Shown here: positions 1 to 64,000 of the stretch, piece by piece
How the letters are laid out: every line of letters begins with the position of its first letter
Numbering within the stretch: position 1 is the stretch's first letter
NCBI GenBank assembly: GCA_019925095.2
Contig: JAHHIN020000030.1
Span: 3,671,501 to 3,735,500 of the forward strand
From: Dendrolimus kikuchii
Taxonomy: Eukaryota; Arthropoda; Insecta; Lepidoptera; Lasiocampidae
DNA: 64,000 nucleotides
Direction: 5' to 3'
Program-made: the position numbers and the translations under genes
Notes under the pieces: generated by a model
Database searches by the model: none
The model's input: only the letters and a program-made list of their open reading frames with translations
Told to the model about the DNA's origin: nothing

Positions 1-2537
1 ATGAGATTATATCTCAAACCATACATGTCACATATATGGAGTAATCTACCAATCTGCATCACTACACATGAGTAAAGCAGATCACGTATATCACTCTACA
101 TACCCATACACATAGGCTTCTGATATACACTCATGAATACAGAATTAACTTTATATTATTTGGCGTGAATCGTCAGAGTAGGACTCTTTATTGTGTATTG
201 CAGTAACCCTTAGTCTTTTATGGAGGTCTATCGAACAGGACTGCTTAGCCAACCGAAATGTCTTGAAATGAAACCAATAAATCACAAGTTTAATTAAATT
301 TATTTACTTAAAACCTTACTATAATTAACTTCATTTAACAACCAATTTAGAGAATAATTATTATACATCCATATATTAATTTGCTTATTTTGATACCTAT
401 AGTCATGAACATTAATATTTTCTACATGTGATATAAGATACTGATGAAAACCTATTACATAAGAACTTTGGCCCTACACTACAGTATTAGATATAAAATA
501 TATTTGTGTTATAGATGAATAGAAGTCAATATTACTATATTCTACATAAAGACAAAATAATATAGTATAATACTCATATAACATAAATCATGGGTAAAGT
601 AATAAATTTATTTTTATAAAGGAACTATGATATAAATTTTAACAATATCCTAAAACTCATAGTGTTACGGCTGCAAGAACAGTATATTAAATTGTAAATA
701 ATAAAATTAGAATTGTATTGTTACGGGTCGTGTATGCAATATTATAAAATATATATTCCCTTTTTTCTCATACGTATAAATAATTGGTAAATAGTATATA
801 TATAATAACGTTATATAGAGGGTCGTTATATAGTTGATATAGGATAATGAATAAAAGTATATTTTGGATGAACAATTGTGAGGTACTGTTTCTCTCTTCA
901 TATTTTATATAAAATATATAAAAATATGGTGAGAGGTCTCCCAAGAAACCACCGCCCGAACAGCTTAAGGCTGTCCACTACAAACAGGGCATCACCATTG
1001 TTTAGGACGGTTACAAGGATAAGGTTCAAAACCCTCGTCCAAAATATTATATTACTGCTGATAATTGCTTTAGTAATTCCACGTCTCAGGTTCGTATATC
1101 ATAAAGGCCATTTGGTATATTCTCGAGGTTGCAAGCAGACCTGAGAGTGAAGCTTTAAACGATCCGCCTAGGAGTGCCAGCTTGTCAACGTACATCAAAA
1201 GATGAGTCTACAATATTGTGACTTACGTGACTAAAGAAGCTGATATGTGCAACTCAGCGGTGTAACAGCTCGCATATGTATATTTGAAGCCTGATAAAAT
1301 GGAAGTTATAAGACAACCACCTGAACGTTTCATTTACTTCAAGCATAAATCAACTGTGTATGATAATACTTCATACATCAATAAATTTATTCATTATATG
1401 ATCTCGAACCCATAAGGACGGATTAGACAGAATTTGGGGAATTTCACCACCACCTGTATATATACTATAAATATCAGACAGGTATATTGGAGGATTTTAC
1501 CACCACCTGGTATAGTTTGTAATATATGTAAGTATATGATCTTAAACCAATAGTAGTTAGATGAACAGATAAATTTGGGGAATTTCACCATCACCTGTAT
1601 ATACTATAATATATATAAATATATAATATGCTATCAAACCAATAATGGATAGATCAACAGGTAAATTTGGGGAATTTCACTACCACCTGGTATAGTTTGT
1701 AATATATGTAAGTATATGATCTTAAATCAATAGCAGTTAGATCAACAGGTAAATTTGGGGAATTTCACCACCACCTGTATATACTATAATATATATAAAT
1801 ATATAATATGATATCAAACCAATAATGGATAGATCAACAGGTAAATTTGGGGAATTTCACCACCACCTGTATATATACTATAAATATCGGACAGGTATAT
1901 TGGAGGATTTTACCACCACCTGTTTTAGTCTGTAATATATTTGTTTCAGCTCATAAGAACCGATCGTTGATTATACAATCGTTTTTAGGCCAACATTGGG
2001 CCCTCAGTGGAAACCAACACAAAGAGGAAATACCTAGACTATCAGTACAAGCTGACAGTTCCGTTTGGTTGATAGATTCGACCTGTCTCACAGTTCGTTA
2101 AACAGACTTATAGGACATGAAGTCTAAACCAGACAATAACATAGGAAGGCCCAGTTATTCTACGACGGGTTAGGCTTCTAGCCAAGACATTGTTTAACAA
2201 TGCTGGAACGATACGAAATCAAAGCAATTCACTAAGAAGCCAACGACTTTGATGACGTCCAACAGTAGATGTACTAGCATCTCGTGATCGCTCGCCTAGG
2301 GTCGATTCAAATCAACTCACAGGACTTTGGGAACCCTATAGTAAAACGCATTTTGTGAGAGTCGAACGTTGGACTACGATTGGTATCGACGTCTTAAAAA
2401 CCTCAACACATACTTCACCAGAAGCACAACCAGTGAATCTAGTTTATTTGTTGAGTGTAATGTGTCAAAGAAAATATATTGTAAATACATATAAAATGTA
2501 CCATAAATAATCATTGTATGTTATTGTAAATAGTCTT
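1..2537. repeat. Long AT-rich repeat, copy A (left part)
   Basis: This stretch matches 6008-8890 almost base for base, with scattered substitutions and small indels. It continues at 5731-5884 after the LINE insertion. No convincing ORF is present; the short ORFs in it are not conserved in length between the copies. It ends at agtcttaca, where copy A switches to LINE sequence while copy B runs on into a 119-bp tandem repeat. The left end lies at or beyond the window edge. It may be a tandem duplication or one of two very long LTRs (see findings). Confidence 0.85.
1433..1930. repeat. Minisatellite within copy A (~85-95 bp units)
   Basis: About five diverged units share the core ggggaatttcaccaccacctg followed by an AT-rich spacer, with cores near 1436, 1577, 1668, 1754 and 1849. 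Variants reading ggaggattttaccaccacctg interleave near 1491 and 1904. The equivalent array in copy B (about 7920-8275) has fewer units, so the two copies differ in repeat number. Confidence 0.75.
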
Positions 2538-5500
2538 ACAGGGGTCATGTCAGAAGCGTGCTCGTCGCGATCCCCGCTGGCCCAGAGGGCCACAATTCTG
2601 ACCAGGATTCACCCGAGTGCAGTGCACGATAGGGCGTCCCCCGCAGGCGACGCTCACCGATGCGCCCCCGTCGGTGTGGATTCTCGCGCAAACCTGGCGG
2701 GTCGAGAGGAGCAGAGTGCCGTATAGGCACGTGGAATGTGAGAGGTGGAATGAAAGATAAGATGGACGAAATGATTGATATAATGAATGAGAGAAGCCTG
2801 GATGCCTTATGTCTGACAGAGACAAAGCGGAAGGGGTGCGACGTCGATGACCTCCCCGGTGGCATGCTTGCTCTGTGGTCCGGCGTGGACCTGGACGAGC
2901 GTGCAAGTGGGGGGGTAGGCGTCTTACTCTCATCCCGCTTTGTGTCTGGAGTAAAAGCTTATTGTCTGGTGAACCCGAGACTTCTCTGGGTCCGCCTAAA
3001 ACTGGGGATCACGCGAGTCTTTCTGGTCGCAGCTTATGCTCCCGTAAGCTCAGCGGATCCCCAAGAACTCGAGAAGTTTTGGGAGTCTGTGAGAGAAATT
3101 CTGGATCTGGCTGAAGGGAACGAAAGACTAATTATGTGTGGTGATCTTAATGGCTGGGTGGGGAACAAACGAGACGGCCTTGAGGCTGTCCTTGGACCCT
3201 ATGGTGACAAGAGAGTGAACGATGCTGGTAGGCCAATCATAGACGTATGCATGGAAAGAAACTTGCTTGTGTCGAACACACTATTCCATCATAAGGATAT
3301 TCACACGTATACATGGAGAATGAATGATCAAAAAAGTATGATTGATCTGATTTTAATTGATAGTCGCCTCCGAAACACAATAATGGATACAAGAGCCTAC
3401 AGAGGCCCCACTCTTGAAACGGACCACTACTTGGTGATAAGCCGGTTTGTGGGCCTTTTCAAGAAGTGGAGACACTGGCGAGTGCGTACCAATTTCGGGG
3501 AGCTTGAAAGAATAAAGTGTGAAAAATTGGAAGATGTTAGTGTAAGGAGTATGTATGCGCGCCTAGTCGAAGAAAGGCTTGCAAAAGCGGACTTCTCCGA
3601 CTTAGATGTGGATAATGACTGGGATAGTATGAAGGAAAGTATAGTGGAAAGCGCAAAAGAAGCATGTGGATGCGCGAAGAGGCACATAACAACGAAAGGT
3701 GATGAATGGTGGGACGCGGATGTTAAATCCAGCGTAGAGAGAAAGAGAAAAGCCTGGCTGGATTATGTTGCTTCCTTGCAACAGAATGACAGTATGAAAG
3801 AGATGAAGAAAGAAATTTATCGCCTCTGCAAGAACGAAACCAAAGCTTTAGTGAAAGAGAAGCGCGAAAGTATAAAATTGAAAGAAGAAGAGAAGCTGAC
3901 GGAGAACTTCAAGGCGAATACCAAACTCTTTTGGAGAGAGGTTAAGAAGTCTCGGGGTTGTTCGTCAGCTTCCAGAATGGAAAGAATAAAATCTAAAGCA
4001 GGGGACGTTCTTGCTGACCCACAAGAGGTATTAGCGCAATGGAGTGAATATTTTAGAGAAATGTATGATGATATCCCGGATGCTGGCACCACGACTGAGT
4101 CTGTGACCGACTCCGAGGAGTCAGCATCCGAGATCACTTTGGAAGAGATCGAATGGTCGATAAGAAGTCTGAAAAATGGTAAGGCAGGAGGAATCGATAG
4201 TGTGTCTGCCGAGATGATCAAATATGGTGGAACCTGCGTCCGGGACGCTTTCCTGTCCTTATGCAACTTGTGCTGGAGGACGGGAAAGGTTCCCAAGGAC
4301 TGGAGGCGCGCTGTCATCGTGCCCTTGTATAAAGGCAAGGGGTCACGTATGGAGTGCGCCAGCTACAGGGCCATCAGTTTGATCAGCACAGCATCTAAAG
4401 TGTATGCGAAGATTATTGAAAAGAGAATGAGAGTTGTATCCGATGGATTACTGTAGGATGCACAAGGTGGTTTCAGAAATGGAAGGGGATGTATGGATCA
4501 AGTTTTCTCTCTCCGCAATATCGTAGAGAAGCAGCTGGCTATGGGCCGGAAGGTTTTCTGCGGTTTTGTGGATCTAGAGAAAGCATTTGACAAGGTTGTG
4601 CGGAAGGACCTCTGGGACATATTGCCCGGATATGGGATTAATGGCCAATTGATGCGTGCTGTGCAGTCCACTTACGAGGGCTGTATGGCATGCGTGCGAG
4701 TGGATGGCAGCCTGTCGCCCTGGTTTGACGTCAATATTGGCGTCAAGCAGGGCTGCGTGCTGTCGGCTTTGCTGTTCATCCTATACCTGGACGATTGTCT
4801 CCAGAGAATAAGATTGATGGATGTTGGGGTGCGAATGAGTGATCTAGATGTAAGCACCTTGCTTTATGCGGATGATGCCGTGCTTTTAGCCGAATCGCCA
4901 TCAGAACTGCAAACACTAGTCACAATGATGAAAGATGACTGTCAGGCGAGAGGCTTACATTTGAATGCGAAGAAAACAAAGGTTATGGTGTTTGAAAGAG
5001 AAGAAACCAGAACGAATGCAAGGATAATGGTCGATGATGTTATGCTGGAGCAAGTGAATGAGTTTGTATATCTTGGATGTGCTTTTAGCAGGGATGGAAG
5101 GTACACCGCTGATGTAGAAAGAAGAGTGAATTTGGGGAATAGTTTAAATGGAGCGTTAGGTAAACTTCTAGGCGCTAAGAACCTCAGCCAGAAGGCCCAG
5201 CTCGCCGTACACAACGCGGTGCTGGTACCTACGCTCACGTATGGAAGCGAGAGTTGGGTATGGAAGAAAGAGCATGAAAGTAGAGTAAACGCGGTCGAGA
5301 TGCGAGCACTGCGCAAAATCTGCGGAGTGACGCTCGCGGACCGCGTTCGTAATACCGAAGTAAGAAAGAGAGTTGGTCTGAAAGAGAGTGTCGGGGTGAA
5401 GGTAAGGAAAGGAATGCTCCGGTGGTTCGGGCATGTGGAAAGAATGCATGATGAAAGAATGACTAAACAGATATACAATGCAAAAGTGGATGGATGCAGA

Positions 5501-5702
5501 AGTCGTGGAAGGCCACGACACACCTTCCATGATCAAATTGATCGTGTACTAGCAGAAGGTGATGTCAGGAGCCTTAAGAACAGACGAGCTTGCATGACAA
5601 GAGTTATGAATGTCAAAGAGGCAAGTGAGGTGTGTAAGAATAAGCCTAAATGGCACTCTGTTGTTCGTGCCTACCCCGCGAGGGAACTGGCGTGAAGTTA
5701 TG

Positions 5703-5730
<28 letters not shown>
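2538..5730 (+). mobile_element. RTE-like non-LTR retrotransposon inserted in copy A
   Basis: This roughly 3.2-kb insertion interrupts copy A; the matching region of copy B is uninterrupted at 8890. It carries one long endonuclease/reverse-transcriptase frame, no ORF1, a short 5' leader and a 3' tail of ATGT repeats. A single ORF with a short-repeat tail suits RTE-type elements. The right flank resumes at sequence equal to 9199 onward in copy B, so about 300 bp of copy-B-type sequence (8891-9198) is missing here. No clean target-site duplication is visible. The clade is inferred from motif style and not from a tree. Confidence 0.85.
2660..5695 (+). pseudogene. RTE-like endonuclease/reverse transcriptase, one in-frame stop
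   Basis: One frame of about 1011 codons is interrupted only by TAG at 4454-4456. The N-terminal third is an AP-endonuclease-like domain: GTWNVRGG near residue 25, TETKRK near 54, GDLNGW near 161 and TDHYLV near 255. The reverse transcriptase follows, with the block NGKAGGIDSVSAEM, then AYRAISL-type motifs, FVDLEKAFDKV, GVKQGC and the catalytic YADD near residue 735. A C-terminal WFGHVERM block with RGRPR is typical of insect RTE-like ORFs. The stop falls between RT motifs, just before QGGFRNGRG, and would remove the active site, so the copy looks dead by a single mutation. The start at 2660 is the first ATG ahead of the endonuclease. It would act as the replication enzyme of the LINE, cutting target DNA and priming reverse transcription there. 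Confidence 0.88.

Positions 5731-5731
<1 letters not shown>
5699..5731 (+). repeat. (ATGT)n 3' tail of the RTE-like element
   Basis: About eight ATGT repeats lie immediately after the ORF stop codon, ending where copy-A sequence resumes. Short tandem tails instead of poly(A) are typical of RTE-type LINEs. Confidence 0.85.
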
Positions 5732-5733
<2 letters not shown>

Positions 5734-5884
5734 TTCAATAGTATTATAGAATATGTATGCATGCAGCATATATCCACACATACGTAAATACTTATAAGTA
5801 AGGTATCAATAGATATGTAATTATATACATAATAATCTATTAAAAAGTATTATGGGACTTGGATACATGTAGCATATTGTAACA
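5731..5884. repeat. Copy A, right remnant
   Basis: The sequence matches 9199-9345 of copy B, including the motif gtatgcatgcagcatatatcc. It stops at cttggatacatgtagcatattgtaaca. Here it contains only one unit of the 119-bp tandem repeat that copy B has about three times. Confidence 0.8.
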
Positions 5885-5905
5885 TTCCCCCCCCCCCCTC
5901 CTAAA
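5873..5905 (-). other. Polypurine tract and possible LTR edge
   Basis: Read on the minus strand, this is AGGA followed by twelve G and AA, then TGTTACAATATG. A purine tract directly before TG is what precedes a 3' LTR. The same arrangement, with TGTTACA, occurs at the Gypsy element LTR (12734). If it is real, copy A would be an LTR read on the minus strand. No element proteins are seen nearby, so this is tentative. Confidence 0.35.
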
Positions 5906-6007
5906 AAACAACTTGATAACTACTACTACCCGCATGAGTAATAATAAACACACATATGAACAACACATGATATATGATGTGTGTGTAACCATCAATTAGA
6001 ATATTAC
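5906..6007. other. Spacer between repeat copies A and B
   Basis: About 100 bp of AT-rich sequence lie between the polypurine tract and the start of copy B. I recognise no gene, and it has no visible second copy in the window. Confidence 0.5.
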
Positions 6008-6278
6008 ATGAGATTATATCTCAAACCATACATGTCACATATATGGAGTAATCTACGAATCTGCATCACTACACATGAGTAAAACAGATCACGTATATCA
6101 CTCCACATACCCATACACATAGGCTTCTGATATACACTCATGAGTATAGAATTAACTTTATATTATTTGGCGTGAATCGTCAGAGTAGGACTCTGTTGTG
6201 TATTGTAGTAACCCTTAGTCTTTTATGGAGGTCTATCGAACAGGACTGCTTAGCCAATCGAAATGTCTTGAAATGAAA

Positions 6279-6600
6279 TCTATCCGTGCAGGAACGGAGA
6301 AAGATTACAATTTCCTGCGGCCGGGCGGCCTGTCGTAAGAGGCGACTAAACAACCCCCAGCCAAGTGGTAGGGCATTTGCCCGACTGGATGGCTACCACC
6401 CCTCGTCTAAAGTATGTCGCCATAACAACCTTGAGTTGTGTTCCGGCATTAGTGACTAGGTTCCAGTGACCCTTAAGAGAGCAGCAGCGCATTTGTAGCA
6501 CCTTCGGTGTTGCAAATGTCCATAGGCGATGGTTACCGCTTTCAATCAAGTGGGCCGTCTGCCTGTCTGCTGAACTCCTGCAATAAAAAAAAATAAAAAA
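6279..6600 (+). mobile_element. Short poly(A) retroposon (truncated LINE or SINE)
   Basis: The empty site is visible in copy A at about 261-285. The insertion is flanked by a 6-bp duplication, atgaaa at 6273-6278 and 6601-6606, and ends in an A-rich tail after ctcctgcaat. The body has no long ORF and is GC-richer than its surroundings, with the start near tctatccgtgcagg. It is probably the 5'-truncated 3' end of a LINE, or a SINE. The family is not identified. Confidence 0.8.
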
Positions 6601-6664
6601 ATGAAACCAGTAAATCACAAGTTTAATTAAATTTATTTACCCAAAACTTTACTACAATTAACTT

Positions 6665-7003
6665 CATTTAACAACCAATTTAAAGAGAAGTTATTATACA
6701 TCCATATAGTAATTTGCTTATTATGATACCTATAGTCATAAACATCAATATTTTCTACATGCGATTTAAGATACTGATGAAAACCTATTACATATGAACT
6801 TTGGCCCTACACTACAGTATTAGATATAAGATATACATTTAACAACCAGTTTAGAGAATAGTTATTATACATCCATATAGTAATTTGCTTATTATGATAC
6901 CTATAGTCATAAACATTAAGATTTTCTACATGTGGTATAAGATACTGATGAAAACCTATTACATATGAACTTTGGCCCTACACTACAGTATTAGATATAA
7001 AAT
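6665..7003. repeat. Tandem duplication of ~171 bp inside copy B
   Basis: Two adjacent copies (6665-6835 and 6836-7003) both begin catttaacaacca and end near tattagatataa. Copy A has this segment once (about 336-505), so the duplication happened after A and B separated. Confidence 0.8.
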
Positions 7004-7919
7004 ATATTTGTGTTATAGATGAATACAAGTCAATATTACTATATACTACATAAAGACATATAGTATCATACTCATATAACATAAATCATGGGTAAAATAA
7101 TGAATTTATTTTTATAAAGGAACTATGATATAAATTTTAACAATATCCTAAAACTCAGTGTTACGGCTACAAGAACAGTATATTAAATTATAAATAATAA
7201 AATTAGAATTGTGTTGTTACGGGTCGCGTATTAAAAAATATATATTCTTTTTTCTCATACGTATAAATAATTGGTAAATAGTATATAAATAATAATGTTA
7301 AATAGAAGGTCGTTATATAGTTGATATAGGATAATGAATAAAAGTATATTTTGGATGAACAATTGTGAGGTACTGTTTCTCTCTTCATATCTTATATAAA
7401 ATATATAAAAATATGGTGAGAGGTCTCCCAAGAAACCACCGCCCGGACAGCTTAGGGCTGTCCACTACAAACAGGGCATCACCATCGTTTAGGACGGATA
7501 CAAGGATAAGGTTCGAAACCCTCGTCCAAAATATTATATTACTGCTGATAATTGCTTTAGTAATTCCACGTTTCAGGTTCGTATATCATAAAGACCATTT
7601 GGTATATTCTCGAGGCTGCAAGCAGACCTGAGAGCGAAGCTTTAGATGATCCGCCTAGGAGTGCCAGTTTGTCAACGTACATCAAAAGACGAGTCTACAA
7701 TATTGTGACTTACGTGACTAAAGAAGCTGATATATGCAACTCAGCGGTGTAACAGCTCGCATATGTGTATTTGAAGCCTGATAAAATGGAAGTCATAAGA
7801 CAACCACCTGAACGTTTCATTTACTTCAAGCATAAATCAACTGTGTATGATAATACTTCATACATCAATAAATTTATTCATTATATAATCTCGAACTCAT
7901 AGGGACGGATCAGAAAGGT

Positions 7920-8275
7920 AATTTGGGGAATTTCACCACCACCTGTATATACTATGATATATGTAAATATATAATATAATATCAAACCAATAATGGATAG
8001 ATCAACAGGTAAATTCGGGGATTTTCACCACCACCTGGTATAGTTTGTAATATATGTAAGTATATGATCTTAAATCAATAGTAGTTAGATCAACAGGTAA
8101 ATTTGGGGAATTTCACCACCACATGTATATACTATAATATATATAAATATATAATATGATATAAAACCAATAATGGATAGATCAACAGGTAAATTTGGGG
8201 AATTTCACCACCACCTGTATATATTCTATAAATATCGGACAGGTATATTGGAGGATTTTACCACCACCTGTTTTA
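7920..8275. repeat. Minisatellite within copy B
   Basis: This is the same ggggaatttcaccaccacctg core array as 1433-1930, with about four units, ending with the ggaggattttaccaccacctg variant. Confidence 0.7.
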
Positions 8276-8959
8276 GTCTGTAATATATGTGTTTCAGCTC
8301 ATAAGAACCGATCGTTGATTATACAATCGTTTTTAGGCCAACATTGGGCCCTCAGTGGAAACCAACACAAAGAGGACATACCTAGACTATCAGTACAAGC
8401 TGACAGTTCCGTTTGGTTGAAAGATTCGACCCCTGTCTCACAACACGTTAAACTGACATATAGGACATGAAGTCTGAACCAGACAATAACATAGGAAGGC
8501 CCAGTTATCCTACGACTAGTTAGGCTTCTAGCCAAGTCATTGTTTAACAATGCTGGAACGATACGAAATCAAAGCAATTCACTAAGAAGCCAACGACTTT
8601 GATGACGTCCAACGGTAGATGTACTAACATCTCGTGATCGCTCGCCTAGGGTCGATTCAAATCAACTCACAGGACTTTGGGAACCCTATAGTAAAACGCA
8701 TTTTGTGAGAGTCGAACGTTGGACTACGATTGGCATCGATGTCTTAAAAACCTCAACACATACTTCACCAGAAGCACAACCAGTGAATCTAGTTTATTTG
8801 TTGAGTGTAAGGTGTCAAAGAAAATATATTGTAAATACATATAAAATGTACCATATATAATTATTGTATGTTATTGTAAATAGTCTTACATGCAAGTAGT
8901 ATACATACTTAAACATGTAAAGCAGGGTTTATATACATAATAAACCATTAAATATTAAA

Positions 8960-9340
8960 TCCAATAATATTATGGAATATGTATGCATGCAGCATTTATC
9001 CACACATACATAAATACTGATAAAATAGGGTATCAATAAATATGTAATTATATACATAATAACCCAATAAAGCATATAAGTTCAATAGTATTATAGAATA
9101 TGTATGCATGCAGCATATATCCACACATACATAAATACTTATAAAGTAGGGTATCAATAGATATGTAATTCTATACATAATAGCCCATTAAAGCATATAA
9201 TTCAATAGTATTATAGAATATGTATGCATGCAGCATATATCCACAAATACGTAAATACTTATAAGTAGGGTATCAATAGATATGTAAATATATACATAAT
9301 AATCTTTTAAAATAGTATTATAGGACTTGGATACATGTAG
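8960..9340. repeat. 119-bp tandem repeat, about three units
   Basis: Units share atagaatatgtatgcatgcagcat followed by atatccacacatac and a tail of gtatcaatagatatgtaat. Successive cores lie near 8972, 9091 and 9210, a spacing of about 119 bp. Only one unit remains in copy A at 5731-5850. Confidence 0.8.
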
Positions 9341-9559
9341 AATATGTTCATACATAAATAACTAAACTGTGTATGTAATGTATATATATATATATTCTAA
9401 TACAGGTATAATCCTTTAGAATATTGATGTTAACCTTATCTTAGAGTTTGGTATATATATTATCATATAAATATTTCATTAAGGCAGAGTACGAGTACAT
9501 ATATAATACATACATAAATCTTGGTATCTCGATTCATTACTGATATTGGACCTAGTATG

Positions 9560-9785
9560 TATAGATATTTTATGGAATAGGGCTTTAAATACATGTAATA
9601 AATACATAACTCTTGGACTATAAAACGCATAAGTGTTAAGATATTTAAATATTGTTTGTATTCCAAACTTTAGTATTATGTACAGATATTTAGTGAAATA
9701 GGGCATAAAATACATGTAATAAATACATAACCTTGGACTATAATAACACATAAGTGTTATAATATTTAAATATTGTTTATATCAT
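9560..9785. repeat. ~122-bp duplicated AT-rich unit
   Basis: Two adjacent copies share aatacatgtaataaatacataa, then ttggactataa, cataagtgtta and atatttaaatattgttt. Short ORFs across it are not conserved. Confidence 0.65.
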
Positions 9786-10118
9786 ATATATAACAAACTA
9801 TTTAACAAGTTCTTGAGATGAACCATTTTTAAGCCTGTACCATTTTGAATAACCTTATGCGAAGGAGGCTAGGCTTATTTCATATGTAATGAAAACATAG
9901 TTTAAGGGCAGTCATAAACCGTTAAAGTAGCACTGTAAAATTTATTTAAAATTTACTTCAAATTAACCAGTAGATGGAAGACAAGCTTCAGGTTATTTAT
10001 GATAATTCTTAGTTAATGATTTAGTTATTATTTATACAAGTTCCTATAGATATCGTTCAATGTTCCTACCGCCTATTCGATATTTTACGACGCACTAACA
10101 ATAATGTATTGGCCAGTT

Positions 10119-10119
<1 letters not shown>
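9786..10119. other. AT-rich DNA, no gene seen
   Basis: I find no ORF of note, no RNA gene and no repeat structure in this interval. Confidence 0.5.

Positions 10120-10182
<63 letters not shown>
10120..10182. repeat. (TA)n microsatellite
   Basis: About 31 uninterrupted TA dinucleotides. Length in the assembly may be uncertain. Confidence 0.95.
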
Positions 10183-10186
<4 letters not shown>

Positions 10187-10239
10187 CTAATGAACGCTTA
10201 AATACTTATAATTAATGATTCATCAACGTATTAGTGACG

Positions 10240-11190
10240 TTTTGCCGGTTCCTATACCAGTACCTAAAGAACGTTTCAACCGCTTACCTACTTATTAATA
10301 ACGCCTAAACCAACGCACTAGAAATAACGTTTTAGCCGTTTCTATATCAGTATCTGGTAGACGTAATTCGCTTACAACTAACGCAAACCCTATACGCTTA
10401 ACCTAGACGTTCCGCTATTTTTCGTTTATACCCATTTATAATAGCCGCACTTAAATCTAAGGCAGTTTGTATCACTCTTACAACCTAACGCATTGCAAAT
10501 TACCGTAACGCCTTAAATTTATACGCAATTTTACATACTACTTTAACCTTATAACTACCCTACCTACCTATAAATAACGCCTAAACCAACGCACTAGAAA
10601 TAACGTTTTAGCTGTTTCTATATCAGTATCTGATAGACGTAAAACTAACGCAAACCCTATACGCTTAACCTAAACGTTCCGCTATTTTTCGTTAATACCC
10701 ATTTATAATTGCCGCACTTAAATCTAAAGCCGTTCGTATCACTCTTACAAACTAACGCATCGCAAACTACCGTAACGCCTTAAATGTATACGCAATCTTA
10801 CTTACTACATTAACCTTATAACCGCCTACCTACCTATAAATAACGCCTAAATCAACGCACTAGAAATAACGTTTTAGCCGTTTCTATATCAGTATCTGAT
10901 AGACGTAATTCGCTTACAACTAACGCAAACTATACGCTTAACCTAAAAGTTCCGCTATTTTTCGTTTATACCCATTTATAATTGCCGCACTTAAATCTAA
11001 GGCCGTTCGTATCCCTCTTACAAACTAACGCATAGCAAATTACCGTAACGCCTTAAAACTATACGCAATCTTACTTACTACATTAACCTTACAAACTTAA
11101 AGCTGCACTTAAATCTAAGGCCGTTCGTATCACTCTTACAACTAACACATCGCAATTACCGTAACGCCTTAAAATTATACATGTTATCCG
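10240..11190. repeat. ~270-bp satellite, just over three units
   Basis: Units begin aacgcctaaaccaacgcact at 10300, 10576 and 10842, giving periods of 276 and 266 bp, with a rearranged partial unit to about 11190. Each unit contains gttccgctatttttcgtt, then tgccgcacttaaatctaa and ccgtaacgcctta. CpG and acg/aac words are much more frequent than in the AT-rich flanks. No ORF is present. I do not recognise the family. Confidence 0.85.
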
Positions 11191-11265
11191 CCCTTCCTAC
11201 ATTACAACCGACTCCGATATATATTATATTGATCGCATTTAAATTCTGAATAACGTGTATTTTGG

Positions 11266-11267
<2 letters not shown>

Positions 11268-11296
<29 letters not shown>
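11268..11296. repeat. (TA)n microsatellite
   Basis: About 14 TA dinucleotides between the satellite and unique AT-rich DNA. Confidence 0.9.
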
Positions 11297-11299
<3 letters not shown>

Positions 11300-12441
11300 C
11301 ACATTATAAAACCCTTCAACAAAACAATAAATGCATAAATTAAATATAACTTGAGAATCCTTGTCAATTTGTCCAAAAACTCACTGAAGTCGGGAGCTCC
11401 TGTCCCGACTTACCTTAGTCCTTGGAGATTCTAACACAAAATATCCTATTAGACCCACGGCACTGGTCTCCTACATTAAGATACCTCCCGACACTATGTA
11501 TTCTACCATCTATACGCAGATCACAAATTTCTAATTTACCGATTCAATCAAGCCTACAATACCTGGATTAATATACACATAACGGCTCCACTAATATATC
11601 ATTGTTTTATTTTTTTAAACAATCTAACGTAATTCAACAATATTTAAAGCAAATCAATACCCCTTTTATTCTACATTTGTTACACTAAATTTGTTGCATC
11701 AGACATGTCTTGCAGGAAATAATTTGTTAGTAACTTAACCGAAACGATTGCTTTATAAATCTTAAAAATATTAAATTCCCTAAATAAACCATCTCTTAAA
11801 ATTGTATATTTTAAATTGGATTTTCTATCATTTAATTTCTTGTATAATTTCCATTTTCTCATTTTTTTATCAAATTAAGAAGGTAGATTTATTTTTGAAT
11901 ATTTTTAATAAATTCATCATCGTTTCATTTAGCGAATCCATGTATTTTTTTTTTTTGATGATTTAAAAGAAGGTAGACTTTATTTAACGCGACGTTTTAT
12001 GATTACATTAAAATATTACATTATTTCCCGTATTAATTTGGTAACGAACAAGATATTAGGAATAACTTTTCACGAGCCGTTTATATGATTTTAAAGAAAA
12101 TTAAACAATAGTTTATTAATTAAAATCGCACGAACTCACGTTATTTCTTACATTTTAAAATTTATTTAACCACGACTATAAATTACCCTTTTGATTTTGA
12201 TTTAATTAGAACTGATTGAATCACCTAGCTATTCTACTCTAAATCGAAATATAAATGATTTATCTTTACCGCAGGCCTCCTCGACGACGCAGCACTATTA
12301 AATTATTTAATTTAATAATTATTTACCGGCGCAGAGCGGCAGCGCTTTAGCCCTAGGAATGGCCACTAGGGGGCGCTAGTATCTGACTAGCAGCATTCTG
12401 TTAGTCCCGAGCACTTATATGTTTTAAAAAAAAAACAATTT
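11297..12441. other. AT-rich flank of the Gypsy element, nothing coding
   Basis: This holds AT-rich sequence with homopolymer runs. The one short ORF (about 60 codons at 11680-11862) looks like chance. A GC-richer patch near 12330-12380 has no recognisable content. Confidence 0.5.
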
Positions 12442-12734
12442 TGGCTTACAGGAACCTTTTATTTTATTATTATGAATAATAATTGACTTGGAGTCTCAAT
12501 ATACGGGACCTCAAAGGTCTACCGGACCGATATGGTATTAGTTTTGAGCAATCCAGCCGGCAGGCATAAACCAGGTCCGTTGCTGTAGAGCTGTGGCTAA
12601 TAACCAAGAGAACTCAACGAATTTGTAAAAAGATTTGGTATTTATAGGCAATTACTGCTGATCGACATTTCGGAAATCTATGTCAATGAGATGTTTGACT
12701 CAGCAATAAGTGCCTATTGCATAGGGTTGTAACA
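12442..12734 (-). repeat. 3' LTR of the Gypsy element (~293 bp)
   Basis: On the minus strand it starts TGTTACAACC right after the purine tract and ends at GTAAGCCA. It contains a TATAAATA box near 12650 and an AATAAAA-type signal near 12465, as expected for promoter and polyadenylation sites. The exact inner end is inferred from the TG...CA rule because no partner LTR is available for comparison. Confidence 0.65.
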
Positions 12735-12749
12735 CCTCCCCCCTTAAAA
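12735..12749 (-). other. Polypurine tract
   Basis: The minus strand reads TTTTAAGGGGGGAGG immediately upstream of the LTR start TGTTACA. This is the plus-strand DNA primer site of LTR retroelements. Confidence 0.8.
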
Positions 12750-13278
12750 CGGAGCATCAAATAAGGAAAAGATGCGAGTAGATTGAGACACCAAGAAGTT
12801 ACAAACATTTACACAGTACATTTAACAAAATATACAGTTTTATTTTACAGCTAGAATTTTAAAATTACTATGTATCAATTATTAGAAAAGTTGAACAAAT
12901 TACATATTTTAGTGCTTAAGCTATTAAGTAACACGAGAATTGAAATATTACAATTAGTCAAGAAATAGCAATGATTTAAGAATTTGTAACGAAATAGTAA
13001 AATATCCTATGAACTAGTAAAGATGTAGAAAACAATTTTGATCATAAGATCTAGTATGAACTTGTAAAGAACTAGTATAATTATTTTCATTATAAGAATT
13101 GGTAAAGATATGGTAAATATTTTATTCTTTGAGAACTGGTAAAGAAATAGTAAAACTTTAGTAAAGGAATAGTAGTTTTTATTCATTATTTCTATGAGAC
13201 ATTAACATGAACTAGTAAAATTATTTATTACTAAAAAAATTAACAAAATTATTATTTATGGATTACTATAAGTTTTTT

Positions 13279-15036
13279 CTAATATATATGTAAATTTCTC
13301 CTCAAACTCGAGGGAGATTCTTCCGAGTTTTCAGATACTTCAAATGCTCTATTCTGAATCTGAAGATTTGTTTGGGTATTAGGCTTAGCATAACAATTAT
13401 TGAATATTTTTATACAACAACCAGGCTCATTTTGGGTTGTATCTCGTCTTGGTTTCTTACAACATTTCTTATAAATAGTAAAAGACATATAAGCTAAAAC
13501 ACATACAGACAAGATTGTTGTAATTCCGCTAAAATAGTTTCCATATTTAATGTGGTAAGGTTGATTTTCTATTTTCTCTATTTCGTCACTGAACTGATTT
13601 AATCTATGTGTGACATAATGCAAGGAATCTAAATCGATGTGAGATAATTTAATAGGAGTTAAATATGGAATCGTATTATTTATCCTTTTCTTGGAACAGC
13701 AATCATCTTCTATAATATTAAAATTTGGAGAAGGTAAATACAGTTTAGACTCATACTCTGTAGATGCAACAAATTGTAGAAGATTATGAAAAGCCTTACA
13801 GCCTTTAGGAACCTTGAGGATTCCTGTTCCAACAATATCGTAGTCACTAAGAGTATTGTTACATTTAACAGATAGTTTAGTTAGATCAGACTGTACATAT
13901 AACCACTTATTATTATTAAGTTTTTGCCAAACGTCAATATCACTAATTATTACTTTATAATCACAAGGTTTTGGTAATTTGTTTATATGTTTAGTTAGGA
14001 TTATCACTTCACAAATTGGATTTGTTGCGGTAGGATGCACATCACTTAGTTTGCACAGATAATATTCTTTTGTTACACTTTTGCACTCACTCGTAGAGTC
14101 CATTGTTGAGTACATTAATTTATCATCGGTTATAGCAAGAAATCTAGTAGTTGGGTTGATCATAGCAAAGGAATGAGGATTATTTATATCATGCGGAGTA
14201 GGGAGAGCAAAAATATGATAGAGATTGTATTCTTGTAAGTTTATTAACGGAATTCTTATGACGAATACTAGTTTAGATCCATTAACAAAGCTAGAAACTG
14301 GTGAGATATCTAGGAGAGTGTGCATATTTTCTATGCTTAATGAGACTGGGAAGTTTTGAGCTATAATATTTTGGTTGGAACTTAGTTCATTATATAATTG
14401 AACTGGGGATAAAATAGAAGGATGAATTATGTTTTGTTTTCCGAACAGAATTGCATCTATAATGTCTTCAAGGTTAAAATTTAAAGTTATTAAAGAACTT
14501 TCTATTGCGCTAAAGGTTAAAGATAGATAAGAAGAAGTTTCTAATTTGGAAGTTGTTTGCAAAACGGTTTCTAAAATTGTATCTAATTTACCCATGTTTT
14601 GATTTAATATTTGTTCATTATCATTTAGTCTTCTAATTGTATTATTAAAAGTATCGATAGCGGAAGAGATTACGTGAATGTTATCTTTCATTAAAGACGA
14701 TAGATGTCTCTGATCGTCTTGGACGGCATTGATAGCGTCAGAGAAGGTTTTTGCATCATCTTCATCTAAGGATCCGAATAACTGTTTAAGAATAGGTCCG
14801 CCAAAACCGAACCACGAAGATCTTTTAATACGATTTTTATTTGTGAGATGTGATACAGCTATAAAATTATTTTCTACGTTAACTAGGAGAGTTTCTAACG
14901 GATTTAATGTGTTAGAGCAGTCTGTTTGAATTTTACTTGATTTATAACTATTACAGGTTGTTTTAACGGTATTTATTATATTTTTAATATTTTCTATATG
15001 AGGTTGTATGTAGGAGAAATCTGTAAAAGTGACCAT
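13279..15036 (-). CDS. env: Env-like fusion glycoprotein of the Gypsy element
   Basis: The 585-codon frame lies downstream of pol. It has a basic furin-like site (RIKR, near residue 72) followed by a Gly/Phe-rich stretch suiting a fusion peptide, long heptad-like regions and conserved cysteines. A single C-terminal membrane segment near residues 505-530 precedes a Cys/Lys-rich tail. This is the layout of F-type envelope proteins of insect errantiviruses and baculoviruses. The first ATG (15036) gives no signal peptide, but the frame stays open upstream and overlaps the end of pol. The mature message is therefore probably spliced to an upstream leader exon, as known for insect Gypsy env. No premature stop is seen in the ORF. 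Confidence 0.85.
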   Translation of the reverse strand: MVTFTDFSYIQPHIENIKNIINTVKTTCNSYKSSKIQTDCSNTLNPLETLLVNVENNFIAVSHLTNKNRIKRSSWFGFGGPILKQLFGSLDEDDAKTFSDAINAVQDDQRHLSSLMKDNIHVISSAIDTFNNTIRRLNDNEQILNQNMGKLDTILETVLQTTSKLETSSYLSLTFSAIESSLITLNFNLEDIIDAILFGKQNIIHPSILSPVQLYNELSSNQNIIAQNFPVSLSIENMHTLLDISPVSSFVNGSKLVFVIRIPLINLQEYNLYHIFALPTPHDINNPHSFAMINPTTRFLAITDDKLMYSTMDSTSECKSVTKEYYLCKLSDVHPTATNPICEVIILTKHINKLPKPCDYKVIISDIDVWQKLNNNKWLYVQSDLTKLSVKCNNTLSDYDIVGTGILKVPKGCKAFHNLLQFVASTEYESKLYLPSPNFNIIEDDCCSKKRINNTIPYLTPIKLSHIDLDSLHYVTHRLNQFSDEIEKIENQPYHIKYGNYFSGITTILSVCVLAYMSFTIYKKCCKKPRRDTTQNEPGCCIKIFNNCYAKPNTQTNLQIQNRAFEVSENSEESPSSLRRNLHIY

Positions 15037-15113
15037 GTTCCAAAAACTATTATAAAACCTTAAAGTACCTAGATTTTCATAGTATAGGCCTGGACTGTTT
15101 GGGATTGGCGATA

Positions 15114-17999
15114 TTAGTCCTGAGTCGGAGATGGCACCTGGCGCGATGGCCCTGGAATGGAATTATCGTGGGCTAGTTTTATTTCGTTAAAATGGTAACG
15201 GATTTTTCGCCTATTTACTTGCACTGTTACATTGCTATTACCATGAACTGCCGTGACTTGGTAAGGACCTTTCCATATAGGAGACAAGGCTTTACGCAGT
15301 CTATGGTGGTATTTTATATACACCATATCTCCAACATTATAAGATATTTCTCTAGTATGCTGATCATAGTAGTGTTTTGATCTTTCTTTACTTCTAAGAA
15401 TATTTTCGCGAGCTATGTTTCTTGTATTAATTAATCTGTGTTTTAAATTTTTAATATAATCGGGATAAGTGACAGTAGGGTTTATGTCATAGATAGAACT
15501 TGGTAGGTAAGGTTTACATCCGAATAAAAGTTCATGAGGGCTAAAATTTGTGGTAGAGTGAGTTGTTGAATTATAGGATATCAGTGCAGTAGGGAGATAT
15601 TTATACCAGTTGCCTTGATTATCATTTACATAGGATTTAAGATATTCCTTGAGAGTGCTATGGCTTCTCTCAAGTGCACCATTGGTTTGGGGGTGATATG
15701 GAGATGAGAATAAGTGTTTAATTTTAAAAAGAGACGCTACTTGTTTATATACGTCGGCTATAAAATGGACACCTTGATCAGAAGGGACAGTTTTGGGAAT
15801 ACCAAAGTGAGATATAAATTTTATAAGACATTCAGAAGTTTGTTCTGCAGTGGATTGAACAATAGGATAGGCCATGGAATATTTAGTTAAATCGTCTTGG
15901 AATGTGACTATATACTTGTATTTTTGGGGACCAGATTCTGGAAGAGGACCTACAATGTCGGTAAATATTCTTTGTAAGGGTTCATTTGAAGTTGTTGTGA
16001 TTTCCATAGGGGCTTTATTAGTAGCTCGAAGTGCTTTGTTTTGTTGGCAGAGTGGACAATTTCTTACATAATTTTCAATATCCTTTTTCATTCCACTCCA
16101 ATAGTAAGTATCTTTGAGTTTACTATACATTCGATTGGAGCCAATATGGCCTCCAATAGGGGAGTCATGGTTATCCTTCAGGATAGCAGGAATTTGGTTA
16201 GGGGTAGGATATACGAGTTTGTTGTGATAAATATTTATTTTAATATTAGTGTCATGGAATATATAAGTTATCATTTCGTAAATAATTAGAAATTTTAGTT
16301 TATCGTAAGGGTTATCGAAATCAGAGATAGAAATTTCATTAACTTGGGGGTAGGATATAACTAAGTTATTTCTTACTTCTTTTAATACTGCAAAGATATC
16401 TCTATAAGTGACAGAGTCATAGTGATGGACTTTAGTAAAAAGATGAAGATAAGTTTTATTATTTATTTCGGATATTTTAATATTATGCAATTCTCTTTCA
16501 GAGTTTTCAAAGTCATTTCTGTTTTCTAAAAGGTTTAGTATATCTCGACAGTAGGGATTGGAGTCATCTAAGTCAATGGATGTTGGGTAGGCTATGTATG
16601 GACACGAGGATTCAAGTAAATTTTGGTTAAATTCTGTTATTCGAGTATTAAAAACTGTAGGGGATGAACGTGTTCTAATATAGGATTCATAGGTTAAGTT
16701 ATCATTAAGATCTATATCTTCGATATTATGTATAGGCGGTCTGGATAAGGCGTCGGCGTTACTATTTAATTTTCCTGGTTTATACACAATTTCATAATCA
16801 AAATCTTCTATTTTTAATCTCCAGCGTAATAACTTACTACTAGGATCTTTGCAATTCATAAGATACACAAGGGGTTTGTGGTCTGTAACGATTTTGAATT
16901 TTCTCCCATAAAGATACGGTCTGAATGTTTTTGTACCGTATATAACTCCTAAAAGTTCTTTTTCAGACACGCTATAATTTCCTTCTGCTTTGTTTAAAGT
17001 ACGGGAAGCATAGGCTATGGGTAGGTCATTGCCTATTTCACCTTGCGATAGAACTGCACCAATTGCATATTCGGAAGCATCAGTGGTTAAGATGAAAGGT
17101 TTCGAGAAGTCAGGATATTGGAGGATAGGGGCGTTAGTAAGCATTGATTTAAGAGAGTTGAATGCTTCTTCCTGTTGATGTGACCAGGTGAAATCTACAT
17201 CCTTTCTTAACAGGGAAGTTAGTGGCTTAGTGATTTTAGAAAAGTCTTTAACAAATTTCCTATAATATCCTATGAGTCCCAAGAAACTTTTAATATGTTT
17301 GGGTGTTCTGGGTGTAGGATAGGATACTACGGCTTCAACTTTATCGGGATTGGGAGATACTCCTTTGTCTGAAATTATATGACCTAGATAGGCGACTTCG
17401 CGACGAAGAAACTCGCATTTGTCTGGCTGTAACTTTAGATTATGTTTTCTTAAGGCATCGAATATTAATTCAAGTTTAGAGATGTGAGACTGGAGATCAT
17501 GAGAATAGATAATAACGTCATCTAGATAGATAAAGCAATGTAAACCCTGTAGACCGGTAAGGACTGTATTCATGAGACGTTGAAAGGTTGCAGGAGCATT
17601 TTTTAGTCCAAAGGGCATTCTAGTGTATTCAAAGTGGCCATTTGGAACTGAGAAGGCGGTTTTGGGAGAGTCTTCTTCAGCCATTTGAATTTGATGAAAA
17701 CCGGAGGCGAGATCCAATGTAGAAAAATATTTACTGTGACCTAGTTGGTCTAAGATTTCGGTTATGTTAGGAATAGGATAAGCATCTCCAATGGTAATAT
17801 CATTAAGTTTTCGATAGTCTACTACGATTCTCCATTTCTTTTGACCGGAAGCGTCTTGTTTTTTTGGAACTACCCAAATTGGGGATGACCATGGGGAACT
17901 AGAAGGTTTAATAATGTTTTGATTCAACATTTTCTGTATCTGCTTATTTACTTCTTCTTTATGGCATTCTGGATAGCGGTAACTTTTTACATGGATTGG
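15114..17999 (-). pseudogene. pol: Gypsy pol: reverse transcriptase, RNase H, integrase
   Basis: The frame continues in register from the protease part after TAA at 18002-18000; the first ATG after the stop is at 17930. In order it has RT with catalytic YLDD (17529-17518), RNase H beginning at a TTDAS motif, and an integrase HHCC finger. The integrase core has its D, D and E residues in FTDIVG, PSDQG and NGALERS (about 15950, 15775 and 15680). A GPY-type C-terminal module follows, ending VPSPTQD. It would copy and integrate the element. The domains themselves look complete, but the stop separates them from protease and gag. The end overlaps the open env frame. Confidence 0.9.
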
Positions 18000-19265
18000 T
18001 TATGAACTAGTAGTTTTAATTTCATGTTTAACAGTGTTAGTACAAGAGAGATGATCACCATCAAGGTAAAATAAATCGGAATATTCGTGGCAAAGAGATA
18101 GGAGGACTTTAGATTCTTCTGAGTTAAGATGAGATGTTCTTATTTGATTCCGTACTTCCAAAGCTCGGTTATGATCGGAAGTTATATTATGTATACTATT
18201 AGACCTTAGAATATCACATGGCAGGAGTTCAACGCAAAAGGTTTGTATATTTATTTCATTATTTGTAGTATTAAGAATGGACACATTAACGTGTTTATTG
18301 GATTTAAGGGATGTGAGGCAACTGGATAGGTATACACCCTTTTGAATCTCAGACTTTTCAACAAACCCGGATGTAATTTCTGGATTAGTTACTTTGCATT
18401 CTATCATCATTTCGGAACGAGCTGGTATTGTATATTGGGGTTTAGTAAAATGAATTTGTAATGTGCCTTTATCAAGATGCAGAGTATTATTTCCGTATAG
18501 GATATTGCAGTTATTGTTTCTTAGAAAATCATTACCTATAATTCCGTCAAAATTGAAACTTAGAGATTCTGAAACTAGATGAATTTTACTGAATATTGTT
18601 TCAGAGTTATCGAGCTTGAAATCTAATTGAAAGTGCCCAAAACTCTCAGAACATGGGGCATTTTCATCTATACCTTTGAACTTAACCTTTTCTGTTATAA
18701 GTTTAGGATGTGTGACTAAAGAAGATTTTTTTATTAAAGAAATACTAGAGCCTGAGTCAATCAAGAAAACCAGCGGCTTATTTGAATATTGAGATTTTAT
18801 ATAGACATGCGGTAAGTGAATTTTATCGTTATAATGAATTTTATAAATTGTCTCGTTATTCTTATAAGAATTTGTGGACTTTGTATTATAAGAATTCGCA
18901 GATTTAGTATTACGGGTATAGGAATTAGTAGAATTTTTATTATTGGTATAAGATTTAGTAGACTTAGAATTATTGGTATAAGATTTATTAGACATAGAAT
19001 TATTGGTATAAGATTTAGTAGAGTTTTTAGAACCAGTGTTTTTAATAGACGAGTTTCCTATCTGGGGCTGGTTACCCTGTCGTATAACTCGGGATTCAGT
19101 GAGCCGTGAAGGGAAGAAGGAGTCGTGACTATTTGTTCTGTCTGTCGGTAACTTATTGGTATGGCAATAAAGGGAATCAGAATCGTTAGGAGGTATTTTA
19201 CTTGGTAGCGCGTCGGTTTGTGTAGCAGATTCCACATGACGCGGTTGCGGAACCCTATTTAGTAT
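18000..19265 (-). pseudogene. pol: Gypsy pol N-terminus: protease, ends at in-frame stop
   Basis: This frame is entered from gag by -1 frameshifting: reading on from 19265 gives an open frame through 19235 without an ATG. It holds the aspartic protease with DSG (about 18760-18752) and an S/T/N-Y repeat region of low complexity before it. It ends at TAA (18002-18000), just where the linker to the reverse transcriptase should continue. The sequence after the stop stays in frame and pol-like, so this is a nonsense change inside one polyprotein and not a natural gene end. Confidence 0.85.
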
Positions 19266-20242
19266 AAAAAATTATCATTTTGGGGGTCTGTTGGACACTC
19301 TTGGGTCTGATCATGGTTTTCGTCTAAATTGTGTACTTTATTTAAAGGTGGGTTAGAATTTATTTGATGATTTGTAGGGTTTGAAAATCTTTGACGATTT
19401 GTGTTATTATATTCCCTTTTACGACATTGATTTATGTGATGACCGACTGCCTTACAATATGCACAGATAGTCGGGTTTGGTGGTGAAGTATTGGGAATGG
19501 ATTGAGAAGGTCTTGGTTGGAAAGCTACATTATGGATGGGACGGTGACGATTTGAATAGCACGATCTATCCGTGTGCCCAGGTTTGCCACAAAGACGGCA
19601 TTTTGGTTTGGATCCTACGGAATTTCTTGACTGCGAGGATTGAGCATAGTTGTAGAATTTTTCTTCTTGAATAGCTAAATTAATTGCTTCGGCAAGGTTT
19701 TCCGGATTGCGGCATCTCAATATGTTGGAAATATGGCTGGGTAGCCCCAGCAAAAAGGTGTGTAAAGCCAGGTCTTCCGTATTAGCTAGTCGTCCTAGCA
19801 GTTCACCCTGATTGATGGTTGAATGAGATATGTCCGTCTGTAGTCGTGTAAGATGAGTTTCTAGACGTGTACTATATTGCAGAGCACTTTCGTTAGGTTT
19901 CATTCTACAGTTTTGGAGGTCTAATAATAGATGGTTACGGTGTTTACACTCGCCAAAGTTACTTTTTAAAAATTGTTTCAGGTCCGACCAATTACTGAAA
20001 ACTTTAAGGGAACATATTGCTTCTGCTTTACCTTCTAATTGGGATAGTATAAATTTAAATAATATTTCGTATTGATTGGGGTTAATTAAGTTAAGGGCAT
20101 TCTCGCAGTTACGTAGAAACGGGGATAATTTATTTCTATCTCCATCGAAGGTTTTTATGAAGCGGGTGAGGTCGGTAAAATTCATTTTTACGGTATGGGA
20201 GGATATAGGGGAGTGATCGATTTTTGGGTTTGCCATGATCAA
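19259..20242 (-). CDS. gag: Gag of the Gypsy element
   Basis: The 327-codon frame starts at the ATG at 20242. The N-terminal two thirds resemble a Gypsy capsid region. Two zinc knuckles follow, CRLCGKPGHTDRSC near residues 217-230 and CAYCKAVGHHINQC near 262-275. It would form the particle and bind the RNA. The frame is intact to the TAA at 19261-19259, with the slippery heptamer just upstream producing gag-pol. The stop lies just past the frameshift site, as usual for this type. Confidence 0.9.
   Translation of the reverse strand: MIMANPKIDHSPISSHTVKMNFTDLTRFIKTFDGDRNKLSPFLRNCENALNLINPNQYEILFKFILSQLEGKAEAICSLKVFSNWSDLKQFLKSNFGECKHRNHLLLDLQNCRMKPNESALQYSTRLETHLTRLQTDISHSTINQGELLGRLANTEDLALHTFLLGLPSHISNILRCRNPENLAEAINLAIQEEKFYNYAQSSQSRNSVGSKPKCRLCGKPGHTDRSCYSNRHRPIHNVAFQPRPSQSIPNTSPPNPTICAYCKAVGHHINQCRKREYNNTNRQRFSNPTNHQINSNPPLNKVHNLDENHDQTQECPTDPQNDNFLY
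19265..19271 (-). other. -1 ribosomal frameshift site, T TTT TTA
   Basis: In the gag frame the codons are AAT TTT TTA TAC TAA. The heptamer T TTT TTA is a classic slippery site. It lies two codons before the gag stop, and the shift direction matches the frame in which pol is open. Slipping at this point joins gag to pol exactly. Confidence 0.8.
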
Positions 20243-21828
20243 TTATAAATAAAGAAATGGAACTATAACAGATAATAAACTTAAAATGCACTCACAGTAT
20301 AAACATCAGCGGCAGCATGTGTTGGTTATTATGCTGACTTGGCGGCGGCGGCGGCGGCGACGGCGGCGGAGGCGGCGACGGCTGCGGCGGCGGCGGGCGG
20401 CGACGCTCAATCGGCGGCTCGTGTCAGCGCGTGGCAGCAACACGTTGGGTTGTTGACGCTTTATATCTAGGTCAACGCGTTGTCGTTGGGCCGCGCAACA
20501 GGACCTCGCGGCTGGGCAATGGACCCTCGGGCACGATGAGGTACGGCATATATTTCTTCAATAACGTAAATTAACTATAAAATTCTAATTTCTTATTTTT
20601 TTCAAAACTACCCTCTTTCATCTTTCTCAAATTTAATTATTTCCTATTTCACATAATTAATCATTTCCTAATTACATTCATCATAGAATTTTTAATATTT
20701 AATTACTAATTTGTGTACATAATTTTATATTTTTAATTGTAATAACTAATTGTATACTTATAAACCTATATTGATAATTTCTCATCTTTATTGTGAGGTG
20801 TTATTGGCTAGATTATTTTAGTTTATTCCTTTTATCTTTAAATTTCCAAATTTAATCGGCTTTTGCAAGTGATGTTACTTCTTCTGCATTAATCTAGCAT
20901 ATATATTCATAAGTTTCTTAACTCTTAGCTCAGTGTTAACAAGGTAAAATAACTTTCTAAATCACATTTCTGTTTTTTACCAATAACTTACTCATTCTCT
21001 AATATTTTTAAAATTTGTTAATTATTATACTACGATATACATGTTATCTAACGTCTGCAAATCACTAACTACTTACTCCAATGTGTAAACTTTATTCATA
21101 TTTTGATTTCATTTACATAATTGTCTATTTTTCCAGAGATATGCTTTTGTTCTTTGAACTTGCTATCAAATGCAAAACACATACTTCTTTACGGAACCCA
21201 AGAATGATACGCTCTTCACAAACATATACTGAAGCGTATATTCAGCAAATAAGAAGAAAACCCTAAAGTGTTAGCTATTCTTCCAGAATGTGTTTTGACT
21301 GCTACACTAATCAATGAATCCTGCATTCCCAACATAATAAAGGTAACATATTTTGTTAATTCACCATAGATTAGATGCTTGTGGTTACTGCTAATGCATT
21401 TTGCATGCCCTAATCTCTGAATTTCCGAAGAAAATCAGAATTTCAAGATGCAACGCCCCATGTTAACATATTTTTGTTTCAGCGCCATCTATTATCGCGC
21501 GCTAAAATACATGAAAATGAAGAATGTCTGACAACGATTTATATGACTTACCCAAGTTAATGACGCCAGATGTCATTATTCTTACTTTAATTTTAATATA
21601 TAAAAAGAATGTCATTATCATTTTTATTAATCAATATTCGATTGATTAAATATGTAATTTAATATATTCAATAAACTGCACGCTGTAATTTAATATATTC
21701 AATAAAATACACGCTTCTCACATGTAATCAATGTCTTTAATTTGAATTTTGATTATTTTATTTACATATATGTTTTTAATCGTATTTTTATATTAAACCC
21801 CCACCTTTTGACAACGTTGGGTCCGTCA
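20243..21828. other. Leader or flank of the Gypsy element, no gene
   Basis: The 5' LTR expected here is not recognisable. The interval has a GC-rich triplet tract (20341-20402), a GC-rich patch to about 20560, then AT-rich DNA. A short ORF at 21081-21266 looks like chance. Around 21650-21720 a 30-bp AT-rich word (aatatattcaataaa) is repeated. Confidence 0.5.
20341..20402. repeat. GGC-rich triplet tract
   Basis: Imperfect (GGC)n with GAC and GAG interruptions, in sharp contrast to the AT-rich surroundings. It lies about 100 bp upstream of the gag ATG. Confidence 0.85.
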
Positions 21829-21850
21829 CAGTCGCCCTACTAGATTTTAT
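21815..21850 (-). other. Possible LTR start of a second LTR element
   Basis: The minus strand has a purine-rich AGTAGGGCGAC followed by TGTGACGGACCC. This could be the purine tract and 3' LTR start of the element whose integrase lies at 23198-24478. No partner LTR is available to confirm it. Confidence 0.3.
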
Positions 21851-23197
21851 GTAGTTTATCGAAATAAAATATAATTAACCTACAAGACGGCAGTTGTCAA
21901 ATGGTTTCATAAAAATTCACCTTAACGAGATCTAAACTTCACTATATATAGTAATCCTAACAATCAACTAATTATCAAAAGTAGATGAACAGCAAATTCA
22001 TACTTAAATAGATTAAAAGAAGAGAAAGATTTCTCCGAAATGTTTACATTTCCCTTTAATATTTATATGAATATAATGCTAAATGACCTAAAATAATTAA
22101 CGCTAATAGCCCGGAATTGTTTAAATTCCCTTAAGGTGAAACAAAGAAAACGAAATTCATAATTCATTATTTATACCCATACTAAACTGTCCCTGACGGA
22201 AAGTTTATAGCAATAAATCGTTCTCATGAATTTTTGTTTAAAAATTTTTATAGGCTGTGACACCGTTTTGTTGTCTACTTCAAATGCATAAATATATTAT
22301 GTATATGGATCACATTATCAAATAATTATATAATCGTTTGTCCTAAATTTTTAACTATAATAAGAGTGACTAAGTTACAAACTTCTACTCTCAATTTTAT
22401 TTAAGTTTAAATTTAGTCGCATAGAATATATTGTCCCTAATCTATTAGATTTCCCACAAAAAAAAATCCTTATATCCCCAAATACCCTCTTGGGAGAATT
22501 ATTTATCTAGACGAACTAAATTCCGAGATAGTACTTACTAAATTACGAACAACTCCGCATCTAATTCTCCATTTCCTCTATAGTACGTTGTTATCTAACC
22601 CGAATGACTTATTCTCATGCCTCCAAATTCAAATAAATTTCTCCAAACCATTTCATAATACAATAACCACTTACACATCTCTATATAACTTTCCGCGTAT
22701 CTTAATTCTATCTTCCACACTAACATCCCTTTATTGTGGACAATCTATTTCCTGAACATTGCTCAAATGCAACTCACCTGAAGTTTTTCCGCAAATGACT
22801 TCAATAAGGTGACCTGTCCCAGCATCGAGTCTTTGAGCGAGCTACCAAATCCAATCTTCTTTCCTTCTACGATGAACGTATACTATGTATGTGCAGTCTT
22901 CAATCACCAGCTTTTCATTAACGTCCCTTTCACCTCTTTTTGTTCAACATTACTACCCATACCCTAACCTAGGAATGGCCACCCTTCTCCCCACCAAACA
23001 AGTCTATTTACACTATTTAAATCTAGATAATATTACTTAATTCACTTTAATAAATTATCAAAATAAGATTCTCTTTTCTGTATTCCTATAAATTATTACT
23101 AGCATTATTATTATTATTATTATTTTTATATAGACTTGCTTGAGCCATTCCCCATTCCCTACTACATTTATATTCTAATAAATACTTTTATTTAATT
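21851..23197. other. AT-rich stretch downstream of the integrase frame
   Basis: No coding frame or RNA gene is recognised. It is probably the 3' untranslated region of the second Ty3/Gypsy remnant plus flanking DNA. A short ATT microsatellite is at about 23105-23125. Confidence 0.5.
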
Positions 23198-24655
23198 CTA
23201 ATTCACATAGTATTTATTCAGATGGATAGTATTATAATTTCCCCTAACCTTCCCATCGTTTGGATTGACTAAAGTATAAACATTTGGAAAGGGTACAGCT
23301 GCTACTTGATAAGGACCTTCATAAAGCAACTCAAACTTTTTTGTAACATTTTTCTGTGCGTCTGATTTATTAATCTTTCTAATTTTAACAAAATCCCCTA
23401 TCTCGAATGTAATTATTTTATGACTTTTGTCAAATTTATTCTTTCTTTTTTGACTATTTAGCTTTAAATTTTCCCTAACCTTCTCTCTAACTATAGACAC
23501 ATCCTTCGTATTTTGATATTTCTGTAAACAATCGTCAAATGATATTTTATTACTAATCCCATATATAACTTCATTTGGTGTAAACCCTGTGCTATCATGA
23601 TAGGTATTATTGTATAACTCCTCGACCTTGCTAAGAATTGTTGCCCAACTTTTATGGTTGGTATGACAATAAGTCCTAAATAGTCTCCCAAGTTCTTTAT
23701 TAACCCTTTCTGTTGAATTCGGCCTAGGATTTCGCACAGTTGTATAAATAGGCTTAATACCCATTTCCCTTAAAGCACTTCTCCACCCCTTACAACTAAA
23801 CTGACTACCGTTGTCTGTCATTATTACTTTAGGTTTGATGATTTTAACAAAATGTTTGAGTTTAGAAATAACAGCTCTAGATGAAGCCTTAGCTAGATCA
23901 AAAAGTTTTACAAATTTACTGAATGAGTCTTGAATCACTAATATGTAGGCTACCCCAAATTTCCCCTTAGGCAGAGGTCCATATAAATCTGCCATGACTA
24001 GGTCCCCCAAATTATTAGTTACTATAGACCTACACTCTCCAACATACTTGACATTGTCACTCTTTGACACCTGACATAAATGACAACCCCTTAATATCTT
24101 TTTAACATCCTTGCCCATACAAATCCAATAAAACCTATCTTTTAAGTACCTCAAAATTTTATATGGGCCTTGATGTCCCATCTCTTCATGAATTTGTAAC
24201 ACTATCGCTCGTTTTAATTCAGACGGTACAAATGTGACATAACAGTTTGAGTCGCGAACATAATACAATACATTATTGAAAACCCTACAGCATCTAGCTA
24301 TCCTACTTATTCTACTATTATTATACAAATTAGTTTTAATATGAGTCAAAATATCTTGAATTTCATTATCCCTTACTTGAAATAACGCTATATTCTCCAA
24401 ATTTTTTGTTAACTCTACATTTTTACGCGTTTCCATGTAATGAATTTCAGGACAAAATACCTTCTCTTCTTGAAACAAATTTGCATTGGATGGAAACCTC
24501 TACAAGACATCTACCGCAATATTATCCTTTCCTTTAACATGTTCTATTTGATAATCAAACTGTTCTAAATACAATATCCATCTAATAATCCTACTATTAT
24601 ATAACTTCCACGTCCGAACGAATGTTAGAGCTTTATGGCTTAATCTCATTCCCAC
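23198..24655 (-). pseudogene. pol: Ty3/Gypsy integrase with RNase H tail, truncated pol
   Basis: The main frame (24478-23198) encodes an integrase: an HHCC finger ending CHLCQ, a catalytic core with D in ADLYG, D in TDNGSQF and E in NSTERVNKE, and a C-terminal GPYQV module. Upstream in the same frame, separated by one TAG at about 24503-24501, is the end of an RNase H domain (HKALTF, then HVKGKDN). The reverse transcriptase is absent: the RNase H tail joins directly to gag-like sequence near 24655. The protein differs clearly from the integrase of the element at 12442-20242, so this is another family. Confidence 0.85.
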
Positions 24656-25070
24656 GATTTATTGGAAGCTTCTTCAAGTAAGCAGTCAAATCCTCAATAA
24701 ATGTTACCGGGTGTTTATTTTTGCTTGGATATTTGGGCTTCTCCCCATTCATAAGTGACAATCCATGACAATATAGCAGCGATGGATTTATTGCCGATTC
24801 TGTGGATATGTTGGGTGGTAACACAGATGAAACTCCTTGTGTCATGTCTCTATTATCCCCTGAATCTGAAGTTATCGTTGTACATGTAGTTATTTTATTT
24901 TCCAACTGTTCGAATCTTGAATAAATAGGCGCAATAGCTTGATTCACTATCCTTTTCATAATACGAACTATTTCTCCTCTTTGTCTCAATTCTAATGCTC
25001 TTGCTGTTGTTGGATTTGTTTTAACTGGCCTCCGCCTAGATGTAATAGTTTTGGCAACTTCCTTTGGCAT
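24633..25070 (-). pseudogene. Gag-like N-terminal fragment of the second Ty3/Gypsy remnant
   Basis: A frame of about 145 codons starts at MPKEVAK (25070) and is Arg/Lys-rich at its start. It runs into the RNase H remnant, where it ends at TAA (24635-24633). I do not recognise the sequence itself. Position, strand and direct fusion to pol suggest the start of gag left by a large internal deletion of capsid, protease and RT. Confidence 0.45.
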
Positions 25071-25290
25071 CTTTGCAGATCTATGTATACAAAAGAGAAT
25101 CCTAGGCAGAATAGTACGAACTGTCAACAAGGGAAAGAAATATCATAAAATTTGGTTATATGGTTCCATGTAACAATTCATGTGATAAAGTTATACTTGC
25201 ACTCTCACATCTCGAAACACCATTTACTCTATCTCTCAACCTTCGAACTCCAAACATCCCTTCCCAGTTATTAACTCTATCGTTCTATGT

Positions 25291-25319
25291 ATAAAGCCTC
25301 AACCTTTTTTTTTTTTTTT
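25291..25319 (-). repeat. R1-1 3' junction: poly(A) plus shared 14-mer
   Basis: On the minus strand there are 15 A followed by GGTTGAGGCTTTAT. The same 14-mer follows the tail of R1-1 to R1-6, and a variant follows that of R1-7. Left of it the DNA belongs to the Ty3/Gypsy remnant flank. Confidence 0.9.
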
Positions 25320-25406
25320 GATAACGCAGGGGGAATGTCTTTTCTTGTGACACTGCCTCGGGCCCGGGGGGGGGGTTGACCGAGGGTGTGTGAGACTCCC
25401 AGCGGC

Positions 25407-25454
25407 CGGAATCTCCACGCATGGCTACGAGAGCGTAGCAGTCGCGAGATTCCG
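25407..25454 (-). other. 3' UTR double stem of R1-1
   Basis: The minus strand pairs CGGAATCTC with GAGATTCCG and encloses an inner stem GCTACG/CGTAGC. The same fold recurs in R1-2 to R1-7 with altered stem bases, so it is probably recognised by the reverse transcriptase. Confidence 0.7.
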
Positions 25455-25665
25455 TCCGCCAGACTACCCACTAAACCTAACCTGCGCCCCTAATCCCTAG
25501 CGCTTTTATGGGGCGTCACAGGATATAGACCGTAGGTACACGACTGTGACGCCCCGACGCATGGCTTAACCCCAGGGTGGCCCTCGGGGAAGGCCACCCT
25601 CTTCAGCAATAGGGGGGGAAGTCCCGCGGGTGCCCCCGGACCCACGGGCCCCTATGATGGAATCC

Positions 25666-28600
25666 CTAGGGCAGGAGGAGACGGGCGTAGCGACCCCTGC
25701 GCCGGCCTATGCGCCGCCGGCGGATCGGGTCTGCCGCCGCGTCTTCCTCCCTCTCCCTTTCGGCGACCTCCTTCTGGAGCATTACCGCTTCGCAGAAGGA
25801 GGCCACTGCCGCCCAACGGTCCTCACTCCGCAGCATGGCAGTGACCATGCTTTGGAGTGAATCGACCGGTCCCGCCACGTTCTCCAACAGGTGGCGCTGA
25901 GGTCCCCAGGCAGCGCACTCCGTCAGCGTGTGGATCGCTGTGTCCTCGGGTGCGCCGCAGTGCTTACACTCCGGTGTCGGTTCACGCCCCGCAGTACGAT
26001 GCAGATACTTACCGAAGCAACCATGCCCGGTAAGTATCTGCACCATCCTGTATGTGAGGGTCCCTCTTTTTCGAGGGACCCAACGCGACAGGTGGGGACG
26101 GATCGCCTCCACCGTCGCGGCTCCAGCCACTGGGGACCTCAGGTCCTCCTCCCATTTCGCCATCAGGGCCGCGGTCGCCTCGGCCCTGACTTTCGCGACC
26201 TCTGCCAGGCACGGCCTCAAACCTCTCCCTCGGGCATCTTGGCGGAAGCGGAACACCCTGGCGAGCGTCTCCGCTTGGAGTTCCCACGGCGGATCACCCG
26301 CCAGGAGTGTCGCCGCCGTCCAAGACACCGTCCGGTACCCCCGAATGGCCCTCACCGCAAGGACGCGCTGACAGCGCCTCAGCAGCGTCCTGTTCTTGCG
26401 GTGAAGGGCGTGACTCCACACGGGGGCACCGTACAGTGCCATACTCCGTAAGATGCCCGAGTACAACCTCCTACAGGCCGCACCTGGCCCTCCCACATTC
26501 GGCAGGAGTCTGGCCAGGGCAGCGGCGGTCCTTAGGAGTCTCGGGGTCAACTGCTCGAAATGAGCCCCGAAACTCCACTTCCCATCCAAGATGAGGCCCA
26601 AATATTTCATTTGGGCCTCTACCGCCACTGCCACTCCCTGGACGACGACGTGCGTGTCCCGGGGTGGTCTCCTACGACGCCCGTGGAACATCAGGGCCTC
26701 AGTTTTCTCTACAGAGACTCTGAGGCCCAGACGCTGGATCCTTCCTACGACCAACGCGGAGGACGCGTTGGCCAGCTCCACGGACTCATCATACGTACCA
26801 CCCCGGGCCGTGATGAGGGTGTCATCCGCGTAACAGAACACCCCCATCCCGGGTAGGACTGGCTCTCGGAGGAGCCAGTCGTATCCGATGTTCCACAGGA
26901 TCGGGCCCAGAACCGATCCCTGTGGAACACCGCACACCACACGCCGACGCCCAGCGATCTGACCATAGCCGCCCCCCTCCTAGAGGACATATCTGTCCTG
27001 GAGGTATGCCTTCAACAACCTCATGAGGTACAGAGGCACTCCTTGATAGCGGAGTTCCTCCAGGATCGTCTCAAACGGGAGGCTGTTGAAGGCGTTCGCT
27101 ATATCTAGCGATACCACCAGGACAGACTCCTCCATCCCCTCTGCCTCTCTCTTGAGGCACCTTAACGCATCCAGGGCGTCCAACGTGGAGCGCCCTGGTC
27201 TAAACCCATATTGTGCCTCCGAGAGACCAGGCCCGTCGTTGTTGATGTGCTTGACGAGGCGACTGGCCAATATCTTCTCGAAGTTCTTGGCCACCTCGTC
27301 AAGCAGGACGATGGGCCTGTACGCAGAGGGGTCATCAGGGGGGAGGCCCTCCTTCGGGATCAGACACAGCCGGCCCTCCTTCCACTGCTTCGAGAACTCA
27401 CCTGTACTGATGCAGGCATCATATAGTCCCCGAAGCTGACCGCCGAGATGTTTGGCGGCCAGGAAGAGGGCCCGGCCTGGAACCCCGTCTGGTCCCGGTG
27501 CCGTCCTACGGCCCCGGAGGCGATCCAGGGCCGTTTCAAGTTCCTCTTCTGAGACGGGGGGAGGTGCCGTCTCAGAAGGAATAACCCCGGGAGGAGGATT
27601 CATCACGGGGGGAGTATGGGCTCCCGGATCCGGGAAGAGTCCGTCGACAATCCTTTCAAGGACCCCGTCCGGTAGGGACTCCGTAATCGGGGCGGCAAAG
27701 GCACGCAACTTTTTACGTGCCGCCCGATACGGACGTCCCCAGGGGTCCCTGTCCAACGACTCCAGAAGTTCTTCCCGGGCCCGGGCCTTCGCCTGGCAGA
27801 TTGCCACTTGAAGGGCCTTTTTGGCAACCCGATACTCCTCCCCTAGCCTGATCTCCTCCTCCAGCTCCGGAGGAAGCCGACGCCGGCAGCGCTTGAGAGA
27901 CCGGTGCAACCTTTGAGCTGCCTCTCGCAGGGCACCGATCTCCGCAGTCCACCAATGGACGCCTGGCCGCTGCCAGCGCCGACGCGACCGTGGCATGGAG
28001 GCATCGCAGACCCTTCCCAGAGATCTGCGCATGCGCTCCGCCAGTTCCTCCGGAGTTCCGCCATCCACCGGATTGGTCCAGCCCTCGACGACCGCCGTCT
28101 CCTCAGCCAGCTGGGGATCCAGCCGGCTGACGGCCCAACGCGGGAAGTGCCCGTGGCCACGTGGGGGGTCTGTCATCCTACTGGGAGGAGGGGAGACCTC
28201 GAACCTGATATACAGATGGTCCGAGAGCGTCTCCACCTCCTCCTCAACCGTCCAGTTCACCACCCTGCGTGCGATCGCATGGGTAGCGAATGATAAATCC
28301 ACGATGGATCCACCCCGCGATCGCACGCAGGTATGGACCGACCCTCGATTGAGGATCGACAGACCACTTTGTAACGCCCACGCATCCACGAGTCTTCCCC
28401 GTGCGTCGGTGACGGTGTTCCCCCAGGAACGGGATTTTGCGTTGAAGTCGCCAAGGACGAACGTCGCCCTCGACGACTGTCTCGCCACGGCGGCCCTGAC
28501 GGAATCCAAGAATGTCTCGAACTCCGCCAGGGACCGGTTCGGGGAGAAGTACACCCCAATGACAGTGTACTCTCCCCAACCCGCCGCCGCGTAACCCCGT

Positions 28601-28824
28601 CCCCTCTCGATGGAAGTGAGAGGGGGGCTAGTGCCTGACCTAGCAATCACCGCCACCAGGCCGTCGAGGTCCCCTACCCAGTTCTCCTGGGCGGGGATGT
28701 AGTACGGCTCACTTACTACCGCTGGACCAATCCCCCACTCCGCCATGGACTGCAGGAACAAGTCCTGAGCCCCGGCGGAGTGGTTTAAATTCCCCTGGAG
28801 GAATCTCGTATGCTGTACAGGCAT
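25666..28824 (-). pseudogene. R1-1 ORF2: endonuclease/reverse transcriptase, one stop
   Basis: A frame of 1052 codons with a single TAG at 26982-26980, at a position that is Trp in the other copies (before the EGGG block). It has an AP-type endonuclease with GDFNAKSRSWGN and TLSDHLYIRF, RT with GVPQGSVLGP and YADD, and a C-terminal CCHC (CKHCGAPEDTAIHTLTEC). The start ATG at 28824 shares its A with the ORF1 stop (TAATG). The stop falls before the YADD motif, so the protein would lack its catalytic centre. Confidence 0.9.
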
Positions 28825-31058
28825 TAATCAGACATACGAGATTCCCCCACGATTCTACCCTCTCTCGTCCCGAGCCTATTGGCCGGGGGGACAAATTTGG
28901 CGGGGACATTTCCAGGCTGGCAGCGCCTGGACATGGCCACGTGATCTGCCCTCCGTTCCTCTTCGGCGCAGATCACACAATGCGCCTTTTCCGCCCTACA
29001 TTCTGCCAACATGTGCCCGCTTTTGCCACAGCGGTAACACAAATTGGATTTGTCCCCCCGGCCGTCCGGACACGCCGCGGTCGAGTGCCCGGTGGCAAGA
29101 TACCTGAAGCACCGCAGCGGGCGATTCTCGTACGCCTCCACTGCGGCCGAAGTGAAGCCGAGCAACAAGTGACCGGCTTCAGCCACGCTCTTAGCCACCG
29201 GTATTGGGCACGTCACCCGCGACGAGCCCATACCTCCTGCACCTATTCCGATCCCCGCTGCCCGGACCTGGGAGCGGGGACAGTTCCCTACTCGGGCAAC
29301 CTCTTCCTCGATCATCTCTGGGGTGACCGAGTCGTCCAGACCCGTGAGCCGGATTTCCCCCCTTTTCACTGGCCTGGAGATCTCCGCCACCCCAGCGAGA
29401 GGCCCGCGGAGGAGCTCGGCGATCCGATCAGCCAACTGCACGTCCTCGGGGCCGGGCGGCAACTCCAGCAACCGAGAGTCGTTGGCGGACCGAAGGACCC
29501 TGAGGCCTCTCTTTAGCCCCAGGGCGACGATGTCGACGGAACCCCGGGCCTTCGCAAACACCTCTCTATAGGTGAGCCCCTTCCCCTCCGCCTCCGGTAG
29601 CAGCTTGAGCCGTACTACCGGAGTTTTCGCCTCCATCAGGCGGGAGGGGTTCACTTTCCCCGGGGGCCCGCGCCGAGCCTCTCTCCGTGAATCCCGTCGA
29701 TCCTCCCTTCTTTCCTCCCGTCGGGAGGTGCGGGGTTCGGTTGGGGGTTGGGTGGATTGGAGGGGGGCCGAAGGATTCGGTCCCCTGCCCGCTCCCTTCC
29801 CCTTTCCTTTCCCCTTGCCTTTCCTGCCCCCCTCCACCACGGTCCACTCATTATCCGTGGGGGGGGCACTAGACTCCACGGGGGGAGCAAATCCTTTTAT
29901 TTGGGACCTCGGAGTCTTCAACGAGGGAAACTCCTTGGTCCCAACCTTAGATGGCCCTGCCGCCCCCACCTTTTTGGGCGGAGGGCGTGATTGTCCTGGT
30001 GCTGGAGGTGGGAGTAGAGCCACCTCGTCGTCAGTCCGGGCATCCACCACCATCTCCCGCGCGGATACTGGCGGGGTGGGGGTGGGAGCAACTCTCAGAG
30101 GGGGGGGGGGGGGTTCGTCTCCCCCTTCTTTTTCTTGTCGCTCGCCAGCGGCGGGCGAAGGATCGTGTGAGGGGGCAGACGCTCCTCGATCGCCGCGAGA
30201 CGAGCGTCAAGGAGGGGCCCCACCGACGTCACGATGGCCCTCTGCAGGGTCTCCATATCCCAAGTGGGAGGGGGAGGTATATCCCGCGGGGCGGCAGCCT
30301 GGTCTCTCTTCTTGGCCGCTGCCTTCATTTCACTGTACTCCCTGCGGTGAGCCTTCAGCTCGGCCCGCAGGGAGTCGATTTCCCGTTTTAGCCGGAGGTT
30401 ATCGACGGACAACCTCCGGTTCTCAGCATCCAGGGACCTCGCGGACAGGTTTTCCACCACATCCGCGAGGGTCCCGGCAGCGGTCTTCAATTTTTTAATA
30501 TACCCCCCCCTTAAGGTTGCCCGAGGTTTGGGCAACCCTGTAGATGGCTGCCACGTGGCTCTTGGCCAACGTGAGCAGCTCTTCTGCTCCCATCCTCCCC
30601 AGGTCGGTCTCCCTGGGGTCGATCTCTCCCGAAGCCTCCACCACGTCGGAGGACTCATCTGACTTCTTCTTATAGGTTTCCCCTTTAGAAGAAGTCGAGG
30701 CCTCGATCGTCGCCACATTCCTCTCTACCTGCAGCTGGGCCTCCCGGATGAGAGCATCCGAACGAGCAACCAGCTCGTCGGAGGTCCCCCCCCGGGAGTA
30801 CCGCAGGACAGCCCCGCGTCCGCCACTTCGCGGTCCGGAGCGGCTCTTATACACCCTCCGGGCCGCAGCCACCATCCTTCTAGCTGACACGTCCGTGTCA
30901 GCTTCATCCTCCCCTGTCCCTTTATACCGGGACGACACGTCCGAATCGGGGTCAGATTCCCCCCCGCGCTGGGCACTGAGCCTCCTGCGGGCGGAAATCT
31001 TCCCCGCTAACACCCCCGAGATAGCCCCTTGAATGGCACTTGCGTCCGAGTCTGCCAT
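28824..31058 (-). pseudogene. R1-1 ORF1 (gag-like), two frameshifts
   Basis: It starts at MADSDASA (31058). It has a coiled-coil segment, then a Pro-rich linker, a WTVV/GKGKGK basic stretch, an RNA-binding-like core and three C-terminal CCHC-type knuckles (CFRYL..., CYRCGKSGHMLAEC, CVIC...C). The frame shifts at a C8 run near 30511 (C6 in R1-2 and R1-4) and again at a run of about 14 G near 30100 (about 7 in R1-2). The first knuckle reads CFRYL where other copies have CYRCL, losing one zinc ligand. It would package the LINE RNA. Confidence 0.85.
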
Positions 31059-31323
31059 CGTCTCGGGCCCCCCACAAGGGGGGGGGGCGCCCCCAGAGTC
31101 CAAATGGAAGCCGGGTCGACGAGCAGGCAGGAACCAAAACCAAGAAACAAGCCAAAGTCAATATACAAAGAAGTATCAAAAATCCGTTAAACAAAGCCAG
31201 GTGAGTAAACTAGTGCGAAATCCCGAAAAATCCTTTTAACAAGCCAAGTCGTATTAAAAGAATCCAAGAAAACCACATAGAACGTCACGAGAATAAATCC
31301 GAAAAAACCTGCCTTAGGGAACC

Positions 31324-31364
31324 AAAAGGTAAGTCGAATTACTCCACCACGTTCCGTGCCCGTT
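31324..31364 (-). repeat. Partial 5S-like monomer, type 1
   Basis: This is the last ~41 bp of a monomer (the region ending ACTTACCTTTT on the minus strand), joined to the R1-1 leader at 31323. Confidence 0.8.
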
Positions 31365-31673
31365 AAAAGGTAAGTCGAATTACTCCACCACGTTCCGTGC
31401 CCGTGCAATGAGTCTTCAACTCCTGGCATGGTTGTCCGGGCCCGGCCTTCCCGGGTAAGTTATATCAACTCGTGGACACGGAAAACGCCACGAATTGACT
31501 CCCTACGTCACTCCGGTTAAGGTAGTGCCGTGAACTCCCCAGTGCGCATCGTGGTACGGCTTTCCGTTGAAATGAATGTTTGCACACCCATCCAAGTACT
31601 GACCGCACCAAGCGACGCTTAACAATCATGATCGACTAGCTAATGCACGTTCCACTGTGCCAACTAGCCGCTC
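31365..31673 (-). repeat. 5S rRNA-like promoter monomer, type 1, unit 1
   Basis: A 309-bp unit read on the minus strand. The first 87 nt follow 5S rRNA: GAGCGGC at +1, GATCA at +41, TTAAGC at +52 and AGTACTTGGATGGG ending at +87. The rest is unrelated and contains a CCCGGGGAAGCCCGGG hairpin, and the unit ends TTTT. The 5S internal promoter boxes A and C are therefore in their normal places. It probably drives the LINE, or itself, by Pol III. Function is inferred. Confidence 0.85.
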
Positions 31674-31982
31674 AAAAGGTAAGTCGAATTACTCCACCAC
31701 GTTCCGTGCCCGTGCAATGAGGCTTCAACTCCTGGCACGGTTGTCCGGGCCCGGGCTTCCCCGGGTAAGTTATATCAACTCGTGGACACGGAAAACGCCA
31801 CGAATTGACTCCCTACGTCACTCCGGTTAAGGTAGTGCCGTGAACTCCCAGTGCGCATCGTGGTACGGCTTTCCGTTGAAATGAATGTTTGCACACCCAT
31901 CCAAGTACTGACCGCACCAAGCGACGCTTAACAATCATGATCGACTAGCTAATGCACGTTCCACTGTGCCAACTAGCCGCTC
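31674..31982 (-). repeat. 5S rRNA-like promoter monomer, type 1, unit 2
   Basis: A 309-bp unit nearly identical to unit 1. Its +1 (31982) lies directly next to the 14-mer junction of R1-2, so the 5S-like start equals the 5' end of R1-1. Confidence 0.85.
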
Positions 31983-32013
31983 ATAAAGCCTCAACCTTTT
32001 TTTTTTTTTTTTT
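31983..32013 (-). repeat. R1-2 3' junction: poly(A) plus shared 14-mer
   Basis: 17 A followed by GGTTGAGGCTTTAT on the minus strand, then the +1 of the R1-1 monomers. Confidence 0.9.
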
Positions 32014-32101
32014 GTTAACGCAGGGGGAATGTCTTTTCTTGCGACATTTCCTCGGGCCCGGGGGGGGGGGTGACCGAGGGGTATGTGGGACTCCCAGCGG
32101 C

Positions 32102-32150
32102 CGGAATCTCAACGCATAGCTACGATGATCGTAGCAGTCGCGAGATTCCG
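32102..32150 (-). other. 3' UTR double stem of R1-2
   Basis: Outer stem CGGAATCTC/GAGATTCCG, inner stem GCTACGAT/ATCGTAGC. The inner stem differs from R1-1 but still pairs. Confidence 0.7.
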
Positions 32151-32358
32151 TCCGTCGGACTACCCACTAAACCTACCTGCGCCCCTTCCCTCGCGCTTTT
32201 ACGGGGCGTCACAGGATATAGTCCATAGGCACACTACTGTGACGCCCCTACGCATGGCTAAACCCCAGGATGGCCCTCAGGGAAGGCCATCCTCTTCACC
32301 GATAGGGGGGGAAATCCCGCGGGTGCCCCCGGACCCGCGGGCCCCTATTGATGGATCC

Positions 32359-35300
32359 CTAGGGCGGGAGGAGATGGGCGTAGCGACCCCTGCGCCGGCC
32401 TGTGCGCCGCCGGCGAATCGGGTCTGCCGCCGCATCTTCCTCCCTCTCCCTTTCGGCGGCCTCCTTCTGGAGCATTACCGCTTCACAGAAGGAGGCCACT
32501 GCCGCCCAACAGTCCTTGCTCCGCAGCATGACGGCTACCATGCCTTGGAGCGAGTCGACTCGCCCAACCACGTTGGTCATCGAGTGACGCTGAGGTCCCC
32601 AGGCGGCGAACTCCACTAGCGTATGGACCGCCGTGTCCAATGGTGCGCCGCACTGCTTGCAGTCCGGTGAAGGCTCCCGTCCCGCAACACGATGCAGATA
32701 CTTACCGAAGCAGCCATGCCCGGTAAGTATCTGCACCGTCCTGTACGTTAGGGTCCCTCTATTTCGAGAGACCCAACGAGACAGGTGGGGGCGGACCGCC
32801 TCCACCGTCTCGACTCCAGCCACTGGGAACCTCAGGTCCTCTTCCCATTGCAGCATCAGGGCCGCGGTCGCCTCGACCCTGACCTGCTTAACTTCCACCA
32901 GGCACGGCCTTAGGCCTCTCTCCCGGGCATCCTTGCGGTATTGGTACACCCTGGCGAGCGTTTCCGCTTGGAGCTCCCAAGGCGGATCGCCCGCCAGGAG
33001 CGTAACCGCCGTCCAGGACACCGTACGGTATCCCCGAATGGCCCTCACCGCAAGGACGCGCTGACATTGCCGCAGCAGCGTCCTGTTCTTGCGGTGAAGG
33101 GCTTGACTCCACACGGGGGCACCGTACAGTGCCATGCTCCGCAGAATGCTCGAGTATAGCCTCCTACAAGCCGCGCCTGGTCCTCCCACATTCGGCAGAA
33201 GTCTGGCCAGGGCAGCGGTGGTCCTAATCAACTTCGGGGCCATCTGGGTGAAGTGGGCCCCGAAGTTCCACTTCCCGTCCAACGTGAGGCCCAGATACTT
33301 TATCTGGGCCTTGACCGCCACTGCCACTCCCCGGACGACGACGTGCGCGTCCCGGGGCGGTGGCCTACGACGCCCGTGGAACATCAGGGCCTCCGACTTT
33401 TCTGCGGAGACCCTGAGGCCAAGATGTTCTACCCTGCCAATGACCATAGCAACAGCGTCGTTGGCTAGCTCCACGGACTCCTCGTAGGTACCGCCCCGGG
33501 CCGTGATGAGGGTGTCATCTGCATAGCAGATCACCCCCATCCCGGGCAAGACTGGCTCTCTGAGGAGCCAGTCGTAACCGATGTTCCACAGGACCGGACC
33601 CAGAACCGATCCCTGTGGAACACCGCACGCGACACGTCGACGTCCGGCGATCTGACCAAAGCCGCCCCCCTCCCAGAAGACGAACCTGTCCCGGAGGTAT
33701 GCCTCCAACAGCCTCATGAGGTACCGAGGCACTCCCTGGTACCGGAGCGCCTCGATGATGGTCTCAAACGGGAGACTGTTGAAGGCATTCGCTATGTCGA
33801 GCGATACCACCAGGACAGACTCCTCGATCCCCTCTGCCTCTCTCGTGAGGCACTTCAACGCACTCAGGGCGTCCAGCGTGGAACGCCCTGCGCGGAACCC
33901 GAACTGTGCCTCAGAGAGGCCAGGCCCTTCGTCATTGAGGTGCTTGACGAGGCGACTTGCCAAAATCCTTTCGAAGACTTTGGCCACCTCGTCAAGCAAC
34001 ACGATGGGCCTGTAGGCAGAGGGATCTCCTGGGGGGCGGCCCTCCTTAGGGAGCAGGCACAGCCGGCCCTCTTTCCATGGCTTCGGGAACTCGCCCGACC
34101 TGATGCAGGCGTCGTACAGTCCCCGAAGCTGGCCGCCGAGATGTTTGGCGGCCAGGAAGAGGGCCCGGCCTGGGACCCCATCGGGTCCCGGTGCTTTCCG
34201 ACGGCCCCGTAAACGGTCCAGGGCCGTCTCGAGCTCCTCCTCTGAGACGGGGGGAGGTTCCGTCTCAGAGGCAATTATTCCTGGAGGAGGATCCATGGCA
34301 GGAGGAGTATGGACTCCCGGGTCTAGGAAGAGACCGCTAATGACCCTATCAAGGACCCCATCCGGCAGGGACTCCGTAATCGGGACAGCAAAAGCACGCA
34401 ACTTTTTCCGTGCTACCCGATACGGACGTCCCCAGGGGTCCCTGTCAAGCGATGCCAGTAATTCTTCCCGAGTCCGGGCCTTCGACTGGTTTATTGCCAG
34501 TTGAAGGGCTTTTTTAGCAGCCCGATACTCCTCCGCCAACCTAAGCTCCTCCTCCAACTCCGGAGGAAGCCGACGCCTGCAGCGCTTCAGAGATCGGTGT
34601 AGCCTTTGAGCTGCCTCTCGCAGGGCACCGATCTCCGAAGTCCACCAATAGACGCTTGGCCGCTGCACGCGTCGACGCGACCGTGGCATGGAGGCATCGC
34701 AGACCCTTCCTAGGGATCTGCGCATGCGCTCCGCCAGTTCCTCCGGAGTTCCACCATCCACCGGATTGGTCCAGCCCTCGACGACCGCCGCTTCCTCAGC
34801 CAGCTCGCGATCGAGCTGGCTGACGGCCCAACGCGGGAATTGCCCGAGGCTGCGTGGGGGGTCTGTCATCCTCGGAGGAGGGGAGACCTCGAACCTGATG
34901 TACAGGTGGTCCGAGAGGGTCTCCACCTCCTCCTCAACCTTCCAATTTGCCGCCCTACGTGCGATCGCATGAGTGGCGAATGACAAGTCCACGATGGATC
35001 CTCCCTGCGATCGCACGCAGGTGTGGACCGACCCTCGATTGAGGATTGACAGACCACTTTGCAATGCCCACGCATCCACGAGCCTACCCCGCGCGTCGGT
35101 GGCGGTGTTCCCCCAGGAACGGGATTTCGCGTTGAAGTCACCGAGGACGAACGTTGCCCTCGGTGACTGTCTCGCCACGGCGGCCCTGACGGAGTCCAAG
35201 AACGTCTCGAACTCCGCCAGGGATCGGTTTGGGGAGAAGTACACACCAATGATGGTGTACTCTCCCCAACCTGCCACCGCGTAACCCCGTCCCTTCTCGA

Positions 35301-35517
35301 TGGAAGTGAGAGGGGGGCTAGCGCCTGAACTAGTGACCACCGCCACCCGGCCGTCGAGGTCCCCTACCCAGTTATCCTGGGAGGGGATGTAGTACGGTTC
35401 CGAAACCACAGCTGGACCAATCCTCCACTCCGCCAGGGACTGCAGGAATAAATCCTGAGCCCCGGCGGAGTGATTCACGTTAGCCTGCAGGAATCTCACA
35501 TGCTGCTGTACAGACAT
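32359..35517 (-). CDS. R1-2 ORF2: endonuclease/reverse transcriptase, intact
   Basis: 1052 codons without a stop. Endonuclease: FLQANVNHSAG at the start, GDFNAKSRSWGN near 122, VDLSFATHAIAR near 170 and TLSDHLYIRFEV near 200. RT: APGPDGVPGRAL, AYRPIVLLDEV, VVSLDIANAFNSL, GVPQGSVLGP and YADD near 665. The C-terminal CCHC is CKQCGAPLDTAVHTLVEF, whose last ligand Cys is Phe here, a likely defect. The start ATG at 35517 overlaps the ORF1 stop as TGATG. Reading frames are otherwise the same as in R1-7. Confidence 0.9.
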   Translation of the reverse strand: MSVQQHVRFLQANVNHSAGAQDLFLQSLAEWRIGPAVVSEPYYIPSQDNWVGDLDGRVAVVTSSGASPPLTSIEKGRGYAVAGWGEYTIIGVYFSPNRSLAEFETFLDSVRAAVARQSPRATFVLGDFNAKSRSWGNTATDARGRLVDAWALQSGLSILNRGSVHTCVRSQGGSIVDLSFATHAIARRAANWKVEEEVETLSDHLYIRFEVSPPPRMTDPPRSLGQFPRWAVSQLDRELAEEAAVVEGWTNPVDGGTPEELAERMRRSLGRVCDASMPRSRRRVQRPSVYWWTSEIGALREAAQRLHRSLKRCRRRLPPELEEELRLAEEYRAAKKALQLAINQSKARTREELLASLDRDPWGRPYRVARKKLRAFAVPITESLPDGVLDRVISGLFLDPGVHTPPAMDPPPGIIASETEPPPVSEEELETALDRLRGRRKAPGPDGVPGRALFLAAKHLGGQLRGLYDACIRSGEFPKPWKEGRLCLLPKEGRPPGDPSAYRPIVLLDEVAKVFERILASRLVKHLNDEGPGLSEAQFGFRAGRSTLDALSALKCLTREAEGIEESVLVVSLDIANAFNSLPFETIIEALRYQGVPRYLMRLLEAYLRDRFVFWEGGGFGQIAGRRRVACGVPQGSVLGPVLWNIGYDWLLREPVLPGMGVICYADDTLITARGGTYEESVELANDAVAMVIGRVEHLGLRVSAEKSEALMFHGRRRPPPRDAHVVVRGVAVAVKAQIKYLGLTLDGKWNFGAHFTQMAPKLIRTTAALARLLPNVGGPGAACRRLYSSILRSMALYGAPVWSQALHRKNRTLLRQCQRVLAVRAIRGYRTVSWTAVTLLAGDPPWELQAETLARVYQYRKDARERGLRPCLVEVKQVRVEATAALMLQWEEDLRFPVAGVETVEAVRPHLSRWVSRNRGTLTYRTVQILTGHGCFGKYLHRVAGREPSPDCKQCGAPLDTAVHTLVEFAAWGPQRHSMTNVVGRVDSLQGMVAVMLRSKDCWAAVASFCEAVMLQKEAAEREREEDAAADPIRRRRTGRRRGRYAHLLPP

Positions 35518-37753
35518 CAATCAGACATGTGAGATTCCCCGGCACTTGCTCTAACCAAACCCCCGGGCCTTACCGGGGGGACAAACTTGGGGCGCACGGT
35601 GCCAGGCTGGCAGTGCCTGGACATCGTGACGTGGTCAGCCCGTCGCCCCGCTTCGGCGCACACCACGCAGTGCGCCTTGTCCGACTTGCACTCTATCAGA
35701 ATGTGGCCGCTTTTGCCACACCGATAACACAGGTCGGACCTGTCCCCCCGGCCGTCTGGGTACATCGCAGTCGAGTGCACAGGGGCGAGACACCTGTAGC
35801 ACCTCACTTGGCGCTTCTCATAGGCCTCCACGGTGACCGATGTGAAACCTATGAGAAGGTGACCAATTTCCGCCAGGTGTTTCGCCACTGGGATCGGGCA
35901 CATCACCCACGATGAACCCAGACCCCCCGCTCCAATTCCGATGCCCGCCGCTCTGATTTGGGAGCGTGGGCAGTTCCCTATACGGGCCACTTCCTCTACG
36001 ATCATCTCCGGGGTGACTGAGTCATCCAAACCCGTAAGCCCTAATTCGCCCCTTTTCACGGGTCTGGAGACCTCAGCCACTCCGGTTAACGCCCCCTGAA
36101 GAAGACCGGCCACCCGGTCCGCCAAAGCCGCGCTCTCGGCGCCGGGGGGAAATTCCAGAAGCCGAGAGTCGTTGGCGGACCGGACGACCCTTAACCCCCG
36201 CTTAAGCCCTAGGGCGACGAAGTCCACGACGCCCTTTGCCTTGGTAAAGACGTCGAAGAACGTCGTCCCCTTTTTCACGGCCTCCGGTAGTAGACTAACC
36301 CTTACTACCGGAGCCTTTTCCTCGGTGAGCTTCGCCGGGTTAATTTTCCCCGGCGGCCCACGGCGTCTATCCCGTCGAGGTTCCCGTTCCTCCCTTTGAC
36401 GGGGAGTGCGCGGCTGGGTTTGGGGTTGGGCGGACTGGAGGGGGGCCGAAGAGTTCGGTCCCCTGTCCACTCCCTTCCCCTTACCCTTCCCTTTACGCCT
36501 ACCCTCCACCACGGTCCACTCGTTATCCGTGGGGGGGGGGCACTTTCAACAGGGGCGGAGAACCCCTGGATCTGGGACCTTTGAGCCCTCAGTGAGGGAA
36601 ACTCCTTATTCCCAGATCCCGAGGGGCCCGCAGACCCCACCTTCTTGGGCGGCGGGCGTGACGGCCCGGCCTTCGGAGGAGGGGGGGGAGCTGTCTCCAC
36701 CCTCTCTTCGACCACCATCACCTCCGTGGGGACGGGGGCGGATACGATTCCCGAGGGGGGGTTGGAACCCCCTTTCTTCTTCTTATCGCCCGCTAGCGGC
36801 GGGCGGACGACCTTCGGAGGAGGAAGTCGGTCCTCCAGCACCGCTAGCCGGGCATCCACCAATGTCCCCACCGAGACGATGATAGCCCTCTGAAAGGCCT
36901 CAAGATCTAGGGTGGGGGGGGTTTCCAGGGGGGCGACAGCCGAGGGGGCAGCTTTCGCTGCCGTCTTCATTTCGCTGAACTCCCTGCGGTGAGCTTTGAG
37001 CTCAGCCCGCAGGGAGTCGATCTCCCTCTTCAACCGGAGGTTTTCCACACTCAACCTCCGGTTTTCTGCATCCAAAGACCTCGCGGAGAGGTTTTCCACC
37101 ACGTCCGCGAGGGTGCTTGCCGCCAGTTTCAGCTTCCTGATGAAGCCCCCCTTAAGGTTGCCCGAGGTCTGAGCCACCCTGTAGATGGCCGCTACATGAT
37201 CCTTGGCCAGGGTATGGAGCTCCTCAGCACCCATCCTGGCCAGATCTGACTCCATCGGGTCAACCTCTGCCACGTCGGAGGAGTCTTCCGACCTCTTTTT
37301 GTGGTAGGTCTCCCCCCCCTCCTTACGGGCTTTTTCCCCCCCCGCTTTGCGGGTCTTCTCCATCACCTCCAAAGAGGCCCTTTCAACCCTCACCTGGCAA
37401 GGATGACAACCGCGGAGCTGACGGCTTCGCTCAATTTCGTCACAAAGAGCCTCCGAACGAGCCATCAGCTCCCCTGTGGTCTCCTTCCTCGGGTACCGCA
37501 GCACCGCCGCCCCGCGACCAGCACTACGTGTCGCAATGCGGGCTTTGCCCCGTTTTATCACGGACCTGACAACTGACGTGTCAGTGTCAGCATCCGTCTC
37601 CCCAGGCCCACTTGCCCTCTTTCGGGACGACTCATCGGAGTCGGGGTCAGACCCCGCCCGCGAGTGGGCGCTGAGCCTCTTGCGGGCGGAGATCTTCCCC
37701 GCGATAACCCCGGTGACCGCCCCGGAAATGGCGCTGGCATCCGAATCCGCCAT
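35517..37753 (-). pseudogene. R1-2 ORF1 (gag-like), one frameshift
   Basis: It starts at MADSDASAISG (37753). It has a coiled coil (LAASTLADVVENLSARSLD and onward), a Pro-rich linker, a basic GKGKGKG stretch, the conserved core and three CCHC knuckles (CYRCLAPVHSTAMY, CYRCGKSGHILIEC, CVVC...C). The first knuckle ends in Tyr instead of Cys. The frame shifts at a run of about ten G near 36530-36540, where R1-4 has TGGTGGGGG. It ends with TGA shared with the ORF2 start. Confidence 0.85.
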
Positions 37754-38055
37754 TGCCACGGGCCCCCCACTAGGGGGGGGGCACCCCCAGAGTCCAATAA
37801 ACTAGCCGGGTCAATATTCCACGAAGAAACAGTCCAGATAACAAGCCAAGGTCAATATTAAAAGAAGAAACAAAATCCACGAAAAGCCAGGTCAAAAAAC
37901 TAGTCCGAAATCCAAAAATCCCTTAAACACGCCAAGTCGTCGATAAGAGATCCGAAAATAACCAAAAAACACGAAAAAGAAAACCACGAAAAAATTCGAC
38001 AAGGATCCCCCTGCATGGACACGTCCGCTCCCTGCGACTGCTGGGAGCATACTCC

Positions 38056-38088
38056 ATAAAGCCTCAACCTTTTTTTTTTTTTTTTTTG
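38056..38088 (-). repeat. R1-3 3' junction: poly(A) plus shared 14-mer
   Basis: 19 A followed by GGTTGAGGCTTTAT on the minus strand, then the unusual 5' cap of R1-2. Confidence 0.9.
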
Positions 38089-38177
38089 ATAACGCAGGGG
38101 GAATGTCTTTTCTTGCGACACTCCCTCGGGCCCTGGGGGAGGGTGACCGAGGGGAGTGTGGGACTCCCAGCGGAATG

Positions 38178-38226
38178 GATCTCCACGCATAACTACCGCC
38201 GAGGGCGGTAGTAGTCGCGAGATCCC
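38178..38226 (-). other. 3' UTR double stem of R1-3
   Basis: Outer stem GGATCTC-type paired with GAGATCC, inner stem CTACCGCC/GGCGGTAG. It is the same fold as in family alpha with different pairs. Confidence 0.7.
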
Positions 38227-38432
38227 GTCCGCCGGACTACCCACTAAACCTAACCTGCGCCTCTTTCCCACGCTTTTACGGGGCGCCACGAGAACTAGAG
38301 CGGTGCTACTACATTCGTGACGCCCCTACGTTTGGCAATCTTCAGGACACCCCGAAGGCAAGGTGCCCTGCTTCATCAACAGGGGGGGAAGTCCGTGGGT
38401 ACCCCCGGTCCCCGCGGCCCCCTGTGACGGCA

Positions 38433-41400
38433 CTAAGGGAGGTGGGCTGCGTAGCGACGCCGCCGGCCGCCAGTCCGCCGTCGCCGGATCGGGTCTGCGT
38501 ACGCATCCACCTCCCTGGTCCTCTCCGCGGCCTCCTTCAGGGACATTACCGTCTCGCTGAAGGAGGAAACCGCTCTCCATCCGTCCTCGCTCGACAGCAT
38601 GGCTTCTACCAACTGCTGGAGCGAGGACACAGGACCGACAATACTATCTAGCTGATGACGCTGAGGTCCCCAGGCGGCGCACTTGACCAGCGTGTGATAC
38701 GCTGTATCGTTGGGTGCGCCGCACTCTGCACATTCTGGCGTCGGTTCACGCCCCGCTGTCTGATGCAGATACTTACCGAAGCACCCGTGCTCGGTAAGTA
38801 TCTGCGTCAGCCTGTACGTTAGGGTCCCGTACTTCCTCGAGACCCAACGAGACAGGTGGGGGAGGACCGCCGCCACCGTCTCTGCTCCTGCTTCTGGGGT
38901 CCTCAGGTCATCAGCCCAATCTTGGATCAGGGCCTCGGTCGCCAAGACCCTGATCCTTCTCACAACTGCCGGACACGGTCTCTCTCCTCTCTCTCTGGTG
39001 TCCTGTCGGTAGCGGTGCACTGCCTCGAGCACCTCCGCCTGGCGTTCCCAGGGCGGATCACTCGCGAGCAGTGTCGCCGCCGTCCACGACACTGTCCGGT
39101 ACCCCCGGATGGCCCGCACCGCCAGGACCCTCTGAGAACGTCTCAGATGGGTCCTGTTCTTGCGGTGAAGAGCATCGACCCATACGGGGGCGCCGTACAG
39201 CGCCATGCTCCGCAGGACACCAGTATATAACTTTCTACAGACCGTGCCCGGCCCTCCCACATTGGGTAAGAGTCTGGCCAGGGCGGCAGCGGCACCTAGC
39301 AATCTCGGGGCCAGCTGGGTGAAGTGGGCCCCGAAATTCCACTTTCCGTCTAGGACAAGGCCCAGGTACTTCATCTGGGCCTTTACCGCTACCGCCACTC
39401 CCTGGACGGCGACGTGCGTGCCCCGAGGCGGTTGTCTACGTCGTCCGTGGAACATGAGGGCCTCCATCTTCTCTGCGGAGACCCTCAAGCCTAAACGGCG
39501 TACCCTTTCTAGAACCAACGCCGTTGCGGCGTTGGCTAGTTCCACGGACTCCTCGTAGGTTCCGCCGCGGGCCGTGATGAGGGTGTCGTCGGCATAACAG
39601 ATCACCCCCATCCCGGGCAGGACTGGCTCGCGGAGGAGCCAGTCGTAACCAATATTCCACAGGATCGGACCCAGCACCGAACCCTGTGGAACACCGCACA
39701 CGACACGTCGCCTACCAGAGATCTGACCAAAACCGCCCTCCCAGAGGATATGTCTGTCTTGGAGGTACGCCTCCAACAGTCTGACAAGGTACAGAGGCAC
39801 TCCATGAGACCGGAGTGCCTCTAGAATCGTTTCGAAAGGTAGACTGTTGAAGGCATTTTGGATATCCAAAGATACCACCAAGACAGACTCCTCTATGCTC
39901 TCCGCCTCTCTCGTGAGGCTCCTTAACGCGAACAGGGCGTCCAGGGTTGAACGCCCCGCCCTGAAACCATACTGAGCCTCCGAGAGTCCAGGCCCGTCGG
40001 AATCCAGGTGCTGGACGAGGCGGCTCGCCAAGATCTTCTCGAACACTTTTGCCACCTCGTCCAACAGCACGATGGGCCTGTAGGCGGAGGGATCATCGGG
40101 AGGGCGGCCCTCTTTCGGGATGAGGCACAGCCGGCCCTCTTTCCACTGCTTCGGGAACTCACCTGTCCTGATGCAGGCGTCAAAGAGTTCCCGAAGCTGG
40201 CCGCCTAGATGTTTGGCGGCCAGGAAGAGGACCCGGCCTGGGACCCCGTCCGGTCCCGGTGCCGTTTTCCGGCCCCGGAGTCTATCCAGGGCCATTTCTA
40301 TTTCTTCCTCGGAGACTGGGGGAGGATCAGTCTCCGAGGGTACAATCCGAGGAGGACACATCCTAGGAGGAGCAAAGGCTCCCGGGTCCGGGAAGAGTCC
40401 ATCTATAATCCTGTTCAGGACCCCGTCTGGCAGGGACTCCGTAACCGGGGTGGAGCAGGCGCGCATTTTCTTGCGCGCCACCCGGTACGGACGTCCCCAG
40501 GGGTCCGCATCCAACGTGGATAGGATTTCTTCCCGAGCCCGGGTCTTCGCCTGACAAATGGCCACCTGAAGAGCCTTCTTGGCAACCCTATACTCCTCCA
40601 AGCGATGTTCCTCCTCACCTCTGTCCGGAGGATGCCGACGCCGGCAGTTCTTCAGAGATCGGCGAGCCCAAAGGGCTGCCTCCCTCAGACTCCCGATCTC
40701 CGCGGTCCACCAGTAAACCGCTGGTTTCTGCCGACGTCGACGCGACCGTGGCATCGAGGCATCGCAGACCCTCGTAAGGGTTCTGCGCATGCCCTCCGCC
40801 AGATCCTTCGGACAGGTGTTTCTCTCTCGGTTGGTCCAGCTCGAGGTCGAGCCGGCTGATGGCCCATCGAGGGAACTGGCCGTGGCTACGTGGGGGGTTT
40901 GACCCTATCACATTAGGAGGAGGGGAGACTTCAAACCTTATATAGAGGTGGTCTGACAGAGTCTCCACCTCCTCCTCGACTTTCCAATTCATCACCCTGC
41001 GTGCGATCGCATGGGTGGCAAACGACAAATCTACTACGGAGCCACCCCGCGCTCGCACGCAGGTGTGGACCGAACCTCGGTTCAAAAGGGTCAAACCACT
41101 TTGAAATGCCCACGTTTCCACAGCCAGTCCCCTCAATTCGGTGACAGTGTTTCCCCAGGAGCGAGATTTGGCGTTGAAGTCGCCGAGTACGAACGTCGCC
41201 CTCGGCGACTGTCTGCCCACGGCGGCCCTGACAGAATCCAAGAAACGCTCGAATTCTGCCAGGGGTCGGTTGGGGGAAAAGTACACACCTATGAAGGTGT
41301 GCTCCCCCCACCCTGCCACCGCGTAACCCCGCCCCCGCTCGATCTCGATGAGCGGGGTGCCAGCGCCCGAACTGGCCACCACTGCCACCGTGTCGTCCAG

Positions 41401-41556
41401 GTCCTCAACCCAGTTGCTCTGGGCGGGGACGTAGTACGGCTCCGATATTACGGCCAGACCAACCTCCCACTCCGCCATGGACTGCAGGAGTAAATTCCGG
41501 GCCCCAGCGGAGTGGTTTACGTTTCCTTGCAGGAGTCTAGTATGTCGTCCGGGCAT
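38433..41556 (-). pseudogene. R1-3 ORF2: endonuclease/reverse transcriptase, 29-bp deletion
   Basis: It begins MPGRHTRLLQGNVNHSAG at 41556. The endonuclease motifs are intact (GDFNAKSRSWGN, TLSDHLYIRFEV). Near 40840 a 29-bp segment present in R1-6 and R1-7 is missing, between two CCAG words, which shifts the frame. The rest of the protein continues in another frame from about 40830 to 38433, with YADD and CAECGAPNDTAYHTLVKC, whose last zinc ligand is followed normally. The start lies 1 nt after the ORF1 stop (TAATATG). This copy cannot make a full enzyme. Confidence 0.9.
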
Positions 41557-41557
41557 A

Positions 41558-43741
41558 TTAGTGGGACATACTAGACTCCTGCTGGTTTCTTGCTATCCCG
41601 ACGTTCGCCGGGGGGACAAACTTGCCTCTCACATGCGGAGGGAGGCAGCCCCTCGACAGTGAGACGTGGTTTGCGTCGAGACCCGACTCGGCGCAAACCA
41701 CGCAGTGAGCGTTAGGCTCCGCGCATTGGGCGACCCTGTGTCCGCTTTTGCCGCAGCGGAAACACAGGGCCGACCTGTCTACTCGCCCGTCTGGGCACAT
41801 TACTGTGATGTGGCCCGTGTAGAGGCACCGCATACAGCGTATGGGTCGCCTCTCACGGGCCGAGACCTCCGCTGAGCTGAAGCCCACGCAAATGTGCTTC
41901 AGCTCAGTTAACATTTTCGCGACCGGGATGGGGCATTGGACGTAAGCAGCGCCCATCCCCCCCGGTCCCACACCGATACCGCCAGATTTGACGTGCTCGC
42001 GAGGGCAGTTCCCCGCGCGAGCGATGGCCTCCTCTAACAACCAAGGCGTGACGGAGTCGTCAAGCCCTGTGACACGGATGTCTCCTTTCTTCACAGGCCT
42101 GGCGACCTCGGCCACGCCTGTCAACACTGCGCTGAGGGCCAAAGCCAACCGGTCGGCCTTCTCGATGCCCTCCGGCCCTGGTGGCAGCTCCAAGAGCCGG
42201 GCATCGTTGGCCGTCCGGTTGATCTTAAGGCCCTCCTTGAGGCCCATCGCTTGCAGGTCCACTACCTTCGCGGCCTGCTCAAAAACCTGGCGGTATGTCA
42301 CCCCGTTCCTAGCGGCCTCGGGCAGCAGCGTCACCATTACTGCTGCTGCCTTGGCCTCCACTAGCGGGGCCGGCTTCCTCGGAGGAGGTTTCCTCACCGG
42401 CGCGTAACTCTGCGGGGGGGCGGAGTATTGAGGTGCGGGGGTCAGGGCAGGGTATCCCCCTGCTCTTCTTGCGCCCCGTCCTCTCCCTCTGCCCCTCCTA
42501 CCACCTCCCACCACTGTCCACTCACCCTGGTCCTCCTGGGTGGGGTAGGGGGCAATCGACCACATTGGGGGGGCCGGAGCCACCCCCTGTTTCCTGGGGG
42601 CCCTCTGGACGCCAGAGGGGCCCGGTTTCGACGGCGGGCGCGGAGGGCCCACCACTTTTGCATACGACGGGGGAGCGGGGGTCGCCACCGTCGGGATTGT
42701 CTCACACTCCATCGCCAGGGGCTCCGTCAGATCGTCGGAGACCCTGGGAGGAGCAGCCGTGGGCGGCGTGGCACCCGAGGTCCCGGGTGCCGCCTTGTTC
42801 CTTTTATCCGCCGCAAGCGGCGGACGGATGACCGGGGGGGGGAGTAGGCGGTCCTCAAGGCCCGCGAAGCGGGCGTTGATGAACTCCCCCATCGACAAGA
42901 TTATGGAGCGTTTCAGCTCCTCCACGTCGAATGGGGGAGATTCGGTGGTGGAACTCCCCCCTTTTTTCTGGGGCGGGGGCCCTCCATCGCTAGCCGCGGC
43001 CTCCTTGGCCGCAGCTTCCCTGGCCGCGGCCTCCTTGGTCGCGGCTTTCCCTTTGGCGGTGGCCTCCTTGGCCGCCGCCTTGTCCTTGGCCGCGGACTCC
43101 TTGGCCGCGGTCTTCATTTCCTCGAACTCCCTACGGTATGACCGAATCTCGGCCCGTAGGGAGTCCACCTCTCTCTTGAGCTTCAGATTGTCGAGGCTCA
43201 GTTTCCTTGTTTCAGCGTCGACGGTCCTCTTGGAGAGACTCTCGGTCACCTCCATGAGGGCCGCCGCCGCCTCCTTCAGTTTCTTGATATAACCCCCTTT
43301 GAGGTTCCCCGAGGTCTGGGCAACGTTGTAGATCGCTGCCACATGGACGCCGGCCATGGTGCGGAGCTCCTCCGCATCCAAAAGGTCGACGTCCGTGACC
43401 CTCGGGTCCATCTCGGGGGGTATATCCTTTCCTGAAGGCGCAGGGGCCTTTGTCTTCTTCTTAGCGTTCTGGCGGAGGTCGCTGACAAAGGCCTCTGCCT
43501 GAGCCTCGACATCTGCAGTCTCTTCGCGGGACAGCGTCGTCCCGACGCTTACTCCGCGGTGACGGGCCCCCAGGAGCACCTTGGCGCGCCGGGTCCCTGG
43601 CCTCTGGGTGTCCTCCTGGGTCACCAGCTTTCTACCCGACTCGTCCGAGTCGGATTCAGCATTCTCTCCGCGGGAGTGTGCGTTAGTCCGTTTCCGGACG
43701 TCGCACACTCCCGAGGCGCGACTCTGTGCCGAGTCGGCCAT
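41558..43741 (-). CDS. R1-3 ORF1 (gag-like), intact
   Basis: 727 codons from MADSAQSRASG (43741). In order: a charged N-terminus, a coiled coil near residues 150-215, an Ala/Lys repeat (AAAKEAA type), a Pro-rich linker, EWTVVGGGRRGRGRGRG near 425, a conserved RNA-binding-like core, and three CCHC knuckles at the C-terminus (CMRCLYTGHITVMC, CFRCGKSGHRVAQC, CVVCAESGLDANHVSLSRGC). It would coat LINE RNA. The ATG at 43741 is chosen because R1-7 starts at the equivalent place; upstream codons in frame lack ATG. Confidence 0.88.
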   Translation of the reverse strand: MADSAQSRASGVCDVRKRTNAHSRGENAESDSDESGRKLVTQEDTQRPGTRRAKVLLGARHRGVSVGTTLSREETADVEAQAEAFVSDLRQNAKKKTKAPAPSGKDIPPEMDPRVTDVDLLDAEELRTMAGVHVAAIYNVAQTSGNLKGGYIKKLKEAAAALMEVTESLSKRTVDAETRKLSLDNLKLKREVDSLRAEIRSYRREFEEMKTAAKESAAKDKAAAKEATAKGKAATKEAAAREAAAKEAAASDGGPPPQKKGGSSTTESPPFDVEELKRSIILSMGEFINARFAGLEDRLLPPPVIRPPLAADKRNKAAPGTSGATPPTAAPPRVSDDLTEPLAMECETIPTVATPAPPSYAKVVGPPRPPSKPGPSGVQRAPRKQGVAPAPPMWSIAPYPTQEDQGEWTVVGGGRRGRGRGRGARRAGGYPALTPAPQYSAPPQSYAPVRKPPPRKPAPLVEAKAAAVMVTLLPEAARNGVTYRQVFEQAAKVVDLQAMGLKEGLKINRTANDARLLELPPGPEGIEKADRLALALSAVLTGVAEVARPVKKGDIRVTGLDDSVTPWLLEEAIARAGNCPREHVKSGGIGVGPGGMGAAYVQCPIPVAKMLTELKHICVGFSSAEVSARERRPIRCMRCLYTGHITVMCPDGRVDRSALCFRCGKSGHRVAQCAEPNAHCVVCAESGLDANHVSLSRGCLPPHVRGKFVPPANVGIARNQQESSMSH

Positions 43742-44001
43742 TAGAAGAGGGCCCCCCCCATGGGGATGGAGAGGGGAGGTCCAAAACGAGCAACAAATCC
43801 AATCACGCAAGCAGAATCAAAATCCAGTGGGAAAAAGCCAAGTAATCAGTCAAAGAAGAAATCAAACCAAAACATACAAATCCGGGTCAACAGGTAGGCA
43901 AGAATGTCAGAAATCCGATAAACTAGCCAAGTCGTTAACAGTAATCATCAAAAACACCATCCAGAATACTTTCCTAAAAATGTTCAAAATGTTGTTCCCC
44001 G

Positions 44002-44029
44002 ATAAAGCCTCAACCTTTTTTTTTTTTTT
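44002..44029 (-). repeat. R1-4 3' junction: poly(A) plus shared 14-mer
   Basis: 14 A followed by GGTTGAGGCTTTAT, then C and the truncated monomer tail of R1-3. Confidence 0.9.
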
Positions 44030-44115
44030 GATAACGCAGGGGGAATGTCTTTTCTTGTGACACTACCTCGGGCCCGGGGGGGGGTTGACCGAGGGTGTGT
44101 GAGACTCCCAGCGGC

Positions 44116-44162
44116 CGGAATCTCCACGCATGGCTACGAGAGCGTAGCAGTCGCGAGATTCC
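44116..44162 (-). other. 3' UTR double stem of R1-4
   Basis: Same bases as R1-1: outer stem CGGAATCTC/GAGATTCCG, inner stem GCTACG/CGTAGC. Confidence 0.7.
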
Positions 44163-44373
44163 GTCCGCCAGACTACCCACTAAACCTAACCTGCGCCCCT
44201 CTTCCTCGCGCTTTTATGGGGCGTCACAGGATACAGCCCGTAGGTACACAACTGTGACGCCCCGACGCATGGCTTAACCACAGGATGGCCCTCGGGGAAG
44301 GCCACCCTCTTCACCAGTAGGGGGGGAAGTCCCGCGGGTGCCCCCGGACCCGCGGGCCCCTACGATGGAATCC

Positions 44374-47300
44374 TTAGGGCGGGAGGAGATGGGCATAGAG
44401 GCGCCTGCGCCGGCCTGTGCGTCGCCGGCGAATCGCGTCCGCTGCCGCATCGTCCTCCCTCTCCCTCTCGGCGACCTCCTTCTGGAGCATTACCGTTTCA
44501 CAGAAGGAGGCCACCGCCGCCTAACAGTCCTCGCTCCGCAACATGGCAGCTACCATGCCTTGGAGCAAGTCGACTGGCCCAACCACGTCAATTAGCGAGC
44601 GACGCTGAGGTCCCCAGGCCGCGCACTCCACCAGCGTATGGACCGCTGTGTCCAAGGGTGCGCCGCACTGCTTACAGTCCGGTGAAGACTCCCGTCCCGC
44701 AGTACGATGCAGATACTTACCGAAGCAGCCATGCCCGGTAAGTATCTGCACCATCCTATACGTTAGGGTCCCCCTATTTCGGGAGACCCAACGAGACAGG
44801 TGGGGGCGGACCGCCTCCACCGTCTCTACTCCAGCCACTGGGGACCTCAGGTCCTCCTCCCATTTTTCGATCAGGGCCGCGGTCGCCTCGACCCTGACCT
44901 TCTTCACTTCTGCCAGGCACGGCCTTAGGCCTCTTTCCCGGGCATCCTGGCGGAATTGGTAAACCCTGGCGAGCGTCTCCGCTTGGAGCTCCCAAGGCGG
45001 ATCGCCCGCCAGGAGAGTAGCCGCCGTCCAGGACACTGTACGGTATCCCCGAATGGCCCTCACCGCAAGGACGCGCTGACAGCAACGCAGCACCGTCCTG
45101 TTCTTGCGGTGAAGGGCTTGACTCCACACGGGGGCACCGTACAGTGCAATGCTCCGCAGAATGCCCGAATACAGCCTCCTAGTGGCCGCGCCTGGCCCTC
45201 CCACGTTAGGAAGTAATCTGGCCAGTGCAGCGGCGGTCCGAATCAACTTCGGGGCCATCTGAGTGAAGTGGGCCCCGAAGTTCCACTTCCCGTCCAAAGT
45301 GAGACCCAGATACCTCATCTGGGCCTCGACCGCCACTGCGACTCCCCGAACGACGACGTGCGTGTCCCGAGGTGGTCGCCTACGACGCCCGTGAAACATC
45401 AGGGCCTCCGTCTTATCTGCGGAGACCCTGAGGCCTAGGTGTTCGACCCTGCCAACGACTAGTGAAACGGCGTCGTTGGCCAGCTCCACGGACTCCTCGT
45501 AGGTACCACCCCGAGCCGTGATGAGGGTGTCGTCTGCGTAGCAGATCACCCCCATCCCGGGCAGGACCGGCTCCCTGAGGAGCCAGTCGTATCCGATGTT
45601 CCACAGGATCGGACCCAGAACCGACCCCTGTGGAACACCGCACGCGACACGCCGTCGTCCAGCAATCTGGCCAGAGCCGCCCTCCCAGAGGACGAACCTG
45701 TCCTGGAGGTATGCCCCCAATAGTCTCATGAGGTACCGAGGCACTCCCTGAAACCGGAGTGCCTCGATGATGGTCTCAAACGGGAGACTGTTGAAGGCGT
45801 TCGCGATGTCAAGCGATACCACCAGGACAGACTCCTCGATCCCCTCTGCCTCTCTCGTGAGGCACTTCAACGCACTCAGGGCGTCCAGTGTGGAACGCCC
45901 TGCGCGGAACCCGAACTGTGCCTCAGAGAGGCCAGGCCCTTCGTTATTGAGGTGCCTGACGAGGCGATTCGCCAAAATCTTTTCAAAGACTTTGGCCACC
46001 TCGTCAAGCAGCACGATGGGCCTGTAAGCAGAGGGGTCTCCTGGGGGGCGGCCTTCCTTTGGGAGCAGGCACAGCCGGCCCTCCTTCCATGGCTTCGGGA
46101 ACTGACCTGTGCTGATGCAGGCATCATACAGTCCCCGAAGCTGGCCGCGGAGGTGTTTGGCGGCCAGGAAGAGGGCCCGGCCTGGGACCCCATCGGGTCC
46201 CGGTGCCGTCCGACGGCCCCGGAGACGGTCCAGGGCCGTCTCTAGCTCCTCCTCTGAGACGGGGGGAGGTTCCGTCTCAGAGGCTACAATCCCTGGAGGA
46301 GGATCCATGACCGGAGGAGTATGAGCTCCCGGGTCCGGGAATAGTCCACTAATCACCCTATCAAGGACCCCATGCGGCAGGGACTCCGTTATCGGGGCGG
46401 CGAAGGCGCGTAGCTTCTTACGCGCCGCCCGATACGGACGTCCCCAGGGGTCCCTGTCTAGCGACTCCAACAGTTTTTCCCGAGCCCGGGCCTTCGATTG
46501 GCTTATTGCCAACTGAAGGGCCTTCCTGGCAACCCGATACTCCTCCGCCAACCTAAGCTCCTCCTCCAGCTCCGGAGGAAGTCGGCGCCTGCAGCGCTTC
46601 AGAGATCGGTGCAACCTTTGAGCTGCCTCTCGCAGGGCACCGATCTCCGCAGTCCACCAGTGGACGCCTGGCCGCTGCCAGCGCCGACGCGACCTTGGCA
46701 TGGAGGCATCGCAGACCCTTCCCAAAGATCTGCGCATGCGCTCCGCCAGTTCCTCCGGAGTTCCACCATCCACCGGATTAGTCCAGCCCTCGACGACGGC
46801 CGTCTCCTCAGCCAGCTCGGGATCGAGCCGGCTGACGGCCCAACGCGGGAATTGCCCGTGACTGCGTGGGGGGTCTGTCGTCCTGGGAGGAGGGGAGACC
46901 TCGAACCTGATGTACAGGTGGTCCGAGAGCGTCTCCACCTCCTCCTCAACCATCCAATTTACCACCCTACGTGCGATCGCATGGGTTGCGAACGACAAAT
47001 CCACAATGGATCCTCCCTGCGATCGCACGCAGGTGTGGACCGACCCTCTGTCGAGGATCGACAGACCACTTTGGAGAGCCCACGCTTCCACGAGCCTCCG
47101 AAATACACCCCAATGACGATGTATTCTCCCCAACCTGCCACCGCGTAACCCCGTCCCTTCTCGATGGAAATGAGAGGGGGGCTAGTGCCTGACCTAGCAA
47201 CCACCGCCACCAAGCCGTCGAGGTCCCCTACCCAGTTGTCCTGGGCGGGGATGTAGTACGGCTCTGACACCACAGCTGGACCAACCCTCCACTCCGCCAA

Positions 47301-47378
47301 CGACTGCAGGAACAAGTCGTGAGCCCCGGCGGAGTGGTTCAGATTCCCTTGGAGGAATCTCGCATGCTGTACAGGCAT
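44374..47378 (-). pseudogene. R1-4 ORF2, endonuclease deletion and late stop
   Basis: It starts at MPVQHARFLQGNLNHSAG (47378, TAATG with ORF1). Near 47100 about 150 bp are missing relative to R1-2, taking out the middle of the endonuclease, including the GDFN motif, and shifting the frame. The remaining frame keeps the RT with YADD and the C-terminal CCHC (CKQCGAPLDTAVHTLVEC). A TAG at 44523-44521 replaces a Trp about 50 codons before the family end at 44374. Confidence 0.88.
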
Positions 47379-49558
47379 TAGTCAGACATGCGAGATTCCC
47401 CCGTTTCAGCCCTCACTGCACCTCCGGACCTACTGGCCGGGGGGACAAATTTGGCACGGACGGTGCCGGGCTGGCAGCGCCTCGACATCGTCACGTGATC
47501 TGAACGTTTTCCCGCCTCGGCGCACACGACACAGTGCGCCTTGTCCGACCTGCAGTCTATCAAGATGTGGCCTGGTTTGCCACACCGATAGCACAGGTCG
47601 GACCTGTCCCCCTGGCCGTCTGGGCACGTCGTCGTCGAGTGCCCAGCGGCAAGACACCTGTAGCACCTGACCTGGCGCTTCTCATAGTCCTCCACGGCGA
47701 CTGAGGTGAAGCCTATGAGAAGGTGGCCAACCTCAGCCAGGTGCTTTGCCACTGGGATCGGGCACATCACCCACGACGAGCCCAGACCCCCCACTCCAAT
47801 GCCGATGCCCGCCGCCCGGATTTGGGAGCGGGGGCAATTCCCGACGCGAGCCACCTCGTCTACAATCATTTCCGGGGTGACTGAGTCATCCAGTCCCGTG
47901 AGCCGGATTTCGCCCCTTTTCACGGGTCTGGAGACCTCAGCCACTCCGGATAAAGCCCCATGGAGGAGTCCGGCCACCCGGTCCGCCAATTCCTTACTCT
48001 CGGCGCCGGGAGGAAACTCCAGCAGCCGAGAGTCGTTGGCGGACCGGAGGACCCTGAGCCCCTTCTTAAGTCCAAGGGCGACGACGTCCACGACGCTCCT
48101 AGCCCTGGCGAAGACGTCGCAGAACGTCGTCCCCTTCTTCACAGCTTCCGGTAGCAGGCTTAACCTAACTACCGGAGCCTTCTCCTCCTTGAGGCTCGCC
48201 GGGTTTATTCTTCCCGGTGGCCCGCGTCGTCTCTCCTTCCTTTCCTCCCTACGATCCTCCCGACGGGAGGTGCGGGGTTGGGCTTGGGGTCCCCTGTCCA
48301 CTCTCTTCCCCTTGCCTTTCCCTTTACGCCCCCCTCCCACCACGGTCCACTCATTGTCCGTGGTGGGGGCGCTCTCAACGGGGGCGGAGAACCCCTGGAT
48401 CTGGGATCTTGGAGCCCTCAACGAGGGAAACTCCTTACTCCCAGATCCCGAGGGGCCCGCAGACCCAACCTTCTTCGGCGGCGGGCGTGGCGGCCCGGCC
48501 TTGGGAGGAGGGGGGGGAGCCATCTCCACCCTCTGTTCGACCACCATCGCCTCCGTGGGGACGGAGGCGGGAACTACTCCCGAGGGGGGGTTGGAGCCCC
48601 CTTTCTTCTTCTTATCGCCCGCTAGCGGCGGGCGGACGACCTTCGGCGGAGGAAGACGGTCCTCCAGTGCCGCTAGACGGGCGTCTACCAATGTCCCCAC
48701 CGAGACGATGATGGCCCTCTGCAGGGCTTCGATATCGAAACTGGGGGGGGGTACATCCGTGGGGGCAGCGGCTTTGGCAGCTGCCCTCATGTCGCTGAAC
48801 TCCCTGCGGTGGGCCTTCAGCTCCGACCGCAGGGAGTCTATCTCCCTTTTAAGCCGGAGGTTTTCAACCGACAACCTCCGGTTTTCTGCGTCCAGAGACC
48901 TCGCCGACAAATTGTCCACGACATCCCCGAGAGTCCCTGCCGCAAGCTTCAGCTTGCGGATGTACCCCCCTTTCAGGTTCCCAGAAGTCTGGGCAACTCT
49001 AAAAATGGCCGCCACGTGAGTTTTAGCCATGTTGAGCAGGTCCTCTGCTCCCATCCTGGCCAGGTCAAGTTCCCTGGGGTCCACGTCCCCCAACACCTCC
49101 ACCACGTCAGAGGAGTCATCCGGTTTGCGGAATGACTCCCCCTTTGATCCCTTGGATCCCTTTGACCCCTTGGAGCCCTTTGAAGACGAGGAGGCCCTAG
49201 CAACCTCTGCATTCCTCTGCAGCTGCTGCTGGACCTCCCGTAGCAGGGCCTCCGAGCGAGCCATTACATCCTCAGATGTAGATGCACCCCTACGTGCGGA
49301 GCTGAACTTCAGCACAGCCCCACGTCCGCCACTTTTCGGGCCGCTTCGGCCCTTGTACACCCGCCGAGCGGCTGCAACAACCCTTTTGGCTGACACATCC
49401 GTGTCAGCCCCTGTATCCTCCGCATCAGCCCTTCTCCGGGACGACTCGTCGGAGTCAGGTTCAGATCCCCCCCGCGAGCGGGCACTGAGCCGCCTGCGGG
49501 TGACAATCTTCCCCGCGATCGCCCCGGAAACGGCGCTGGCGTCCGTTTCCTCCATCAT
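47378..49558 (-). CDS. R1-4 ORF1 (gag-like), intact
   Basis: About 726 codons from the ATG at 49558 (a second ATG follows at once). It has a coiled coil, a short SKGSKGSKG tandem repeat near residue 125, a Pro-rich linker, WTVVGGGRKGKGKGK, the conserved core, and three knuckles (CYRCLAAGHSTTTC, CYRCGKPGHILIDC, CVVCAEAGKRSDHVTMSRRC). All zinc ligands are present, unlike R1-1 and R1-2. It ends at TAA overlapping the ORF2 ATG. Confidence 0.88.
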   Translation of the reverse strand: MMEETDASAVSGAIAGKIVTRRRLSARSRGGSEPDSDESSRRRADAEDTGADTDVSAKRVVAAARRVYKGRSGPKSGGRGAVLKFSSARRGASTSEDVMARSEALLREVQQQLQRNAEVARASSSSKGSKGSKGSKGSKGESFRKPDDSSDVVEVLGDVDPRELDLARMGAEDLLNMAKTHVAAIFRVAQTSGNLKGGYIRKLKLAAGTLGDVVDNLSARSLDAENRRLSVENLRLKREIDSLRSELKAHRREFSDMRAAAKAAAPTDVPPPSFDIEALQRAIIVSVGTLVDARLAALEDRLPPPKVVRPPLAGDKKKKGGSNPPSGVVPASVPTEAMVVEQRVEMAPPPPPKAGPPRPPPKKVGSAGPSGSGSKEFPSLRAPRSQIQGFSAPVESAPTTDNEWTVVGGGRKGKGKGKRVDRGPQAQPRTSRREDRREERKERRRGPPGRINPASLKEEKAPVVRLSLLPEAVKKGTTFCDVFARARSVVDVVALGLKKGLRVLRSANDSRLLEFPPGAESKELADRVAGLLHGALSGVAEVSRPVKRGEIRLTGLDDSVTPEMIVDEVARVGNCPRSQIRAAGIGIGVGGLGSSWVMCPIPVAKHLAEVGHLLIGFTSVAVEDYEKRQVRCYRCLAAGHSTTTCPDGQGDRSDLCYRCGKPGHILIDCRSDKAHCVVCAEAGKRSDHVTMSRRCQPGTVRAKFVPPASRSGGAVRAETGESRMSD

Positions 49559-49802
49559 CACGGGCCCCCCACTAGGGGGGGGGGCACCCCCAGAGTCCAG
49601 TAAGCTAGCCGAGTCAATATTCCGGCAAGCAACAGTCCGGTAAACACGCCAAAGTCGAAATTATAAAAAGAAACAAAATCCGAGAAAAGCCAGGTGAAGT
49701 CACTAGTGCAAGTTCCAAAATCCGTTAAGCAAGCCAAGTTGTTGATGAACGATCCCAGAACAGCACCTATAACCACGAAATAGAACCCTCGAAAAAACTC
49801 CT

Positions 49803-50130
49803 AAAAGGTAAGTCGAATTCTAAAGGGTTAGTCGAATTACTCCACCACGTTCCGTGTCCGTGCAATGAATCTTCAACTCCTGGCACGGTTGTCCGGGCCC
49901 GGGCTTCCCCGGGTAAGTTATATCAACTCATGGACACGGAAAACGCCACGAATTGACTCCCTACGTCACTCCGGTTAAGGTAGTGCCGTTGACTCCCAGT
50001 GCGCATCGTGGTACGGCTTTCCGTTGAATGAAATGTTTGCACACCCATCCAAGTACTGACCGCACCAAGTGACGCTTAACAATCATGATCGACTAGCTAA
50101 TGCACGTTCCACTGTGCCAACTAGCCACTC
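49803..50130 (-). repeat. 5S rRNA-like promoter monomer, type 1, in R1-4
   Basis: One unit with +1 at 50130 (GAGTGGC), GATCA 40 nt on, TTAAGC and AGTACTTGGATGGG at the same spacing as in R1-1, and TTTT at its end. The end carries a short duplication of the tail (ggtaagtcgaatt, then ggttagtcgaatt). Confidence 0.85.
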
Positions 50131-50133
50131 AAG

Positions 50134-50166
50134 ATAAAGCCTCAACCTTTTTTTTTTTTTTTTTTT
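50134..50166 (-). repeat. R1-5 3' junction: poly(A) plus shared 14-mer
   Basis: 19 A followed by GGTTGAGGCTTTAT, then CTT and the +1 of the R1-4 monomer. Confidence 0.9.
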
Positions 50167-50254
50167 GATAACGCAGGGGGAATGTCTTTTCTTGCGACAC
50201 TCCCTCGGGCCCTGGGGGAGGGTGACCGAGGGGAGTGTGGGACTCCCAGCGCAA

Positions 50255-50306
50255 GGGATCTCCACGCATCACTACCGCCGCGGGCGGTAGTAGTCGCGAG
50301 ATCCCG
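50255..50306 (-). other. 3' UTR double stem of R1-5
   Basis: Outer stem GGGATCTC/GAGATCCC, inner stem CTACCGCC/GGCGGTAG. Confidence 0.7.
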
Positions 50307-50512
50307 TCCGCCGGACTACCCACTAAACCTAACCTGCGCCTCTTTCCCACGCTTTTACGGGGCGCCACGAGAACTAGAGCGTTGCTACTACATTCGTGAC
50401 GCCCCTACGTCTGGCAAACTTCAGGACACCCCGAAGGCAAGGTGCCCTGCTTCATCAACAGGGGGGGGAAGTCCGTGGGTACCCCCGGTCCCCGCGGCCC
50501 CCTGTGACGGCA

Positions 50513-51371
50513 CTAAGGGAGGTGGGCTGCGTAGCGACGCCGCCGGCCGCCAGTCCGCCGTCGCCGGATCGGGTCTGCGTACGCATCCACCTCCCTGGTC
50601 CTCTCCGCGGCCTCCTTCAGGGACATTACCGTCTCGCTGAAGGAGGAAACCACTCTCCATCCGTCCTCGCTCGACAGCATGGCTTCTACCAACTGCTGGA
50701 GCGAGGACACAGGACCGACAATACTATCTAGCTGATGACGCTGAGGTCCCCAGGCGGCGCACTCCACCAGCGTATGATACGCCGTATCGCTGGGTGCGCC
50801 GCACTCTGCACATTCTGGCGTCGGTTCACGCCCCGCTGTCTGATGCAGATACTTACCGAAGCACCCGTGCCCGATAAGTATCTGCGTCAGCCTGTACGTT
50901 AGGGTCCCGTACTTCCTCGAGACCCAACGAGACAGGTGGGGGCGGACCGCCGCCACCGTCTCAGCTCCTGCTTCTGGGGTCCTCAGGTCATCAGCCCAAT
51001 CTTGGATCAGGGCCTCGGTCGCCAAGACCCTGATCCTTCTCACAACTGCCGGACACGGCCTCTCTCCTCTCTCCCTGGTGTCCTGCCGGTAGCGGTGCAC
51101 TGCCGCGAGCACCTCCGCCTGGCGCTCCCAGGGCGGATCACTCGCGTGCAGTGTCGCCGCTGTCCACGACACTGTCCGGTACCCCCGGATGGCCCGCACC
51201 GCCAGGACCCTCTGAGAACGTCTCAGATGGGTCCTGTTCTTGCGGTGAAGAGCATCGACCCATACGGGGGCGCCGTACAGCGCCATGCTCCGCAGGACAC
51301 CAGTATACAACTTTCTACAGACCGTGCCCGGCCCTCCCACATTGGGTAAGAGTCTGGCCAGGGCGGCAGCG
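50513..51371 (-). pseudogene. R1-5 ORF2 C-terminal fragment
   Basis: About 286 codons equal to the end of family beta ORF2, from the ALARLLPNVGGPG region to the CCHC (CAECGAPSDTAYHTLVEC) and the normal stop. It has no endonuclease and no RT catalytic motif. The frame happens to read through a few codons of the monomer without an ATG, so a product is unlikely. Confidence 0.88.
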
Positions 51372-51638
51372 AAATGTTGTTCGAATTTATCCACCACTTA
51401 TCGCACCCGTGCAATGAGGCTTCAGCTCCTGGCACAGTTGGCCGGGCCCGGGCTTCCCCGGGTAAGCTATATCACACTCGTGGGTACGATTAGCCACAAA
51501 TTCATCTTTCTAAAGCTAACCGACACACAGTTTTTCCAATGTCAGGGGTCACCCATCCATGTACTGACTGCGGCCGGTGTCGCTTAACATTCGTGATCGG
51601 CTAGAGCGCGGCATTCCGCCTGCGTCAACTAGCCGCTC
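51372..51638 (-). repeat. 5S rRNA-like promoter monomer, type 2, unit 1
   Basis: A unit of about 267 bp with GAGCGGC at +1 (51638), GATCA at +41, TTAAGC at +52 and AGTACATGGATGGG ending at +87, followed by TGACC as in real 5S. The end is cut at ACATTT, where it fuses to ORF2. The body shares a central segment and the CCCGGG hairpin with type 1. Confidence 0.85.
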
Positions 51639-51908
51639 ATAAAATGTTGTTCGAATTTATCCACCACTTATCGCACCCGTGCAATGAGGCTTCAGCTCCT
51701 GGCACAGTTGGCCGGGCCCGGGCTTCCCCGGGTAAGCTATATCACACTCGTGGGTACGATTAGCCACAAATTCATCTTTCTAAAGCTAACCGACACACAG
51801 TTTTTCCAATGTCAGGGGTCACCCATCCATGTACTGACTGCGGCCGGTGTCGCTTAACATTCGTGATCGGCTAGAGCGCGGCATTCCGCCTGCGTCAACT
51901 AGCCGCTC
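51639..51908 (-). repeat. 5S rRNA-like promoter monomer, type 2, unit 2
   Basis: A 270-bp unit that reads the same as unit 1 throughout, ending AACATTTT. Its +1 (51908) is separated from the 14-mer of R1-6 by CTT only. Confidence 0.85.
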
Positions 51909-51911
51909 AAG

Positions 51912-51944
51912 ATAAAGCCTCAACCTTTTTTTTTTTTTTTTTTT
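51912..51944 (-). repeat. R1-6 3' junction: poly(A) plus shared 14-mer
   Basis: 19 A followed by GGTTGAGGCTTTAT, then CTT and the R1-5 monomers. Confidence 0.9.
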
Positions 51945-52032
51945 GATAACGCAGGGGGAATGTCTTTTCTTGCGACACTCCCTCGGGCCCCGGGGGAGGG
52001 TGACCGAGGGGAGTGTGGGACTCCCAGCGCAA

Positions 52033-52083
52033 GGGATCTCCACGCATCACTACCGCCGCGGGCGGTAGTAGTCGCGAGATCCC
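52033..52083 (-). other. 3' UTR double stem of R1-6
   Basis: Same fold and bases as R1-5. Confidence 0.7.
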
Positions 52084-52289
52084 GTCCGCCGGACTACCCA
52101 CTAAACCTAACCTGCGCCTCTTTCCCACGCTTTTACGGGGCGCCACGAGAACTAGAGCGTTGCTACTACATTCGTGACGCCCCTACGTCTGGCAATCTTC
52201 AGGGCACCCCGAAGGCAAGGTGCCCTGCTTCATCAACAGGGGAGGAAGTCCGCGGGTTCCCCCGGTCCCCGCGGCCCCCTGTGACGGCA

Positions 52290-55200
52290 CTAAGGGAGGT
52301 GGGCTGCGTAGCGACGCCGCCGACCGCCAGTCCGCCGTCGTCGGATCGGGTCTGCGTACGCATCCACCTCCCTGGTCCTCTCCGCGGCCTCCTTCAGGGA
52401 CATTACCGTCTCGCTGAAGGAGGAAACCGCTCTCCATCCGTCCTCGCTCGACAGCATGGCTTCAACCATCTGCTGGAGCGAGGACACAGGACCGACTGAA
52501 CTTTCTAGCTGATGACGCTGAGGTCCCCAGGCGGCGCACTCCACCAGCGTGTGATACGCTGTATCGCTGGGTGCGCCGCACTCTGCACATTCTGGCGTCG
52601 GTTCACGCCCCGCTGTCTGGTGCAGATACTTACCGAAGCACCCGTGCCCGGTAAGTATCTGCGTCAGCCTGTACGTTAGGGTCCCGTACTTCCTCGAGAC
52701 CCAACGAGACAGGTGGGGGCGGACCGCCGCCACCGTCTCAGCTCCTGCTTCTGGGGTCCTCAGGTCATCAGCCCAATCTTGGATCAGGGCCTCGGTCGCC
52801 AAGACCCTGATCCTTCTCACAACTGCCGGACACGGCCTCTCTCCTCTCTCCCTGGTGTCCTGCCGGTAGCGGTGCACTGCCGCGAGCACCTCCGCCTGGC
52901 GCTCCCAGGGCGGATCACTCGCGTGCAGTGTCGCCGCTGTCCACGACACTGTCCGGTACCCCCGGATGGCCCGCACCGCCAGGACCCTCTGAGAACGTCT
53001 CAGATGGGTCCTGTTCTTGCGGTGAAGAGCATCGACCCATACGGGGGCGCCGTACAGCGCCATGCTCCGCAGGACACCAGTATACAACTTTCTACAGACC
53101 GTGCCCGGCCCTCCCACATTGGGTAAGAGTCTGGCCAGGGCGGCAGCGGCACCTAGCAATCTCGGGGCCAGCTAGGTGAAGTGGGCCCCGAAATTCCATT
53201 TTGCATCTAGGACAAGGCCCAGGTACTTCATCTGGGCCTTTACCGCTACCGCCACTCCCTGGACGGCGACATGCGTGCCCCGAGGCGGTTGTCTACGACG
53301 TCCGTAGAACATGAGGGCCTCCGTCTTCTCCGGGGAGACCCTCAAGCCCAAACGCCGCACTCTCTCGACTACCAACGCCGTCGCGGCGTTGGCTAGTTCT
53401 ACGGACTCGTCGTAGGTTCCGCCTCGGGCCGTGATGAGGGTGTCGTCTGCATAGCAGATCACCCCCATCCCGGGCAAGACTGGCTCGCGGAGGAGCCAGT
53501 CATAACCAATGTTCCACAGGATCGGGCCCAGCACCGAACCCTGTGGAACACCGCACACGACACGTCGCCTACCAGAAATCTGGCCAAAGCCGCCCTCCCA
53601 GAGGATGAACCTGTCTTGGAGGTACGCCTTCAACAGTCTTACAAGGTAAAGAGGCACTCCATGAGACCGGAGTGCCTCCAAGATGGTTTCAAAAGGAAGA
53701 CTGTTGAAGGCATTTTGGATATCCAAAGATACCACCAAGACAGACTCCTCTATACTCTCCGCCTCTCTCGTGAGGCTCCTCAATGCGAACAGGGCGTCCA
53801 GAGTGGAGCGCCCCGCCCTAAAGCCATACTGAGCCTCCGAGAGACCAGGCCCGTCGGAATCCAAGTGCTGGACGAGGCGGCTCGCCAAGATCTTTTCGAA
53901 CACTTTTGCCACCTCGTCCAACAGCACGATGGGCCTGTAGGCGGAGGGATCATCGGGAGGGCGGCCCTCTTTCGGAATGAGGCACAGCCGGCCCTCTTTC
54001 CATTGCTTCGGGAACTCACCTGTCCTAATGCAGGCGTCAAAGAGTTCCCGAAGCTGGCCGCCTAGGTGTTTGGCGGCCAGGAAGAGGACCCGGCCTGGGA
54101 CCCCGTCCGGTCCCGGTGCCGTTTTCCGGCCCCGGAGTCTATCCAGGGCCGTTTCCAATTCCTCCTCGGAGACTGGGGGAGGATCAGTCTCCGAGGGTAC
54201 GTTCTGAGGAGGACACATCGTCGGAGGAGTGAAAGCTCCCGGATCCGGGAAGAGTCCGTCTATAATTCTATTTAGGACCCCGTCCGGCAGGGACTCCGTA
54301 ACCGGGGTGGAACAGGCGCGCATTTTCTTGCGCGCTACCCGGTACGGACGTCCCCAGGGGTCCGCATCCAGACTAGATAGGATTTCTTCCCGGGCCCGGG
54401 TCTTCGATTGGCAGATGGCCACCTGAAGAGCCTTTTTGGCGGCCCGATACTCCTCCAGGCGATGTTCCTCCTCACCTCTGTCCGGAGGATGCCGACGCCG
54501 GCAGTTCTTCAGAGATCGGCGAGCCCGAAGGGCTGCCTCCCTCAGACTCCCGATCTCTGCGGTCCACCAGTAAACCGCTGGTTTCTGCCGACGTCGACGC
54601 GACCGTGGCATGGAGGCATCGCAGACCCTCGTAAGGGTTCTGCGCATGCCCTCCGCCAGATCCTCCGGACAGGTGTTACTCTCTCGGTTGGTCCAGCCCT
54701 GGACGACGGCCACTTCCTCAGCCAGCTCGGGATCGAGCCGGCTGATGGCCCATCGAGGGAACTGACCGTGGCTGCGTGGGGGGTTTGACCCTGTTCCATT
54801 GGGAGGAGGGGAGACTTCAAACCTTATATAAAGGTGGTCTGACAGAGTCTCCACCTCCTCCTCCACTTTCCAATTCATCACCCTGCGTGCGATCGCATGG
54901 GTGGCAAACGACAGATCTACGATGGAGCCACCCCGCGCTCGCACGCAGGTGTGGACCGATCCTCTATTCAACAGGGTCAAACCACTTTGAAGCGCCCACG
55001 TTTCCACAGCCAGTCCCCTCAATTCGGTGACAGTGTTTCCCCAGGAGCGGGATTTGGCGTTGAAGTCGCCGAGTACGAACGTCGCCCTCGGCGACTGTCT
55101 GCCCACGGCGGCCCTGACAGAATCCAAGAAACGCTCGAATTCTGCCAGGGGTCGGTTGGGGGAAAAATACACACCTATGAAGGTGTGCTCCCCCCACCCT

Positions 55201-55442
55201 GCCACCGCGTAACCCCGCCCCCGCTCGATCTCGATGAGCGGGGTGCCAGCGCCCGAACTGGCCACCACTGCCACCGTGTCGTCCAGGTCCCCAACCCAGT
55301 TACTCTGGGAGGGGACGTAATACGGCTCCGATATTACGGCTAGACCAACCTCCTACTCCGCCATGGACTGCAGGAGTAAATCCTGAGCCCCGGCGGAGTG
55401 GTTAACGTTCCCTTGAAGGAGTCTAATATGTCGTCCGGGCAT
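52290..55442 (-). pseudogene. R1-6 ORF2: endonuclease/reverse transcriptase, two stops
   Basis: A frame of 1050 codons from the ATG at 55442 (TAATG with ORF1). A TAG at 55356-55354 replaces Trp in the MAEWEVG block near residue 30, and a TAG at 53174-53172 replaces Gln after FGAHFT near residue 757. Endonuclease (GDFNAKSRSWGN), RT (YADD near 663) and C-terminal CCHC are otherwise intact. It is nearly identical to R1-7 ORF2, so the decay is recent. Confidence 0.9.
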
Positions 55443-56525
55443 TATTGCGACATATTAGACACCTCCTGGTGTCTCCCTACTCCGACGTTCGCCGGAGGTA
55501 TAAACTTGCCACGTACGTGTGGAGGGAGGCAGCCCCTCGACAACGCCACGTGGTTTGCGTCGAGACCCGACTCGGCGCAAACCACGCAGTGAGCATTCGG
55601 CTCCGTACACTGTGCGACCCTGTGCCCGCTTCTGCCGCAGCGGAAACACAGGGCCGACCTATCAACCCGCCCATCCGGGCACATGACTGTGATGTGACCC
55701 GTGTAGAGGCACCGCATACAACGTATGGGTCGCCTCTCACGGGCCGAGACCTCTGCTGAGCTGAAGCCCACACAGATGTGCTTCAGCTCAGTAAGCATCT
55801 TTGCGACCGGGATAGGGCACTGTACGTAGGCCGCGCCCATCCCCCCCGGTCCCACACCGATCCCGCCAGATCTTACGTGCTCGCGCGGGCAGCCCCCTGC
55901 GCGAGCGATGGCCTCTTCGAGCATCCAAGGCGTGACCGAGTCGTCGAGTCCGGTGACGCGGATATCCCCTTTTTTCAGCGGCCTGGCGACCTCAGCCACG
56001 CCTGTCCACACCGCCCCGAGGGCCAATGCCAGCCGGTCGGCCTTTTCAATGCCCTCCGGCCCTGGCGGCAGCTCCAGGAGCCGGGCATCGCTGGCCGTCC
56101 GGGTGATCTTGAGGCCCTCCTTGAGGCCCATCGTTTGCAGGTCCACCACCGACACGGCCTGCTGAAAGATCTGACGGTAGGTGATCCCGTTTTTTACGGC
56201 CTCAGGCAGCAGCGTCACCATCACCGCCGCTGCCTTTGCCTCCACCAACGGAGCCGGTCTCCTCGGAGGGGGTCTCCTGACCGGCTCGTTCCTCCACTGA
56301 GGAGCTGAGGTTAAGGGCGCAAAGGAGGGGGCGGGGTATCCCCCCGCTCTTTGCTCGCGCAACCTTCTCCCTCTGCCCCTTCTACCACCTCCTACCACTG
56401 TCCATCCGTCCAGGCCCTCCTGGGCGTGGGTGGGGGCAGTGGGGGGAGTCGACCACATTGGGGGGGGTCGGAGCCACTCCCTGCCTTCTGGGGGCCCTCT
56501 GAACTCCAGAGGGACCCGGTTTCGG
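55442..56525 (-). pseudogene. R1-6 ORF1, 3' part only
   Basis: It begins abruptly at KPGPSGVQRAP, where R1-7's 3' end abuts. A G8 run near 56463 (G7 in R1-7) shifts the frame; the family frame is open from 56458 on. It contains the WTVVGGGRRGRG stretch, the core and three knuckles (CMRCLYTGHITVMC, CFRCGRSGHRVAQC, CVVC...C). It ends TAATG. Confidence 0.85.
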
Positions 56526-56564
56526 AGTAAGCCTCAACCTAACCTTTTTTTTTTTTTTTTTTTT
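56526..56564 (-). repeat. R1-7 3' junction: poly(A), TTAGG-like variant of the 14-mer
   Basis: 20 A followed by GGTTAGGTTGAGGCTTACT, then truncated R1-6 ORF1. It differs from the other junctions by an extra GGTTA, which makes a telomere-like GGTTAGGTT. Confidence 0.85.
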
Positions 56565-56652
56565 GATAACGCAGGGGGAATGTCTTTTCTTGCGACACTC
56601 CCTCGGCCCCTGGGGGAGGGTAACCGAGGGGAGTGTGGGACTCCCAGCGGAA

Positions 56653-56703
56653 TGGATCTCCACGCATCACTACCGCCGCGGGCGGTAGTAGTCGCGAGAT
56701 CCC
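56653..56703 (-). other. 3' UTR double stem of R1-7
   Basis: Inner stem CTACCGCC/GGCGGTAG, outer stem GGATCTC-type paired with GAGATCC. Confidence 0.7.
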
Positions 56704-56909
56704 GTCCGCCGGACTACCCACTAAACCTAACCTGCGCCTCTTTCCCACGCTTTTACGGGGCGCCACGAGAACTAGAGCGTTGCTACTACATTCGTGACGC
56801 CCCTACGTCTGGCAAACTTCAGGACACCCCGAAGGCAGGGTGCCCTGCTTCATCAACAGGGGGGGAAGTCCGCGGGTTCCCCCGGTCCCCGCGGCCCCCT
56901 GTGACGGCA

Positions 56910-59900
56910 CTAAGGGAGGTGGGCTGCGTAGCGACGCCGCCGGCCGCCAGTCCGCCGTCGCCGGATCGGGTCTGCGTACGCATCCACCTCCCTGGTCCTC
57001 TCTGCGGCCTCCTTCAGGGACATTACCGTCTCACTGAAGGAGGAAACCGCTCTCCATCCGTCCTCGCTCGACAGCATGGCTTCTACCAACTGCTGGAGCG
57101 AGGACACAGGACCGACTGAACTTTCTAGCTGATGACGCTGAGGTCCCCAGGCGGTGCACTCCACCAGCGTATGGTACGCCGTATCGCTGGGTGCGCCGCA
57201 CTCTACACATTCTGGCGTCGGTTCACGCCCCGCTGTCTGATGCAGATACTTACCGAAGCACCCGTGCCCGGTAAGTATCTGCGTCAGCCTGTACGTTAGG
57301 GTCCCGTACTTCCTCGAGACCCAACGAGACAGGTGGGGGCGGACCGCCGCCACCGTCTCAGCTCCTGCTTCTGGGGTCCTCAGGTCATCAGCCCAATCTT
57401 GGATCAGGGCCTCGGTCGCCAAGACCCTGATCCTTCTCACAACTGCCGGACACGGCCTCTCTCCTCTCTCCCTGGTGTCCTGCCGGTAGCGGTGCACTGC
57501 CGCGAGCACCTCCGCCTGGCGCTCCCAGGGCGGATCACTCGCGAGCAGTGTCGCCGCTGTCCACGACACTGTCCGGTACCCCCGGATGGCCCGCACCGCC
57601 AGGACCCTCTGAGAACGTCTCAGATGGGTCCTGTTCTTGCGGTGAAGCGAATCGACCCATACGGGGGCGCCGTACAGCGCCATGCTCCGCAGGACACCAG
57701 TATACAACTTTCTACAGACCGTGCCCGGCCCTCCCACATTGGGTAAGAGTCTGGCCAGGGCGGCAGCGGCACCTAGCAATCTCGGGGCCAGCTGGGTGAA
57801 GTGGGCCCCGAAATTCCATTTCGCATCTAGGACAAGGCCCAGGTACTTCATCTGGGCCTTTACCGCTACCGCCACTCCCTGGACGGCGACATGCGTGCCC
57901 CGAGGCGGTTGTCTACGACGTCCGTAGAACATGAGGGCCTCCGTCTTCTCCGGGGAGACCCTCAAGCCCAAACGCCGCACTCTCTCGACTACCAACGCCG
58001 TCGCGGCGTTGGCTAGTTCTACGGACTCGTCGTAGGTTCCGCCTCGGGCCGTGATGAGGGTGTCGTCTGCATAGCAGATCACCCCCATCCCGGGCAAGAC
58101 TGGCTCGCGGAGGAGCCAGTCATAACCAATGTTCCACAGGATCGGGCCCAGCACCGAACCCTGTGGAACACCGCACACGACACGTCGCCTACCAGAAATC
58201 TGGCCAAAGCCGCCCTCCCAGAGGATGAACCTGTCTTGGAGGTACGCCTTCAACAGTCTTACAAGGTAAAGAGGCACTCCATGAAACCGGAGTGCCTCTA
58301 AAATGGTTTCGAAAGGTAGACTGTTGAAGGCATTTTGGATATCCAAAGATACCACCAAGACAGACTCCTCTATGCTCTCCGCCTCTCTCGTGAGGCTCCT
58401 CAGCGCGAACAGGGCGTCCAGAGTGGATCGCCCTGACCTAAATCCGTACTGAGCCTCCGAGAGTCCAGGCCCATCAGAATCAAGGTGCTGGACGAGGCGG
58501 CTCGCCAAGATCTTCTCGAAAACTTTTGCCACCTCGTCCAACAGCACGATGGGCCTGTAGGCGGAGGGATCTTCGGGAGGGCGGCCCTCTTTAGGAATGA
58601 GGCACAGCCGGCCCTCTTTCCACTGCTTCGGGAACTCACCTGTCCTGATGCAGGCGTCAAAGAGTTCCCGAAGCTGGCCGCCTAGATGTTTGGCGGCCAG
58701 GAAGAGGACCCGGCCTGGGACCCCGTCCGGTCCCGGTGCCGTTTTCCGGCCCCGGAGTCTATCCAGGGCCATATCCATTTCTTCCTCGGAGACTGGGGGA
58801 GGATCAGTCTCCGAGGGTACATTCTGAGGAGGACACATCGTCGGAGGAGTGAAGGCTCCCGGATCCGGGAAGAGTCCGTCTACGATTCTATTTAGGACCC
58901 CATCCGGCAGGGACTCCGTAACCGGGGTGGAACAGGCGCGCATTTTCTTGCGCGCCACCCGGTACGGACGTCCCCAGGGGTCCGCATCCAAACTAGATAG
59001 GATTTCTTCCCGGGCCCGGGTCTTCGATTGGCAGATGGCCACCTGAAGAGCCTTTTTGGCAGCCCGATACTCCTCCAGGCGATGTTCCTCCTCACCTCTG
59101 TCCGGAGGATGCCGACGCCGGCAGTTCTTCAGAGATCGGCGAGCCCGCAGGGCTGCCTCCCTCAGACTCCCGATCTCTGCGGTCCACCAGTAAACCGCTG
59201 GTTTCCGCCGACGTCGACGCGACCGTGGCATCGAGGCATCGCAGACCCTCGTAAGGGTTCTGCGCATGCCCTCCGCCAGATCCTCCGGACAGGTGTTACT
59301 CTCAAGGTTGGTCCAGCCCTGGACGACGGCCATTTCTTCAGCCAGCTCGGGGTCGAGCCGGCTGATGGCCCATCGAGGGAACTGGCCGTGGCTACGTGGG
59401 GGGTTTGACCCTATCACATTAGGGGGAGGGGAGACTTCAAACCTTATATAGAGGTGGTCTGACAGAGTCTCCACCTCCTCCTCGACTTTCCAATTCGTCA
59501 CCCTGCGTGCGATCGCATGGGTGGCAAACGACAAATCTACTACGGAGCCACCCCGCGCTCGCACGCAGGTGTGGACCGAACCTCGGTTCAAAAGGGTCAA
59601 ACCACTTTGAAATGCCCACGTTTCCACAGCCAGTCCCCTCAATTCGGTGACAGTGTTTCCCCAGGAGCGGGATTTGGCGTTGAAGTCGCCGAGTACGAAC
59701 GTCGCCCTCGGCGACTGTCTGCCCACGGCGGCCCTGACAGAATCCAAGAAACGCTCGAATTCTGCCAGGGGGCGGGTGGGGGGAAAGTACACACCTATGA
59801 AGGTGTGGTCCCCCCCCCCCGCCCCCGCGTAACCCCGCCCCCGCTCGATCTCGATGAGCGGGGTGCCAGCGCCCGAACTGGCCACCACTGCCACCGTGTC

Positions 59901-60062
59901 GTCCAGGTCCCCAACCCAGTTGCTCTGGGCGGGGACGTAATACGGCTCCGATATTACGGCCAGACCAACCTCCCACTCCGCCATGGACTGCAGGAGTAAA
60001 TCCTGGGCCCCGGCGGAGTGGTTTACATTTCCTTGCAGGAGTCTAGTATGTCGTCCGGGCAT
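56910..60062 (-). CDS. R1-7 ORF2: endonuclease/reverse transcriptase, intact
   Basis: 1050 codons with no stop. AP-type endonuclease at residues 1-220 (GDFNAKSRSWGN near 122, VDLSFATHAIAR near 170, TLSDHLYIRFEV near 200). RT about 450-720 (APGPDGVPGRVL, AYRPIVLLDEV, YGFRSGRSTLDAL, VVSLDIQNAFNSL, GVPQGSVLGP, YADD near 663). C-terminal CCHC near 950 (CVECGAPSDTAYHTLVEC). It nicks the target and primes cDNA from the LINE RNA. The ATG lies one base after the ORF1 stop (TAATATG), suggesting termination-reinitiation. A few residues around 59760-59830 differ from R1-6 (GAGGGDHTF against AVAGWGEHTF), next to runs of C and G. Confidence 0.92.
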   Translation of the reverse strand: MPGRHTRLLQGNVNHSAGAQDLLLQSMAEWEVGLAVISEPYYVPAQSNWVGDLDDTVAVVASSGAGTPLIEIERGRGYAGAGGGDHTFIGVYFPPTRPLAEFERFLDSVRAAVGRQSPRATFVLGDFNAKSRSWGNTVTELRGLAVETWAFQSGLTLLNRGSVHTCVRARGGSVVDLSFATHAIARRVTNWKVEEEVETLSDHLYIRFEVSPPPNVIGSNPPRSHGQFPRWAISRLDPELAEEMAVVQGWTNLESNTCPEDLAEGMRRTLTRVCDASMPRSRRRRRKPAVYWWTAEIGSLREAALRARRSLKNCRRRHPPDRGEEEHRLEEYRAAKKALQVAICQSKTRAREEILSSLDADPWGRPYRVARKKMRACSTPVTESLPDGVLNRIVDGLFPDPGAFTPPTMCPPQNVPSETDPPPVSEEEMDMALDRLRGRKTAPGPDGVPGRVLFLAAKHLGGQLRELFDACIRTGEFPKQWKEGRLCLIPKEGRPPEDPSAYRPIVLLDEVAKVFEKILASRLVQHLDSDGPGLSEAQYGFRSGRSTLDALFALRSLTREAESIEESVLVVSLDIQNAFNSLPFETILEALRFHGVPLYLVRLLKAYLQDRFILWEGGFGQISGRRRVVCGVPQGSVLGPILWNIGYDWLLREPVLPGMGVICYADDTLITARGGTYDESVELANAATALVVERVRRLGLRVSPEKTEALMFYGRRRQPPRGTHVAVQGVAVAVKAQMKYLGLVLDAKWNFGAHFTQLAPRLLGAAAALARLLPNVGGPGTVCRKLYTGVLRSMALYGAPVWVDSLHRKNRTHLRRSQRVLAVRAIRGYRTVSWTAATLLASDPPWERQAEVLAAVHRYRQDTRERGERPCPAVVRRIRVLATEALIQDWADDLRTPEAGAETVAAVRPHLSRWVSRKYGTLTYRLTQILTGHGCFGKYLHQTAGREPTPECVECGAPSDTAYHTLVECTAWGPQRHQLESSVGPVSSLQQLVEAMLSSEDGWRAVSSFSETVMSLKEAAERTREVDAYADPIRRRRTGGRRRRYAAHLP

Positions 60063-60063
60063 A

Positions 60064-62256
60064 TTAGTGGGACATACTAGACTCCTCCTGGCGTCTTCCT
60101 ACCCCGACGTTCGCTGGGGGAACAAACTTGCCTCTGACGTGCGGAGGGAGGCAGCCCCTCGACAACGTCACGTGGTTTGCGTCGAGATTCGACTCGGCGC
60201 AAACCACACAATGAGCATTCGGCTCCATACATTGGGCGACCCTGTGTCCGCTTCTGCCGCAGCGGAAACACAGGGCCGACCTATCAACCCGCCCGTCGGG
60301 GCACATAACCGTTATGTGACCCGTGTAGAGGCACCGCATACAGCGTATGGGTCGCCTCTCACGGGCCGAGACATCTGCTGAGCTGAAGCCCACACAGATG
60401 TGCTTCAGCTCAGTGAGCATCCTTGCGACCGGGACAGGGCACTGCACGTAAGCAGCACCCATCCCCCCCGGCCCCACACCAATCCCACCAGATCTCACGT
60501 GCTCGCGCGGGCAGCCCCCTGCGCGAGCGATGGCCTCTTCCAACAACCATGGCGTGACCGAGTCGTCGAGACCGGTGACGCGGATGTCCCCTTTCTTCAC
60601 CGGCCTGGCGACCTCGGCCACGCCTGTCCACACTGCCCCGAGGGCTACAGCCAGCCGGTCGGCCTTCTCGATGCCCTCCGGCCCGGGCGGCAGCTCCAAG
60701 AGCCGGGCATCACTGGCCGTCCGGGTGATCTTGAGGCCCTCTTTGAGGCCCATCACCTGCAGGTCCACCACCTTTGCGGCCTGCTCGAAGATCTGGCGGT
60801 AGGTCAACCCATTCCTGACGGACTCAGGCAGCAGCGTCACCATTACTGCTGCTGCCTTGGCGTCTACCAGCGGGGCCGGTTTTCTAGGAGGGGGTCTCCT
60901 AGCCGGCGCGAATCTCTCCTGGGGGGCGGGATATTGAGTTGCGGGGGTCAGGGCCGGATATCCCCCTGCTCTTCTGGCGCCCCTACCTCTTCCTCTGCCC
61001 CTCCTACCTCCTCCCACCACTGTCCATTCACCCTGGTCCTCCTGGATGGGAAAGGGGGCAGTGGGGGGGTTTGACCACATTGGGGGGGCTGGAGCCACCC
61101 CCTGTCTTCTGGGGGCCCTCTGAACACCGGAGGGGCCCGGTTTCGTTGATGGACGCGGAGGGCCCACCACTTTGGCATATGACGGGGCGGGAATCGCCAC
61201 CGTCGGAGTTGGCTCGCACTCCATCGCCAGGGGCTCCGTCAGGTCGTCGGAGACCCTGGGAGGAGCAGCCGTGAGCGGCGTGACACCCGAGGTCCCGGGT
61301 GTCGCCTTATTTCTTTTGTCCGCGGCGAGTGGCGGACGGATAACCGGGGGGGGGAGCAGGCGGTCCTCAAGGCCCGCGAAGCGGGCGTTGATGAACTCCC
61401 CCATCGACAGGATTATGGAGCGTTTCAGCTCCTCCACGTCGAATGGGGGAGATTCGGTGGTTGAGCTCCCCCCCTTTTTCTGGGGCGGGGGCCCTCCAAC
61501 ACTAGCCGCGGCCTCCTTGGCCGCGGCCTCCCTGGCCGCGGCCTCCTTGGTAGCGGCTATTTCTTTGGCGCTGGCCTCCTTGGCCGCGGCCTTGTCCTTA
61601 GCCGCGGCCTCTTTTGCCGCGGTCTTCATCTCTTCGAACTCCCTACGGTATGACCGGATCTCGGCCCGTAGGGAGTCCACCTCACGCTTCAGCTTGAGAT
61701 TGTCCAGGCTGAGCTTCCTGGTTTCGGCGTCGACGGTCCTCCTGGAGAGACTCTCAGTCACCTCCATGAGGGCCGCCGCCGCCTCTTTTAATTTCTTTAC
61801 GTAACCCCCCTTGAGGTTCCGCGAGGTCTGGGCCACGTTGTATATGGCCGCGACGTGGACGCCGGCCATGGTGCGGAGTTCCTCCGCATCCAGAAGGTCG
61901 ACGTCTGTCAGCCTCGGGTCCATCTCAGGGGGTACGTCCACCACCTCTTCAGGCGCAGAGGCCTTTGATTTCTTCGCTAAATTCTGGCGGAGGTCGCTCA
62001 CAAAGGCCTCTGCCTGTGCCTCAACCTCCGCAGTCTCCTTGCGGGACAGCGTCGTCCCGACGCTGACTCCACGCTGGCGGGCCCCCAGGAGCACCTTGGT
62101 GCGCCGGGTCCCTGGCTTCTGGGTGTCCTCCTGGGTCACCACTTTTCTGCCCGACTCATCCGAGTCGGAACCAGCATTTTCCCCGCGGGAGCGTGCGCTC
62201 GTCCGTTTCCGGATCTCGCACACTCCCGAGGCGCGACTCTCTGCCGGGTCGGCCAT
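60064..62256 (-). CDS. R1-7 ORF1 (gag-like), intact
   Basis: 730 codons from MADPAESRASG (62256). Coiled coil near 150-215, Ala/Lys repeat to about 260, Pro-rich linker, EWTVVGGGRRGRGRGRG near 410, conserved core, and three knuckles from about 635 to 700 (CMRCLYTGHITVMC, CFRCGRSGHRVAQC, CVVCAESNLDANHVTLSRGC). The ATG is preferred over an upstream in-frame TTG because it matches R1-3. It acts as the LINE RNA-binding protein. Confidence 0.9.
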   Translation of the reverse strand: MADPAESRASGVCEIRKRTSARSRGENAGSDSDESGRKVVTQEDTQKPGTRRTKVLLGARQRGVSVGTTLSRKETAEVEAQAEAFVSDLRQNLAKKSKASAPEEVVDVPPEMDPRLTDVDLLDAEELRTMAGVHVAAIYNVAQTSRNLKGGYVKKLKEAAAALMEVTESLSRRTVDAETRKLSLDNLKLKREVDSLRAEIRSYRREFEEMKTAAKEAAAKDKAAAKEASAKEIAATKEAAAREAAAKEAAASVGGPPPQKKGGSSTTESPPFDVEELKRSIILSMGEFINARFAGLEDRLLPPPVIRPPLAADKRNKATPGTSGVTPLTAAPPRVSDDLTEPLAMECEPTPTVAIPAPSYAKVVGPPRPSTKPGPSGVQRAPRRQGVAPAPPMWSNPPTAPFPIQEDQGEWTVVGGGRRGRGRGRGARRAGGYPALTPATQYPAPQERFAPARRPPPRKPAPLVDAKAAAVMVTLLPESVRNGLTYRQIFEQAAKVVDLQVMGLKEGLKITRTASDARLLELPPGPEGIEKADRLAVALGAVWTGVAEVARPVKKGDIRVTGLDDSVTPWLLEEAIARAGGCPREHVRSGGIGVGPGGMGAAYVQCPVPVARMLTELKHICVGFSSADVSARERRPIRCMRCLYTGHITVMCPDGRVDRSALCFRCGRSGHRVAQCMEPNAHCVVCAESNLDANHVTLSRGCLPPHVRGKFVPPANVGVGRRQEESSMSH

Positions 62257-62500
62257 TAATGGGCCCCCCCCCCCCCATGGGGATGAAGGGGGATGAGTCC
62301 AGGGAAAGCGACAAATCCAAATCACACGCAAAATCGAAAAAACCAATGAGAATAGCCAAGTAAACAGTCTGTACAGAGATCAAATCCAAAAACAAGCAAA
62401 ACCGGGTCAACAACTAAGCTAGAATGTCCAAAGTCCAAAATCAAGCCGAGTCGTCAACAAAGATCATAAAAATAACTAGCACGGAAACTTTCTAAAAATG

Positions 62501-62878
62501 TTGTCAATTTTTACATGGGGAAATGAGTTACCTCACCGTCAGCCGCGTGGGGATCGCCGCGGCCGGTGTGTGGGACTCCCCGACGCCGATTAATCAATAC
62601 GACCGGCGCCGGTATACCCACTAAAACCCCATGGGAGCCTACTTCCGCATTGATGCCGGGGTCACGGTACACAGCGTGAGCCTTACTCCGCAACCCCGGC
62701 GAGCGGCGGGCCGCCCCATAAACAGGGGCGGCCTCTCCTGTGTGGGCCGGGTGAAGGTTACCCGGCCCTGAGAGGGTCGCGCGGCTGCCTCTCGCGCCCT
62801 CTCGCGGCATAGGTGCGGGCGGAGGCCTCATTGATCCCCAGGCCTCAACGCCCGCTGCCGCTCGCCCGTGGCTACCAT
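62501..62878 (-). other. 3' UTR of R1-8
   Basis: GC-rich and noncoding, with several inverted pairs such as ACCGGCGCCGGT and GGCCGCGGCGATCCCC. A TAAATG stop-start at the ORF1 end opens only a short frame with no recognisable protein. Confidence 0.6.
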
Positions 62879-64000
62879 TTAACCACGGGCGTCATCCTCC
62901 GTTCCGCTCCCCGCGGCGGTTGGAGCGTCCGCCGCGGCCGCGGTCCTGTCCGGCGCCTTGTTGGCTGCCTGGCGATTCCTCCTGGTGGGCTTGGCCCTAC
63001 AGGGCCTCGAGCCCACCTGATGACCGGCCGGCCTGCCCGCGGCTGCGCACACTGGGCAGTGCGGCTTCGCGTTGCAGGGGCCGGTGATCAGGTGACCGGC
63101 TTGTCCGCAGCGGTAACATTGCCCGCTGCGATCCACCTCTGAGGCGCATACCGCTGCCACGTGGCCAGCCTCGTGACAACGATAGCACCTCTGGGTCCTG
63201 TGTGGCAGGGCCTTCACAAGGGCGGAGGCCCAACCCACCAGGAGCTTCGTCTCTGCTGCAAGCAGCTTCTTGGCGGCCGCCACCGGGCAGGCCACCACCG
63301 TCTGGCCCATCCCGTCTGGGCCGGGACGGACCTTTGACGTCTTGACGCTCGTTACCGAGCATCCGGTGGTCCGCGCGATGGCGGCGGCCACGTCTTCTTC
63401 GTGCGCGTGGTCATCCAGGCCCGAGACACGAAGACACACAGTCTTCTCGGGCCTGTACACGCGCACGTCCTCGGGATAGAGGTTGAGCCGCAGCTGTTCG
63501 GCGAGGGCGTCTGCTTGGGGGGCTGTGTCGGCGCCAGGTAGCACCAACATTCGTCCCCCCGTGCGCGCCCTCTTGAGCCGCAGGCCTCCTTCTATCCCGA
63601 GGTCAGCCAACTTTATCCTTGCCTTCGCCTTCGAGAAGAGGTTGGCGTAGGTCACTCCTCGGTCCGCCGCGCCTGGCTGAAGAGTCAGGATGACGGCAGC
63701 GGACTTCGGAGGACGCAAACGCGGTACCCTCCTCTCGACAGGCTTAGGCTTGTCCTTCTTTTGGGACGGCGGGGGGGGAGGGGGAGGCTGCGAGGACTGC
63801 TCCTGCGCCTTCTGACCCCTCCCTCTTCTTCGTCCTCCTCTTGTCCCCCGCGGCTTCGCGCTTTCAGCTGCGTCAGCGGCGGGGGGCGCGACCGGTGCGG
63901 TACTGGTCGACGGCTTCTGGCCCTTTCGGGGCCTCTTCCTGTTTACCGTCGTCCAGCCCTCTTCGGTCGCAGCCGGAGGAGGGAGGGGCGCCGGACAGGC
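62879..64000 (-). CDS. R1-8 ORF1 (gag-like), 5' end outside window
   Basis: The frame is open from the window edge to TAA at 62881-62879, at least 373 codons. It has GWTTVNRKRPRKG (like WTVVGGG of the other copies), a Pro run, the core (VILTLQPGAADRGVTYANLF, LRVSGLDDHAHEEDVAAAI) and three knuckles (CYRCHEAGHVAAVC, CYRCGQAGHLITGPC, CPVC...C). The second knuckle has one extra residue. It is clearly related to, but well diverged from, families alpha and beta. Confidence 0.85.
   Translation of the reverse strand, partial: ACPAPLPPPAATEEGWTTVNRKRPRKGQKPSTSTAPVAPPAADAAESAKPRGTRGGRRRGRGQKAQEQSSQPPPPPPPSQKKDKPKPVERRVPRLRPPKSAAVILTLQPGAADRGVTYANLFSKAKARIKLADLGIEGGLRLKRARTGGRMLVLPGADTAPQADALAEQLRLNLYPEDVRVYRPEKTVCLRVSGLDDHAHEEDVAAAIARTTGCSVTSVKTSKVRPGPDGMGQTVVACPVAAAKKLLAAETKLLVGWASALVKALPHRTQRCYRCHEAGHVAAVCASEVDRSGQCYRCGQAGHLITGPCNAKPHCPVCAAAGRPAGHQVGSRPCRAKPTRRNRQAANKAPDRTAAAADAPTAAGSGTEDDARG

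Follow-up and report, generated by a model that had tools for sequence, protein, structure and literature searches.

Serial 5S-derived units at the 5' ends of SART-like LINEs in Dendrolimus kikuchii, probably SINE RNAs appended by template jumping

The window, that is, the whole 64-kb stretch of Dendrolimus kikuchii DNA analyzed here (64,000 nucleotides of contig JAHHIN020000030.1), contains between 25.3 and 62.5 kb a head-to-tail run of seven LINEs, named A to G, all on the minus strand. The LINEs and the 5S-like units associated with them are arranged as follows.

25305..31323, minus strand: body of LINE A, with 5' UTR, ORF1, ORF2, 3' UTR and poly(A)
31324..31364, minus strand: 41-nt 3'-terminal unit fragment ending CCTTTT, between the array and LINE A
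31365..31673, minus strand: type-1 unit, second copy, 309 bp
31674..31982, minus strand: type-1 5S-like unit, upstream copy, 309 nt, from +1 GAGCGGC to CCTTTT
31983..31996, minus strand: target-site copy GGTTGAGGCTTTAT, between the poly(A) of LINE B and the array of LINE A
31997..38055, minus strand: LINE B, without units, beginning GGAGTATGC after the target-site copy
38070..44001, minus strand: LINE C, without a full unit, with a stub of about 11 nt near its start that by eye resembles the 3' end of type 2
44016..49802, minus strand: body of LINE D
49803..49821, minus strand: 19-nt 3'-terminal unit fragment, preceding the body of LINE D
49822..50130, minus strand: type-1 unit of LINE D
50148..51371, minus strand: element E, a 5'-truncated LINE (ORF2 interior to poly(A)), joined directly to two type-2 units
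51372..51638, minus strand: type-2 unit, second copy
51642..51908, minus strand: type-2 5S-like unit, weak match to RF00001
51926..56527, minus strand: LINE F, 5'-truncated in ORF1, without units
56545..62502, minus strand: LINE G, without a full unit

Full units are carried by three of the seven LINEs (A, D and E) and are lacking on B, C, F and G; among the near full-length elements, A and D have them and B, C and G do not. The original prediction, which was made from the sequence of the window, had placed 5S-like units on the minus strand at these positions, and they were found there. The 2.1 units that it gave to LINE A (its R1-1) correspond to the two 309-bp copies and the 41-nt 3' piece, and the single unit that it gave to LINE D (its R1-4) lies at 49822-50130 with a 19-nt 3' piece at 49803-49821. 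At element E (its R1-5) the two units of a second type are likewise present at 51372-51908, but the LINE is not a full one, and the units adjoin the interior of ORF2 at a junction about 1.2 kb from the LINE 3' end. The two type-1 units of LINE A are 98% alike, and the two type-2 units of element E, a type about 270 bp in length, are identical to each other. The types have two blocks in common, the 5S head and a 3' block, and differ in the middle; type 1 also contains an internal TTTT. The unit 3' end is ACTTACCTTTT or ACAACATTT(T), which by eye is unlike the 3' end of the LINEs in the window, the only LINEs compared. In six of the seven LINEs the poly(A) is followed by the 14-mer GGTTGAGGCTTTAT, and in G by the variant GGTTAGGTTGAGGCTTA; we read this 14-mer as a duplicated target site that would have been re-used again and again. 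Several other interior arrays each have a private junction sequence, as if re-using their own target duplication.

Both unit types are more similar to 5S rRNA than expected by chance, as judged by local alignment with a Drosophila 5S sequence, which served as the yardstick. Type 1 scored 41 and type 2 scored 68, as against a mean of 17.2 and maxima of 32 (type 1) and 39 (type 2) in 1000 dinucleotide-preserving shuffles per type. Alignment to the covariance model RF00001, as had been suggested, supported type 2 weakly and type 1 not at all. The family was absent from an Rfam search of the whole 64-kb window with E up to 1; in a short-stretch search it matched type 2 over the full family length below the gathering threshold (16.7 bits against a gathering score of 38, with E 0.76 across all families) and did not match type 1. 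When the RF00001 consensus was scanned along the window as plain sequence, the highest score fell on type 2, and type 1 scored 22, with the 99th percentile at 21 and many other places as high. For the 5S link, Rfam was counted as weaker evidence than the shuffle test. What remains of the proposed likeness to a 5S gene is a diverged 5S head, clearest around box A, IE and box C, and not an intact 5S gene. Searches of viral contigs and genome contigs revealed no relatives, and a stretch of 5S sequence used as a literature query returned nothing.

The LINEs themselves resemble the telomeric elements of the R1 clade. Pfam EN and RVT_1 domains were identified in ORF2, which is 46-48% identical to bee proteins named R1DM-like, and five copies outside the window (L009, L010, L012, L022 and L025) have two long stop-free frames, of 672-769 codons in the place of ORF1 and 1051-1053 codons in the place of ORF2. 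On the 5' side of L009, L012, L015, L023 and L025 a repeat ending GGTT precedes the element, and on the 3' side of L009, L012 and L015 the poly(A) is followed by a GGTTAGG or GGTTGGG repeat, the sense strand being the G-rich strand. Full copies near contig ends are thus inserted in TTAGG between T and A with their sense on the G-rich strand; interior copies occupy other sites, often GGTT-like. SART1Bm is described as an R1-clade element with an EN and RT ORF2 and poly(A), inserted in TTAGG between T and A (PMC7265360). The elements here share the R1-type EN/RT ORF2, the poly(A), the TTAGG site between T and A and the sense orientation on the TTAGG strand with that description (PMC7265360). The TT/AGG insertion is the site and orientation of SART, and we therefore refer to the LINEs as SART-like, a likeness by description. 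Unlike SART1Bm, again compared by description only, they have tandem 5S-like 5' units, of which the SART1Bm description available to us contains none (PMC7265360).

Units also occur near several contig ends. Among eleven contig ends examined, the right ends of C1 and C12 consist of TTAGG/TTGGG repeats; of the other nine, three have another kind of short repeat, two have N and four have ordinary DNA. The contig ends at L050, L051 and L057 are CCTGG/CCAGG short repeats, not TTAGG. Long TTGGG runs lie beside TTAGG at L009, L010, L015 and L025, adjoining LINEs near chromosome ends; such runs are unusual for a moth.

A genome-wide survey of the assembly (705,495,508 bases) gave at least 68 matches to the type-1 query, with 40 of 177 first-look candidates scored, and at least 106 matches to the type-2 query, with 38 of 202 scored; both counts favour well-kept copies. 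The 68 type-1 matches were grouped into 39 places outside the window, all of which were fetched (20 long, 19 short). For type 2, 101 of the 106 matches, excluding five short partial ones, were grouped into 38 arrays, of which the ten single-unit ones were examined with their flanks, together with the window and L017. A LINE body was found by BLAST within 300 nt downstream in 44 of the 55 arrays examined. The association of 5S-derived units with the 5' ends of R1-clade LINEs therefore recurs in the genome, as had been proposed, and the examined copies do not lie mostly away from these LINEs. Among the 11 arrays without a BLAST LINE, two (L034 and L065) look by eye as if they precede a LINE, the first array of L013 is interrupted by an insertion, five (L040-L044) are copies of one solo event and L046 is a solo unit, which leaves L062 and an array without a LINE (L014). 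Second LINE bodies in the fetched loci have units at L016 and L017 and none at L011, L019, L024, L025 and L027.

The 5' ends of the units are fixed and their 3' ends are variable. In 59 of 62 cases the following unit starts at the same base (+1, GAGCGGC), and the arrays themselves start at +1 in 20 of 25 cases and in 17 of 19 in further loci. Among the junctions between two full type-1 units (n=54), the T run is T3 in 10, T4 in 35, T5 in 8 and T6 in 1, and extra bases (up to 11), mostly A or oligo-A, are present at 17 of the 54. Type-2 units are 94-100%, mostly 99-100%, identical to the query (101 near-full matches), with 59 of the 106 matches scored equal to it over all 268 bases, and their start-to-start spacings are 253-278 nt (n=63). 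Between the array and the LINE, 3'-terminal unit pieces of 12-40 nt occur in 6 of 21 type-1 arrays and a 7-nt piece only, which may be chance, in a further 3 of 21; L023 has a 69-nt unit piece. Two arrays, those of element E and L019, are joined to ORF2 interiors. In L033 a type-1 unit ends in T4 followed by A20 and is joined to a C-type LINE body, and the A20 after the T run may be taken as a sign of adenylated SINE RNA. Solo insertions were also observed: the unit of L046 is flanked by a 15-bp target duplication, GATCCGGGCTAGTGT, and the event shared by L040-L044, a lone unit together with a short 3' piece, is flanked by a duplication of 14-16 bp, for which the matching empty site is the window around 25266-25294.

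Fixed 5' ends, oligo-U-like or A-extended 3' ends and end-to-end joins are expected if template jumps follow one another on small RNAs made by Pol III. From these sequence features, the units most likely represent a 5S-derived SINE that template jumping has added serially to SART-like LINEs. A template-jump chimera should have the full 5' end of the second RNA and a joint at the RNA 3' end, where extra bases may or may not be present, and a 5S-derived SINE should have a 5S-like head with an internal control region and should occur as solo insertions with target duplication; all of these features were found. Observations that count against the model include the internal TTTT of type 1, at which Pol III could terminate prematurely, the array without a LINE at L014, the pairing of unit type with LINE subfamily, the clustering of like subtypes within arrays and the junction nearly common to L017 and L026.

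Although tandem 5' repeats look like promoters, these are more likely to be passengers. The original prediction had proposed that the LINE lineage captured a 5S-type promoter and multiplied it; the 5S derivation and the position at the 5' ends of R1-clade LINEs have stood, but promoter capture and multiplication are disfavoured by the junctions, the identities, the truncated LINEs, the solo copies and 3' ends like those of separate RNAs. Under that proposal the units would be inherited 5' UTR promoter monomers, each able to start transcription as in mouse L1. It would account for arrays at LINE 5' ends that mostly start at the 5S-like +1 and for a unit type that tracks the LINE subfamily, and a 5S-type promoter, being internal, would survive retrotransposition. 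L017 and L026 also have a junction nearly common to both. Inheritance is nevertheless not what near-identical LINEs display, since their arrays and junctions differ. Over about 2.95 kb the LINE bodies at L010, L015 and L022 show 99.3-99.7% identity to one another, yet they have three different junctions and differing arrays. Among 35 pairs at least 96% identical downstream of the array, 21 were scored as different and 14 as same, 10 of the latter being L040-L044 among themselves; among the LINE-bearing pairs 21 of 25 differ in junction, a count that is not of independent pairs because they share members; the remaining 4 were scored as same under a lenient rule. Inheritance may apply to some junctions, such as those of L017/L026 and of these 4 pairs.

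Unit identity, in addition, does not track LINE identity: type-1 units are.982 identical within loci and.975 between loci (66 full units), and the 5' UTR and ORF1 of many LINE bodies are 69-80% identical to those of LINE A. Arrays also occur on 5'-truncated LINEs and as solo insertions. Runs of T5 or longer, of which there are 3-5 in each of A, B, C, D and G (the five LINEs counted), mostly in the 5' UTR, and which include one or more T6 runs in four of the five, argue against Pol III making a 6-kb LINE RNA, as Pol III is not expected to read through them. Finally, (GG)AGTATGC is where three unit-free B-type LINEs begin, and two with units (L013 and L045) are joined at GAGTATGC, at most 2 nt from these unit-free starts; this common start supports a LINE RNA start outside the units. 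Inherited promoter monomers are, on this evidence, an unlikely explanation.

The junctions led us to set aside three further explanations. The first, tandem duplication or unequal exchange after insertion, starting from one captured unit, is favoured by the five units of one signature in L009 and by units of one array sharing a subtype more often than by chance (.336 vs.217, p.008; in adjacent pairs.277 vs.216, p.17), and some arrays may include duplication; as a general origin of the arrays it is very improbable, because more than one signature is present in 16 of the 17 loci that hold at least two complete type-1 units (in the entries for L016 and the window, two arrays are merged) and junction bases vary within arrays. 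Equally improbable is that SINEs inserted one after another, each independently, where the 5' end of a resident LINE meets its flank: target duplications do flank solo units, but by eye no target duplication separates neighbouring units, full type-1 junctions have only 0-11 extra bases, and the units meet the LINE at many points, ORF2 interiors included. That the units are a host satellite serving as the insertion target of the LINE is scarcely credible, even though they are tandem, conserved and near several contig ends, since at the 3' ends examined the LINE poly(A) is followed by a TTAGG/TTGGG-type repeat or a private junction sequence and by no unit, with the exception of L020, where a truncated unit directly follows the A run.

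Under the template-jump model, a stand-alone 5S-derived SINE RNA of about 309 nt (type 1) or 270 nt (type 2) would start at GAGCGGC and end in an oligo-U terminator, as for a Pol III transcript, and its production by Pol III is probable. A SART-like telomeric LINE would insert by target-primed reverse transcription, and the reverse transcriptase, once at or close to the 5' end of an intact or broken LINE RNA, would jump to the 3' end of a SINE RNA, copy it to +1 and often jump again. The predicted product is telomere repeat, SINE(n), LINE, poly(A) and telomere repeat. We infer from the junctions that the LINE reverse transcriptase performs these jumps; for the Bombyx R2 enzyme, template jumping has been described as requiring non-templated addition (PMC8857657). 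Arrays would mostly be built afresh at each insertion, with a SINE type matched to the LINE subfamily.

This matching is evident in the arrays with a LINE. Type 1 was found 33 times with A/B/D LINEs and once with C/G LINEs (L033, the sole cross-pairing seen), and type 2 was found 0 times with A/B/D and 10 times with C/G (Fisher p 4e-9, which is optimistic because copies are related); the 11 of 55 arrays without a BLAST LINE are left out of the table. Such pairing indicates that jumping would not be random among RNAs, and suggests a heritable or recognition link. Either the LINE proteins may distinguish the types, or the RNAs and the LINE may share one place of origin; the near-identity of type-2 units across chromosomes appears easier to reconcile with a small pool of sources than with RNAs produced in cis. 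We lean somewhat towards the further view that the SINE spreads mainly as a favoured acceptor for template jumps of telomeric LINEs, with types matched to subfamilies, and not through priming by a 3' tail of its own; a limited set of source RNAs would then supply the units for a new array whenever a LINE inserts.

Several known systems resemble parts of this arrangement. Lepidopteran 5S-derived SINEs have been described as HaSE3, PxSE4, PxSE5 and other SINE3 elements (PMC3272025, PMC8010984, PMC10886601). As far as those descriptions extend, the units share with them a 5S-like head with box A, IE and C, an occurrence in moths and butterflies and solo copies with target duplications, and differ from HaSE3 and PxSE5, which have a LINE-like 3' tail, in their oligo-T end and in copies that lie mostly before LINEs and are often serial. 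A Dictyostelium 5S retropseudogene reportedly arose by LINE template jumping, according to the title of work by Szafranski in 2004; by that title, 5S RNA was joined to a LINE by the mechanism proposed here, in a single retropseudogene, whereas the units here are serial, recurrent and dedicated. In mammalian U6/L1 and L1-RNA chimeras a small RNA at the 5' side is joined to a LINE 3' end during reverse transcription, which is the arrangement seen, and the joining stage proposed, here; we know of no U6/L1 chimeras in which a single SINE forms serial arrays and is paired with a particular LINE subfamily, as occurs here. The 5' monomers of mouse L1 are likewise tandem, variable in number and located upstream of the LINE ORFs, but they are an inherited promoter, and most junctions here differ between near-identical copies. 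Serial SINE arrays at LINE 5' ends were not found in the open-access literature, as surveyed by titles and the beginnings of abstracts.

Most work on R2-type template jumping has been done in vitro, and chimeras of an RNA and a LINE that arise in nature are as a rule isolated events. One genome here provides dozens of joints with RNA-end signatures, many of them on near-identical LINEs, which allow direct counts of jump positions and non-templated bases, of the acceptors chosen and of their specificity for LINE subfamilies. If true, the acceptor role would be a new route of SINE spread. The arrays add a SINE layer to retrotransposon-bearing telomeres, and they also illustrate that tandem 5' repeats of LINEs can be mistaken for promoter monomers.

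Other features were observed in the window. Matches to the Rfam family mir-3389, which we take to be a silkworm family, occur below the gathering threshold on the plus strand at 26875, 33568, 39639, 45583, 53496 and 58116, in six of the LINE copies, where they lie antisense to ORF2 at a distance of about 1.58 kb from the LINE 3' end, and this family may be a fragment of such LINEs. At 2530-2602 on the plus strand, a CPEB3/HDV-like ribozyme match above gathering lies just 5' of ORFs with EN/RT domains at 2633-5695, possibly as the self-cleaving 5' end of a LINE. An errantivirus-like LTR element occupies 13279-20242 on the minus strand and encodes RT, integrase and, in a further ORF, a Baculo_F-like envelope.
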